Shown here piece after piece: positions 1-64,000 of a stretch of DNA of 64,000 nucleotides. Source of the DNA: Harmothoe impar (Eukaryota > Annelida > Polychaeta > Phyllodocida > Polynoidae); assembly GCA_947462335.1 (NCBI GenBank), contig OX381707.1, positions 63,527,773 through 63,591,772 of the forward strand, in the 5' to 3' direction. The position numbers and the translations under genes are program-made. The first letter of the stretch is position 1, and each line of letters begins with the position of its first letter. The notes below the pieces were generated by a model, which searched no databases, had not been told where the DNA came from, and worked only from the letters and a program-made list of their open reading frames with translations.

Positions 1-380
1 CTGCTGCTTCCAACTTGGTCACCCTGCGTCTTTCTCTGTTCCACCCTCTAGGGGAACTAGAGGAGATAGACGCACTGGTGAACAACTCCGGGCACAGAAC
101 TCCCTCTGTGGAGTCTGGTCCAGATGGAGTCGACCAAGATGGAAGAGAGCCTTGGATCTCAGGAATAATGTACTAGACCGTGAGCGTATACCTCCTGTAT
201 GTTCATATGACCACTGGTGTTCCGAAGCATATTTGATTGTTACTATCCGACTGTATGATTACGAGCCGTATGTCAGAATGAATAAAATGTAATTTCTGAA
301 CAACCTATTTTCGAATCTGGAGTTTTTCATAGCCGATGCCTTTTTTAGAATAGCCAACAGCTACAATACTTACAATATGT
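1..380. other. No gene recognised
   Basis: AT-rich sequence with stop codons in all frames over short distances. I see no coding domain, RNA gene or terminal repeat here. The left edge may continue an element lying outside the window. Confidence 0.5.
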
Positions 381-419
381 ATTAAGAAACAGTCATGGAG
401 AATAAGTAAAGAAAGAAGT

Positions 420-1060
420 CATGCAAAAGAACACATTGTCATTGAATACATTGTGTCATTTCGTTATTCTTTACAAAGGACATTGCTTTTAATAAATAAA
501 GCTAATGAATACATTAGAGAATGAAGCAGGAATTGCAACGGAACATGAATAAACACGAAGGTCAAAATATACCAATCATGTACATCCCATGTTTACTAAA
601 GTGCATCCATGTTACTAAGACTGTTAAGATTTCATACTTATAGTGCAGCAAACACAATCATGGAGCCAATGCATCAATCAACCCACCTAGAGTTCAGAAG
701 ATTTTATATATTTATTCTGCCACGTTTTCTTCCAGCTCAGACTGCTGACGTATAACTGGGTTCATTCTATATTCCCCAAGTGATCTTTTTGTGTTTCCTC
801 GCCTTTCTGTGAGATTTATCACAGAATAAGGGGGAGAGAGACACATGGATTCTGATGGATCAGATGATACACAGAAAGGCTTGTTACAGGGGTAAAACAG
901 TAGAGGAACCCCTTCATCTTCAAGCCATGCCTTGACAAAAATTGGGTTCTGACTTGACTGGTAGGATGTGGCCTCCAATGAGTTTGCTGCTGAACTGAAT
1001 AAGCATCAATCTCATCCAGCTCCAGTCTACCCACAAGGAGGTTCCACCCTATATCAGAAG
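420..1060 (+). repeat. Dispersed repeat family copy 1
   Basis: Two blocks resemble segments found elsewhere in the window. Block 1 (about 465-540, with the string TTCTTTACAAAGGACATTGC and then TGAATACATTAGAGAATGAAGC) matches parts of 43.3-43.4, 57.3 and 60.2 kb. Block 2 (about 640-1060, with GAGATTTATCACAGAA, TCTGATGGATCAGATGA and GTTTGCTGCTGAACTGAATAA) matches 44.35-44.70 kb. Divergence is roughly 20-30% by eye, so this is an old copy. Short minus-strand ORFs inside it are not conserved between copies and are not called as genes. The class of the parent element is unknown. Confidence 0.7.
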
Positions 1061-4000
1061 ATCCTTTCTTTATCTCTTAACATACTTAAGTGATCTGATT
1101 GGAGTTTATTGTATTTTAGTATTATTTTGTATTAGAGTGACAGCTTAAATAGAAAGTAATCATGAGCATCGGTGTCGCATCGGGCCAGAAGGCCTAATGT
1201 AAATTTGTCATAGCATTTGTACTTGAAACATACCCGGCAAAAAATCTTTAATGGTACCCTGCTTCTGATTTGTATTTCCCATTTAGCATTTTGGGTATTT
1301 CTTATATTGCCTGACATTCGAATTTCATGAAATATTTGGATTATCAGGAGATAATGCGAACATTCCTCTCAATGATCGATTCTACTAAGATGTACAAGAA
1401 AATAAACACTTATCTTTATCTAGAAATGTTTACTACACAATTCACATGTGGCAATGTGACTTCAGAATAATATGTTAATGTTAAACAATACAAGTTTACC
1501 TACCTGCCTACTGTCTCCTGAACTTGTGTCTATCTTGCAGCCGTGATTCATTGTTTTTGAAAAGAATTCTTTTAATTTCTATATATGAGACTTCTTATCA
1601 TTAATTGATGAAAAATACTTGGAAATAACTTAAGCCAAGCTGGGAAACATATACCATGAGACATAGCATACATGATATGCTAAAGGACAGGAATTAGACC
1701 TTTTAGCAGGTCCCGGTAACTCTTTACAATGACCCTACTGGTGACTTTTGAATCTATGGTTGTTTTCTTTTTCGTTGCTTTCCTCCCTGCATGCCTCCTC
1801 CATATAGGGGTGAATTATGAAGCCATTGTGGGAGATGACCCGGCTCTTTAAAATATAGAATATGCATTTTATAATCAATATTGCAGACATTTGTTTCTAT
1901 TTTTCAACTATGAAGCCATCATGAATTGAAGAAAACCCATTTACATTAGCACTCATGAATTTCAAAAGATCCCATAATCAATTTCTCTAAGTAGTATACC
2001 AAATAATTGAAGTAAACATGAGGAGAATAGCTCAGAAGAAGGTAGATATGATTGCTGCACCAAATTTGTGAGAAAAACATCCGATCAGTTGTACATACCA
2101 GGTTGTACTCTAGTAAAACCTTGAAGAAATTGACATATATATGAAGTTTAGCAGTTGATAAAATTGAATTTATAACTAAAATTCTTCTTCTATATATAAG
2201 TCTTTTTTCCTTACATACCAGAAGGCCGATACATATGGCTAGGGAGCCTGATCTAGGTCAACTGATGAAAGAGCAAAGGGGGATGTGTTAACAATGGGAA
2301 TACCTTACAGGCACATGGGGAGGGCATCCCCCAAAATGATCTTGCCTTGAGCGTTCACAAATTGGGTGATGGGAGGGGGTGGGGGAACGTGGAGGGAGGC
2401 ATGAAGAGAAATGACCCCGCCTCCATGAATTATTCAAGGGACATTTTTCTGGCATTTGCTTACACCTATTTAAAGAACCCGCTGGAATAGGCATGGCACA
2501 TTCTTTTGTGGCAAGCACAACGTGACTAAAAGACACCATGGTCCGTTCTACTAGCTACAGGAGACAACCGCTACCACAGAGCAAAATGCCTTATAGCTTA
2601 GTTCACGTAATAAGGTTACAAATAACGTGATTCCTATGCTTTATAATATAATTTTTGAAAGATGTTGAAATGGCAGACTTGTCACCATTAAACTTGGGTC
2701 ACCATTTTAATTCGGGTTACCATGGCAACAGGAAAAATTTCTTTCACGGGTATCAAAAGTAATGCCCTGATGGTATATAGTTCTGCTCTTTTAGCTGGAA
2801 ATTTAGGCTGGGCTTGGAAAACGTTATTCTAAATGAAATGAGGGCATTTCTTTGAAAAATAAAAATCCCAACACTGTACATGTAGTCGGTTTCTCTAGAA
2901 GAAATTGTCCAAATAAAGCTAGTCATATTGGATTGCTATGATTAATCTTCCTCATTATTACCAGAGGCATAATCTATTACTTCCAATAGTATTTTTAGCT
3001 CAAATCCAGGTGAATCCATGTCTCATTTGATCGAACCACCCATGTTAATATAATCATGTTGGTATCATTTGAAAACTGGACTCGTTTGGTCCTGAGGTTA
3101 CCCCGATCCGATGATTAAAGTCAGGGTGATGCTTTTAATATAGATGCATAGCATAGAGCTCATTGTTGGAGTTCTGGGCATGTAAGGGTTAGGATCGGTA
3201 TAACTAATGAGCACTGTTGGTATCCATGAAGGTTGAATAACCATGTTACAAACAGAATAGTTTCTTATGATATAACACATTGAATGCCATTATAATGATT
3301 GAAAGAGATACCACAATACATTTTGGTACAGAAAACAGATCTGTACTTGTTTAACCTACTATGCCTTCAAGAAGGGTTTTAACTGAATAATTATTGAATT
3401 ATGGCAGCATAGCGTTTTCTCTTGTAGGTCTTACCTTAGGGGTATATGTGAAGCCTCTGGATTATAGAATGATGTGTTGAAGGGTACTTAGTTGCTGAAA
3501 GGCTCAAGTAGTTCGATACTAGGTCACATCAGGACACGGTCATGGTTTATGTTTCATGTAGGACTACTAGTTAAAGTGCAGGCTATTTGGAGATCTTTCA
3601 ACTATCTCCCTAATTCCCTAAGAGTAGCGTAATGGCATATTCCTGTAATATTAGAAGCTCCTAATCACTTAGATGTCGATAATAAAAAACAAGGCTACAT
3701 ATTTGATCTATCAAAATCACATAGAACATTAAGTTTAATTCAACGAAGTGCTTTCACAAAAGTCAAGTGTGATTTGATTCCCCTCTGGCCAGGGTAAGGA
3801 TGATAAGCGGAAGGGGCTGTCGGTTTATTATATCTTATAAAGGGCCATGCTTAGGCATATTGCTGGGATATGTTCACTCGTAATGTATTTGGTTATTATT
3901 CACAAATCAGTTTTACTAGAGGATGATTTATACCAAAACCCTTCTGAGGACAGGAAGCATACTGGTCTACATAAAGAGGATTCAACTGCTTTCAGATTTA

Positions 4001-4596
4001 TTAGAAATTGAACTACTAAGGACTCGACTGGAGCCAAAACCATGTGGATGACATTGGCCGGCAGGAAGATCAGCCACCTGGCTAATTGCTCTGTTGGTTG
4101 TCAGCTCTCAGGAATGGCACCCTGAATGTAGGTCCCTAAAATAAAGGCTATATGTAAAAATGTGCCCTAAAGGTATACCTGGTTCCTGAATATTGGTCAT
4201 TCTTACGCCCGGATACAAGCCATTCTGAGGAATTCTGGGCTAATCTGATACCCCACTAAACTGATATTCCTAGGCTCCCTATACGACCAATCTCTCAGCC
4301 ACTAGTACCATTTTTTGGCTCCCTATACAACCAACCTAGGTAGGTTATTATTGTCAGGTTGGTCAATACTGACCAACTAACCTTAGTCTTTTAATTCCAG
4401 GGGGAGCCACTGAATAGTCATTATAGTATCTTACAGGTGGCACCAACTACTGGTAAACAAATACAACACTCCAATGATGAACCTAGGTTAGCCACTCCTG
4501 ACTGACCCCTCAGTCATTTTTGACAACTTTGCCATTGTGACTAACACACATATGACGAGCATAGGGTAGTCTGTACTGACTAACCCTTTCAACCTA
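1061..4596. other. Unrecognised intergenic DNA
   Basis: No domain-bearing ORF, tRNA or clear terminal repeat seen on either strand. Short ORFs at 2288-2539 and 3098-3280 (minus) have no recognisable motif. Around 4260-4340 a phrase close to GGCTCCCTATAC(G/A)ACCAA occurs twice, a minor local repeat. Confidence 0.5.
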
Positions 4597-4630
4597 CATA
4601 TAAATATATAAATATATATATATAAATATA

Positions 4631-4698
<68 letters not shown>

Positions 4699-4705
4699 TA
4701 TATAT

Positions 4706-4761
<56 letters not shown>
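4597..4761. repeat. (TA)n microsatellite
   Basis: About 165 bp of nearly pure TA dinucleotides with a few interruptions (TACACATA). The Tyr/Ile-rich ORFs predicted on both strands are artefacts of the dinucleotide. Confidence 0.97.
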
Positions 4762-4765
<4 letters not shown>

Positions 4766-5650
4766 CCAATTACTATCATATGGTTATTGCCCTATATTTC
4801 ACCAGAGGGAGAGTTACAGTGTTAGTTCCCGAGCCCCACACCAGGGGGGCACCGGGCCTTCTGTTACCTGTATGTATGATCGTCCATTTTGCCTTACCTG
4901 CGCCTAGACCACAGGTGCTCAATTTTTTCTTTGTTTACATGGTAATAAATAAGGCCGCCTAACCTGTGCGTAAAAATGGGTATTAGAAGCCTAGACTACA
5001 GGTTGTCAGCAGTGCTTACATTTACTCGTCCCTTATATACAGTACACATAATTTTGAGTACCCGGAATCCTGTCATCTTCTCAAAAATTGTTCTAGACCT
5101 TTTCTCGGATTCTCGCTATTTGATATGTGACCTCTAGATATCCATTTGAACCATTTGTCTGTGAATACACTTCCCTTTATAATATGGGGGCCTCCTCAAC
5201 ATGAGGGAATATTAACCTGATTTTACCAGGACTGATGTTGGTGGGGATTTATACTCGAGGTGGCCTATTGTCATCTCATGTGGCTAAAAATACCTATCAT
5301 GAGGTGGCGGGTCCTCAGGAGGGCTTCTGATCCTGACACAGATCAGGTTACACCCACAAATAAAAAATAATGTTTAACAAATAAACTTAAGCTCTAGTTC
5401 AAATTAGACCTACTACTATTATAAAAGAGTAAAGCAACGTATGAGAGAGAAGAACTTCTTGGTAAAAAGATATCGCAATGATTATGAATACTCAAAACAT
5501 TGAAATTAGTTGCCAGCTAGCTATGACCAGAATTAAAATTAATGAGAATACCAATACTTGATTATTTGTATCATTTGTGTCAAACCAACTCCTCCTCTGT
5601 AAAAGGCCAAGCGTAACGGTCCTCCTTTAATGGGATAAAAAAGGGAATAC
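4762..5650. other. Unrecognised intergenic DNA
   Basis: No gene seen. The stretch ends at a pentanucleotide tract taken as the 3' tail of LINE-A. Confidence 0.45.
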
Positions 5651-6281
5651 TTTGATTTGATTTGATTTGATTTGATTTGTTAAACTGGTACAGACAGCAT
5701 CTTGGGTAAAGAAACGCTGGTTTCCGTCGTTCACCAGTTGGGCTGAACAGGTACATAATGCCCAGTGGTTAACATTGCAACATCAAGTGCATAAAAACAT
5801 GCTACAATTGGCCTCCGAGGATTGTACCTATACAGGGCTTCTTGGAATAACAACTAATACTACACAGATAACATACAACTAATACTACACAGATAAGATA
5901 ACTCTAGGGCTTAAGATGAAATGAGATGAGATGGGATGGTTCAGCACAAATTAAGACATATATGCATATGTAAAAATATAGGTATCAGTGTCTTAAACAT
6001 AAAGTTGTCTACTCTACAGTACAGATATATGGCCTCTTATGGCTTAGTCTAACCTTTGTCTACAGCTTATCTATTATCTAACCTACGTTTAAGCCGCGTA
6101 CTATAATCAAAGTTTGTCTACAGTCTATCCTATGTTTACACAGTGTGTCTACATTTAGAGTACAGATACGTGGTGGCTTAAAATTATGATGAGCAATAAC
6201 AGGTGTACATGAGACATCAAAAGGATAAAGTGTAAAGTTTGGCAGACTGAGCTGCTCCTTAGTAAGCACCAAGTGAGCACT

Positions 6282-7138
6282 TCAGTCCTGTAAGATGAGA
6301 GGAAATTGACCATTCAGATAACCTTTTAACCTGGCTTTAAAACAGTTCTTCTCTTCTGTGTTTCTCAGGTGAGGGGGGAGTGCGTTCCATGTGTCAATGG
6401 ATTTGTAGGAAGGATTTTTGGAGTGTCTAGTCAGTCTAGGATTTAGCTGTTTTATCAGTGGGCCATCAGCGGCTCTAGTGTTCCTATGTTGAATTAGGTC
6501 AATTCCATCTCGTTTGACTAATCTATAACATAAATTGCTCTGCAAGTATTTTAGCCTAACATCAACCTTGGTGATTTTAACTCTTGAGTGAATCACATCT
6601 ACATGGACCTCTCTGGGTACATAAATTTTCAGACAAATTCGAATTGCAATATTCTGTAGTACTTGTAATGAGTTGAAATCAAGTTGGGTTAGCCCTGAAA
6701 GGAAGATTAGACTAGAGTCAATTTGTGGTAAAATCATTGATTTCAGTACTGTGATAGAGGCATTCTGGGTGAGCAGTGGTCGCAATTGTCTCAGGAGCCA
6801 GATTTTAGAGTTCATTGCTTTGTTGGTCTCCACTAGCTGCTCTTGGAAAGTGAGTGTCTTATCCAGAATTATGCCAAGATACTTGTACGATTTAACATTC
6901 TCTAGGGCAGCACGTTCTAACATTATTTCAGGAAAGTGATAGTTAGTCCTTTCAGAAAAGTACAGTGTTTTGGTTTTACCTACATTTATGGTGAGACAGT
7001 TGAAATCACACCATGCTTTTATCAGCGACATATCAGATTGTAGTGTTTGGCCAACAGTCCCTGGGTCTTGGTGACTAAATGTTATGACCGTATCGTCAGC
7101 ATACAGTGTGACTTTTGACTGGGTTTGAACATAGTGTA
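6282..7138 (-). pseudogene. LINE-A reverse transcriptase, C-terminal part (YADD box, thumb)
   Basis: From the insertion edge the minus strand reads a palm segment with the catalytic YADD box (LYADDTVITF, near 7070-7100). It continues as INVGKTKTLYF, YKYLGIILD, then ILPQIDSSL and the C-terminal helical region typical of jockey/CR1/L2 RTs, and ends near 6282 with a stop. An internal Met at 7031 is not the real start. The reading frame is intact from the MITE edge to the stop. Together with 7997-9014 it forms one RT in a single frame once the MITE is ignored, so this is one gene broken by insertion rather than two genes. It is a pseudogene because of that insertion and the missing endonuclease. 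Confidence 0.88.
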
Positions 7139-7140
7139 TA

Positions 7141-7994
7141 TCGTCGCCTCAGTATACAAAGGTTGTAAGTGAAAAAATTAGATTTTTTTTTTATTCTTTA
7201 ATATTTTTCTTTATCCAATAAATTTTTGACAATTTTTGGAATTTTTCAAAAATGACCCTTTTCTGGGAGGTTATAGCTCAGTATACAAAGGTTGTAACTA
7301 AGAAAATGATCTTTTTCTCAGTATACAAAGGTCGTAAGTGATGTGGAAATTCTAACCCCAATGCATTTTGTCATTAAAATAACTTATTTTGTGTGTTTTT
7401 TCTAACCATTTTATATAATTCCTATTGTATAGGTACATTTAGGATAAAATTTTTACAAAATATGCTTACTTTGAAGTGTAAAGGGGGTGAATTTAATGGG
7501 AAAATTACTAAAATTGCTTATTTTAGCCGAAATTTCACTGTTGCTAGGCAACATCAAGTTGTGTATAATTCTTTTAGGTGATATAAGCAACTAAAAATAT
7601 AAACGATTCATTTAGTGACCATAAGGCTTGAATTAATCAACTATTTGGGCACTTATTTACAGTTTTGAACTGAGGAAATTACTTACAACCTTTGTATTCT
7701 GAATAGATGGACAAAAATATGTATGAAATTCAGTATACAAAGGTCGTAAGTGACCTAATTTTCCCCTTTTTTTCCTAATTTTTGCCATATTAACTAAGGA
7801 ATTAGGTAGGATATTTTAGTATCATTCATGTAATTTGTTTTTAGTTATTTGTGGTTATATGTAGGATGATTTCTGGGGAAATATACCACGTTTTTAAAAA
7901 GTTACAGCCTAAAGATCACATTGATTTTTCTTATTTTGCTCATATCTCAAAACATGAATTTTCCACTTACGACCTTTGTATACTGAGGCGACGA
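7141..7994. mobile_element. 854-bp MITE with 30-bp TIRs inside LINE-A RT, TA target duplication
   Basis: Left terminus TCGTCGCCTCAGTATACAAA (continuing GGTTGTAAGTG) and right terminus are inverted copies over about 30 bp with a single clear mismatch. Both ends are flanked by TA (7139-7140 and 7995-7996), the target signature of Tc1/mariner-type transposition; ATAT flanking is equally readable because the target is palindromic. The terminal motif CAGTATACAAAGGT(T/C)GTAA recurs internally at about 7272, 7319 and 7731 and as a diverged inverted copy near 7680-7700, giving several subterminal copies. No transposase is encoded; the 62-codon ORF at 7393-7581 has no motif. Insertion lies between the FVND-I box and YADD of the host RT. 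Confidence 0.92.
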
Positions 7995-7996
7995 TA

Positions 7997-9014
7997 TCAT
8001 TTACAAACAATATGAAGAGTAGAGGGCCCAGTATAGATCCCTGTGGTACACCAAACTTAGTGTCCTGCCATTCAGAGAGTTTATCGTTGACAAAAGTTCT
8101 TTGCTGCCTGTTTCTTAAATAGTTCTCAAACCAGTGTATTACAGAGTCATGAAGGCCAAAGTTTGCTAACTTGTGTACTAATTTAGGATGGTTGATGGTA
8201 TCAAATGCTTTTTTGAAGTCTATGAATATAGCACCAAGCGTGTTTTCGGAGTTTAAGGCTAAGTTTATGTCATGAATGATTTTGAATACAGTGTCATGAG
8301 TACATCTACCCTTTCTGAACCCATTCTGTGAGTCTGCCAAAAGGTTGTTTTCCTCAATGTGGCTAACAATTTGATAGTGTACTAGCCGCTCCATTATTTT
8401 GCCCGGTATGGGTAAGAGTGAGATAGGCCTCAAGTCACCAATTGATTTGGGTTTTACTGTTTTAGGGATAGGTACTACTAGAGCTTTTTTCCAGGCAGCA
8501 GGGAAGACGCCGGTAGCCAATGAGAGGTTCAGAAGGTGACAGAGATGTACATTTAAGGCCAGCAATCCGTCCTTTAGCAGCCGGGAGGAGAGTGCAAGCC
8601 CTGATGATTTGTAAATGTTTATTTTGTGAATTTCTTTGTCTAGTTTGTCTTGTCTAATGTTAGAGAATCTCATTTGCTCCCCCTGGTAAATTGGGGATTG
8701 GGGAGGCATGTAGTTTGGATCAACCGTGATTTTATGAGCTAGGTTTGCCCCCACATTGGCAAAAAAGGAATTTATCTTGTCTGGCAGATCATTATCAGGT
8801 ATGGTGACACCGTCGTCATTTTGCAATTTCAATTTTATATTTCTTGTCTTCTTAGGGGCTAGACTGTTAATTAATTTCCAGAGTTTGGCAGGATCATCCT
8901 TACACTCTTCAACCTTATTTGAGTAATATTTGCTTTGTAGCCTTTGAAGAATTATGTTTGGTGTAGGCCCAAGATAACTGAATATAAATCCCTTTATTTC
9001 TGGGCCTATTTGTA
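7997..9014 (-). pseudogene. LINE-A reverse transcriptase, N-terminal part
   Basis: The minus strand reads a linker segment (KYYSNKVEECKDDPAKLWKL), then RT motifs in order: PIPK, DLRPISLLPIPGKIMERL, NGFRKGRCTHDTVF, FIDFKKAFDTINH (first catalytic Asp), FGVPQGSILGPLLF and FVNDI, where the MITE begins. The frame is open upstream of the first listed in-frame start to about 9014, so no true start codon is present and the protein is 5'-truncated. Motif spacing is normal for CR1/L2/jockey-type RT. I cannot see the endonuclease domain. Codons beyond the MITE edge (about 8000 downward) are MITE sequence, not RT. Confidence 0.88.
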
Positions 9015-9020
9015 TAAAAC

Positions 9021-9088
9021 AGCGTTGAAATGTAAAAACTAACAGATGGCAACACGGCCAAGCCTGTTAGTTTTTACATTTCAACGCT
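9021..9088. repeat. Perfect 25-bp inverted repeat (68-nt hairpin)
   Basis: Arms 9021-9045 and 9064-9088 are exact reverse complements (AGCGTTGAAATGTAAAAACT... and its complement), separated by 18 nt. The loop can extend the stem with TGGC/GCCA. It sits beside the 5' truncation point of LINE-A. It could be a tiny fold-back element, a small-RNA precursor-like hairpin, or an inversion scar left at LINE integration. No coding function is inferred. Confidence 0.9.
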
Positions 9089-9443
9089 AGATAGAATCTA
9101 ATACTGGACAGGCATGGAATATCACAATCGATATCTTTCAGCTATATACTACCACCAATTGCCAGGATGCCAGCCACAAATTTAAAGCCTCATCTTTCTT
9201 GATCTACTTCCAAAGAAATATATATACTGCATGTCTTTCCTTGATATGATACCATTGAAACTTATGTTTTTCTCTGAGTGGTTTTGTTCAATTCCTGGAA
9301 CGGTAAGAGCTGAGGTCTTCTTCTTAGTGTTCCATCCATAATAGTATACTTGAGAGTGCTATTATCCCTTGTCATGTATGCTGCTTTGAGAAAGCTCATA
9401 ACATATTTACAGGTTTGGTCTTACTTGAAAGACATGCAAGGCT

Positions 9444-9481
9444 TTTATATATATACATATGTATATATAATTATATATATA

Positions 9482-9544
<63 letters not shown>

Positions 9545-9568
9545 ATATATACATATCCATATATATAT

Positions 9569-9616
<48 letters not shown>
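9444..9616. repeat. (TA)n microsatellite
   Basis: About 170 bp of TA dinucleotides with ATCCATATATAC interruptions in the middle. Predicted Tyr/Ile ORFs here are artefacts. Confidence 0.97.
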
Positions 9617-9618
<2 letters not shown>

Positions 9619-11900
9619 CAAATGGCAGATCCAAACTTTGATGGAAACGTTTTATGGCAAGTACCTGAGAGCTAATCCTACTTTGGTACAGTATAGACTG
9701 ACGCATAGTGGCTATGGGCTATGTGGATGTAGACCCCTACTAGTACTATAGATAATGTACTTGGGCTCATTTTGTCCAAGATGCTACGCTGGATGTATCA
9801 AAAGAAAAAGAAAAGTCCTATTCATAAGCAGACCTTAAGGTCTATTTACAGAATATAGTTTCATTACAATCAGGGTTGAAAGAATTGGTTAACCTGAACC
9901 AAAACTATGATCTGGAATTGATCAGAATAGGCTAGAGAAGTCGCTTTGTGATTTTATATCTCCAAGCTTTTCATATAGGACGTGTACCAATCTGTACGCG
10001 AAATACAGTGATTGGTACTAGGCCTATAACTATGGGTATATAACTACTTTATACCACTAGCTGTATGCAGTTTACAGGAGGTGTGAAATGCTTTGTTCTC
10101 CATGCCCGGCCGCTGTGCTATAACTTCATATAAATTAGTATGTAAAAAAGTATGTGACTGAAATTTACAGGGGTCATGTGCTATGATTTAGCATGATTCT
10201 GATGCCCTTTGACCTATTTTTAGATGGCCCACTTTTAAACCAACCTCTATGGTCGGCACTGTTGGTAATACAGTATCCAATTTTCCCGTGGTACCAAATT
10301 TATCCAATTTATACATACCTCAGGGTCTTCTTGCCGATGATCAAAAAACAAACATGAGGTAGATCCTGCTGAAATTCCTGGTTACCACCCCAGAAGACAA
10401 ATCAAGGCTTGTAAAACTGACACTGTGACATGGTTAACAAACATTACATGGTTTAGCCCAACATTATCTATCTGCCTAGATGTGATTTCTATGCTCGAAG
10501 CATAAAACATGTTGAGGAATTCCTGCTGTGCTCATTAAGTATCATCTAATGGCTGTAATATTCTAGATTATTTCATAATCACCTTACTTTTCACGGGAGA
10601 GTTGTCATGAGGAACCTTTCACAAAGAGTTGTATAGCGTGTGCTTGAGACCATAACAGAGGCTGAATTATCATGTCTCTTTCTTAGGTTCTGTCTTAATT
10701 TGGTTCATCTTATTCAATAATTAAAGCTATCTTATATGCATTATTTTAGTTACCACTGCGGGCTTTCTTAAACTGTTAAGATATGATATGCACAGAAGAA
10801 ATAAAAACCCTTCCAAAGATTGACTTTTAGGTTGATAGGCAGACAAAGGAGATAGCCCTTTGTCAAGAGAGCACAAGGGAAGAGGGGGTGGTCTTGGTAA
10901 AGTGGAAATCAAAAAGTGAAAAGTGAAAATCAAAAAGTGAAAACCAAAAAGTGGTTTAAGGTTTGAGGTTTCCAATTCAAAGTCATACTGTCAATCTGTC
11001 AACAGCTTGTGACAGGGATCTTTTGGTATTGGGTAGGGCTCAGGAGCAAGAGAAGGCCAGTAGTGGGACAAAAATGTCAAATAACACAGAAAAGGTCAGG
11101 TTTACCAGAAATGTACACTTTTCGGGAAACTGGTAAATTTGGTGAGGAAAAAGGGTCAGAATCCGAAAAAAAGAGTGATGTTTGGAAAGATGACAGATTT
11201 GGCGAGAAAAGAATCACTTTTGGATTTGCACTTTTGGATTTGCACTTTGCACTTTTCCCTTTTCTTATCCATTTGGCCCTTCTGGGCCACTGTAGTTGAC
11301 ACTGACACTGACTGTTTCTCAGTGTGGTGTTTAAATGGAGGAAGCTGACGCATAGGATTGCGCTGCATGGTTCTTAAATTCACAACGATAAGAGCCGAAT
11401 AAAAGATATTAGCTTTAAAACAATCAGGAAACAAGCATGATGAATTATCTCATATTGGGATTATGTCTTAAAATCCAATGGTATGAGCACCTAGGCTACT
11501 TCCACAATTTTGCGAATGCTTGATTGAGGGAATCACCGAAATCAGACTAGAAAGGAAGTCATCTTATATAGTTATTTTTAACAACTGAATGTTTTGTTCT
11601 TTTGTGGTTAATTTGGGTTATTTTGGTTTTTGATAGATTATGGTTAATGGGAAGGTAATGAGAACAGACAGAAGCCTAATAATTGATGCAGTTGTGCCTT
11701 TCTGCTCCAAATTTAGAAACACATGGGATCTGCCAAGTAAGATTATATTCAAAGGCGAAAAGAAGAGCGTTCTTATGATCTGCTTAATAACGCCTTTTAA
11801 ACATCTGTTTTTTGAGTTTATAACGTATTTATTCACTTGGTGATTTTCAAAAATACGATACATTCAAAATGAGGAATATTTCCTCTCCTTGGTTATTATG
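9617..11900. other. Unrecognised DNA with a diverged dispersed repeat
   Basis: No gene recognised. About 10560-10735 resembles 22455-22615 (shared phrases such as GTGCTTGAGACCATAA versus GTACTTGAGACAATAA, and CTGAATTATCA versus CCTAATTATCA), an old dispersed repeat pair. At 10912-10955 the phrase (G)AAAATCAAAAAGTG repeats three times, and near 11218-11255 TTTTGGATTTGCAC repeats twice. Overlapping ORFs at 11009-11434 fall in this simple sequence and lack motifs. Confidence 0.5.
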
Positions 11901-12159
11901 AGTAATAGATATAGAGATACTAGGTACTGCCATGCCACACAATCAACGTCCTATATAGATATAGGAGGGCAGCGTCATGATTTCCCCTGTAATCACAATA
12001 AACTAATACATTTCTAATTAATACAACCAAAGTACATACATTAATACATGATTTATGCATATGGGAAGGCAATTAAACTGGATGAACAATGCCGATATAT
12101 ATAATAATATTTGTGATTCTTTGTTTAACAGCAGGCAGGTATGGGACCAGCTAGTCTTG

Positions 12160-15078
12160 CTATCTCTGTAAGCGTAATTTGGCAAGGTGTAGGGCTCGAA
12201 TATGGGTTAGGGCCTTTGACCTGAAGAGGGATTTATTCGCGGCTAGGCGACATGAGACATTTAGGTTATTCCAGAGGTCTATGCCCCTGTATAAGGGACT
12301 TCTCCTGTAGGTTAACGTGTTACTGGGGGGGTATTGCAAGAGACCAGTGTTTGTGGATCTGGTGACTCTTCCACACGCGGGGGGATTAGAGTATGCAAGA
12401 CCTAGCTCTGCAGGGGACTGGTTAGTACCATTCAGGTATTTATATAATAGTAACAGCAGCTGCAGATCAAAACGAACACTTAGGTAATCTATTTTGGTGT
12501 CTGTGTGTAAATTAAGTACATGGTAGCGCATTTGCAGTCGCAGACTGACGCGTAAACAGCGGTTTTGCATCAGCTGCAGCCGCTTGTGCTGTGACTGAAT
12601 AATACCGTTGTGAAGATAACCACAATATTCAAGTACTGGTAGGATGGTCTGCTTATATACAAGTATTGCAGTAGCTGTGGACATTCTCCTTCCCATTTGA
12701 CCTAACATTTTACATCTGTTTGCAGCTGAGCTTACATTTTTACTAATGGTATACTCCATGGACAGGTTATTATCTATTATGATGCCAAGGTATTCATACT
12801 TATTACAGACACTCAACAATGTGTTTCCCATTCTAATGTTGGGTTTGTAACCATCATTTCTTTTCACATTAAACACTTCGACCTTGGTTTTTTCAGTGTT
12901 GATGCAGAGACCACTTTTGCTAAACCAGTTATATGCATTTGTGGCGTCAATTTGCAGCTTTCTCTCCGCAGCTTCAGCGTTTTGGGCGCTTATAAAGAAG
13001 ACGACATCGTCTGCATACATGATAATTTCGCAATATTCTAGGACATCAGGTAGGGCATTTACAAAACAAATAAATAGGAGGGGGCCCAAGATGGACCCCT
13101 GGGGGACGCCGAATTTTACAGGTAGTAGGGTAGATGAGGAGCCATTACAGACAACTCGTTGGGTTCTATTGCCTAAGTATGCGAATAACCAGTCAGTGAG
13201 CATTGGGGGTAGATCTAGATATTTCATGCGGCTAATTAATTCAAAATGGTGGATGCTATCAAAAGCCTTCCGCACGTCCAGGAAACAGGCCATCAGGGTT
13301 TCATCTCTGTCTTTGGATTGGTAGACCCGATTGACAAACTTGAACACAGCATCATTTGTTCCCCTGGACGCGCGGAAGCCATACTGTGAACTATGCAATT
13401 TTTTACTGTTTTCTAAGTTAGTGTAGATTTTTTCATATACAATACGCTCCATAATTTTGCTGGGGACCGGTAGGAGTGAGATAGGGCGCCAGTTCCCTAT
13501 ATGCCTCAAGTCACCGGATTTAGGCAGCGGTACTACTTTTGCAGATGCCCATTTCTGTGGGAATGCAACGGTTTGTAGGCTGAGTGTGATGATGGATAGT
13601 AATTCTGGTGCAAGCACCAATAGGGCATCCTTCATCACCGAGGTTTGTATATTGTCTATGCCACTGGATTTGTGGACTTCAATAGATTTCACAAGCTTTA
13701 GTACACTTTCATAAGAGACATTAGTTACAGCATCCTCACTGAAGGTGTGAGTCTTACTGGAGGGCTTATTACATTCAGAGACCTTAGGGGCGTCCCCTAG
13801 AGTGTCAAAGAGCTTTTCCCCTATTCCCGAGAAGAAAGCATTAATGTACCCTGGTACATCGCTGCCCTTGACCTCCTGACCATGCTTATGGTGATCTAAT
13901 ACAATATCCGGCTTGTTATCACCGGTTTTGCCAAGTAGGAGGTTTAATTCACGCCAGAATTTAGTAGGATGGGAAGCCAAGTCGGTTAGTTTTTTATTGA
14001 AGTAATTTTCTTCAGATATGCGCGTTTTAAGGTTAATGTCCCTACGGACCTGCTGTGCACATTCTAGGAGATCAGGGTTATGCTCCCCGTCTCTAATGTA
14101 TTCCAGGATGTACTGGTCCCGTTCATGAATTAACTCAAATATGTCCCTAGTCATCCAGGGTTTGTTCCGGTCCTTAAAGGACATGTCCTTGATGGGACAA
14201 TGGGTGTCTAGGTATTCAGTTATGTGTGACTGTAATATGGACCACCTAACATCAACATCATTACTTGCATAGAAAGTTGATAAGTCAATGTGTAGCAGGT
14301 GATCCATGAAATCCGCTTGACTATAATTTCTATAAGAGCGGCCCCTCATCTTTACCATGGTATAGACCTCTTTTGGCTTCTTTTTTATGGCATAGGTGGG
14401 GACATGGTCACTCACAAACAGTGGGAGCGTACCATTATACATGACAATATCGCAATCAGTCGATATGAGATCTATACATGTTCCTCCGTTGCCATTAGGG
14501 TGGGGACGGGTTACATGGTAGATCTGATCATGTAGATTTAAGTCGTTCATGGCCTTGGTGTAGGATTTTGTTTTAGGATCATTGGGCTGGAAAAGGTCTA
14601 TGTTGATGTCACCTATTAGCCAGCGTTCTCGCCCCTCCAGTATTGGGTCCTGACAGATTTCTTTGATGGACTCAATGCACTTGATGTAGCTCCCACTAGG
14701 TGGGCGATACACATGGATGAAGGTGGTGAGACGGTGCTTATCTTTAGTAAAATTTACAACAATAGATTCTATGTCCTCATTGGAACGCTTCAGGGGAGTG
14801 AGTAAGCTACAGAAGGGAGCCATACTATTACATATGTAGATAAGGAGGCCTCCACCGGTTTTATTCACTACCCTGTCATAGCGGAAGAATTGGTAACCAG
14901 CTATGTGTAGTTTATTATCCGGGAAGCCTTCAACTAACCAACTTTCACTAATCGCAAGTACATCAAATAGTTTCACAAGTTTGGATAATTCTCCAAACTT
15001 AAGATTTTGACTACGTATATTATAGTGGCCTATTTTTAGGCCTTTTAGTAGGACAAAGTCCTCATATGTGGTGGTCAT
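12160..15078 (-). CDS. LINE-B ORF2: APE-type endonuclease-reverse transcriptase, 972 aa, intact
   Basis: ORF2 polyprotein for target-primed reverse transcription: it nicks target DNA and copies the element RNA. Residues about 13-235 are an APE-like endonuclease: N in GHYNIRS, catalytic E in ISESWL, GDINIDL near 156-162 and the SDH box at 223-225. A linker of about 270 residues follows. RT covers about 512-760: VVPLPKSGDLRHIGNWRPIS, SQYGFRASRGTNDAVF, catalytic Asp in FLDVRKAFDSIHH (near 600), FGVPQGSILGPLLF (656-669), and YADD at 688-691. The thumb and C-terminal region run to residue 972. The start is a true ATG at 15078 (MTTTYEDF). There is no internal stop or frameshift, and all catalytic residues I can check are present, so this may be a recent, potentially active copy. 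An antisense 146-codon ORF at 12884-13324 is a shadow. Confidence 0.95.
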   Translation of the reverse strand: MTTTYEDFVLLKGLKIGHYNIRSQNLKFGELSKLVKLFDVLAISESWLVEGFPDNKLHIAGYQFFRYDRVVNKTGGGLLIYICNSMAPFCSLLTPLKRSNEDIESIVVNFTKDKHRLTTFIHVYRPPSGSYIKCIESIKEICQDPILEGRERWLIGDINIDLFQPNDPKTKSYTKAMNDLNLHDQIYHVTRPHPNGNGGTCIDLISTDCDIVMYNGTLPLFVSDHVPTYAIKKKPKEVYTMVKMRGRSYRNYSQADFMDHLLHIDLSTFYASNDVDVRWSILQSHITEYLDTHCPIKDMSFKDRNKPWMTRDIFELIHERDQYILEYIRDGEHNPDLLECAQQVRRDINLKTRISEENYFNKKLTDLASHPTKFWRELNLLLGKTGDNKPDIVLDHHKHGQEVKGSDVPGYINAFFSGIGEKLFDTLGDAPKVSECNKPSSKTHTFSEDAVTNVSYESVLKLVKSIEVHKSSGIDNIQTSVMKDALLVLAPELLSIITLSLQTVAFPQKWASAKVVPLPKSGDLRHIGNWRPISLLPVPSKIMERIVYEKIYTNLENSKKLHSSQYGFRASRGTNDAVFKFVNRVYQSKDRDETLMACFLDVRKAFDSIHHFELISRMKYLDLPPMLTDWLFAYLGNRTQRVVCNGSSSTLLPVKFGVPQGSILGPLLFICFVNALPDVLEYCEIIMYADDVVFFISAQNAEAAERKLQIDATNAYNWFSKSGLCINTEKTKVEVFNVKRNDGYKPNIRMGNTLLSVCNKYEYLGIIIDNNLSMEYTISKNVSSAANRCKMLGQMGRRMSTATAILVYKQTILPVLEYCGYLHNGIIQSQHKRLQLMQNRCLRVSLRLQMRYHVLNLHTDTKIDYLSVRFDLQLLLLLYKYLNGTNQSPAELGLAYSNPPACGRVTRSTNTGLLQYPPSNTLTYRRSPLYRGIDLWNNLNVSCRLAANKSLFRSKALTHIRALHLAKLRLQR

Positions 15079-15496
15079 TTTTAAGGTATGATTTCACCTT
15101 GCTATATAGGAAGTGACCAGAGCGGGGGTATATGTGTGCTGAGGGACAGTGATATAAACAGCGAGAGTGGCGGCACAGGGGCTGCACATACGTGTAGGAC
15201 AGAGAGAGGGGGCGGTGTCACGAGCACCAGTCTCCTATATGCGTAGGGTACGTCGCGGTCGAGAAGAGTGGCCTTGAGAAAGGCCGTTGGGGTTTGTTAT
15301 ATGTCTTTGTAACTGTAGGTGCGTGACTGCTTGACTGGTAGGAGAGCTGTCTCCCCAAACTAACTCGAGGTATAATTATCGTGATCCATAGATTAGATTA
15401 ACTAAAAGAGATAATTAATAATTAATACTGAATAATTAATTGCTAAGCTTCGGTCGCGGAGATCTTCATATTAAAGTTTCGATGGTAAGCGGACGA

Positions 15497-15665
15497 CGCG
15501 GGGGGAAGGGGAGGGGGGGGATGCCGGGGGGGGGGGGGGGGCAGTTGGGGGTTGGGGGGGGAGAGGCGGGGGGTAGTGGGTGTGGAAGGGAGGGCGGGGG
15601 GGGGGTGGGTTGGTGGGGGGGGGGGGGGTGTAGATTGGTTGGTTGGTGGGGTGGGGTATAGGACG
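15497..15665 (+). repeat. G-rich low-complexity tract
   Basis: About 170 bp dominated by G runs of 4-15 with interspersed T/A, including GGGTGGGG and GGTTGGTTGGTGGGG. It has strong G-quadruplex potential on the + strand, which is antisense to LINE-B. ORFs predicted on both strands (Gly- or Pro-rich) are compositional. The length of the G runs may be affected by sequencing error. Confidence 0.85.
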
Positions 15666-15943
15666 GTGGTGGGTAGGGCTGACAGTGCCAGATGTATGGC
15701 GGGCGTAGTAGGGGAGGATGTTAGTAATGGGGAGGGATGGGGGTGGTTAGTGATCAGCATAGCACAGCATCATAATTGGCCGCATCAAACAAGATGTTCA
15801 GTCATGGATGCTGGTCCAGTAATCGTATTTTTAGATAACTAAGTGGTTTGGAAAGTAGTGGGCGGCGAGTTGGGAGGGATTTGTAGCCATTTGAGCCCAG
15901 CATCGTGAGTGGCCGCATCAGACAAGATACTTGGTCTTAGATG

Positions 15944-16360
15944 CTGGTCTAATAACGATAATAATATTGGGAGAGACAGTCCTGGTAATAACACAGGGAG
16001 TGAGTAAGAATAACAATGGTAACAGTGATAATATTGAGACATCACTGGTTGTGATGTAGCATGTAGCATGGGTCACAGTGGAATTAGTATTCCTAGTACT
16101 AGACTATCATGGCCTTAGCCGTGTCATAGCACACTAGTGTTACAATGCTACATGTTGGTCTAGTAATAATAATGATACTGGGAAAGAACACAGCCCTGGT
16201 AACAGCACAGGGAGTGTGAAAGAATAACAATAGTAACAATGATAATACTGATAACGAGACATCATTAGTTGCGATGTAGCAATGGTCACAGTGGAATTAA
16301 TTTTCCTAGTACTAGACTATCAAGGCCTTAGCCGTGTCATAGCACACTGGTATTAGCATG
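15944..16360. repeat. About 210-bp tandem duplication upstream of LINE-B ORF2
   Basis: Two head-to-tail units start at about 15944 and 16155. They share GGTAACAGTGATAAT-type segments, AGAATAACAATRGTAACA, GGTCACAGTGGAATTA, CCTAGTACTAGACTATCA and GGCCTTAGCCGTGTCATAG. A shorter phrase, (G)CCGCATCARACAAGAT, recurs at about 15780, 15910 and 16562. On the LINE-B strand this array lies 5' of the EN-RT ORF, where it could be promoter-like or inter-ORF sequence. Confidence 0.85.
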
Positions 16361-16600
16361 CTACATAGCTACAGTGGTTAGTATGTGTGCATTATACGGT
16401 AGAGAGCAGAGGGTCGGCAGTGACCACCATGGACATTAGGCCATCTAGTCACTGACTCCCTCTGTTAAGCTCAATGAGCTGAAGCCGACAGTTACAGATG
16501 TATACTAAATGAGCGTCGTATGAGTGCTGCTTCAGTGCCATGAGAATGCTGGTACTAGTGTTGTCCGCATCAGACAAGATGTATGGTACAACCTATGTAA

Positions 16601-19600
16601 CATTCCTCAGGGCTGCACCCGGGGGCGCTCGCAGTCGCGATATCATCAAGTGAGTCACATGGGTTATGCAAGTCATATAGGCGTCATATAGGTGTCAGTA
16701 CAGTCTGTAAGGTCCACCTTGTTGGTTATATTACTTAGCATACTCTGTCAACCCTACATATCCCGAAACATTATACTGTGGTATCTGACAACATCCTATG
16801 AGTGGATGGTGCTCTTTGGGATATTAGTATATCCTCCCTCCCACATACAATAGGCCACTGAGATATTCATACATCCCCCTCCTGTTCTCTCATCTTTCTA
16901 CACCTTTTTATCTCTGACATTTATTATTTATCTATTAATATAATGTATGTGTTGTTGATAAATTTGCTCCATGGGATCTCATTGGAACAACTTATGACTA
17001 TTGTCTGTACTTTGCTCAATGTTTGTCCTGCTGTTTTACAGAGATTGTATACAGCCACCATAATGTATAACCATGATGAGTCGCGTCGCAGCCATTACCT
17101 ACATCAGTCCTGATGAAGATTTACTGTGCATGCCATTTTAAGATGTCTGTCTGCTCTGTTATCTCTGATTGGCTGGGACATTATCTACAGGAGGTTGGCC
17201 TGAGATAATGCTGAGAAAAAAGCTTATGTTCTACAGTCATTATGTATCCTTGGTTATCACTTACTATTTCCACTAGGTACACATTAGATAAAGGCATGCT
17301 TGGGTAATAAAGTGTATTATGTATTAGAGAATGAATTTCATACGTTGTATCTATTAGTTATGCTGCATTAGGCAATATAACCGAGATATTAGCCATCAGC
17401 TATTATCTACTGTACATGATCTGCAAACCGCCCATACTCTATTGGTGTTAATCATGCACAGAAAATATGGATTCCAGCATATTGGGCAAGGTTTTAAGCA
17501 GTGTGAACTACATAGGATGACCTTCATCCCTATCAACCCCATAAGTCATGTAGTTCATCAAATGGTATAGAACTAATCCAGTTTCACTACAATGCTCTGC
17601 TGTATAAAAGGCCACACATCTTGATTCTCCAACATTGCTTTGAAATAAGATTTACTGTGGGGCTTGTACAAACAATCAATCTTTAAAAAGGCACTGCTCT
17701 AGGCATGGCCGTATGTGCAAGTGAAATGATAACAGAAACCTTATTTTGAGACAAAAGCCAGAGAAGGGTTTCTTTTGCAGAAAACAACACTTTCACATGC
17801 CTTTAGAATTAACCTACTATTCGACTGAGTACTATGTTGTTTTTACAAAGCCTCATAGATATAACAGTAAAGCATAGGATTTGAGCTGAAATATCAAGAC
17901 CACATGCAAATTCCATATGCAAGATCTACATGCATGCACTATTATCACAGGAGAAGAAATTGTTATTTCTGCAAGTTATACACTGTATATTCCCTTTATA
18001 ATATGGAGAGATGCATAAAGCCACAGGAGATCAAGGTTAGAATTTGGCCACAGAGAGTATAATATCATTTCATGTCAATATCAATAACCGTGTCCCACTC
18101 GACTCCACTGCATATATTAGGGTAAATCAATCCCCAGTGTTTTCAAGTGAAATATTCTGCAGATATCCAAAACATTAAAAAGTGGGAATCTGAATTAAGA
18201 TAGTGTGAGATGAGCTCCTGAAATTGATTTGGGGAAAGTGAATTTCTGACATGAAAGAATAATCACCCAATGTATTTAAAAGATCCATATCCTTTCCAAT
18301 CAACAAAGTTGATACCACAAGATTCGTCAAACATGGTACTACATCATGATTTTAGTCTAATACTGTGATACATCGAGATATAGATCTTACGTGGATGGAT
18401 ACTATTTTGGCTAGATCCTCTAACTCTACTAGTCTCTCCTTCTGATCTAGCACAGCACGCTTTAAAAGCCTCTCCTCCTGAAGCATTCCCTGAAGTATGT
18501 TTCACCAAAAATGGAATATTGTAGTGGCCTATTGTAATCTACAGCAAAAGGTAGTATAGATTCTTTGTTATATTTTGAACTTGTTTGACAAATGTGGCCT
18601 GGTCATACAGTGCAACATAAGGCCTATTTTCTTTCTATACAATACATATACCTAGTCATGAATTACTTATAATTTCAATGAATCTTTAATCAACAGCTGA
18701 TTAAGGCAACCAGCATTTTTGTCAAAAAGGAAGGGCAAATCTAAACTGTTTCGGGAACACAGTCTCCTAAATGTATGCTGTGGCAGTGAATACTGGTCTA
18801 AAGTTTGAGTTTCCAAAGCATTTAGAATGTCCACCATGAGGGCTTTACAAATATTCACCAATAAATTATTCGTTCTTTACATAATCTGTTTTCCATTCTC
18901 CAATAACACCTTTTTTTTTCTTTTTTTCTTGAGTGTCAGACTATTTTAAAATATATGGTATCAATATACTCCTGGATGATAAATACAATGCAATTAGTCT
19001 CCCCTACTGAACATCTGTTGAAGCATACAGGCAGGAATAATTGGCAGCATCCATTTCCCACATAACCGGAAAGTTTACTTCATGACCGGACGTAGGTGTG
19101 GGACTTCAGAGACTGACACACCTGTAGTCATTTTCATTCTAAAGTTTCTTAGAAGTGTTGCTTTTAACTGTTTAAAAGTAGTTAAATGCAAATGACGGAT
19201 GAGGTCTTCTTTTGAGAGTGCTCATAAATTGATCACAGGGGGATGGCATCTGAATGATTTTGACCCTTCCTGGGGGGGGGGGCAATTACGCCCCTTGCAA
19301 GCAAAAATAAAGCCCACAAAATAGTATAGTTCAAAGGGGGGCGCGCAAAAGATTTCCGCTCTTCCATATGCGATCTCACCACCCCCTGGTAATTAATAAA
19401 AGAACACCCCCTGGTAATTAATAAGTGAACACTCCCTTAACAATCTTATTACTAGGATAGTCAAATAAACTGATATTTAGTGCCGCTATTTGGATATTAA
19501 GGTCTGTGGTTATCATGAGGCACGATATTGCTTATAGTAAGATACATCATAAGAAAAGAAGGAAGGTGGGATGTATGCAAGAAGCTGAATTTTCCATCTA

Positions 19601-20888
19601 AGTTACATTCAAAGATACAAATTCTTATTATTATAATTACATGATTCCTGTCACAGATGTCATTTCTGTTGAATTACAAACTACTAGATGTGTCTTGGAT
19701 AGATTAAGCGCCACCAGCTATATTACATCTTTCCATCACTCTGGCTCCTGATTGTGAAGTGAATAGTCAGCGGACAACTTTTGCATGATAATCCTATTTC
19801 TTGCGTAGCTCCTTTTTCTCCTGCCCTAGTGACAACTGAGGATGTGGATTGCCATTGGGGAGGACACAGAGTCGAAAGCGAAGAGGGAAATGGAATTAGG
19901 AAGTTGTCATTTTGATATGAGCCATCCTCTAATATCATCACTCGATTGATCATGACTTGTGGCAGAGACACAAAGGATCTGATTCTAAAATGAATTCTAT
20001 TGCCCCTCATAGACTATTTTGATTATCGAAATTCTATTTTTCAACAGAAAAGTTTTCCAAGATTATAATAGTTTCGGTGGCTGAGAATTTGCAATTCCGA
20101 TTTTAATCATTCTGCACCACAATCTCCTACAGGGGCGGCTTTCTCATATGCAACAGTTATTGCCTAATATTTCTTAGAAACTCTCTTGTAGTTGAAGAGT
20201 AAAAGCAGGAATTGAGCAATTCGAAATATTTGCAGAAGGTGAGAAATGCTTTGATCACTGCTGTGCTATCACACGTGCTTCAGATTTCGTGTACAACAAC
20301 AATTTGTGATAGCGTTTAGAACTACTTAATGGGCAAAATCGTGTAATCATCTCCTGCCAAATCACATTGTTGGGCTCAAAGTCCATTATCAGATTTTAAT
20401 CATTCTCACGATTCTTTCTCAAACCCTAATAATGGCTGGAGATTACAGTTGCTGTCTTGAAGAATCCAAAGTGTAATACAATATTCAACCAAAAGCACTT
20501 TGGAATCTTAAGAGGAGATTATAAATAACCATATTCCTTTGATAATATGAGTCTAAACTTCAAAACTGAATTTTGGGTGCATGAGGATAAAGGATGCTTC
20601 GTTCGCCTATCTATATAGAATTTAGTCCCTTATAAGTCAATGATGCATGTGTCATTCTGTTTTTTCTTCATTCTGTTTATCCATACATTTCTATTGACAA
20701 TTGACAAGTAGCGATCGGCAAATGTACGGTCCACTGGCCATCCATATGGGCACTAGACCAGACTAGACCTGCACATGAACAACTTCGGTCTAGTTTCAGA
20801 TGACTAGGGCACTCCCGGAATTTGCGCCCAAACCCGGCCTATGCCTAGTTGAAAGTCGGTGACGGGGTGCTGAAGCAGATGGACAAGG
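16601..20888. other. Unrecognised DNA
   Basis: No gene, RNA gene or complete element recognised. About 17690-17800 is a diverged copy of 26565-26680 (shared AAATGATA, ACAAARGCCAGAG and GGTTTCTTT). A G run interrupts 19268-19281. ORFs at 18667-18861 and 19723-20010 (minus) have no recognisable motif. Confidence 0.5.
19380..19429. repeat. 25-bp tandem repeat, two units
   Basis: CACCCCCTGGTAATTAATAA followed by AAGAA, then the same unit ending GTGAA, head to tail. Confidence 0.85.
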
Positions 20889-21155
20889 ACACTGAGAGGG
20901 AGAGGGAGCGAAGGGTATGTCAGGGGAGGGGATGGAGAGGGGGGAGGGGAAGGGAGAGGGAGAGGGGAGAGGCCGGGGAGAGGGGAGAGGGGAGGGGAAG
21001 GTATGTCAGAGGAGGACAGGGTATGTCAGGAGAGAGGGGAGGAGAGGGTATGTTAAAGGAGGACAGGGTATGTCAGTGGAAGGAAGAGGAGAGGGCAGGG
21101 TATGCCCGAGGAGGACATTGTATGTCAGGGAGGAGGGGGAGAGGGGAGGCGACGA
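20889..21155. repeat. GA-rich minisatellite
   Basis: Purine-rich sequence in which GAGGACAGGGTATGTCAG-type motifs recur among AGGGGAGAGGGG runs, at least five times with irregular spacing of 35-55 bp. The overlapping Arg/Gly/Glu-rich ORFs on the + strand come from composition and are not called. Confidence 0.85.
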
Positions 21156-21169
21156 GGATATATAAACAC

Positions 21170-23821
21170 GTCATGGGAACAGTACCATTTTGCACAACTC
21201 ACATCAGATTATTCTGTTAAAGCATGATTCTGAGTATAGGCATTGTCAATTGACTTGCCTTTGACAAATTCACTGTAAGTTTGAGTCTACGTTAAAATGG
21301 CCTGCATCTGAATAATATTGTAATGGTAATTCACAACACATTCTCCCAAGGTCCTCTTTCAAGTAGAAAAGTCAAAAATGTCTGGTGTCTGAGTCCTTTC
21401 AAACAGATGGCAATGTTTGTGTCATAATATTAGGTCAGGTCGTCTACAGCATTCTTCATTCTAGATATAAGATCTACTGTATGTGATGAATGACTATACC
21501 AAATATAGCACATCTATAACCTGTTGAGTGAGGCATCCCCTCAGTGTTCAAAGTGTAGAAGGGCAGACACTAACAGGCTCAGATGTGTCAGACAGACTAG
21601 AGGAGGATCTTACATTCACTTTACAGTGTATCTTCTGGTGGACTTATTCTATGAATACTGCAGGCAAGATTTGCTGTGCAACTGCTGCTGGCTATAAGCT
21701 AGACTTCAACGTTAACAGTTTTAGCTCCTCTTGGAAGCATAATGGACCTTTAATATATTACATTAAATTATAATTAACATAATATTCCCCGACATTCTGT
21801 ATGACAAACGTTGCACTATGATTAAGTCACAACTCAATTCTGATTTCACTTCAGCTAGGTAGAAAAAATATCATATGATATTGTTCACATGATATCCCAA
21901 AGAAAAAAGTCATGCTAGATATCAACGCCAGTACTAGACTATATCAGGGAGGAACCCAACAATAGGTGTAGCCTGTTCGAGGTCTTTATCGAGGTTTTTT
22001 ATAAATTATATGGACTCTATTGACACAGCATGTATGAGGACAGTAGGGGATCATGTATATATAATGTATCATGCAGTGGGGAGTGGGTGGTCCCACTAGT
22101 ACACTTCGTGTATATGAAAAATAGATGATATGTAGTGAGACATGAGGCCTTGGGGTGCCCGTCCTGTATAAGTGCCAGGGTATAGGGAGATCGAGATTAA
22201 TATGGGTTTAATATGCGCTTATATGGGCCGTTATTCTGAACTTGATTATACTTCTAATTTTCCTGTTTAACATTATTAAACACTGCACATGATGTATAAC
22301 CCATAATACTCACACATGTTGCTCATCCCTATCGTCATTAGTGCACAGTATACTTAAGACCTCTTTAGATATTAAAATAGCAGTCATACATAAAACATAT
22401 TTGAAAACTCCTACATGACTAATTTGTCTAATTGCAATGATGTGCGAGATTATCTCTTAATTACCTTTCTTTTTACAGCAGACCTGTCACCCAGGACCTT
22501 CATTGCAGAGCTCTGAAGCATGTACTTGAGACAATAATAGAACCTAATTATCACCACTCTTTCTTGGAGTCTTCATTACGTAAAGTCTTGCTGACTAATT
22601 ATAGCTATCGCAGCTTCTTTCTTGACTTATCCCTACTGCATTTCATGCTTGAATTGTTTGATCTGTATCATTGTATGGCGTCTGAATGCCAGCAGGCACT
22701 GATGCATTGGTGCACGGAATACACTCATTCGTGAGAAAATGATAAATATTGTTACGATTCAGCAATGTCCGCCATCATTGAACAGTCCTTGTTATCCATT
22801 TCAATTGAAAGAATTCTCAAATTATTTCATTGGATTTTTATACTTGACTGCTGAGTCATTTTGATGACCATTTTAGGCCTTTGTTATTGTGAAGATATTG
22901 TTTTTCTCATAATATAAGTTAAATTCAGTTTGCATAATATATATTGTCTTTTCAGTCTTACGTGATGCTGTGGTGCCTCTATTATTCCTGGATCTTAAAG
23001 CTCTGCTCTAGCGAAGGGGATTAGGTTTGTGGGGAAAGTATTGGACATGATACCTTCCAAATATGAACAGGATCTCATCCCTGGTTAAGCTTGGTTTCAT
23101 GAATGCTTAAAATAACATAGAAGGAAACTGTGGAAATTTGCAGCAGAATTAATCAAATCTTCATTATATTTCATAATTTATTGCCTGCAGTCCTTTGTAG
23201 CTTTTGCTGTTCGGTTTGGTCAAGCTGCATGTAGAAGGAGAACATTTTAATACTTTAGTGATTGAAGGGCTAAATACAATCGTGTAAACAGGATCTATAA
23301 AAGGAATGACCTTGGACGATAGGGAATATCAATCAGAAAGTATATGTGATGACTAATAACATGTCTTATCTCGAATACAGATTACGTAGGTTGTGTGGCA
23401 GAGCTCAAAGTTGAGAGCGGCAACATTACAAAATATATTTATAAACATGTTGTTTGAAATTTGATGGATACTTTTTCTATAATTCTCGTTATGCTATACA
23501 GGCAAAACATAATGTAGTAAATGTTTTGAAAGCCAACCTCCCTGAGCAAGGCTATGGCATCCGGCAAAACTTTTGACTAGTATTCTCAAATAGTACAGAA
23601 TATGGTTGGAATCAATCTGGATGTTTTCATCCGGTAGTAAGAACGATTGACCAGATTCACTTGTAAACTGGATGCTATCATGATTGTTGGTTGTAAAGTC
23701 TATTTGCTGAGCCCCCCCCCCCCTCCTTGATTTTTAGGTCAACCCCCGGTCTGACGTGTACATTATGAGAATAATGTGCTTTGCTTTGAGACTTCTGGGG
23801 GCTACACATAATGATAAGAAC
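21170..23821. other. Unrecognised DNA
   Basis: No gene recognised. About 22455-22615 is the partner of the diverged repeat at 10560-10735. A C run lies at 23711-23723. Confidence 0.5.
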
Positions 23822-24024
23822 TACCGTAAAACTTGGCGTATAAGATACGGCTAGTGAGATCGCAGGTGCGGTTTATAGAATCGGTCAGGGTGTGGCTTAT
23901 AAACGAGTTTATGGAACAGCACTAAAGTGACCGTATTCAGATTGTTAGTGCGGCTTATAGGATCGGCCCAATGTTGGGGTGCGCCTAATACTTGAGTTAG
24001 GCTTATGTGCAAGGTATTATGGTA
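23822..24024. mobile_element. Degenerate MITE, TACCGTAAAAC family
   Basis: About 200 bp. The left end is TACCGTAAAACTTGGCGTATAA. The right end reads GGCTTATGTGCAAGGTATTATGGTA, its inverted but diverged counterpart. The interior repeats phrases such as GCGGCTTATAGGATCGG. It is an older relative of the element at 57349-57569. No coding capacity. Confidence 0.75.
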
Positions 24025-27000
24025 ACATTATATCAAACCTTCTGCACATATATCCAATGCAGCTTTCTGTTTGTAATTATGACACAATGCACATCTCTAA
24101 CACAACCTTTGATCTTGGTGTCTAAACAAGTATACATGAGAAAGAAATAGATAAGATCCTATAAAAATGGTCCGTGATTGCTACATCCAGTGAAACAACA
24201 TTCTGGTATTGGTACACTGATTTCATTTCATCAATTTAGTCCATATCCTATAATTTACTATCAGGCTGGTAATAAAGACAGGAAGTTAAATCGGTTGATC
24301 ATAGATTAAAAGTTTTAATGTAGTTACACATCAATTTGTAATATGATTTCTTACTTAATACTCCCACCAGTCTAATTTCAGTATACCTCATTATCAATAT
24401 AATACATGTTATATTAATCATTCGGATCACCCCAATAAGCAGGGCTAGCTGCTATGCTACGTATACATTATGTCAGATGCCATTAGAAGTCAACAATAAC
24501 ACATTGACCATTTCTCACTATGATTGGTATCATTATGTTTTGCTTTTGATACTGTGTATGAGCAAGTAGTGATGGGAAGCTATTAGTTATCATTGATAGG
24601 GAATTTTGAGGTTGCTTGGAGAAGGATATTCAAAGTGTATCTCCATGTCATCAGGTCATGAAGATGTACTGGACCTTCCTTGCTACAGGATAGAGTAATT
24701 GTCCCTCTAATAATTCACCTTCATCGCATAAAGCTCGCTGTAAACAGTTGCAAGTGGTTGGTATACACATTAGTATCTATTTTGTACGACTACAGTAGTA
24801 TCTACTGCGTCCCAGCTAGCATCCTAATGTTGCTCCAACGTTTGCCTTAACATAGTCGAGGGTTGTACTAACGTCAGCATGCCAATGTTGGCACAGCGTA
24901 GTTTTGGCCGCAGTGAGAAATGCAAACAACCATATATGATAAAACAACTATCCTCATACTGTGTATGAAGGTATTGAATCCTCCACATAAAAGAACAGTA
25001 CATATATCATGTTCCTGATGACATGACCTATTTAGAAAATTTGTGAAATAATGTCTATACAGAGCAGATAGACTTCGCATTATCACTATTATCCCAGTAC
25101 ACCAAAACAAGTATGTTATAAGCTGTGGCTATAATTAACACTATGGCCATTTGCCAGGTTTTATTATTTGAGAGACTTCAAATGAACTAGATGTGTCATT
25201 TAAAATTGAATTTCTTCTTGAATGAGCCCCCCTCCCACCCACTTGCCAACATTCCTCGTTTTTCTCAGTTAAGAACACAAATACAATAAACTGCCTGTTG
25301 TTGATTAATGGGACAGCAAGGTCGATGTGGTAAGACTGACTGGAATATAAACGTGAGGACTTTGATTACACAGTTGTCTCTATTCCCTTCTCACAATTAC
25401 CGATTTTTCTTTCGCTCTTATTTTACCATCCACAATCCTATTTTGGTGTTTTCTGTTTTTTCAACTGAGTGATTTGCTGAATTAAACCCTCTTTATTCTT
25501 CTTTTGATGAAATCTATCAGAAATCATAAAATATGCACTCACATTCTCTTGACCGATTCATAAAAATGAGTCCAGTGGTTTATGATTAGTTAATAATTTG
25601 ATAGAATTCAGTTAGTTCTTTATGCTATCAATCGAACGATGTACATTTTGACAATATCTCTACATTTTCACCAATACCATTGGACTTCGCTCTCAAGGAA
25701 CAATGTTTATACATCAGCATGGTTATTCTCCGCTGTAGTTGCTCAGGAAATCCTCGCAAGTTGTTTAGGGTGATAGAAAGTGGAGATTGACATATACTGT
25801 CAGGACCAGAAGTAATGAGATAAACAGCAAAATGTATAAATAGATATCTATGGTTCTGTTTTCGCTATCAGTGACATATTTCTCCTTCATTGTTCATTAT
25901 TCATACAGTCATACAAAGAAAGTACCTACAGTATCCCTTGTGTTTATGTTTGCACTGAAGGGACTGTGGTAGGAGTTCAGGGAATAGAATTGCAAGGTGT
26001 TGTATAATATGGAAAGACGAGACAAACAAGTACTTCCAGAAATTGAAGTAAAAGAAGATGCAGGCCCTTTTAGGTATTAACCTTGATACTCCTACTCATT
26101 CTACCTCACTTTATGTTATCAGAGGAATCAAAACATAGTGAATCAAAGTGTATCAGGCATTTTACCACATAAGATGACACATCTTGTGCTTTCCATCTAC
26201 ATTTCGCTAGTTAATTATCAGTCAATAATGCATGGTCATTTTCAGTAAAGTAAAGACTGTTTAGAGCAAAATTAGTTAAATCAAGAGGCATGTTCAAAGA
26301 TAAAAGATCACCACTCATAAACTTGATTGACTCTGAGGGAAACGCATAATGACATAATGTTTCAGCACAGGCATGTAACAAAATGCCAGGCATTTACTGT
26401 TCTGTATGTTAATAGCTCGGGATCAGATTTCATGTGGTACAACATAGTATATCCCATATTAGAATTTACTGCAATGGCCTGTTCTATGGGACCAAACTTT
26501 TTTCATTCGTCAACCCTCTGTTTTTAGGGCTTATGCTCCCCATTAATCTCATATGAAAGGGCACTACCCTAGACACCAGATTGGCAATGTGCCAGAGAAA
26601 TGATAGGAGATGGAAGAAGGTCACTGTTAGACAAAGGCCAGAGCCAGGGAATGGTTTCTTTGGTAGGAAATGAACTCACACTGACTAGTAAGATTGAGTA
26701 GGGGTATCTCACCACCTTTAGATAACCCACTATTGACTTGGTGCCTTTTTGACAAGGCCCCAAAGAACCTGTAGTGCAAATAGAAATGGTATGGTCTGGA
26801 TGAAATTACGTAGGCTGAGTTTTAGTCATCCATCTATAATGAATTCCTGATGGTTTATGGATATTTTTACAGATAAGTCTATTTCTGATTGCTTTAAACA
26901 TTCAGAAAGGGATATAGTACATTAATGTTTGCTAAACCCACATGACTTTAACAGATAAAAATGGAAATCGAAGTTATGTATCTGCTTTAAGCCTCACTTG

Positions 27001-27530
27001 TGAGCCATAAGGGACTCTAGTCTTATGAATAACATATTTAATTTGTTAAGGGGGTTATGATGAAGATAAATGGCATCACTCCAGTCTTGTGTATATATTT
27101 GAATGGTCGTCACATAGACTGCTATACCTGGAACAGAACAGAACAGAACATTATTATCAGGCGGGATGGGAAATGCCACTAAAACAACCTTTCTTCGCCA
27201 TCGACACAATCTCCCGAGCCAATACATAGACAAAGGTTTTCAAACCGCTGTGGAATACTGGCAAGCGTTTATCAATTACCCACACTAGTCCAGCCTTGAG
27301 CCAGTCATGTCTGAACAGCATGATAGGTAAATTTTGGCAATATACATATTATTGTGTTCCTCACCGAGTCCTAAATGATTATAATACATAACAGTATTGT
27401 TTGTGCTACATACCAGATGCAATTTTGATGTAAACATCCTCCATACTGTTTAACAATTAGATATTTTCCATCTGAGCAGGTGGTAAATATTTTGCTTTGT
27501 CACAACATGGCTGATTTGTGACCTTTATGA
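24025..27530. other. Unrecognised DNA with repeat relics
   Basis: No gene recognised; ORFs at 24874-25110, 26211-26763 and 26994-27233 show no motif. About 26565-26680 is the partner of 17690-17800. At 27131-27150 a (GAACA)4 tract follows a stretch resembling a LINE or SINE 3' end, suggesting a small fragment on the + strand; this is tentative. Confidence 0.45.
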
Positions 27531-27538
27531 CAACTTCT

Positions 27539-28054
27539 GTAAGCTGGTTACCTGAGGTCACCTGGGGAGTAAATCTTATTTAAAATCCACTTGGAGAGTT
27601 GGGCTATCCCTCTCACCAGAAGGCAGTCTACTGATTGGAATTTCATTGGATACCCTATTGTATGTAAACATAGAGAACAACACCCAGTCATGCATGATTG
27701 GACATGGCACTGTAATGGAGCCTCGTCATTATGATGACCTCAGTTGTTATAATGAATAGCGGCAGGTGGCACTACTGTCCTCTGGAAAATGGTGTATGAA
27801 TATAGTCTCTAATAAGTTATTTGTTGTACTCTTAATTGAACATTGCTTGTTATAAATAAGTTGTCCATGGGCCCCAAAGGTATAGAGACCACTCTGCTCC
27901 ATATCACCAGTTTATGGCCATGCAGATACTTCATTCAATGCACACTGGGTGGCAGTCAAGTACCAGAACATGCCCAGTGTGCCTGTAAGCTGGTGACCTG
28001 GGGAGTAAATCTTATTTAAAATCCACAAAGAGTACTAGAACATGCCCAGTGTGC
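27539..28054. repeat. Local duplicated segments
   Basis: The segment at 27539-27596 (GTAAGCTGGTTACC...GGGGAGTAAATCTTATTTAAAATCCAC) recurs at 27985-28027 with a small deletion. The phrase TAC(C/T)AGAACATGCCCAGTGTGC occurs at about 27961 and again at about 28034. Confidence 0.85.
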
Positions 28055-28179
28055 AATAGCATTAGGTAGTCATTGGGACAATCTAGGGTGGACTTGAGAG
28101 TTTACGTTGTCATTACTGATGGCTATAGGTCAATACCTAAATCAACATCCTTAAGGTAGCCATTCTGACCCAATTGATG

Positions 28180-28325
28180 TGACTACCTAAGGTTGTCATT
28201 ATGACAACTTTGGTCTAAATGGATCAGATGTGACTACCTTGGGTCGTCATAATGATGACCTAAGGTTGTCACCTTGACTACCTAAAGTTGTCAATTTTGG
28301 TATTGTCAAAATGACGACCCTGAGG
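28180..28325. repeat. Cluster of short palindromes around GACTACC / GTTGTCA
   Basis: The phrases CTACCTAAGGTTGTCA and TGTGACTACC alternate with near-perfect palindromes, GTTGTCATTATGACAAC and GGTCGTCATAATGATGACC. Each arm is 7-9 bp. No ORF. It could be the interior of an unrecognised fold-back element. Confidence 0.8.
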
Positions 28326-28947
28326 TTTTCAGTACAACACTCAATGCCCCCTCAGAGCACTTGGCCCTAATTACCTACAGTGCACTGGGACTGGGTAACT
28401 TCCATTACCAGGTAGATCAGTGATGTCGTGAACGCTCCCAGAATTGCCTGCATTCAGGTGAAAAGTACACTGTTTGTCCCTGATTGGGAGTATGGCACCG
28501 TGTAAATGTTTGAGCCCAAGCAGAAGGAATACCTATTTCACACACACACATATAAAGACAGTTAGTCCACACACAAAAAAATAAAATGGTTTAAAACGCT
28601 ATCATGCATGCACCATAAAATCAGTTTTTAAGGAAATCTTCTTTTTTTTGCCAATTTTTTTTTTTAAAAGACAAAAATTGTCATATCAGGTATCAAATTA
28701 AAGCTAATAATGCCAGCAATGCTGTGGTATAGAAATAACTCATATGTTACATAATCATACCAGAAATATATTCTAAAATAACATTAAATGCATTCCCAAC
28801 GTGCGGTCTGGTAATAGGAGGGCTTATTACTGACATATATTCATAGAAATCTTGACAAAAATCATAAAAATCTTGATAAAAAATGTTTTTATCAATTTTT
28901 CCTGGAGATTTCAATAGAAGTGTAGATTTCCTTCTATTTTCAGTAGA
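28326..28947. other. Unrecognised DNA
   Basis: AT-rich sequence with homopolymer runs (around 28640-28670). Nothing coding seen. Part could be LINE-C 3' flank. Confidence 0.4.
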
Positions 28948-29145
28948 TTTGAGTTTGAGTTTAGATTTTTAATTGGCACTAATAAATCGTATACAATACA
29001 GACGTTTTTCATATTATGCCAGTTGATAACAACTATCAGTTCAGATCAAGAAGCGTCCATGGTAGTTATGAATGAATGACAAGATATATTGCATCAAACA
29101 AAGTCCATCAGTCAAGTATTTATGACTGGTAAGTGAGATGTGTAA

Positions 29146-29940
29146 TTAGATTATAATGCGCTCCAGGGCTCTTAGATCAGCCGGCCTCAGGCTTGACACA
29201 AACAGGTCAATATCCGGACTTCTTTGTTGCGCCGCGTCCAATCGATCCCACAGTCTGGAGCCTCTGTATTCCGGGCTGTTCAAGTAGCTTGTTTTGTACG
29301 GTCTTTGTAGTTTGAACTTCAACTTATTGTTGTTGCGCAGTACTCTGGTGGGTTGCAGTAGATTGTCGTCGTGTTTTGACCTGCGGTACATCAACCTCAA
29401 GAGCTGCTTGTTTCTTCTTGGTTGTAGCATCTCCAGGGCCGAATCTTGATGTAGCTCAGCTACATTTGCTTCCCGCGCATCGTGGATGTTGTTGATGATT
29501 CTAAGACAGTCATTTTGGATCGTCTGTAGTTTGGTTACCGCCCATGCCGGTCCACTATCCAGGATTAGTGGACAATATTCTAAGCATGGCAGTACCATTG
29601 TTTTGTATATCATCAGGGTAGTTCCTTTGTCCGTTTCCTTGCGCGTATGCCAGAGCTGTGTGTATTTGCTCTTGACCGTGCCAATCACTTTCTTCAAATG
29701 AGGGCCGAACGACAAATGGCGGTCAATCAACACCCCCAGGTAGTTGAATGAGTGTACTACTTCTAGCAGCCTGCCATTCCTAGTTATTGGTACCCGTCCA
29801 GTGTCTATTGGTGCAGTGACTGGATATGACCATAGTACCTTGGTCTTGTCCTCATTTACTGTTAACTGATTATTGGCACTCCAAGTAGACACGTTGTTGG
29901 TGTCCTCCTGTAGGATGGCTTGGACTCTCTCTGTCCGGTA
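29146..29940 (-). pseudogene. LINE-C reverse transcriptase remnant (thumb and C-terminus)
   Basis: The minus strand reads VQAILQEDTNN then STWSANNQLTVNEDKTKVLW, NYLGVLIDRHLSF, MVLPCLEYC, QTIQNDCLRI and SPEYRGSRLWDRL, the post-palm part of a CR1/L2/jockey-type RT. By alignment with LINE-B ORF2 the sequence begins at about residue 708 of that protein. Everything from the linker through YADD (about 400 codons, 1.2 kb) is missing. The join to the endonuclease frame lies at about 29935-29945, out of frame, so a fusion protein would terminate soon after the join. Nonfunctional as a polymerase. Confidence 0.88.
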
Positions 29941-31075
29941 CTCTGAAGGTTTTAATCGGGTGATGTACGTCCAGATATTCTACGGAGGTTGACAGTAGTT
30001 TGGTGTAGGCTTCGCTTGTAGTTGCTGGGTCGTCCAAGGCACCCCAGTCCGTCTCTCTCATATGTAGCTGCAGACTGTCCTTGTTGTATAGTTTATACGA
30101 GCGCCCAGTAATTGTCTTCTTCCTTTTGTTGCACGGCATCTGCTTCTTTACTATATAAACCGGCATGTGGTCACTGGGGCTGTCATCTATTATGCCGTTG
30201 TCTGAGATCTTGTAGCAATTGGTATACACATGATCCAGGATAGATGCACCCCTCGGGTGGTAGTGGGTGTATCCAGTTTGTAGGTAGTGTAGCTTCGACT
30301 TTCTTAAGAAGGACTGCATGTAGCGGTATTTTACAGTGTGATGGTAAAGCGTGTTTACGTTTAAATCTCCGAGGATCCATACTTCCTTAGTACCAACCAA
30401 CGGTAGTTGTAGCATCTCTAGCAGCTTCTTGTAGGCAGTTTTGGTGTTTCCACATGGTGGCTTGTATGCTGTTATTATTACTCGGTACTTTTGGCCAGGA
30501 GTCTTCGTTATTAAGCCAATAGTTTCCAGGTCTTTGGACATGTGGGTCAATTCTGGGCAGGGTGTGGTGTACGGCGCGTGTCAGTTGTGGACGTAGCATC
30601 CTACTCCTCCCCCTTTGTGACCTCTCAAATAAGGCCTATCATGTCTATAAAAAGTCATGTCGGGCAGCTTTACATCACTAGTGCGAGTGTCACGTCTCAG
30701 CCAGGTCTCGGTGATGCATAGGTAATCACTGCCCTTGTATAGCTTGCGTAGCTGTTTGACTTTACCCTTCAGGCTATGAGTATTCAGTGTCATAAGGACT
30801 AGGCCTTTGGCTGACGATGCCGAGCTGAACGATCGGTACCTCATATTTGAAGCCACCGGTGTCACCGTAGTGGCTTCAGGCACAATTGTATAGCGGTCTA
30901 AGTCGAGTGATCTGATAATGTGGCTTAAGTCCCAGGCGCTCGTGGTTAGAGGGCTGTGGGATAGGTGTGGATGTCGCCTCACTAGCCAGTCTCCAGACAG
31001 AGTGGTTGTCAGACAACCATGGTTGCAGCACACAAACAACAATAGGGTCGCAAATTCCATATGCAAAAATAACAT
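29935..31075 (-). pseudogene. LINE-C endonuclease domain with one in-frame stop
   Basis: Starts at ATG 31075. An N-terminal hydrophobic stretch and a Ser/Thr-rich leader come first. The APE-like endonuclease then reads LMTLNTHSLKGK, catalytic Glu in CITETWL, GHKGGGVGCYVHN, an in-frame TGA at about 30581-30583, ETIGL, ILGDLNVNTL, HPRGASILDHVYT and SPSDHMPVY. The two open pieces (30581-31075 and 29870-30550) share one frame, so the only lesion inside the domain is that TGA, compatible with CGA to TGA decay. After VPDRESP the frame meets the RT deletion and stops at 29870. This is the endonuclease half of ORF2, and the overlapping 65-70 codon ORFs are shadows. Confidence 0.88.
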
Positions 31076-32680
31076 TGCCTATTTATTCGTGAACCAAAGT
31101 CTATCCTTTTTAATAAATCCTCATGTGTATTCTGTCAATCTTAAGACTATACAACCTGATTGGTGCTCCCTTATAGTGTCAGGCACTCTCTTTTTTATAT
31201 ATGTATATCGGTTGATTAACAGGTGTCCTTAAATATTATAAGTATTGTAGACAACTCCGACTGGGGTTGATACCAGCAGTGGTTTACTACCGGTAGTGTT
31301 GCTTATTACTCTGTCTTCCCTCTGTCAGAACACTAGCTAATCAGTAGTGCAGTTTATAAAGCAACAAGCTATTTGGCTTCAACCTTATGGTGGGCTCGTC
31401 GTGTCCTAATACTCATATAAGCAAGTGGCACTCCTGTGTAGTTTCAGGTGCTCTTCAGTATATAGTTTATACGGTTGTGACAATGTTAAATGTCTAGAGG
31501 TGCAATGAAACTATCTGTATGTGTATGCATAATCACAGCCCCATGACTTAGATGCTAGATGATTAATTGGCACTCCTGGAGTATCCAGGTGCTCACATTT
31601 TAAAGGCTGAGTTTTATAGATAGGTGTGTCCAACGCTGACACTGTCCTGCGCTGACACTGTCCTGTAGTGCCGTGCTAATAAGTGTACGTATATGTTATC
31701 AGGATCTCGACCAAAGTTTATCTGATAGCGTACGATAGCATATGATAGCGTATGCGTATGATAGCGTATGCAAATAGTTTATACAATACCGCACTATGAT
31801 ACTGCCCAATGTCCACTGTCCTGTGGTGTAGTGCTAATAAGTGTACGTGTATGCTATCAGGCTCTTGTCCAAAGTTTATATGATAGCGTACGATAGCGTA
31901 CGTAAATAGTTTATACAATACCACACTATGATATCAGGTGTACCTAGCGTATATAATCAAGGCAAAGAGTGGCTCCCAGATGCGTGTTCATCTCACAGTC
32001 CACACCCCGAGATCCCACATCGATAAACAACCAATGTGGAGTCCCATGATGTCGCGGTTATGTTGTTTGCTTGCTTGCTTGTTTCCTTGTTAGTTGCATG
32101 GAGCCCGTGCTGGTACAGGGCATGTTACATGGGTCAACCGTAGTTGATGATGTATGCTTCAGTAGTAACTTTGTAAAGTGTAACATAATAATGCCGGTGT
32201 GGAGCCAAATAAGTAACTTTAGTCACTGTAGTGACGGAGGTCATTTGTGCCACATGACACCCATGGGTGCACCACATGAGTAACTTGGAAAGCATCACAG
32301 TAACTTTGGGGTGAGACAAGTCAATAAGTACGAGGTAAATGCTGTTCAGCATAACTATGTACAATGGACGGGTCGGTGTACATATCAAAGTGTGGTGGTG
32401 TGCTTCGGCAGTAATGTTGGGGCAGTGTTATGTACTGGTCACCTACGTTGGTTGTTGAGGGGTGACCCATTTGGCATATTGGCTGGTTTATTACGCCCTG
32501 GGTTGCTCTCCGGTTGAAGAGTGGCTTCTATAAAATAACCGAAGCCACAATCCATTGAGCAACCAGTGTGGATGTTCAGTGTGACAGTGCATGCGTCGAT
32601 AAAATAACCAAGACATGCTCTTCACACCTCACATACATATTAAACCTGTTCAGATAAAATAACCCTCACAAGTTCAATAT
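31076..32680 (-). repeat. LINE-C inter-ORF spacer with tandem repeats
   Basis: 1.6 kb between the SGNH-like ORF and the endonuclease ORF without a recognisable domain. A 158-bp tandem duplication occupies 31657-31814 and 31815-31935 (shared ACTGTCCTGT, TGCTAATAAGTGTACGT, CAAAGTTTAT, TGATAGCGTACGATAGC and AATAGTTTATACAATACC). The first unit carries extra internal GATAGCGTATG repeats. Nearer the SGNH ORF, GATAAAATAACC-type phrases recur at about 32527, 32597 and 32654. Phrases like GGCACTCCTG...CAGGTGCTC recur at about 31427 and 31570. LINE-B has a comparable repeat-bearing stretch at the same place relative to its ORF2. Confidence 0.75.
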
Positions 32681-33328
32681 TTACCAGTTAGCACTGTCTT
32701 TCAGAAGACTGGCAGCCACTAGGTCGGCACACCTTTTCTGGGCCTTGGGTGTAGGGAGATGTCCTGTAAGTAGTTCTTCATATCTGTGGTAGTGGCCTTT
32801 CTTTGGGTGGTATCGGTGGCATATCCTGTCTGTGAATGGGGTATGAATCCCGAACCTCGAGTTTAAGTCCAACAGTGACTGGTTTATTTTAACAATAAAC
32901 TGCTCAGTCAGGTCCTGATGGGCATGGCGGTCGGCGTCAGAGCCAACCATGGCATTTAGGTTGGCACTGTACAGTGTACCAGTAATTACCTTGACTCGGG
33001 GGTTAATGAGAAAGGCATTCTCCACTAGAGTTTTATAGTAGTCAGCTATCAACTTGGGTGTGTATTCAGGGTGGATGTTCCTAAGGCACACAGATGGAGT
33101 ATCCTGCGGTTTGTAATCCAGAAGCTCAAATAGCCCGGCTAGTATGACCACTGCGTTCGGCGTGTGGGCATGATTATTGGTGTTGACTATGTCACTTACG
33201 GTCACTGAAATGTCTTCCAAACGCCCTCTCTCCACTGCCACCACATTTCTTAGAGCCGGGCAAAGGGGACTCAAATGACTATACAGCCCCTGTACCCTGT
33301 TATCTCCTACAACGTCCAGTATGTACAT
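32681..33328 (-). CDS. LINE-C SGNH/GDSL-esterase-like ORF, probably catalytically inactive
   Basis: 215 codons from ATG 33328, 69 nt after the ORF1 stop and in a different frame. The layout matches the SGNH hydrolase fold seen in ORF1 esterase modules of CR1-type LINEs: an opening strand with block I (VVGDNRVQGL), a middle AVVILAGLFELLDY block, VKVITGTL, a helix with a FIVKINQSLLDLN pattern, and a terminal YEELLTGHLPTPKAQKRCADLV block. In active relatives block I is GDS and the last block is D-G-x-H-P. Here Ser reads as Asn, Asp as Thr, and the His position as Leu, so the catalytic triad seems absent. It may be a structural or lipid/RNA-binding module, or simply decayed. Family assignment is from pattern recognition and is moderate. 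Confidence 0.6.
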   Translation of the reverse strand: MYILDVVGDNRVQGLYSHLSPLCPALRNVVAVERGRLEDISVTVSDIVNTNNHAHTPNAVVILAGLFELLDYKPQDTPSVCLRNIHPEYTPKLIADYYKTLVENAFLINPRVKVITGTLYSANLNAMVGSDADRHAHQDLTEQFIVKINQSLLDLNSRFGIHTPFTDRICHRYHPKKGHYHRYEELLTGHLPTPKAQKRCADLVAASLLKDSANW

Positions 33329-33396
33329 GTTTGCGAGTAGAAAGTGTTTGTGTTTGGCGGTGTTTATGTTTTGGCGAACCTTTCAGCTGCGGCGGC

Positions 33397-35421
33397 TTAC
33401 GGCGATCTAAGTGGGTCAGGTCGACCGGGGTCATTGATATCTAGGGCACGGGCGATATCTAGGGCACGGACGCCGCATCGCTCTCCAACCACAGGTTCGG
33501 TTGGTTTTCCCGCCTCTGTCTTTGCCGCGGTGCCCTCCTGTAGCTTGCTTCTTAGATCCTGTAAGATGGTGCCAAGTGCATTATTGCCGTCCCAAGATTC
33601 ATTCTGGTATGCTTCATCGTTGTATGGCGCACTCCCTCCCCAGAACGCGTCTCTCTCCGCAAGAATTATGGGACCTTCGGTGTCTAATAAAGCAGCACGT
33701 TCATTCTGGTTGTAGTTGAACTTTAGGTGTTGCACCTTGTACATCATGTCATATTTAATGTCTTTCCATTTGCGGCCACCTGCACATTCATCACCGGCTT
33801 CCCGGGCCTTGATCCCGTCTGTAGATTCTAGTACTTTATCGGCGCAAACTAGATTTCCTGTCTCAGTGCATTTGAGCCACTGCAGCAGCTGTTCGGCGCA
33901 GTGAAAAGTGTGGTCGTGGAATTTCAGATCTATGGGGTAAAGTGTGCTAAAAACACTTTTGGATCCACAGAAAGTCAGACCAGAGGCTGTGTCCTGCTGG
34001 TACAACGGCATTAGTCCTATTTTCTTATCTCTACGGCTACGGTCATCGGCTAGCGTAGCGTCTGGTATTTCAGGTGAGATAGGCCTAATCTGGGGTTGGT
34101 CTCCTCTAAGGACAGGTGTAGTTGGAGGTGCCTCCAGGGGGACACGGGGATGTCTGTTAGGGACCGATAGAGTGGCGGGTCTATATTGGTCAGGGATTCT
34201 GTATGGCTGCCTCCCGTCATACAGGGTATTATTGATTTCTATGTCGGTGCCTCTTAGTGAGACATTCACACCTTCTGATCTGCAGTGTTTAACTATTTGT
34301 CTAAGGACATACTTAACTCTTCTTGTGTCCGGGTCTTCATCTGCGTTAATGTAGACGTCTTTATACTTGGTGTTAGTATCTGAACCCAGCGAGGATTTGG
34401 CCTGCATGCATTTGTCGCGCATCCAGCTCTCCCTGAAGCTCACTACTAGTGGAGGGACACTGCCAGGTTTTGGGTATCTCCTATTCAGCTGTGTGGTGTA
34501 GATCAGATCACTCTTTTGGGTGGGAAGTTTCATGAAGTGGAGTAGCTCAAGGACAACTTCGGTCGGGTCATCCTGCTCGGTCAAGTTTAATCCTTCAATT
34601 AGTACAGTTTGACGTCTAGGTGGTCGATATTTGTCTGGGTGTTCCCTAACTGTGTGCTTGGTTGCTGCAGGGGGTGTGTACAATTGTTGACATTTGTCGT
34701 CTAGTCCCTTTTTAAGATTGTCCATGTCGGTTTTTACCTGGGCTTTATGATCGTTAAGTAGGGACTTCAAACCTGCAACATCCCTCTTGGTTGAGTTTAT
34801 GGCCTCCTGGTGGGTGGTTTCCATAACTCCCATTCTTTTACTAAGGTGCTTATGAGAGCTTGATACAACACTGTGGATCTTGTTCAATTTTTTATCAAAA
34901 GAAACACCTAGGCTGTTTATAAGACTCAACATGAAGCCCTTAGTAACTGCACCCTCTTCTGTACATTCCTCAGGCGTGTCGTATCCAGTAGCCTCATCTA
35001 CATACTCCCACGATAGGTCTAGGCCCTCCTCAGTATCAACATCACCAATGCTCTCATCATGGCTGTCATCTTCAAATTCAGAGAGAGTACATCCTTTAAG
35101 GTTCTTACCAATATACGTGGCTGGTTCTGGTAGGTGTTGCAGTCTTGAAGAGTTACCCTTGGCTTTCTTGTTAGTAGGCTTGTGGTGAGCATTTATATTC
35201 CCTGTAGGTGGAGAGCTGCTGGCTACCCTTTTCCTAGCTGTAGAAGTCGGGGCCTTGTATATCATCTGTTCACTATGAGTCTTCTTTGGACGTCCTGGCT
35301 TCTTTTGTTTGTCGTGGGTGTTTACATCTCCATGGTAATTGAAGGACCTGGGATCATGTGTAGACTTTGTCAGATTCAATCTGGCAGATGAACGCCTTGA
35401 GTGGTCTTGTGCAGTAGCCAT
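33397..35421 (-). CDS. LINE-C ORF1: coiled coil, RRM-like domain and C-terminal NADAR domain
   Basis: 674 codons from ATG 35421 (MATAQDHSRRS) to TAA 33397-33399, no internal stop. A basic N-terminus includes an AT-hook-like KKPGRPKK near residue 40. An acidic stretch lies near 115-155, and a coiled coil near 165-250 has heptad-like spacing around VMETTHQEAINSTKRDVAGL. About 265-400 resembles LINE ORF1 RRM plus C-terminal domain (TVLIEGLNL, VYINADEDPDTRRVKYVLRQ, EINNTLYDGRQPY). Residues about 484-627 (nt 33541-33972) match NADAR: FCGSKSVFSTLYP, the FHCAEQLLQWLK helix, KWKDIKYDMMYKV, LKFNYNQNERAALLDT, ILAERDAFWGG and GNNALGTILQDLRSKL. All hallmark motifs are present. NADAR proteins act on ADP-ribose linkages (riboflavin-pathway N-glycosidase; removal of ADP-ribose from guanine in DarT-linked modules); activity here is inferred only. 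Its position upstream of SGNH and EN-RT ORFs on the same strand supports a retrotransposon ORF1 rather than a host gene. Confidence 0.87.
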   Translation of the reverse strand: MATAQDHSRRSSARLNLTKSTHDPRSFNYHGDVNTHDKQKKPGRPKKTHSEQMIYKAPTSTARKRVASSSPPTGNINAHHKPTNKKAKGNSSRLQHLPEPATYIGKNLKGCTLSEFEDDSHDESIGDVDTEEGLDLSWEYVDEATGYDTPEECTEEGAVTKGFMLSLINSLGVSFDKKLNKIHSVVSSSHKHLSKRMGVMETTHQEAINSTKRDVAGLKSLLNDHKAQVKTDMDNLKKGLDDKCQQLYTPPAATKHTVREHPDKYRPPRRQTVLIEGLNLTEQDDPTEVVLELLHFMKLPTQKSDLIYTTQLNRRYPKPGSVPPLVVSFRESWMRDKCMQAKSSLGSDTNTKYKDVYINADEDPDTRRVKYVLRQIVKHCRSEGVNVSLRGTDIEINNTLYDGRQPYRIPDQYRPATLSVPNRHPRVPLEAPPTTPVLRGDQPQIRPISPEIPDATLADDRSRRDKKIGLMPLYQQDTASGLTFCGSKSVFSTLYPIDLKFHDHTFHCAEQLLQWLKCTETGNLVCADKVLESTDGIKAREAGDECAGGRKWKDIKYDMMYKVQHLKFNYNQNERAALLDTEGPIILAERDAFWGGSAPYNDEAYQNESWDGNNALGTILQDLRSKLQEGTAAKTEAGKPTEPVVGERCGVRALDIARALDINDPGRPDPLRSP

Positions 35422-35780
35422 GTTTACCTCTTGGTGCAGTCACAGTCACAGTCACACTGCTGTCAGATACTCCAGTAGTACAGCTGTGGTGGGTGCTATA
35501 CTGAGTGTACCTGTGTTATAATAATACACCTGTGCGCACTGGTGTGTGTCTACCTGCGGTCGTGTTGTCCTCCCTGTGTGGCTACAGGTCAGTGCAGAAC
35601 CCGGGAATTTTCTTGTAGAATTAAAGTCGATCCAGTTATTGTTAGGATCCATAGGTGCACAGTACCTTTATGAGTAATCTCCATGAAGTACAAGCTTCAT
35701 CTGGGTTCCTGTGGGTCGTGAGTTGAACAACACCGGGAGCAGCCTCTAGTGTGAACGTCCTGCGGCGGCCATTTTTCCTC
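35422..35780 (-). promoter_or_regulatory. LINE-C 5' leader
   Basis: About 360 bp upstream of the ORF1 ATG without a long ORF on the element strand. It is more GC-rich than flanking DNA and holds GTCACAGTCACAGTCACA-like triplet repeats at 35435-35457 on the + strand. Expected site of an internal Pol II promoter, but no core motif can be assigned with confidence. The 5' boundary is estimated. Confidence 0.4.
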
Positions 35781-38700
35781 TCCCATGTAGTACACAAAAA
35801 GGGTGTTTTCTACACCAAAATAACCAATGTCCAATTAAAAGAGCAGAAACAAAGCTTCACTATGGATTGGCAATATTATTTGACATCAGTAATAAGAATG
35901 TAATATCCTTTTTAATATGGCCCAGCCAACCTCGGTGCCAGTGTAGTGCTGTAATATTTCTGTGAATATACATAATTTATCAGCCCCCCTAGGGCCAGAC
36001 CGCGCATTGTTAGTGCTTTAAATGCCATGTTTGAAACATTTTCTTGTGTATTTTTTTATTATATAGTTGAACCATGCCATTCATTATAGAATAGGATGTA
36101 TCATTGAAAAGCTGGTGTCAGTATGCTTCATATGGTCAGGGTGATGTTTGTAAGGTATATATGGCTAAAACCGCGCATTTTTTGAGTTCTGGGCACGAAA
36201 GTTCCCTTCCATTCTTACAGCCCTACATTCCCTGTCCCCTAACCTTCATTGTCCCTAACCTTCAGTCGCCCACACTGAGTGGGAGAAGATGGGGCCTGTG
36301 GTCCCCTGGTCGCACTGGTGGCGTCACCCGCGGGGGGTTAAAGCACTACACTGGCACCGGGGTTAGCTGGGCCAGAAGACGGGCAGCGCACCCCCTCAGG
36401 CATAGGGGGGACATTTGCTGCCACAAGAGGGGCTGCCCACATGGGATTCAGAGATGGGTCCTTTGGCATGTTAAAGTATACAATCCAATATGGTTTTAAT
36501 CTTGGCGGCAAAGTGCCTTGCCTGTTAACTTCCGCTGACTGTTGTTTACTTCCAGGAAATAAAAAGAGGCTGCTCTCTCTCTTCTTAGCTGCAACTCAAA
36601 CCAAGGAGACGTTTCTGTGGTTGTTTTACATTCTTCATAGGTTATGGGCCCAGCCACGATGTCTAAAGGCTTGTGAAAGGTTGGTGAAGATATGGAATAA
36701 GTACTGGATGAGACTATAGTTTGGATGTTCAGTAGATGCATGTTTGCTATGGATTTCTCTATGTTGCGATGCTTGCTGGTGTTAGCTAAGCAGCCCGCTT
36801 GTTTTACATTCTTCATATGGCATGCAGAGAGGGCACACTCCTGTACTGCTCCAGTGATAGAGGCCTTTCCTACTTTCCCAACTTGACGGAAGGAGCACCC
36901 AATTCTCCTAGGGGTCATGGAAAGCCTTTTCAGCAGACAGACCCAGGATCCACAGCCACTGGTGGTTGGTAGTGTCAAAACATTGGAGGGGACTTACCCA
37001 GTGCCCTTGCCTTATCCCTTTGACCTGAGACCCCCAAACCCGAAGCCTAAGTCAGAGCCCACAGCGGTCATGGGCCCACCCTGGGAGGAGAGGGTTATCT
37101 TTGTGCCCGGAAAAAAGGGGGTACAAGTTATCTTGTAGACCCAGCCGAGCAAGATTTCCCCCCGAGAAGCCATCTTTTGTCCACGAGGGAAGGAATAAAC
37201 CCTCGTCAGTATGAACAGGAGAGTATCATGCTTACATATGTATTATTGCAATTTGAGGTATGATTGTCAGTGCTATTGCTAGGCAACATACTGACTTATA
37301 ATGAATAAAGATAAGAAAGTTCTTGGGATTTCTTTATCAAATCTCTGTTAGAGCAATTTCATATGCTCATTGCCAGGCGCCTGTAAAATGTTGCACGGTG
37401 TTGCAAGACACACACTTGTTGCTAGCCACATACTTGTTGCTAGGCATAGAATGTTTATAAATGTCAGTGGAAGGGCAACATATTCCTTCAAAACAATAAC
37501 AAAATAATTACAGGTTCCTTAGGTCTGCATACTGGGGTTAGGTGTATCTTAAGCTCCCTTAAAGCCATTCCACATACTCGTAGCTAGGCATTGAATGTTT
37601 TTGAATGTCGTTGCTAGGCTGTTTAGGCCAAACCACATGCTTCTTGCTAGGCACAGAACATTTTTGAATGTCATGGATAGGCAACATATTGATTTAAAAA
37701 AACATTAAAAAGTATCACATGCATCTTTGGGTGTGTAAACTGGGGTTAGGTTAATTGAGCACTCTCTAAGGGTCATTTCATTTGCTCGTTGCTAGGCATC
37801 GGATGTTCTTTTTGAATGTGGTTGCTAGACAATTATCAGTCATTCACATTTTACAAAAATAATATTTTCAATTGCAAGTGATACCAATACCATACTTTAA
37901 GAACTGTTCACTGAGGTAGTTATCATCCCATATCCATTCATCTATTTGTGACATGAAAAATATTGAATAATGACCTTCCCCATGAAATTTGACCCCATAT
38001 TCTCGTCCTTTATAAGGGACGCTTTTGAATAATCATGCATAATATAGGGGTTAAACTAATTACAGGCTATTTTTGTGCTAAAATAGCCTCTATGCCATTA
38101 CTTTTACATGTTATAGACAAAAATGTTGAAAATGTATGCATTTATTGCACATTCATAAGCAATGTAAGAGTCACAATTTTGAAAATGGCCATATTTGGTG
38201 TGAGAGACCCCTCTGCAAATGGTTGCCACGGATACATAAAAAAGAATGAATAAACTTGTGATGTCAGAATAAAACCATATACACTTGTTTCATTATATGT
38301 GGGAGTTTAAAACAATGTAACATTAATTTGAATGTGATTTTAGTGACCATCAAAGTAGTGTATGTAGGCGTCCTAGGTGGACACTGGTTATTATCAACTG
38401 ATCGATGGGTCAGCAAAATATGGGCTCACTTTTTCGAGCCAATAATTATTGCTGGCATAGTCCATAAAAGGTAAAGGCTATTATCTTTTATCCGGCTCAT
38501 GTGGATAGTGGTGTCATGTGCCCAGGTCGTGTGTCAATTTATTTTATTTTCCCTGTGGTTGGGGTAGACATCTTCTTTGCCCGGCCCCCTAGCCCAGCCC
38601 CCTCTGGACTGGCCAAGTCTAATACTGTTTAGATTATCTCGCCCGGGACTAGCATGCTACCACCAATTACCCACCGATGGCGCCATGGGATAACAACCGG

Positions 38701-41522
38701 AAGTGACGTGTATTGAGTGTGTGTCCCGCAGTGAATGACTTGGCAAGGATCGTATGGCTGGTAGATAAAAAGGGGGATAGGGTGGTGGGTGGATGGGTAG
38801 TTGGGTGGATTGGGTAGTAGAAAGGGGGAGAGACGAGGGCTTACAGTTACAACACTTGCACCAGATGGCCTATACAAGGCCCTGATCTCCCCATCTCCCC
38901 CTCATCCCCAGCCCCTATCATGTGCACGTGCACACATGGGGACTGAATAATGAGGTTAATGAGATCTATTGGTCTTGATCCCTCCCTTCTAGGACACACT
39001 CTGATAGCGGAGTGGCTGGTTATTTTACACTCATCCTATGGAGCTATGGACCAGAGGTTTATGACGCTTGGCATTCTGTGAAAGGACCAATACAACAGAA
39101 TGCCCATAGGTTCATATCTGCCCAACCCATGCACTGGACATTGCCTTCCTAGCAAACAGTTTCAATGTGACAACCTATCTCGGTAGATTAACATCTGATT
39201 AGGTGAGCCATAATGGTTCACCCTTTCCCTTACCCCTTTTTCGCAGCAATTTCCAATGTCTCTTTGACCGTGGCATTATGTCACAACAACAAGTATGATG
39301 GACATGACATACTCTAACTCTTATACCTATATGTACCAAATGTTTTAAATTTCTATAATAATGCTATACCTGCATCTGTTGAACGATGCCTTTAAAAATG
39401 TGTCTGTAGTTGAGTGAGGAATGACTATGCTAGACTAGATGTTCCTGCAACTGGAAATTAATGATACGCACGTAAGAAGGGGAGGAGATCTAGAGTTGTG
39501 GCTATGAGGATGAAAACACTAATAATGTCTCTTGGGTGGTTCATAACGAGAAAGTTGAAAACAGGTAGAAAATTGGGGAGCCGATTTATGAGTAGCTCAG
39601 GTTGTGAGTGAGAAAATGGTAAGGGAAATTGTCAATTCCTAGTACATGTAACACCATTGTTAGGGGGTACTCGTCCAAAGGCAAAGAAACTAAATATGGG
39701 GCGAGATGAAGGAAGTATAACGATGCATCATGGTGAAAGGCATAAGAACTGCAATGACGTCCTTGTACCAATAGCTATGTAGAGTGCCATTTTGATGTGG
39801 CATACCTCAGCTATACATTCACCGTTTTACCAATATTGCTCACTTCAGTATTGCTATAAAGAGGCACTTGGGGGATTCTTAAATCGGACATAGTCATGCA
39901 ATAGAAGGAATGAGGTCCGGGAACTAGACCCTCTGTTGAGGCAGTACAACTTGGACATGAACAAATAAAAGACATGTGCTCCTACAGTCTAGCTAGATTC
40001 CTGATATATCAATCCAATGTAACTTAAAGCAACCGTATTGTCTGTTTTGTGCATAGATGGAAATGGAGTGTTTTGTGCATGGATGGAAATGACCTTATGG
40101 ACTTAGGTAGTTCTAGTCTAGGAGTTCTATAGTCATATCAGCATTTGGGCTGTAATGATTTTATAAAGGGAAACTTATGTGGACAATGATTGTCTGCTCG
40201 ATCTGCACACTGGTTATGTGTTGCTGCTTAATACTGTTATAACTGCTATAAACTGATATGTAAAAATTCCAAATATCTAAGACTATTATGTTAATAGTAT
40301 ACTAAATTCTAGGGTGACAGAGGGGTTGTTTAGTGTTAATACAGTGTCTCTTTGAGAAGGATTGCTCAAGAGGTGTAAGTTCCTCTTGACCAATCCTTAC
40401 ATCTGACAGATCCCTCTGTATTTGGAGGAGGTCAAAAAATAATTTAAAAGATTATGCAGAACGCAATCATGGACTGGCCTTACATATTGCAGGATAAATA
40501 AAAGAATATTCAATTCAATGGAGTTTAACCTGTCGGTCAGCCTGCTTACAATACACGTCTATCATTTGGTACCACTATGGATAAGAGAGCTTTAAAGAAA
40601 CCTCTCGATAGCCAATTTGGCAACGCAATTTGGCTTTGTCTGAGCCCTACTGCTCTTTCTCAGATACCTAAAAGTATACCAATTCTATTCCTGCAGTCCC
40701 TTTTTGTCTAGACCGCCACTTGTCTTGGCAAGCGCCTTCAAAAAGGACAACCTGAAGTTCCATATCGAATTCCTTTCCTTTTATATAAAGAGAAGTAGAC
40801 ATGATACTTCAGGACATCACTGGCAGTAAAAGATGTTTTGCACAGACTATCTTAGTATACAGTGGTATAGGGCTTTCTTTGATGTGCTGTTTTTCTAGAT
40901 TTCATTTGACTGATGGTAGATTGCACTGTCTAGAATGTTTTAGTACATGTTTGCATTAGAAGCTTTTAGAAAGATTCACCGTATCTGGCTGACAACCATT
41001 GTTGCCTCTAGGAAATTCCAACCCTAACTGAAAAAAAGCAACTTTTACCTTTAAATTTGAAATTCCCTTGGCTTTGTTTGAACCCTACTGCTCTTTCTCA
41101 GATACCTAAAATGGTGTTCTACCCTATTCTTTTTTGTGTTTTATATGTTAAATTTATCAAATATGAACATTGATTTATTTTTGTACAGATGGTATAACTC
41201 CTCGTGTGATACCATCATCAGCATCAATCCTGGTACTACTTTTGAAAGAAATGTGTAACAATGTATTGGAGTCAATGATGAGTCAAGGGATTAAAAACAA
41301 GCATTAACTTCATACAATTGTGGGACCGTTTCCTCCAAGAGGGAATACTAAAAGGGATATATTTAGCTTAGAATCATATATTGGTGGAAATTAACAGGAA
41401 ACCTTTAACCATCACTCAACTCATGACATACCTTGAGACCTCCCGATGCATAGATGACTCTTTCCACACCATTCCCATAGAGTGAACTATAATGATACAC
41501 TCTGTTGTCTGCTGATGGCCTT
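35781..41522. other. Unrecognised DNA
   Basis: No domain-bearing gene. 36240-36460 and 36860-37180 are locally GC-rich, but overlapping ORFs (36104-37138, both strands) show no motif I recognise. CCGCGCATT recurs at 35999 and 36172. Around 40290-40510, sequence ending AATAAAAGAATATTCAATTCAAT may be a LINE/SINE 3' end on the + strand (tentative). ORFs at 38035, 38629 and 39586 have no motif. Confidence 0.45.
37360..37850. repeat. GTTGCTAGGCA repeat cluster
   Basis: The phrase (G)TTGCTAGGCA followed by (A)GAATGTTTNNAATGTC recurs at about 37435, 37580, 37642 and 37785. The first and last parts also share CATACTGGGGTTAGGT / AAACTGGGGTTAGGT and ATTTCATATGCTC / ATTTCATTTGCTC, giving an irregular tandem array of two to three larger units. 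Confidence 0.75.
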
Positions 41523-41669
41523 CCCAGCTAACAAAAAAAATCCCATTTTACGTAAAATAAGGTTTTAAAACTTTATACAATGTAATGCCATGGTAAGGAG
41601 CCTTAGAGAAACGTTATTTAACGTTATATAACGTTTAAAAATGTTGTGTAAGGTTTTTGGTTTACTGGG
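41523..41669. mobile_element. Short MITE-like element with CCCAG termini
   Basis: 147 bp bounded by CCCAGCTAACAAAAA and the inverted counterpart of CCCAGTAAACCAAAAA. The interior holds AACGTTATTTAACGTTATATAACG. The terminal inverted repeat is imperfect (two or three mismatches in 16). No coding capacity. Confidence 0.6.
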
Positions 41670-42089
41670 TTAACATTCAGAGAAATGCAGAGAAAAAAAC
41701 AAAGGGGCTCTCTGAACAAAGCAACATCCTTATTGACAGTATTCGCCTGCTGTTTTCCGTCTGGTGGCTAATAGAATATGTTACCATGTGTATTAATGCC
41801 GAAAACATCATAATTGTGTTTAATTTGAGTGGAAAAAAACAATTATATTTGTCAGAATTAGCCTACCTGACTGATTTTGAACATCATTAAGTTTGCAATT
41901 AAGTTTAAATGATAATCTTGAGAAGGTGTGTTTCATGGATGACTATACTCATCATGTAAAGCTTCGTACATACAGTATTCATATAATTATGCGTCATGCA
42001 GTGCTATACAATCCTGAATCGTTTCAATTCTTTTTCACAGTTGACAGTTCAGCACTTTATGAATGATGGACAAGGAAGCCAACCCAGCT

Positions 42090-42420
42090 GTGTGCCTTCA
42101 ATTAAGCACCCAGAAAACTGCAAATATTGACTCTGTTCTAATTTTTTGCCGAAGCCCAAAGAGTAACTGCTTTTTATTCTCCAGGTTCTCTCTATGAGCT
42201 TTCTTTTTTTTCTCCGGGGCAAATATATCCTGGTGATCAGATGACACCCACGAGAGGTTTGTAAAGGACCGCTTTATCTTCACAGCTTTCATGGACACAA
42301 AATAGGTAATGACTTGGCGGATAAGAAGTCGCCTCCAATAAATTTGCTGAACCGGATTAGCATCGATCTCAGCTACCTTGAGCCCCCCACCGGGAACTGT
42401 CATCAACTACAGCTACAAGG
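42090..42420 (+). repeat. Dispersed repeat family, partial copy
   Basis: Shares with copies at 640-1060 and 44350-44760 the phrases GATCAGATGACACCCACGAGAGG, TTCATGGACACAAA, ATGACTTG and AAATTTGCTGAACCGGATTAGCATC. Diverged. The minus-strand ORF 42098-42406 is not conserved in the other copies. Confidence 0.65.
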
Positions 42421-43119
42421 CGGTACCTATTTGTCTCCTTTTTATGGAAGCCAAATAAGTATTGCGCCCAGTACTTCCTTTTTCTCTCTGTTAAAAAGAT
42501 ATGAAATGTATTACGTATCGGGTGTGCCATCAGATTCCCATTAGCTTCCCATCAGGTTCCAATCAGATGTTGGACCAGGTGTTGACACACTTTATGCCAC
42601 TCTTTATGACAACTTTATGCCATACTAGAGTGGTAACAGGCAATTATAATTGACAATGTAATTTCACCCAGAGTCGGACACCGATTTCACCATGAGTCGG
42701 ACACTAATGCATAAGCAATTTATATATTTATCCATTTTGATGTACATTATTAACATGAACTGATAGTAAATATAATGTAGGACATAGATTGTCATTATAA
42801 TCAAGGAGAACTTGAGGACATGGCATTTTCTGGCATTTATTTTAGATTAAACTATCACACAGACACTCATACTGAATCATACTGATATGTACGATTAAGC
42901 AGTTTCCCAGGGATAACATATCAGATCAAAGCGAATCATTAGTAATCAATGAAGTGCAAGCCCCCCCCCCTTTCTTTACATTTGTACCATCAGGATATTA
43001 ATCTAACAGATGTTTCAAAAATACACATTTTTGACAATGAGAAAGGGTTACTTTGTTACTGAGAAATAGCGTCCAAAAGTGGTGAATCTACCCTCTTTAT
43101 GAATTATTAGCTTGACTGG

Positions 43120-44760
43120 TGACTAGGCCTACTACACGAAATTGCTTCCTCAGACTACAGTGGACAACTCACCCACGGGAGTACTAGCAATTCAATTAGT
43201 GGAATGGAACAGAATTGATGTTGACAAGTTTTCTTTAGAAAAGATATCCGATAACAGGCCAATAGTATCACGTGGCATCACTGCTCATTTGTCGTTCATG
43301 TCATTGTTTCCAAATTGTGTTATTCTTTGCAAAGGATATTGCTTTCAACAAAGAAGTTTACTTTGTAAATCAGTGAATGTATTAGATTGCACCCACTGGC
43401 AAAAGGACCACGAGACTCAGCAAACAAACGTAGCATAAATCAACATAATGACTATGATTTGTTGCTCTTCGATGGACAAGGATACAGTACTGGGCATGGA
43501 TTTGCCATCTCTTTTGTAAAGGCCACTCAAAAGGCATTTGTTTCTCATCACTACGACCGTCATCAGGATGTTTATATTCTTAAAGAATCTTTGGCAAAAT
43601 TTAATGGAAAAGAACAATGGACAAAAATGAGCACATTTCGTATCAAATTTTAGCTTACAGTGTCGTGAATGCAATGGCCTAGAGAACATGTAAATTTACG
43701 ACTCTTTCAGATCGTGAATTTGCCATAAGCATTTTTCATGGCTTGGTGATGAGGAACAAATGTCATTTTTGGAGTGGCATAACTTTGCAATTGTTTTGAT
43801 TACAACATTCTGTTTCTTGCTTATCAGTGACTACATAAATTGATGAATTTGTACAAATCTATAACTGAGTTTTCTTATGTTTCCCGCGCTGTATTAGATA
43901 TGTTGAGATTATGTCAATAAAGTCATGGGTAGAAAGGGGACGTTGACTGAGCCTTCACAGTATCGAATCAATAGATACTCACTTTATGTCCTCTTGTTTG
44001 TCAAACTGCACGAATATTGGAAGTCTCTCCAAAGGTGAGGACGGAAAAGGGACTTTTTACTCAGTAAAATACTTGTTAGTTTTGATTGATACTAATATTC
44101 TAGGACATTTCCAATAATTCAGTTATCCTGAAATTTAAAAAAAACAAAAACATGTTGACTCACAATCTTTTGGACGGTATAATTTATATATATTTTGTAG
44201 AGAAATCAGCTGTCAATGTCAAATCTTGTGCTTTCTATTCTTATACGAGAAATTTGAATTGGTCAGGAAAACCTCCTGGGTGTGGAAAACTGCTCTCTCA
44301 AATATCATTCTTTGCATTTCATTCGCATCCAGAGTTTGGTTTCTGTCCATTATGAACAAACAATGCATAAATCAACCCACTCAACATTCAGAAAGCCTTT
44401 AATACTCATCGTGTTTTCCTCCCTCGAGTGCTTTGTGGTATAACAGCGTTTTATTCACCCTGCGCTTTTTTGGTTTCCTCACCTTTCTACGAGATTTATC
44501 ACAGAACAAAGGGGAGAAAGACAAATGGAGTCTGATGGATCAGATGACATCCACAAGAGGCTTGAAAAGGATTTAAATCAGTACAGGCCCGTCTTAACTT
44601 CAAGCCATGCATGGACACAAATTGGAATGACTTGACTTGTAAGAAATCACCTACAATAAGTTTGCTGCTGAACTGAATAACCGTCAATCCCACCCACCTC
44701 CAGTTCACCTGCAACCCACTCAAGTGAAAAGTACTTTTCTCTCTGTCTAAGTAATCCACC
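43120..44760 (+). repeat. Dispersed repeat family copy 2
   Basis: 43160-43450 matches block 1 of the copies at 57.1-57.6 and 60.0-60.3 kb (GAATTGATGTTGACAAGTTT, GATAACAGGCCAATAG, AAAGGATATTGCTTTCAACA, then CACTGGCAAAAG and CAAACAAACG). 44350-44760 matches block 2 of the copy at 0.6-1.06 kb. The blocks are 900 bp apart here but about 100 bp apart in copy 1, so insertions or deletions separate the copies. The parent element type is unknown and no protein is conserved. Confidence 0.7.
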
Positions 44761-44825
44761 TATTATTCAAAACAAGTACAGGCTTAATAAGAACAAAAGC
44801 AGAGTATGTCAGTCTTTTGTCACGC

Positions 44826-45006
<181 letters not shown>

Positions 45007-45561
45007 AAGGTTCACAAGTTTTAGTCTGTTGGCTGGGAGTGCGGCCCCTTGGTCCACAAGTGAGATAACCTTGTGAACAGGCTTAAACGAGTGCTCCTGA
45101 AATATGGCCCTCTTCGGTTAAGTCAATGGGACTACAGTATTCCATAAAACAAATATAAATAGATAAATATCATGTCTGACTTTATTGAGATCTTTGTGAG
45201 CTATGTTCCCATGAGAATACGTGTAACATAGTTAATCATTTGAACTATGTGTATATATTATAAGCCTCATGGGAAACTAATGCTAATTTTCCGTTCTCTC
45301 ACTAGGGGTCACCCTCTACCTGGGTGAGTACCGGTCCTCTTTGGGTCACAGCCATTCTAATCCCCAAAGGAGGAGCATGGTTTTTTTCTTTTCCATTTGT
45401 TCAATTGCAATAAAGTGCCTACCTCTACTGAGTATGTGTTGGAAGGACTAGGGCAAATGTATCTACTGTGTCATCATTATTCCATTGCTAGAATAAAGAT
45501 ATATCCAGTCCATACCGGCATTGATGTTTGATCGAATGAATCATATACATTCACAATCGTA

Positions 45562-46464
45562 TTAAGGAAGGTCGATACCATTGACTCAGAAAGTATAGAA
45601 TTCCTCCAAATTTCTTCCAGAGGTACCTCAGATCATTTAGAACAAATATCTGAAGAGAAAATAGGGGGGTCCTGCGCTACTTTTTTAAATACAGAATTTT
45701 GAAAAATTAACATATTTCGATTTTACTCTAAAAAATAGAAAAAAAATTCACAAGTTCCGTAATTTTATTTTGCCATAACCTGCAACCATAAAAATATGAA
45801 ACATCACACAATGAGCGCACAGATATTTTTCTTTATTCCAAAAATACTTTTATGGTTCTGTGATGTGGCATTCTGGGTAAAAAAACTATGTTTGGTTGAA
45901 AATATGGATTAATTTGTAATTAATTAAACACAAAATCGATTAAAATCAATAGAAAAAAAGTTGTCATTTTTCTTAAACTTTATGAAATAAAATTTAAGAT
46001 CATTTGGAAACTAGTAAGACTAAATTTAACATAGGGTCCCGCGCATGTTTCTGGTGTTTTGGGCCTTTGAAGTAAAAAAGTACTGTAAAAGTGTGCTAAA
46101 TAAGATATTTAAAGTATTGCATTATGGGTAAAATGCCAATAATCATGTTATGAAATGGTCTCATTATGTAGCCCAGAATATATTCTATTCACCTTTATAG
46201 TCCGAATTATATCATTTATTGGTTTATAAATATGGTTGATAACAAAATGTCAGAAATGCAAAAAACAACGACTTGAATTATTATACAATACATATTGTCT
46301 GATAAAATGCTCAAATTTGATCAAAATTGTCCAAAAAATTACATGGGTCATGAGGGTATATATGACCAAACACTCACCAAATATGATGTCATTCTGACAT
46401 ATTTAAGGTAGATGCGCGGAAACATGCGCAGTGGTCCCGTTTTCAATGGTATCGACCTACCTTA
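45562..46464. mobile_element. MITE with TTAA target duplication
   Basis: TTAA at 45562-45565 and 46461-46464 flank inverted termini GG(A/T)AGGTCGATACCATTGA, with one mismatch in 19 bp. About 895 bp of AT-rich interior has no transposase. TTAA duplication is the signature of piggyBac- and Kolobok-type transposons; which one cannot be told without the autonomous partner. Confidence 0.88.
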
Positions 46465-46500
46465 AGTTGTAATGATACAATGTGATCTTCAAGTTGCCCA

Positions 46501-47133
46501 TTGTACATCTTGGGCATTGCCGACAAATCCACGGACGGGCACTCATCGGTTTTTGTTGTTGATATATTTTTGTTTTGCCAAATAATCTTATTTGCACATC
46601 AGTTTATCACTAAAATGCCAAGATATTCTGAAAGAGAAGATCTCAACAGGGTACTGAAAAAACAATATTGTCAGCTTGTGAGTCACTATGTCTTTGCATC
46701 CATATTCAATATCTATGTTTACAATTCTTTACCGGTTAGTCTAGATGTCTATGTGTTGCGCCAGGGTAAACATTAAGCCACCTTTATGTGGACCACATTT
46801 CGTTTTTTTGCTCATCCATCAATAGCTGAGGCCCCACTATAGTCAAGAGAGGAGAAATTGGCAAAACCTCCTACTGGGAGATTGTATTCCTCAATTATAG
46901 GTGTTAGCTAATCAACATCAGATACCTTCAGATCAAACCATAATAAAACGACCCATTTAAATTGTGATTTAGGAGCAGCTTATCCTCTTTTAACATCAAC
47001 ACTCTCAGACATCACAGGTTTACAATGCTCATTTATGATGGATAGATGGTCCGGAAGCTGGTAAATCTGTCTACAGGACATTAAATCTTAGGGTTGCTCC
47101 CCTCTGACAGATGTCCACCTAATGACCCCCCAC
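46501..47133. other. Unrecognised DNA
   Basis: A 91-codon + strand ORF at 46501-46776 has a hydrophobic segment (VVDIFLFCQIILF) but no recognised family, and likely lacks meaning. Confidence 0.4.
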
Positions 47134-48000
47134 CCCAGTGGGCACAAAACCTTAATTTAACGTTGACAACTGGTTGATATATGGTTACAGGGTAGATCAA
47201 CATGTTTTCAACATTAATGCAATGTTACTATTTCAACGTTGTCAACCAACACCTGTTTCAACATTGATGCAATGTTTGGATATTAACCTTGCATGAACCA
47301 TGTGTTTCCCGCCTTTCCCGCTTGATGCCTCAACAACCTACTCCTTTGCAAATCTATCTACATGCTACATATATTTTCCCTAATTGTAAGCTCTTATTTT
47401 CTCATCAATGTTTACAATTAATCAAAATCTCATTAATTTTCATTGAGAACTATGGTGTGTACACGCATTTGGTTGACATTTGGAATTAAATGAGAAGAAT
47501 AAATGCATGGTTTTTGTAAGACACTCTTCATGTTGCTAAGAATAATAGATAAAGCCTCAGTCCTGACCAGATTAGTTTAAAATGGATATGAATGCCTCCT
47601 AGTGTGATCACCAGAGGTCATTCATGTACCCCTCCGCTGAATGGTACTAGAATTAGCATTTAATCTTGGAGAAATTGGGGGGGGGGGATGTTGTAATGAA
47701 AATATATGAATTGCAAGGAATAGGTCTACAAAAGAAGACTGCATTTAGGTTGAAAACATGACTATATTCTTTATCTCAAATTATGCATCAGCAGTCAATA
47801 TTGAATCAATGTAAATCATCATCTATTATGTTGATTCATTGTTGATTCACAATGGCCACATCAATGTTGAATCACTGATGAATGATCAATGTTGAGGACC
47901 TCATCAATATCAACCAAATGACAACCCTGTATCAACTGTTGATATCATGTCACTACACAAGTTGAATCAACATTGAATCAAAAAAGGTTTGCCCACTGGG
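47134..48000. mobile_element. 867-bp MITE with CCCAGTGGGCA termini
   Basis: The left end CCCAGTGGGCACAAAACCTT and right end AAAAAGGTTTGCCCACTGGG are inverted copies over about 17 bp. The interior near both ends is built of repeated short palindromes such as TTCAACATTGATGCAATG and GTTGAATCAACATTGAATC. Elements with this terminus and GTTGAATCAACG-like interior are widespread in animal genomes. The short ORF at 47289-47489 is not conserved coding sequence as far as I can see. Confidence 0.82.
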
Positions 48001-49118
48001 ACAGTTCTATCAATTAATATTCTCTTTTGTGGTTTTGCCAAATCCTTTGATTTTAACAGTTACTATACCCTATTTTGTCTTCAGATTAGCGTTGTTCTCA
48101 CACAACTGACTCAACCCAAGGAATTATATTCTGCGTAGGTTTATGAGACTCCAAGATCAAGCAGACATTAGTGAGTACCCCAGTACAACATAGATCTGCT
48201 GGGGCTCCACTATCCGATTTTTTTGAGTAATTCTCACAATCCGATCAAACAGGTATTTGCAGTTTAATCGGGTAAAAAGAGGCTTATATCCGGTGTAAAT
48301 TGGGCATAAATCAGCTGCCTTGTTATGAGATCGGGAGCCAAAATAACCCGAGATGCACAATTGAGACCTAAATTTGGACCTAAATGGTGTAATTCAGGTT
48401 CTAATTATACACTGTACAACAAATTTTCTAAAATTGAAAAAAACCGGGACCAGACTCAATTATTCTTATGTATTTTGACCTGGAGAACTCAAAAATAGCA
48501 CTCAAAATTGTGTGGTAAGTCTCAGTTTTCAGATGTTCACACGGTCTTATTTGTATACCCAGTGAGAGCTTATATATACAATATTTGTTCAAAAAGTAGG
48601 AAAATGATTCTTTTCATGTAAAACTCATTTCTAACTAGTTACATTATTAATATATTACTGATCTGTTATAGAAATAAATATTCTTTGTGAAGAAATAGGT
48701 CCAAAATAACACTTTGAAACATATAACTAGTGCTTTAAAAGGTCGCTTTGTCTTCCTATTGTATTCCCAATAAGGACCACCTCTGACCATATTCCAGCAA
48801 TGTACCTGGCTAATGTTTCATGTAAAATTAGGTTTGATGGTCAAATATCCTCATACAAGGATACCTTTTAGTAGAAAATTCATTCTGAAAGGAATTTGCA
48901 AGGCCTGTTTTGAGGTTTGCGATATTGATGACATTTCCAATATTCTAGAGCCAATATCCAATATTTTGACCGTGTCAATGGCTACCATGATAGCCAGAAA
49001 CTGGCCTTTGTACCATTTTTGTCTACAAAAACCATTATAGATATAGAATTTTAATCCTAAAAATGTAACACCAATGATCTATCATTGTATTCTGCATAAA
49101 GGGTTATCCGAGCAAATT
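48001..49118. other. Unrecognised DNA
   Basis: No gene recognised. ORFs at 48157-48360 and 48813-49040 have no motif. Confidence 0.5.
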
Positions 49119-49317
49119 GTCACAGCATTGCACGGATAGTGTAATTCTGGGTCATTGCCGCCAGCCAGGTACACGCCCCCTCCATCAAACTGGGTCACCA
49201 CCAGCGCCCCCTACCTCAGGTCTCGCCCAAATCTCGCCCTCACCTGCCCACCTGCGTTCCCGCGCCTTCCACCCTCAGTCTTTGTTTGAACACCCCCCGG
49301 TTCACTACCATTTTTCT
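49119..49317 (+). repeat. Split direct repeat A1
   Basis: 199 bp starting GTCACAGCATTGCAC and ending CACTACCATTTTTCT. Matches A2 (55914-56112) with only about two differences by eye (GG/GA near base 16, CCCCCC/CCGCCC near base 177). The near identity implies recent integration or recombinational homogenisation. Confidence 0.95.
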
Positions 49318-49461
49318 ATTGCTAAAGACGTCAACTGTGACGCCAGTTATTCTTTTACACAAAAGTTTTATCAAACCTGGTTTTAACAAAAGCAATACGA
49401 CTTGTGAACAGCTCTGCTGAACGTAGTAGGTAGAGTGTGGCCGTTCATTCAAAGACTACAC

Positions 49462-50055
49462 ATGGCGCACGGAGGAGCCCGACCGAAGACAAAGGGACGC
49501 GGCCGAGGACGCGGCCGCGGCGCCCCCGACAAGGTCACCGACCTCATCGGCCTCTTCGACGACGACTGGTCCCCCGGCTTCGATAGCAACGACATCTCCA
49601 TGTCAGACACCAGGTACTTGCTGCCGACCCCCCTCCACGACCGGAGGCCCGGGCCGATACGCACGTACTAATACGCGCCATCGACCAAGCAACAAGACGA
49701 CCCGAGAGTCGCCTCTCTCGAGCTCGAGGTAGGGCAGCTGAAGGGTAAAATGACGTCGATAGACAATAAGCTAGACCTCCTTGTACAAAATGCCCTGAGA
49801 AACCCCGCCCCGGCCGCTCAGAGCTCCCCCATTCCGACGCAGGGCGCCCAGTTCGAATACGCCGCCGGCGGTCAGCAGGCGCCCGCCGGCCGCCACGACA
49901 CGCCGCCACATGCACCCCCGGCGCCACAGCCGACAGCACAGCCGCCGGCCGCGCCCGGCCACGCACCGTCACACTACACGGGATCTACGCCCCGCCTTCC
50001 CCCGGTCGACCGCGGCCAGATGGCCGGCTTCCCGGACATAGACTATGTCTCACGA
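49462..50055 (+). pseudogene. Ngaro-like gag, 5' part, with internal stop
   Basis: ATG at 49462 starts MAHGGARPKTKGRGRGRGRG, a basic RG-rich N-terminus, followed by an acidic LIGLFDDDWSPGFD motif. An in-frame TAA at 49669-49671 interrupts it. The same frame then resumes with SLELEVGQLKGKMTSIDNKLDLL, a short coiled-coil-like segment, and a Pro/Ala/Gln-rich linker to FPDIDYVSR, where a foreign insertion begins. No database family is recognised beyond its position, composition and the zinc motif in the 3' part. The alternate ORFs on the minus strand are shadows of this GC-rich region. Confidence 0.8.
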
Positions 50056-51421
50056 AAATGATGCAGGTCTGAGGACCAGGGGAAGAAAATATTTTTTTCG
50101 CAATAATACCTTATCCTTTTACATGGGTATACTAGAGGTGTTAGGGTATCATGCCATGGATTTAATTCTTCTTAAATATGAAGATGGTTGCCATGGCAAC
50201 CATCCAAACAAGGGTTGTGGTGGCTACTGGCGTCTATATGACAAGCTAGGCAAAATTTCTGAATAAGCCTATTTTTTTTTTAAAAGCAACAATGGCCTGT
50301 CTACTTATATTGCAATATGAGAGTATATCAATACCTTTGAAGTAAGATAAAATATGCAAGCTAAACCCTGCTAACGAAAACAGGATAAGGGTATGAAAAT
50401 TGAATTTTCTTTTTGTTTTTGTTTTTCCTGTTATATAATTTTGCAGTTTTATTGTATCTACCCTAATTAGCCTTTCTTGATTATTCCTTGCCTAAGTAAT
50501 AGCAGAGACATTTTCCTACATGTAGGCATGTTACATGATTCTCAGGAGATGCATAAGTTCCTGCTACAGTGATATTAAAGTGCTCATTTCACCTTGTCAT
50601 ATAGACGCCATCATGTCATATAGACGCCACTATGTCATATAGACGCCACTTTCCCACTCCCCTACTCACTGCTTGAAGGCGGGAGGACCACTGTATTCGG
50701 TAAATAACTAGTGTTTTAGTGCATAGGTAGGATTCATAAGTTGAAAAGAATGAAAAATTATAAGAATTGAAGGTATAGACCTATATACATCACCTTGTCA
50801 TTTAGACATCATCATGTCATATAGACGCCCAGCTTGTCATATAGACACCTTTGTGTCAGATATACCGCAATACTGTATTTTTCTTGAATAAAACACTGAT
50901 GGGAAGGTGATATTTCACATGTGGGTAATGGATTTGTGGTGTCATACAATGGACGACTTGAAAATAATCAAATACAATAAGGGTGTGAAATATGATCTTG
51001 AAATGTTACTGTGTCATATAGACACCATTGTGTCATATAGACGCCTTTTCCTTCTAATATACTATTTTTCTTTTGACTACAAAATTGTCAGGACCATGAT
51101 ATCTTACATGTGGATAAAGTTTTAGTGGGGTCATGTGATGTATGACCTAGAAATAATTAAATACAATATGGGTGGGGAATATAATCCTAAAATGTAACTG
51201 TGTCATATAGACGTCATTGTGTCATATAGACGCCATTTCTATATCAATAGCAGATTTCTCTTGACCATGATACTCTTAGGATCGGGATATTTCACATGTG
51301 GGTACTGTTTCAGTAGGGCCATGTTATATATGCCTTTGAAAGGATAAGATGCAAGAAGGGTAGGAAATATAGCCCTGTAAAGTTACTCTGTCATATAGAC
51401 GCCATTGTGTCATATAGACGC
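50055..51421. mobile_element. 1.37-kb repeat-rich insertion in gag
   Basis: AT-rich DNA splitting GC-rich gag between the SR codons (50050-50055) and QAVPDL (51422 on). A motif TGTCATATAGACGCC, usually paired at 24-bp spacing, recurs at about 50595, 50795, 51010, 51198 and 51389, that is every 190-220 bp. An inverted copy (GGCGTCTATATGACA) lies at about 50230. The last copy ends at the right junction. A possible 3-bp target duplication ACG (50052-50054 / 51418-51420) is seen, but the junction is ambiguous because the motif itself ends in ACGCC. Class unknown; non-autonomous DNA transposon with subterminal repeats is the best guess. Confidence 0.8.
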
Positions 51422-52243
51422 CAAGCAGTCCCAGACCTGCATCATTTTGGTGAGACACAGTCCATAGCTCAACTCCGGACAAGCGGTCACGCCGACGGGT
51501 TCGTCGAACAACAGCTCGCCCGTGAGATCATGAGGATGGGTGCCACAGATGGTAAGACCAGTTTGATTACAGACCCATTTGTGCGCAGACCCATAGTGAA
51601 GCCATACATGTACCTAGACCGCCCCGGCCTCCAGACCCTCAAGCAGAGGCTGGATGTCCGTTCCGACATGAAAGAACTCGAATACATATTCTGTATGTTA
51701 ACAATCCTCACCGACGACAGGGCGAAGGCCCAGATCGACCCGGACAGGGACCATATCATAGCCCATTTCCATGACGTCATGACCGAGATCATGGCGGGCA
51801 GATCATGGCCATCCGTTCTCAACTGGAGTCAGTCCATATGGGACCAGGTCGAGTCTGAAAAGTGCTCATGGCAAGACAGCAGATGGCGCGTCCGCCTCGC
51901 CATGACCGCCCTCGACGGGAGGGGGGCAGGGTCAGCTTCCCGCCCTCCCGGCAAGTTCAATCCCTCCCAGATCACCGTGCAGCGCAATCCCGGCGAGGTT
52001 ACCTGCCCGGACTTCAATTCCCAAGCTGGCTGCAAAAACAGACACCATCACGCAGAAGGCCAGATCACCTTTGTTCACGCCTGCTGCCACTGTGAGACGC
52101 AGGGGCGGAGGAATTTCCACTCGTATCAAGGCTGTCAGAACAAGAGCCGCCCGCCCCACGGCGGTCCGGCAGGTAACAGCGCCCACAACAATCGATCTCC
52201 GCCAGCCGCCAACAGCGCCCCGCCGACAAAAAACGCTCAGTAG
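51422..52243 (+). pseudogene. Ngaro-like gag, 3' part with Cys/His zinc motif
   Basis: Continues the gag frame after the insertion: QAVPDLHHFGETQS, an alpha-helical capsid-like region (YIFCMLTILTDDRAK), WSQSIWDQVE, then a C-terminal Cys/His cluster beginning CPDFNSQAGCKNRHHH and continuing HACCHCETQGRRNFHSYQGC. Cys/His clusters of this type are typical of DIRS/Ngaro gag C-termini and presumably bind nucleic acid. It ends with TAG at 52241-52243, 7 nt after a slippery heptamer. Codons 51407-51421 of the open frame belong to the insertion. This 3' part alone is intact. Confidence 0.82.
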
Positions 52244-52280
52244 GCGGGTCAGCGGGAAACGATAGTGCTGACACGCCCGC
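52228..52280 (+). promoter_or_regulatory. Candidate -1 ribosomal frameshift site (gag to RT)
   Basis: Slippery heptamer A AAA AAC at 52228-52234 is phased with gag codons (ACA AAA AAC). A one-base backward slip continues CGC TCA GTA, which is exactly the RT frame and is open from there to the RT ORF. The gag stop lies two codons downstream. After a 9-nt spacer, 52244-52253 (GCGGGTCAGC) can pair with 52267-52272 plus 52277-52280: GTCAGC/GCTGAC and GCGG/CCGC, a 10-bp stem with a 4-nt bulge and 13-nt loop. All three canonical parts of a -1 frameshift signal are present. Confidence 0.82.
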
Positions 52281-52377
52281 AAAGGGCCACACTCTGGTAA
52301 ACATTGACTGTATAAACCCTGTCTGTGATTCAAATTGTGATACAAACCGTGATGATTCTATAACATGTGATGTAAAC

Positions 52378-55300
52378 GTGACTGACAACCGAAATTCCCC
52401 AGTGTCAACAACAAAGATGGCGGACCATGGGCGCCGCCATCTTGAATCCACCACGTCTCGCGCCAACTCTCGCGGCTCGCGAGATCACGCCAACGAGATC
52501 CAACATGGCGGTTCTTCACCGAAACAACACCGCACCGCCACGCAGCATCACGAATTCGCCCCAGTTCAACAGGATTCGGCAAATGAAGATGCACCGATTA
52601 ATCTGCAAGCAACGGATATGGATCCTCGCCATCCATCCAACCACGATGGAGTTAACGACACGGCCCAGGACGCCACAACACGCCGCATCGTAAACGCCGC
52701 AGGTAATAATGACCCGCCATTTGCAAAAATTAGACGCATGTGTAAAACCGACACGTTTGACTATGACATAGACGTGTCCCCCGACGCATTCAAAGACTAC
52801 CGCAGGCAGCACTGGCCGTCCCCCAACCCAGACATGCCCGACGAGTTAGCCAAGATCTATGACGCAGTAGCAGCATCGGGCATCCCCAACGTGCTGGGCG
52901 CCCGTATGACACTCCCAACCCTTCTCAACCTTGACGCATGGCACGCGTACACGGGTGACAACATTGACTTTCAGCAACTTGTGCAGTTTGTAGAGTTTGG
53001 CTTTCCATTGGGCTACATGGGCCCCGTGTCAGACTCCCTTGACACTGACAACCACCCAAGTGCTAATAAGTACCCAGACCAAATTGACATGTTCATTGAC
53101 AAAGAAATTGACCTCGGGGGACTGGTGGGTCCGTTTGACGCTCCCCCATTCTCCCCGTGGTGCCACATCTCCCCCCTGATGTCCCGGGAGAAAAAGGCAT
53201 CCAGTGACAGACGCGTCATAAGTGACATGACATTCCCCGACGACACGTCGATTAACGCCTATATCTTTAAAAACACTGTTCTGGGCCTCGAAAGAGACCA
53301 TGAATTACCGACTGTAGACAGCCTGGTTGACGACCTCATGGTCATAGGGACTGGCGCACATCTCTCCACACTCGATGTCTCAAGGGCATTTAAAAATTTC
53401 AAATCATGTCCAATTGATTGGCCTCTATTGGCAGTAAAATGGGATAATAAATTCTACTCTGACGTCACCATGCCATTCGGAAGTAGAGGAAGTAGCTGCC
53501 ACATGCAGAGGGTAGCAATGTTCATAGTTGACATACTCCATCGTAAAGGTGTGAAGGGAAAAATGTACCTTGACGATCTGATATTGGTCTCTCCATCTAG
53601 GGAAAAGGCCGAGCACGACTACCAGGTGGCCAGAAACCTCCTACAGGAACTAGGCCTACCAGAGGCCGTGGAGAAGACCCAGCCCCCATCCCAGGTCGTA
53701 GAGTGGCTGGGAATCATGGTGGATGCTCGACTGCAGACTCTCACACTATCTCCAACCAAGATACAGGAAGCTCTCGAACAGGTAAACTTCTGTCTCACAA
53801 GGAGATCACTCACAAAGAAACAATTATGCAGCTTACTGGGCAAGCTACTCCACGTGGCGAAGTGTATCCGCCCAGCCAGGTTGTTCGTATCCAAACTGTT
53901 AGACGCCCTACGGGGCATGAGGGGCAACTTCATACACGTCAATGTTCAAATGAAGCAGGACTTAAGTTGGTTCATAGAATTCGCTAGCGACTGGAATGGG
54001 GTTGCATACATCCCAGACTCCACCCCCTCCAGAGACATATATGTAGACGCGTGCTTGACCGGAGTCGGGGCACATGACACAAAAATGGCATACGCCGGAC
54101 AGGTGGCCCCCATCGAGGACCCAGTAGTTAATGTGTCCGAGATCGAGGCCGCAAACATAGCTATAGCACTGCATACCATGGTGTCTCAGGAAGATAGAGG
54201 ATCCCACATCCGGGTCCACTGTGACAATGAGGCGTCGGTACATGTATTGCAATCAGGCAGGGGGCAAAACCACCAGATTCTAGAGGCCGCCAGGGCCGTA
54301 TGGATGGTAGAAGCCATATGTGACGTCCACTTCTCATTTAGACATGTCCCCGGCGTCAAAAATGACATAGCTGACGCCTTAAGCCGGGCACATATAAACT
54401 CACATTATTTAAACCTAGCACATAAATATGTTAGAGACTTTGACATGCAACTTGTAGACCCGTGCCTGCATATTCTTGACGCCATGTCTCCTCCCATCCT
54501 TTGCAGATCGGGCGCTAGACTATCTGCAACAGAGGGCATGCCAGCGTCAGGGGCGCTCCAGGGCACAGGGCACCTTCAAGAACCATCGGTCGGCAACGGG
54601 CACATACTTAGCCTATTGCCGGCACACTGGTATGGACCACCTCAGACCAGCCCATCAGCAGATCTGTACTTATCTAGAGTACCTCGCGGTGTGGATAGAC
54701 TCACCGGCTACCATAGGCAATCACGTCAGCCAGATAAGGACTTACCTCGAGCTGACCGGACAGCCCACAGCGGAAGTGTCACACCCCAAAGTCAGGAGGG
54801 CTGTGGAAGCCATGGAAAGAGACATCATAGTGAAGTCCAGAAAGAAGCCCCCTGTCCCCATGGAGATCCTCAGGGGAGCCCTTCACTTCATACAAGGGAC
54901 TCAGGCAGACACAGTGGTGAGGTTCGCACTACTGGTCATATACTACGGGGCCCTGAGACAGTCAGAGATAGCCCCGGTGTCAACAGGCAAGTTCTCACCT
55001 ACATCCCACCCCACAAGGAAGGACATGTCCCTCTCACCAGACAATCTCATCCTGACAATCAGGAACGCCAAGAATCTCCAAAGGGCAGACCAGCAGCGAG
55101 TGGTGATCATGGAAGTAGCAGACCACCCTCTGGTATGCCCCATATGGCACGCACACAGAATGCTCGAGGAGGCCCCCACGATACACCCAGAGGAGCCCCT
55201 CCTCCAGTTCCCAGACACAAGAACAGTGATGCCCACGTCCCACATAAAAAACAAGTGGGACGCAGCGATGGCGCATCTTGGCGTGCCAAAGACAAAGTAC

Positions 55301-55440
55301 AGCCTACACAGCCTAAAGAAGTCGGCGGCTACGGAAGCATACAATGGAGGGCTCCCAGAGCTAGAGGTACAGGCATTCGGGGGCTGGAGGTCGGAAGCCC
55401 ACAGACAATACATTGTCGCCGCCGGCAACAAAGCCAATAA
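52378..55440 (+). CDS. Ngaro-like reverse transcriptase-RNase H (frame open to 55440)
   Basis: The RT frame is open from 52228 through 55440. The listed 52378 start is only the first GTG, and expression by -1 frameshift from gag is more likely. The first ~120 residues are low complexity. RT: WCHISPLMSREKKASSDRRVI, STLDVSRAFKNF (catalytic Asp), MPFGSRGSSCHMQR and YLDD near residue 396. RNase H: YVDACLTGVGA (near 560), EIEAANIAIAL, HCDNEASVHVL (near 615) and HVPGVKNDIADALSR (near 660), with the acidic residues retained. Recognisable sequence ends near 54400. The remaining ~340 codons are an open, Pro/Arg/Ser-rich frame that overlaps the recombinase in another phase and matches no domain. Copies RNA and removes the RNA strand to yield the DNA circle intermediate expected for the group. 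Confidence 0.92.
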   Translation: MTDNRNSPVSTTKMADHGRRHLESTTSRANSRGSRDHANEIQHGGSSPKQHRTATQHHEFAPVQQDSANEDAPINLQATDMDPRHPSNHDGVNDTAQDATTRRIVNAAGNNDPPFAKIRRMCKTDTFDYDIDVSPDAFKDYRRQHWPSPNPDMPDELAKIYDAVAASGIPNVLGARMTLPTLLNLDAWHAYTGDNIDFQQLVQFVEFGFPLGYMGPVSDSLDTDNHPSANKYPDQIDMFIDKEIDLGGLVGPFDAPPFSPWCHISPLMSREKKASSDRRVISDMTFPDDTSINAYIFKNTVLGLERDHELPTVDSLVDDLMVIGTGAHLSTLDVSRAFKNFKSCPIDWPLLAVKWDNKFYSDVTMPFGSRGSSCHMQRVAMFIVDILHRKGVKGKMYLDDLILVSPSREKAEHDYQVARNLLQELGLPEAVEKTQPPSQVVEWLGIMVDARLQTLTLSPTKIQEALEQVNFCLTRRSLTKKQLCSLLGKLLHVAKCIRPARLFVSKLLDALRGMRGNFIHVNVQMKQDLSWFIEFASDWNGVAYIPDSTPSRDIYVDACLTGVGAHDTKMAYAGQVAPIEDPVVNVSEIEAANIAIALHTMVSQEDRGSHIRVHCDNEASVHVLQSGRGQNHQILEAARAVWMVEAICDVHFSFRHVPGVKNDIADALSRAHINSHYLNLAHKYVRDFDMQLVDPCLHILDAMSPPILCRSGARLSATEGMPASGALQGTGHLQEPSVGNGHILSLLPAHWYGPPQTSPSADLYLSRVPRGVDRLTGYHRQSRQPDKDLPRADRTAHSGSVTPQSQEGCGSHGKRHHSEVQKEAPCPHGDPQGSPSLHTRDSGRHSGEVRTTGHILRGPETVRDSPGVNRQVLTYIPPHKEGHVPLTRQSHPDNQERQESPKGRPAASGDHGSSRPPSGMPHMARTQNARGGPHDTPRGAPPPVPRHKNSDAHVPHKKQVGRSDGASWRAKDKVQPTQPKEVGGYGSIQWRAPRARGTGIRGLEVGSPQTIHCRRRQQSQ

Positions 55441-55477
55441 GATCCTCCGCAAGGCCATCATGCCCAAAGACAGCTAG
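54458..55477 (+). CDS. Tyrosine recombinase (YR) of the Ngaro-like element
   Basis: Integrase of the element, joining the circular DNA copy to the target. The N-terminal SAM-like domain includes RAQGTFKNHRSATGTYLAYC, HQQICTYLEYLA and ATIGNHVSQIRTYL. The catalytic domain has Arg I in IYYGALRQSEIAP, a beta-hairpin region (LTIRNAKNLQRADQ), the second box HSLKKSAATEAY, and FGGWRSEAHRQYI carrying the Trp/His box and nucleophilic Tyr. In most YRs the second box is H-x-x-R; here it is H-S-L-K. No ATG precedes the N-terminal domain (the first possible start is TTG 54476), so production must involve splicing, frameshift or a non-ATG start. It overlaps the open RT frame by almost 1 kb in the +1 phase. 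The antisense ORF 54943-55467 is a shadow. Confidence 0.9.
   Translation, partial: TRACIFLTPCLLPSFADRALDYLQQRACQRQGRSRAQGTFKNHRSATGTYLAYCRHTGMDHLRPAHQQICTYLEYLAVWIDSPATIGNHVSQIRTYLELTGQPTAEVSHPKVRRAVEAMERDIIVKSRKKPPVPMEILRGALHFIQGTQADTVVRFALLVIYYGALRQSEIAPVSTGKFSPTSHPTRKDMSLSPDNLILTIRNAKNLQRADQQRVVIMEVADHPLVCPIWHAHRMLEEAPTIHPEEPLLQFPDTRTVMPTSHIKNKWDAAMAHLGVPKTKYSLHSLKKSAATEAYNGGLPELEVQAFGGWRSEAHRQYIVAAGNKANKILRKAIMPKDS
54485..54506 (+). promoter_or_regulatory. Candidate 3' splice site before the recombinase frame
   Basis: A pyrimidine-rich run TGTCTCCTCCCATCCTTTGCAG ends in AG at 54505-54506, just inside the open recombinase frame. That frame opens only at 54458 (TAG at 54455-54457) and has no ATG before its conserved N-terminal region, so splicing is one way to reach it. 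A donor site was not identified. Confidence 0.45.
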
Positions 55478-55661
55478 GCCCCGACCAATACCAAAGGACA
55501 CCCAATGTGATAAATGTGATAAATGTGATACTGCCAACTGTTACACTCATAATTTTTACAATTCACAATCACTTGTAATCCACATAACTATACATAACTA
55601 ATAATCATATAATATCTCTACCACCCCATATTACCACCCTTCAACTCGTTGGCATTTCTGG
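55478..55661 (+). other. Ngaro-like element 3' untranslated segment
   Basis: AT-rich linker between the YR stop and B1. It includes GTGATAAATGTGATAAATGTGATA, a triple 9-10-bp repeat at about 55507-55531. No ORF. Confidence 0.6.
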
Positions 55662-55913
55662 CCACTCAAAAATATCATTCAAAAACATCTACAGGTATAA
55701 TTGTGATATCTCTCAATAATCACTGTCTATTTATGTATGACATCAACTCAACTCGTATAATCATGTACTAAAGGTTTTATTGTATATTTTACCTACACTC
55801 GTATTCACATGTTTACATGTAATATTCATCGTCATATTTTATTATACCAAATCTTAATAAAATATATTTCTCCAAATCACATCTCATCGTTGTATCTGGG
55901 GAATACGGTAATG
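55662..55913 (+). repeat. Split direct repeat B1
   Basis: 252 bp from CCACTCAAAAATATC to GGGGAATACGGTAATG, nearly identical to B2 (one visible difference, CTCGTATT versus CTCATATT). Contains AATAAA (about 55855-55861, CTTAATAAAATA), a plausible polyadenylation signal. Confidence 0.95.
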
Positions 55914-56112
55914 GTCACAGCATTGCACGAATAGTGTAATTCTGGGTCATTGCCGCCAGCCAGGTACACGCCCCCTCCATCAAACTGGGTCACCACCAGC
56001 GCCCCCTACCTCAGGTCTCGCCCAAATCTCGCCCTCACCTGCCCACCTGCGTTCCCGCGCCTTCCACCCTCAGTCTTTGTTTGAACACCGCCCGGTTCAC
56101 TACCATTTTTCT
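55914..56112 (+). repeat. Split direct repeat A2
   Basis: 199 bp, second copy of A1, directly abutting B1. The B1-A2 junction (GGTAATG|GTCACAG) is the internal recombination site expected of split-direct-repeat elements. Confidence 0.95.
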
Positions 56113-56173
56113 CCATCCCACCCACCCTACTTAAATTATCATATCCATAGGTATTATAAACCTCATAAGAGGC

Positions 56174-56425
56174 CCACTCAAAAATATCATTCAAAAACAT
56201 CTACAGGTATAATTGTGATATCTCTCAATAATCACTGTCTATTTATGTATGACATCAACTCAACTCGTATAATCATGTACTAAAGGTTTTATTGTATATT
56301 TTACCTACACTCATATTCACATGTTTACATGTAATATTCATCGTCATATTTTATTATACCAAATCTTAATAAAATATATTTCTCCAAATCACATCTCATC
56401 GTTGTATCTGGGGAATACGGTAATG
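56174..56425 (+). repeat. Split direct repeat B2
   Basis: 252 bp second copy of B1, ending GGGAATACGGTAATG at the right boundary of the element. Separated from A2 by 61 bp. Confidence 0.95.
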
Positions 56426-56929
56426 TCTGTCTATTTATTACTCTTTTTGGTATTCTGGCACTGGTGGGGGCTAAAAACAGTAATAATAGCTTCCCTGAAG
56501 GTACCTCTTGTCAGAACGGGTCACAATCCAGATCTAAGTAGCTTAAAAAAATGTTATATCGCTTTAGGATGAATCTATATATTTTATGGTATTTTTTCAA
56601 TTAATATCGGCAAAATATCACTAATTTAGCTTCATAACAGTGTAGAATCCTGTTTTTAATGGTATGTTACCACTAAATGTGCTTCAGAGTCATGTTATCT
56701 CTGCCAGGCAAACAAAATTGACAATTTTTTATGAATGCTGTCCCAGCTGTATATTGGTCAGACCATATATTCAGTAGTAGACCGACAAATAATCATGGTT
56801 GGAATATCTTGAAACTGAGACTTATGAGGCATTTTTTACCATCATTTTTGGATTCAGTGACCTCAAATTAGTCTAGTCAGGTAGGTCTGCCCCCCGGTTT
56901 TTTTTCGTCGTTGCACAGTGTTATAAATA
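56426..56929. other. Unrecognised DNA
   Basis: AT-rich right flank of the Ngaro-like element. No gene recognised. Confidence 0.5.
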
Positions 56930-57960
56930 ACCTCTTTTGCAACGCATATTACGATTCTGCTTTCCTGAGTTTCATGAAAATGATTTCGGTTTTGAGAATT
57001 ATAAGACAGCGCTGCCATGATTACATTATAGCCTAGCTATTAATTGTTTGATAGAATACTATCAAATATATAATTATGAACAGTTAATTCACCATCACAA
57101 CTTTGGACTGAGACAAAAATTATCTTCTCTCAGACAGTGGACACATGGGAGTGCCAGTGATTTAATTAGTTGCAGGGAACTGAATTGATGTTGACAAGTT
57201 TTCTTTAGAATACTATCAGATAACAGGCTAATAGAATCACTGAGCATCATTGCTCATTTGTCTTTAATGTCACTGTTTCCAAATATTATCATTCTTTACA
57301 AAGGATATTGCTTTCAACAAAGAAGTTTGCTTTGCAAATTAGTGAATACCGTAAAACCTTGCATATAAGCCTAACTCACGTATTAGCGGCACCTAGACTT
57401 TGTGCCGATCGCCTAAGCCGCACCAGCAATCTGTTTATTGTGAATTAAGTACTGTACTATAGTAGCAAAATCCCTTGTATAAGCCGCACCCCGGTGTTGG
57501 CCGTTCCTATAAGCCGCACCAGTGATCTGATTCGCGTACTAGCCACGGCTTATATGCAAGGTTTTACGGTACATCAGAGGCTGAAGCAGTCAGACATTGC
57601 ACTCACAGGCAAAAATACCAAGAGACCCTGCAAACAAACAGAACGTGAATCGACATAATAGCATTTGTACCATTATGAGTCTCTGAATTTCAGTTGTGAG
57701 CATGGATTTGCCATCTCATGCAGATATTTTTATCATTCTTCCCATGTGAATGACCTTTTTACTTGGCAACGGCTATCTTGATGGCCAGCCAGTGGCAGGG
57801 AGGACAATCTCTTTAATAAATGAAGTTTAAAAAGAGCATCTCTTCTGGGAAATTTGATATAAATGGTCACCTCCAAGTCAAACTTGCCAGGAAAATATTT
57901 TGGGAGAATTTTAACATTGCTGGTTTTGTGGATTCTCAATTAGGCCAAATTAAATTATCT
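56930..57960 (+). repeat. Dispersed repeat family copy 3 (carries a MITE)
   Basis: Matches 59790-60510 along its length (GATTTCGGTTTTG, TGATAGAATACTATCAAATA, AATTATGAACAGTTAATTCACCA, AGAATACTATCAGATAACAGGCTAATAGAATCACT, TGGCCAGCCAGTGGCAGGGA, AATAAATGAAGTTTAAAAA). Identity is about 85-90% by eye outside the MITE at 57349-57569. Also related to 43.1-43.5 kb. No protein is conserved between copies. Confidence 0.88.
57349..57569. mobile_element. 221-bp MITE with CCGTAAAACCTTGCATATAAGCC termini, TA duplication
   Basis: Terminal inverted repeats CCGTAAAACCTTGCATATAA(GCC) match at both ends over at least 23 bp. TA flanks both ends (57347-57348, 57570-57571). The paralogous copy at 60201-60220 reads GTGAATACATCAGAGG with a single TA and no insert, which proves the boundaries. 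Interior phrases (TAAGCCGCACCAG) resemble the 23822-24024 relic. TA target fits Tc1/mariner-type mobilisation. Confidence 0.95.
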
Positions 57961-59789
57961 TAGATTCCATGGATAACCATCAAGCTCAGTCTATTTATTT
58001 TCCTATCAAATTACATCTTTTCTATTTGTATCAACATATCGGTTTCTTCCTGACAATGTTTCAATCAAGCCACCTAGCATCTAATTATGAAATTGGTAAT
58101 ATTCTTTCCAACCCTTTTCGTCAAAGCACAGAGTGCTTTGATGTCTAGCTGATGTTCATCAAGTGGTCCTTTTGCGAGATTTTGGCCCATTGGCCACTTG
58201 GCCGGTTGCAAGTCAGAAAATGTCTAGAGAATCATTAGAAAGTCTATTTTCTGGGGGGAAAAAATGTCAATTTGGCGAGAATTTAAGTGATCAGGATCAC
58301 AAAAGAAAATTGATTTTCAGTGAAATGGCTGAGTTAGTGAGAGAAAGGTCAAAATCTCTAAGAAGGTGATTTTCAGGAAAAAGTTCTTTGAAAAAAAACA
58401 TAAAATTTCTTTCACATTGTAAAAAAAACTAACTTTGAAAAAAAATCTCACTTAAAAAAACAACAACTTCACTTTGAAAAGAAGTCCACTTTTAAAACTT
58501 TTTTACATGTGCCACCATAAATTCGACTTGAGATGCAAAATCAGGACCTAAATCGGCACCTTAATTGTGTTGTATAGCCTTGGGGATTCTATGTCCCATT
58601 TGTTTATAGACATAACCATTATTTATAAACATTTTCAAACCGACTGACGGCAGGGTCTAGAACACCTCTAGAACACCTTCGTGCCTAAGGTGTATAATTG
58701 TTACGGTATATAACTGAGTTAAATTCATGAGAATCGCATCGACTTGAGAACAAAGTCGGTTAGTGGAGCCTCACCTTTAATTCTTAATTGGGTACTCCAC
58801 TGGTGACAAGTCTACCTACAGACGAGGAAAGATTGTGTACTGGAGCCCCGGCTATAGTGTACTGTGTGGAACTATACTGGATTTGCGATGAACAGGATCC
58901 AGTTTGTTTGTCAGCACTGGAATACACTCTTCAGAGAGTCAGTCAATGGGCCATATTTTACCATCACGTAGATAGATGTTTATAAGGGTTTTGCTCTTGG
59001 AGCTTTTGTACCTGGTTGAAAATAATAAGATTCAGGGATCCAGCTTTGGCACATCAGCATAATGCGATCAAAGTGAGCTGGTAAAGGACTGTTCTCCCAG
59101 CTTGGGAATAGGTTTAAGAGCAACACATCCATTTCTCAGCCTGGAAATGGCCTTTTTTTAAATCAAAATTGTCAAGATAAGTGGACAATTGGAGAGCTGT
59201 GCCTGGCTGTTGGCGGATAATTTCTGAGGGAATCTTTGATGCTTGGTGGGTTTAAAATGAGGGACGAGAGAGCATATTGTAATCTGTGTGCCGCATTAGG
59301 AACACCTTGGAGTCCAATTGTGAATGATGAGGTTGGGTTTTAGGTGTGCATTGTCGGGAAAACAAGAGGGCATGAGATCCAAGAAGGTGTAAGATGAAAT
59401 CAGCATCATCATTCATAACCTCGCTAGGTATGAAGCTGCGTAGTTTCCTACATATACTATATTGACGCAGATTGCAATTAGGACTGTATCGATAGGGCCA
59501 TAGCTCAACAGTTGAAATGAAATCTCATTATGGCAAGTGTCCACTATAATAAGAACAGTAATACATATAATATGAAAATGCACCCAGGGAGCATTTTGGA
59601 TACATAATCAGATAATAATTATTATTATTATACTCCTTTATTCTTGCCAACAGTGTCTTCTCGATATGTTTAGGCTAGTTTTGATATGATATTTATTATT
59701 ATTAAAGAAACTGTGCAAAGATGGGCTAAACATTATTTGCAATGAAAGAGCATGTGAGCCTGGTGTAATTCAGGTTCTAATATGGGCCT
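57961..59789. other. Unrecognised DNA
   Basis: No gene recognised. A small hairpin (CAAAGCACAGAGTGCTTTG) lies at about 58123-58141. 58380-58505 is A-rich with repeats of TTGAAAAAAAA(T)CTCACTT type. ORFs at 58163-58369 and 58788-58985 have no motif. (TTA)n is present near 59615-59632. Confidence 0.5.
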
Positions 59790-60510
59790 CCTATGTAATG
59801 CATATTACAATTCTGCCTTTTTTAAGTTTCATAATAATGATTTCGGTTTTGGGAATTGAGAGACAGTGCAGTCATGATTACATTAGAGCCTTAATAATTG
59901 CTATTAATTTATGATAGAATACTATCAAATACATAATTATGAACAGTTAATTCACCACAACAACTTTGGACGGAGACAAAAATGATCTTCTCTCAAACAA
60001 TGGACACATGGGAGTACCAGCGATTTAATTAGCTGCATAGAACTGAATTGATGTCGACAAATTTTCTTTAGAATACTATCAGATAACAGGCTAATAGAAT
60101 CACTAAGCATCACTGCTCATTTGTATTTAATATCATTGGTTCCAAATATTATCATTCTTTACAAATGATATTGCTTTCAAGAAAAACATTTGCTTTGCAA
60201 ATTAGTGAATACATCAGAGGATGAAGCAGTAGGACATTCTACTCACTGGCAAAGATTCCAACAGACCCTGCAAACAAACAGAATGTGAATCAACATAACA
60301 TATTTTGTAGCATTGTGAGACTCTGAATTTCAGTTGTAAGCATGCTTTTGCAACCTCATATAGATATTATTATCATTATTTCCATGTGAGTCATTGTTTT
60401 ACTTGGCACTGACTATCTTGGTGGCCAGCCAGTGGCAGGGAACATAATATTTTTAATAAATGAAGTTTAAAAACAGCATGTCTTCTTGGAAATCTTATAT
60501 AAATGGTTAA
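59790..60510 (+). repeat. Dispersed repeat family copy 4 (empty MITE site)
   Basis: Paralogue of 56930-57960 lying about 2.9 kb away in the same orientation. It lacks the MITE present there, with the unduplicated TA at 60210-60211. Confidence 0.88.
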
Positions 60511-62722
60511 CCTAGCTACCACCACAATAGCAACACCATAGGCATAATTGTTGTACTATTAACGTTGGCTGATGATGATGGATGACGGTCACCCGTGACA
60601 TCGTCACACAGTCCAAATGGGACACAGTAAAAACAGCATCAAACCTATGTTAATCTGCAGTGCTGTGCATTAATTCAGATCGAGAAGGAAGTTAAGGACA
60701 AGGGAATGGTATTTAAGTCTGAATTGCTAACCTTTCAAATGTCAGACAGTACAAGTTTTATCAGAAGATGATATTATGTTCTATTCAAAAACATTGCGCT
60801 AACCTATTTTCCACTTTAAGTATTGTTGGGCCTGCAACAGCTGATAGAGTCTACAGTTTAGTGAGGTATCATACTGTTACGTGATGCCATACATCTCCAT
60901 GGTTAATTCTCAACTATGTTTCAAATGTGACAATTTAAAGAGGCATTTGTTTTCAACAGAATTGTCTGTTTATTTTTGCTCTCATTACATAAATTGTGTT
61001 GTATTTGTATGATTTATCATTCAGACGTGACCCTTACATGAACATTGATGAGGGCATGGCATTTCAACTAAAATGCTGACTTGGTTTTATCATCGTGACT
61101 GTATGCATGTAAGAGCAAGATACATTCAAGTTATGATTGTATGCAAACAATTATTAGATTAGCTCTTTCTATCTCATTGCATAATATTGTTCCCTGCAGT
61201 TTTAATATAACGTTCTCCTCTATCTTTTATTTTACCATATGCATGTTCACTAGGTATAGTTATACATCAGAGTATGATAAAGGATGTATACATCAATGCA
61301 TCAACACAATCATAGGTAACAGAGAATTACGTTATTAATTTACATATCTCATGGGTTTGTGATATACGTGCGAGCAAAAAGTACATTTTATTGTTTTGAA
61401 AAGGTGGTGAAAGAAAGAACCATATTATATTTCAACGATAATTGTCCAGAACTAATATGCCAATATACATTGTATAGACGTATTTTAAGATTAACGTATG
61501 AACGTTAATCTGCAAAGAATATCTACCAGTTGTCTGCATAGAAGATGCACGTAAATACCTGAACTATGTGTCTATAATTATCAAAAGTAGTCTATCATTT
61601 TTCTTGTACTGATGGTTTGTGAGAGACTCCCCTTAAAAGACTGCCTCATTCTCGCCCTCATAAATAAAGATTCGCTATTCTTCTATGCGAGTGTCACTGA
61701 AGTCAGCGATTGTATAATTTGGTTATTCCAAAGAAATAGTGCCACTTTAATAATTCAGTGTTGCTTGAGGAACCTACAGGGTGTGAAGAACTAAAGCGTG
61801 GTAGGTAGTATACAGATATGAATGGGCCCTCTAGTATGTAAATAAGTTGTGCACCCACAACCAGCCTGACATCAGAACTGATTCACATCTTAATGATGCT
61901 GTTTCACCAAAAGTCAAGTTTTGGATAAAGCTCACACACACATTGTTCTTACGGTTTTCATCTTGTTCAACATATTGCTATGCGGCATGAAAATGTTTCC
62001 TGTATTGCAAATTGAAGGAATTGCATTATATAAGGCTGTAGTGGAGACTGGATGCCCCTGAGGCAGAAGCTGGTTAACACTGTCCTCTAACTAGAACGTA
62101 CCATTCGATTCAGAGTGAGTAACGCATGTAAGTCATAGCTGAGGTGTGTAATTGAATTTCAGGGAATCGGAGGTGGTGGCATTCATGGGTATTAATTGAA
62201 CCTCCCTTTTGTCACATACTTAATTATTGGTTTAGGCACATGCACTTCCGTTCGATGGTATTTCTCATTGTCAGTCTTCACACATTATCATGTCGCCTTT
62301 CTAAACACTATTTCTTAGACATTCACCGCAGAATAACCTATCATGTCGCCTTTCTTAACACTATCTTGTAGGCCTAAGTATTCTCAGACATTCACCGCAG
62401 AATAACCTATGGTCACCATGAAAGAGTTATCAAAAATGTAGAGTGCATCTTCGAGATCTACCAGTCTAATGTTTGTATTGCCCAGTGAATTTCTGCTGTG
62501 ATTTGCCTGTAGCGGGCGGTGGGAATCTGGTAGGGTAGGCATAGTTTTCTCCTCACAGACATCCTATCAATAGCCAATGTAACCGACTGCATCGACTTTT
62601 TTATTATTTCTACAATGGTAGATTGGATGAGGGCCAAATGGCCATGGAAGTGAATGTATTGCTTTGACTCACACAAATTGTCTTACTAACGTTTATGTAA
62701 TGGTTCTGGATACTTCCACTAG
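60511..62722. other. Unrecognised DNA with a small tandem duplication
   Basis: No gene recognised. ORFs at 61141, 61612 and 62458 (minus, 72 codons) show no motif I can name. 62286-62338 and 62339-62408 are imperfect tandem copies (TATCATGTCGCCTTTCT...GACATTCACCGCAGAATAACC), the second with a 17-bp extra segment. Confidence 0.5.
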
Positions 62723-64000
62723 ACCAGGGCCTCGATTCATAAGTTTATACTACTAAGTAAATTTTTGGGTTACAGTCGTAAGTATGCTGGTATAGGACCT
62801 GAGCTAGAAAGGTTACATGTACAGGACTGGACGTTTGAGGGTGAATTAAATGAAAATATTATGGCAGATATAAATGTTGATATGTTAGATGTTATAAAGA
62901 TTACTGCTGACATCAGCAACAATAAGTCGTCGTCAGTTGACAATATCTCCACTAGGGTATTTAAAGCTTCTGTTAAATGTTTGCCAGAGAAACTTACAAA
63001 AATATTATCGTTATCTTTAAAATGTTCCAAAATTCCCTCCAGTTGGAAAATAGCTAGAGTAACGCCCTTACCAAAATCTGGGGATTTAACAAATGTTTCA
63101 AATTATAGACCTATTAGCCAACTCCCCATCCCTGGTAAAATTTTAGAAAGAATAATACACTCAAAAATAACAGATTTTCTAGACGAGAACAAAATTCTGA
63201 CAGATATTCAGGGGGGTTATAGAAAAAATTGCTCGACTTTAGACACAATCAGTACTTTAACAAATGATATCCTACGTAATAGAAATTTAGGCCTTTCAAC
63301 AATAGCATCATTTATCGATACAAAAAAAGCTTTCGATTGCGTAAATTACTCCATTCTACTAAATAAATTTAAAAAATACGGTATTTCTGGCAGAAATTTA
63401 TCTTGGATAGAAGACTACCTAAGTGGCAGGAAACAACAGGTGATAGCAAATAATGTCACTTCCAAGACTCAAAACCTATCATGTGGCGTTCCACAGGGTA
63501 GTATTTTGGGCCCTTTATTCTTTTTATTATATGTTAATGATATAAAAAATGATGATTTACATGTAAAAACTCTACTTTATGCTGACGACACCGTTCTGTA
63601 TGTACATGGTAAAGACCCCATAATAATGTCAAATCATTTGCAAAGAGGTTTAAATTCTTATTGTGCTTGGTCCACCAAAAACAAGCTTACAATGAATGAA
63701 AAAAAGACAAAACTCATGTTTTTTGCTGCCGCACCCACCTATAAAAAGGTTAAGTTTCATGAATTACATGTGACTGTGAATAATGAACGTCTACATTTTG
63801 TACCTACTTTTAAGTATTTGGGTGTGACGCTAGACTACGAGTTATCTTTTAATGCACATGTAAGTCATTTAAGAAAAGCTTTGGCATTTAAAACCTACTT
63901 ACTAGGCCAACTTAAATCGTATGTGCCAACTGCCTTAATGTTATTAATATATACAACATACGCATTACCGGTAATTGACTATTCGGACATTCTTTACTCA
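62723..64000 (+). CDS. LINE-D reverse transcriptase, 5'-truncated, open to the window edge
   Basis: A single + strand frame is open from 62723 (after TAG 62720-62722) to base 64000, about 425 codons, with no stop before the edge. Motifs in order: KSSSVDNISTRVFKAS, IPSSWKIARVTPLPKSGD, NYRPISQLPIPGKILERII, GGYRKNCSTLDTI, FIDTKKAFDCVNY (catalytic Asp), CGVPQGSILGPLFFLLYVNDI, LLYADDTVLYV (YADD near 63580), KLTMNEKKTKLMFF and FKYLGVTLDYELSF. This is a jockey/CR1/L2-type non-LTR RT, and the catalytic residues are intact. No endonuclease lies upstream, so the copy is 5'-truncated, with the junction probably near 62735-62780. Codons are far more A/T-rich (AAA, TTA, ATA, AAT) than in LINE-B or the Ngaro-like element, marking a different lineage. 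The C-terminal part lies outside the window. Confidence 0.93.

Follow-up and report, generated by a model that had tools for sequence, protein, structure and literature searches.

A NADAR domain at the C-terminus of ORF1 in LINE retrotransposons of the annelid Harmothoe impar

A LINE copy with an intact ORF1

The window, a stretch of 64,000 nucleotides of Harmothoe impar DNA (contig OX381707.1), contains on its minus strand a copy of a LINE (non-LTR retrotransposon) in which ORF1 is intact and ORF2 is broken. Its features are listed in window coordinates.

33397..35421, minus strand: ORF1, 674 aa, with a charged N-terminus, a coiled-coil-like stretch, an RRM/CTD-like stretch and a C-terminal NADAR domain
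34672..34941, minus strand: coiled-coil-like stretch, ORF1 residues about 161-250, from weak matches to coiled-coil families and the PDB
34138..34638, minus strand: RRM/CTD-like stretch, ORF1 residues 262-428, from a single-sequence model with weak PDB matches
33538..33960, minus strand: NADAR domain, ORF1 residues 488-628, from Pfam, fold and alignments
33892-33894, minus strand: codon of ORF1 E510, corresponding to E43 of 8bau
33871-33873, minus strand: codon of ORF1 K517, corresponding to K50 of 8bau
33655-33657, minus strand: codon of ORF1 E589, adjoining the position of E125 of 8bau
32681..33328, minus strand: SGNH-like ORF (tentative family label), 215 aa, downstream of ORF1
31079..32680, minus strand: 1.6 kb spacer from the SGNH-like ORF to ORF2, with no long ORF on this strand
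29873..31078, minus strand: first part of ORF2, an APE-type endonuclease, with a stop inside at 30581-30583
29149..29979, minus strand: last part of ORF2, from behind the RT core, the core itself being deleted in this copy
28951..28967, minus strand: element 3′ end, with a short tail of AAACTC repeats

An earlier note on this DNA had described a LINE ORF1 carrying a NADAR domain, followed on the same strand by SGNH-like and endonuclease-RT ORFs. The domain was borne out by the profile search and structure prediction that the note had proposed: Pfam NADAR scores the window ORF1 at 76.6 bits against a cut-off of 35.1, and the predicted model of the domain takes the YbiA fold. The order of the ORFs also stands, with the SGNH assignment tentative and ORF2 broken. 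Besides the internal stop, ORF2 has lost the segment equivalent to residues 379-769 in an intact relative, and the window copy is thus unable to move by itself. An AAACTC tail like that of the window copy was found in 5/9 other copies tested, and not in E9, E10, E25 and E26. The search for a target-site duplication gave just a weak 10-base match for the window copy (at about 36737 and within the 3′ flank) and none in E3, E6, E7 and E14.

For the front part of ORF1, the best PDB matches to the model of the RRM/CTD-like stretch were human LINE-1 ORF1p, and these were weak; a sequence profile of this part against the PDB returned no match to a LINE ORF1p or to an RRM/CTD of the L1 ORF1p kind. From the weak structural match, the window ORF1 is presumed to bind RNA. 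The motifs GVPQGSVLGPLLF and C-terminal YRGSRLWDRL of ORF2, which we take to be features of the CR1/L2 group (Jockey superfamily), together with the short tandem 3′ tail, suggest that ORF2 belongs to this group, an assignment made from motifs and the tail rather than from a tree. The L1-type RT motif, visible in an alignment, is not shared by ORF2 here.

A large family and its relatives in the genome

The genome searched comprises 1.51 Gb in 736 contigs. At least 68 places match ORF1 with 33-100% identity (66 of 3299 first-look candidates scored), and at 60 of the 68 the match spans most of the NADAR domain, defined as query residues 490 to 619 lying within it; the joint that the earlier note had proposed to look for in other copies therefore recurs. 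The remaining eight comprise four split-frame halves and four matches ending at residues 491, 548, 557 and 578. An ORF1 frame of more than 480 codons that includes the start of the domain was found at 29 of the 30 loci read. Behind ORF1, 12 stretches were read (L031-L034, L038-L045), of which nine contain an open ORF2 of 1022-1127 codons (L031, L033, L034, L038, L040-L044); ORF2 is in pieces in L032 and L039 and open for 994 codons to the end of the stretch in L045. The four ORF2s of intact relatives that were scanned match RVT_1 (E 6e-41 to 2e-38) as well as endonuclease families, the latter at or below their cut-offs for L031. By the ORF2 of these intact relatives, the elements are APE-type non-LTR retrotransposons. 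The LINE group is large, and the NADAR domain is spread over dozens of ORF1 lineages within one genome.

Using the L031 ORF2 as query (45 of 22383 candidates scored), at least 12 full-length ORF2s were found at 94% or more, six behind a full ORF1-NADAR, three behind a partial one and three without one within 4.8 kb. Where full-length ORF2s had no listed ORF1, the DNA upstream was inspected in eight cases: L047 retains the NADAR end, and in the other seven (L046, L048-L053) no ORF1 match was present. In L046, L048 and L049, whose ORF2s are 96-100% alike, homology ends at differing points, the pattern expected from 5′ truncation. The four upstream stretches without an ORF1 match that belong to the 76% class (L050-L053) were compared for break points leaving out E14, an element of their own family, and this class may include ORF1-less or NADAR-less versions.

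Protein searches with the whole ORF1 or the NADAR piece alone gave no matches; an alignment of the relatives used as query did. A scan of viral contigs gave no relative. The RRM-tail-NADAR joint is also present in P0001, a sequence of other origin.

A Pfam NADAR search of the genome placed all 150 scored sequences (of 3484 candidates) above the cut-off. The DNA around 13 of these 150 was read, and at least two more are of the window type by position (C10:22436174, which is L045, and C12:62129790). Among the 13 are four stand-alone NADAR genes (L054-L057); three of them, L055-L057, cluster within 27 kb at C21:30.058-30.084 Mb. In eight LINE copies (L058-L065, the L058 type), NADAR ends a short ORF1, which has 431 codons in L058, L062, L063 and L065 and 471 in L059; L060, L061 and L064 have a changed or disrupted front half. 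All eight carry an endonuclease ORF behind ORF1; the Pfam NADAR E-value for L058 is 1.8e-30, and these eight copies, picked by NADAR score, give a pooled pN/pS of 0.11 for the domain. In a further LINE, L066, ORF1 runs to at least 978 codons and has a terminal NADAR (E 1.1e-27). The RRM-like stretch is common to the ORF1s of L066 and the window type (30% over 178 aa, E 2e-12), and when the L066 ORF1 was searched against the window its sole match was the ORF1 at 33397..35421. The L066 ORF2 is 57% like a different LINE in the window (12160-15078, minus strand), an open 972-codon endonuclease-RT ORF whose nearest relative found is L066.

A tree of 43 NADARs places the window type and P0001 in one clade (100/100) and the host genes with the annelid protein P0078 (98/94) in a clade apart, indicating that the window type is no recent copy of host genes. 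L066 joins the L058 type (96/87), a grouping made unsure by the long branches in both.

Constraint on NADAR and separate histories of the element halves

The NADAR domain is the best conserved part of ORF1, with a mean pairwise identity of 64% (RRM-like part, 60%; whole ORF1, 49%), and its median pN (0.239) is the lowest among the four regions compared. For the dN/dS analysis suggested in the earlier note, omega was 0.084 in both pairs having unsaturated pS, and pN was below pS in 378/378 pairs, in a sample where copies were picked by match score and intact ones are over-represented. Residues E510, K517 and W552 are invariant in 29/29 ORF1s, and W594, G595 and G596 in the 28/28 with letters there. 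The NADAR domain in ORF1 is under strong constraint.

An ORF of the SGNH-like kind follows ORF1 at 30/30 loci. The presumed SGNH catalytic serine at the GDx position is present in a single sequence of the 30 (L011), L013 has lysine there, and a PDB profile search for SGNH membership returned nothing relevant. This second ORF, of putative SGNH fold, is well conserved across the 30 loci, and 29 of them are without the presumed serine.

Comparison of the two halves of the elements showed that E3, E6, E7 and E12 (L003/L031, L006/L033, L007/L038, L012/L034) have ORF2s that are 95-98% identical, but ORF1s that are just 46-53% and SGNH-like ORFs that are 54-65% identical. E25 and E26 likewise share 94% in ORF2, 57% in ORF1 and 62% in the SGNH-like ORF. 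DNA identity of 92-98% starts about 60-400 bases upstream of the ORF2 frame. A clade of E3, E6, E7 and E12 is rejected by the ORF1 data (p-AU 4.7e-6), and the grouping of E12 with E9 and E10, to which its ORF1 belongs, is rejected by the ORF2 data (p-AU 4.9e-91), the groups for these tests having been named after the first trees had been inspected. Between the lineages compared, synonymous change in ORF1 has reached or nearly reached saturation, and a difference in rate therefore does not explain the discord. Thus, the 5′ half (ORF1 and the SGNH-like ORF) and the 3′ half (ORF2) of the L003-L044 elements have separate histories.

Exchange of ORF1 between CR1 and L2 lineages has been proposed earlier (Metcalfe and Casane, PMC4120745), and the elements described here resemble those reticulate cases in that ORF1 was exchanged between ORF2 lineages. 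They differ in that the domains in Table 1 of that paper do not include NADAR and in that the exchange here is recent, joining near-identical ORF2s to synonymously saturated modules. Swaps of ORF1 modules between such ORF2s are a fine-scale case of reticulate evolution in LINEs.

Precedents and candidate functions of the NADAR domain

NADAR in the ORF1 of a LINE has published precedent: in the Pacific oyster, Crassostrea gigas, several Tx1 LINEs have divergent NADAR matches in ORF1 (PMC12477816), and like the window family they place a YbiA-type NADAR within an invertebrate LINE ORF1. The oyster elements are named Tx1 and ORF2 here has the features suggestive of CR1/L2, a comparison by description in which the two may overlap. 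The SGNH-like second ORF, the family-wide constraint and the exchange of 5′ and 3′ halves are found here and do not appear in the portion of PMC12477816 available. That source also reports NADAR in the Gypsy Pol of Ectocarpus, again a retroelement that acquired the domain, although in an LTR element and in Pol rather than ORF1. Among the titles and abstract openings listed from an open-access library, there was no further report of NADAR in a LINE ORF1.

Outside retroelements, invertebrate RNA viruses likewise are parasitic elements that place NADAR beside a polymerase, in a polyprotein rather than a LINE ORF1, and these domains were proposed to counter host ADP-ribosylation (PMC9503650). The nematode trans-splicing protein SNA-3 has three NADAR domains of unknown chemistry, and changes to YbiA-type residues impair its function, with an effect on folding not excluded by the authors (PMC9303266). 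It is similar to the window ORF1 as a eukaryotic NADAR protein tied to RNA processing, and different as a nematode host gene with a nuclear splicing role and no LINE. DarT1-NADAR toxin-antitoxin systems and YbiA share with the window domain the fold and two of three catalytic residues (PMC11543638, PMC11125620), whereas the window domain is fused to a LINE ORF1 and has a shorter catalytic loop. No linked DarT transferase domain was found among the ORFs scanned in the window and its relatives, so a module of the DarTG1 type is not seen here. NADAR function in animals has been described as unclear (PMC11125620), SNA-3 being an exception.

In 8bau, ADP-ribose is surrounded by E43, K50 and E125, and the equivalent residues E88, K95 and D171 matter in the E. 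coli C7 NADAR (PMC11543638). E43 and K50 align with ORF1 E510 and K517. The equivalent of E125, the last-strand glutamate that marks the YbiA family, falls inside a two-residue deletion in alignments of the window type, which shortens a loop modelled with low confidence. E589, which follows the last strand one position out of register with E125, is present in 28/28 relatives with letters there, and the divergent copy L045 has isoleucine instead. With the E125 position deleted and E589 off register and replaced in L045, catalysis by the window-type domain is uncertain. Domains of the L058 and L066 types retain EAS ahead of the tryptophan, making activity likely for them.

Published NADARs act on guanosine-ADP-ribose in DNA and RNA (PMC11543638, PMC11833690) and were the sole hydrolase family tested that took ADP-ribose off RNA guanosine (PMC11833690). 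By analogy with this activity, the ORF1 domain may reverse ADP-ribosylation of element RNA or cDNA. According to the model that we tentatively prefer, at somewhat less than even chances, the element is a LINE whose NADAR-tailed ORF1 acts as an eraser of guanine ADP-ribose within the RNP. Here, ORF1 protein would coat the element RNA, and its NADAR would hydrolyse ADP-ribose from guanines of that RNA or of new cDNA. The marks would come from pierisin/CARP-1-like transferases that ADP-ribosylate guanine, hypothetical enzymes in this host, and would otherwise block reverse transcription, such that the element carries its own antidote in its RNP. Butterflies and shellfish possess guanine-specific DNA transferases, and CARP-1 was proposed as an innate defence (PMC8053099). 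This is the simplest reading, and we infer the steps from binding to protection. The earlier note's alternative, that the domain brings the element to PARP-active chromatin, found no specific support; the NADARs tested in PMC11833690 acted on guanosine adducts and not on phosphate-end ADP-ribose.

The altered catalytic loop invites two other explanations. The window-type domain could bind ADP-ribose or ADP-ribosylated guanine without cleaving it and thereby tether the RNP to nucleic acid or chromatin bearing the mark. The deletion at the catalytic glutamate and the loss of E589 in L045 favour such a reader, while the retention of E589 in the closer relatives and of EAS in the L058 and L066 types speaks against it, leaving it rather unlikely. 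Reuse of NADAR as a module for folding, oligomerisation or RNA binding, without any role for ADP-ribose, would also fit the altered third position, and appears less probable again: the residues invariant across 29/29 and 28/28 ORF1s are more than folding would seem to need, the two other ORF1 types keep the canonical glutamate motif, and SNA-3 is impaired by YbiA-type changes, though possibly through folding (PMC9303266).

More doubtful still is a small-molecule role, in which the domain would act on free N-glycosides, NAD-derived or of the riboflavin type, as E. coli YbiA does, and so damp a diffusible host ADP-ribose signal. YbiA acts on riboflavin intermediates and phage NADARs were proposed to act on diffusible signals (PMC11543638, PMC9503650); however, the position of the domain after an RRM-like stretch points to nucleic acid as the substrate, and eukaryotic RNA-virus NADARs were proposed to target macromolecular ADP-ribose (PMC9503650). 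That the window copy is broken might suggest an artefact, in which a host exon encoding NADAR, or one captured copy, merely lies beside a LINE. The 68 genomic places matching ORF1, with an open ORF2 downstream in 9/12 copies read, and the separate clade of the stand-alone genes L054-L057 make this vanishingly improbable, and for the copies examined it is ruled out.

A constrained NADAR in LINE ORF1s of dozens of lineages points to a nucleic-acid substrate. The eraser model could be extended, speculatively and with low probability, to an arms race in which the host would ADP-ribosylate guanines of LINE RNA or cDNA, several LINE types would carry an ORF1 NADAR eraser, and successful ORF2s would repeatedly swap to new modules of ORF1-NADAR and SGNH-like ORF. 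With such LINE ORF1s one can ask directly whether ADP-ribose serves animals as a mark on foreign nucleic acid.

Elsewhere in the window, 51407-55477 on the plus strand holds an element that we take to be DIRS/Ngaro-like, in which an RT ORF (RVT_1 E 3.5e-12) overlaps with an ORF resembling a tyrosine recombinase (Phage_integrase, below cut-off at E 1.9e-4). Remnants of additional LINE reverse transcriptases lie at 6282-8832 (minus strand) and 62888-63994 (plus strand).
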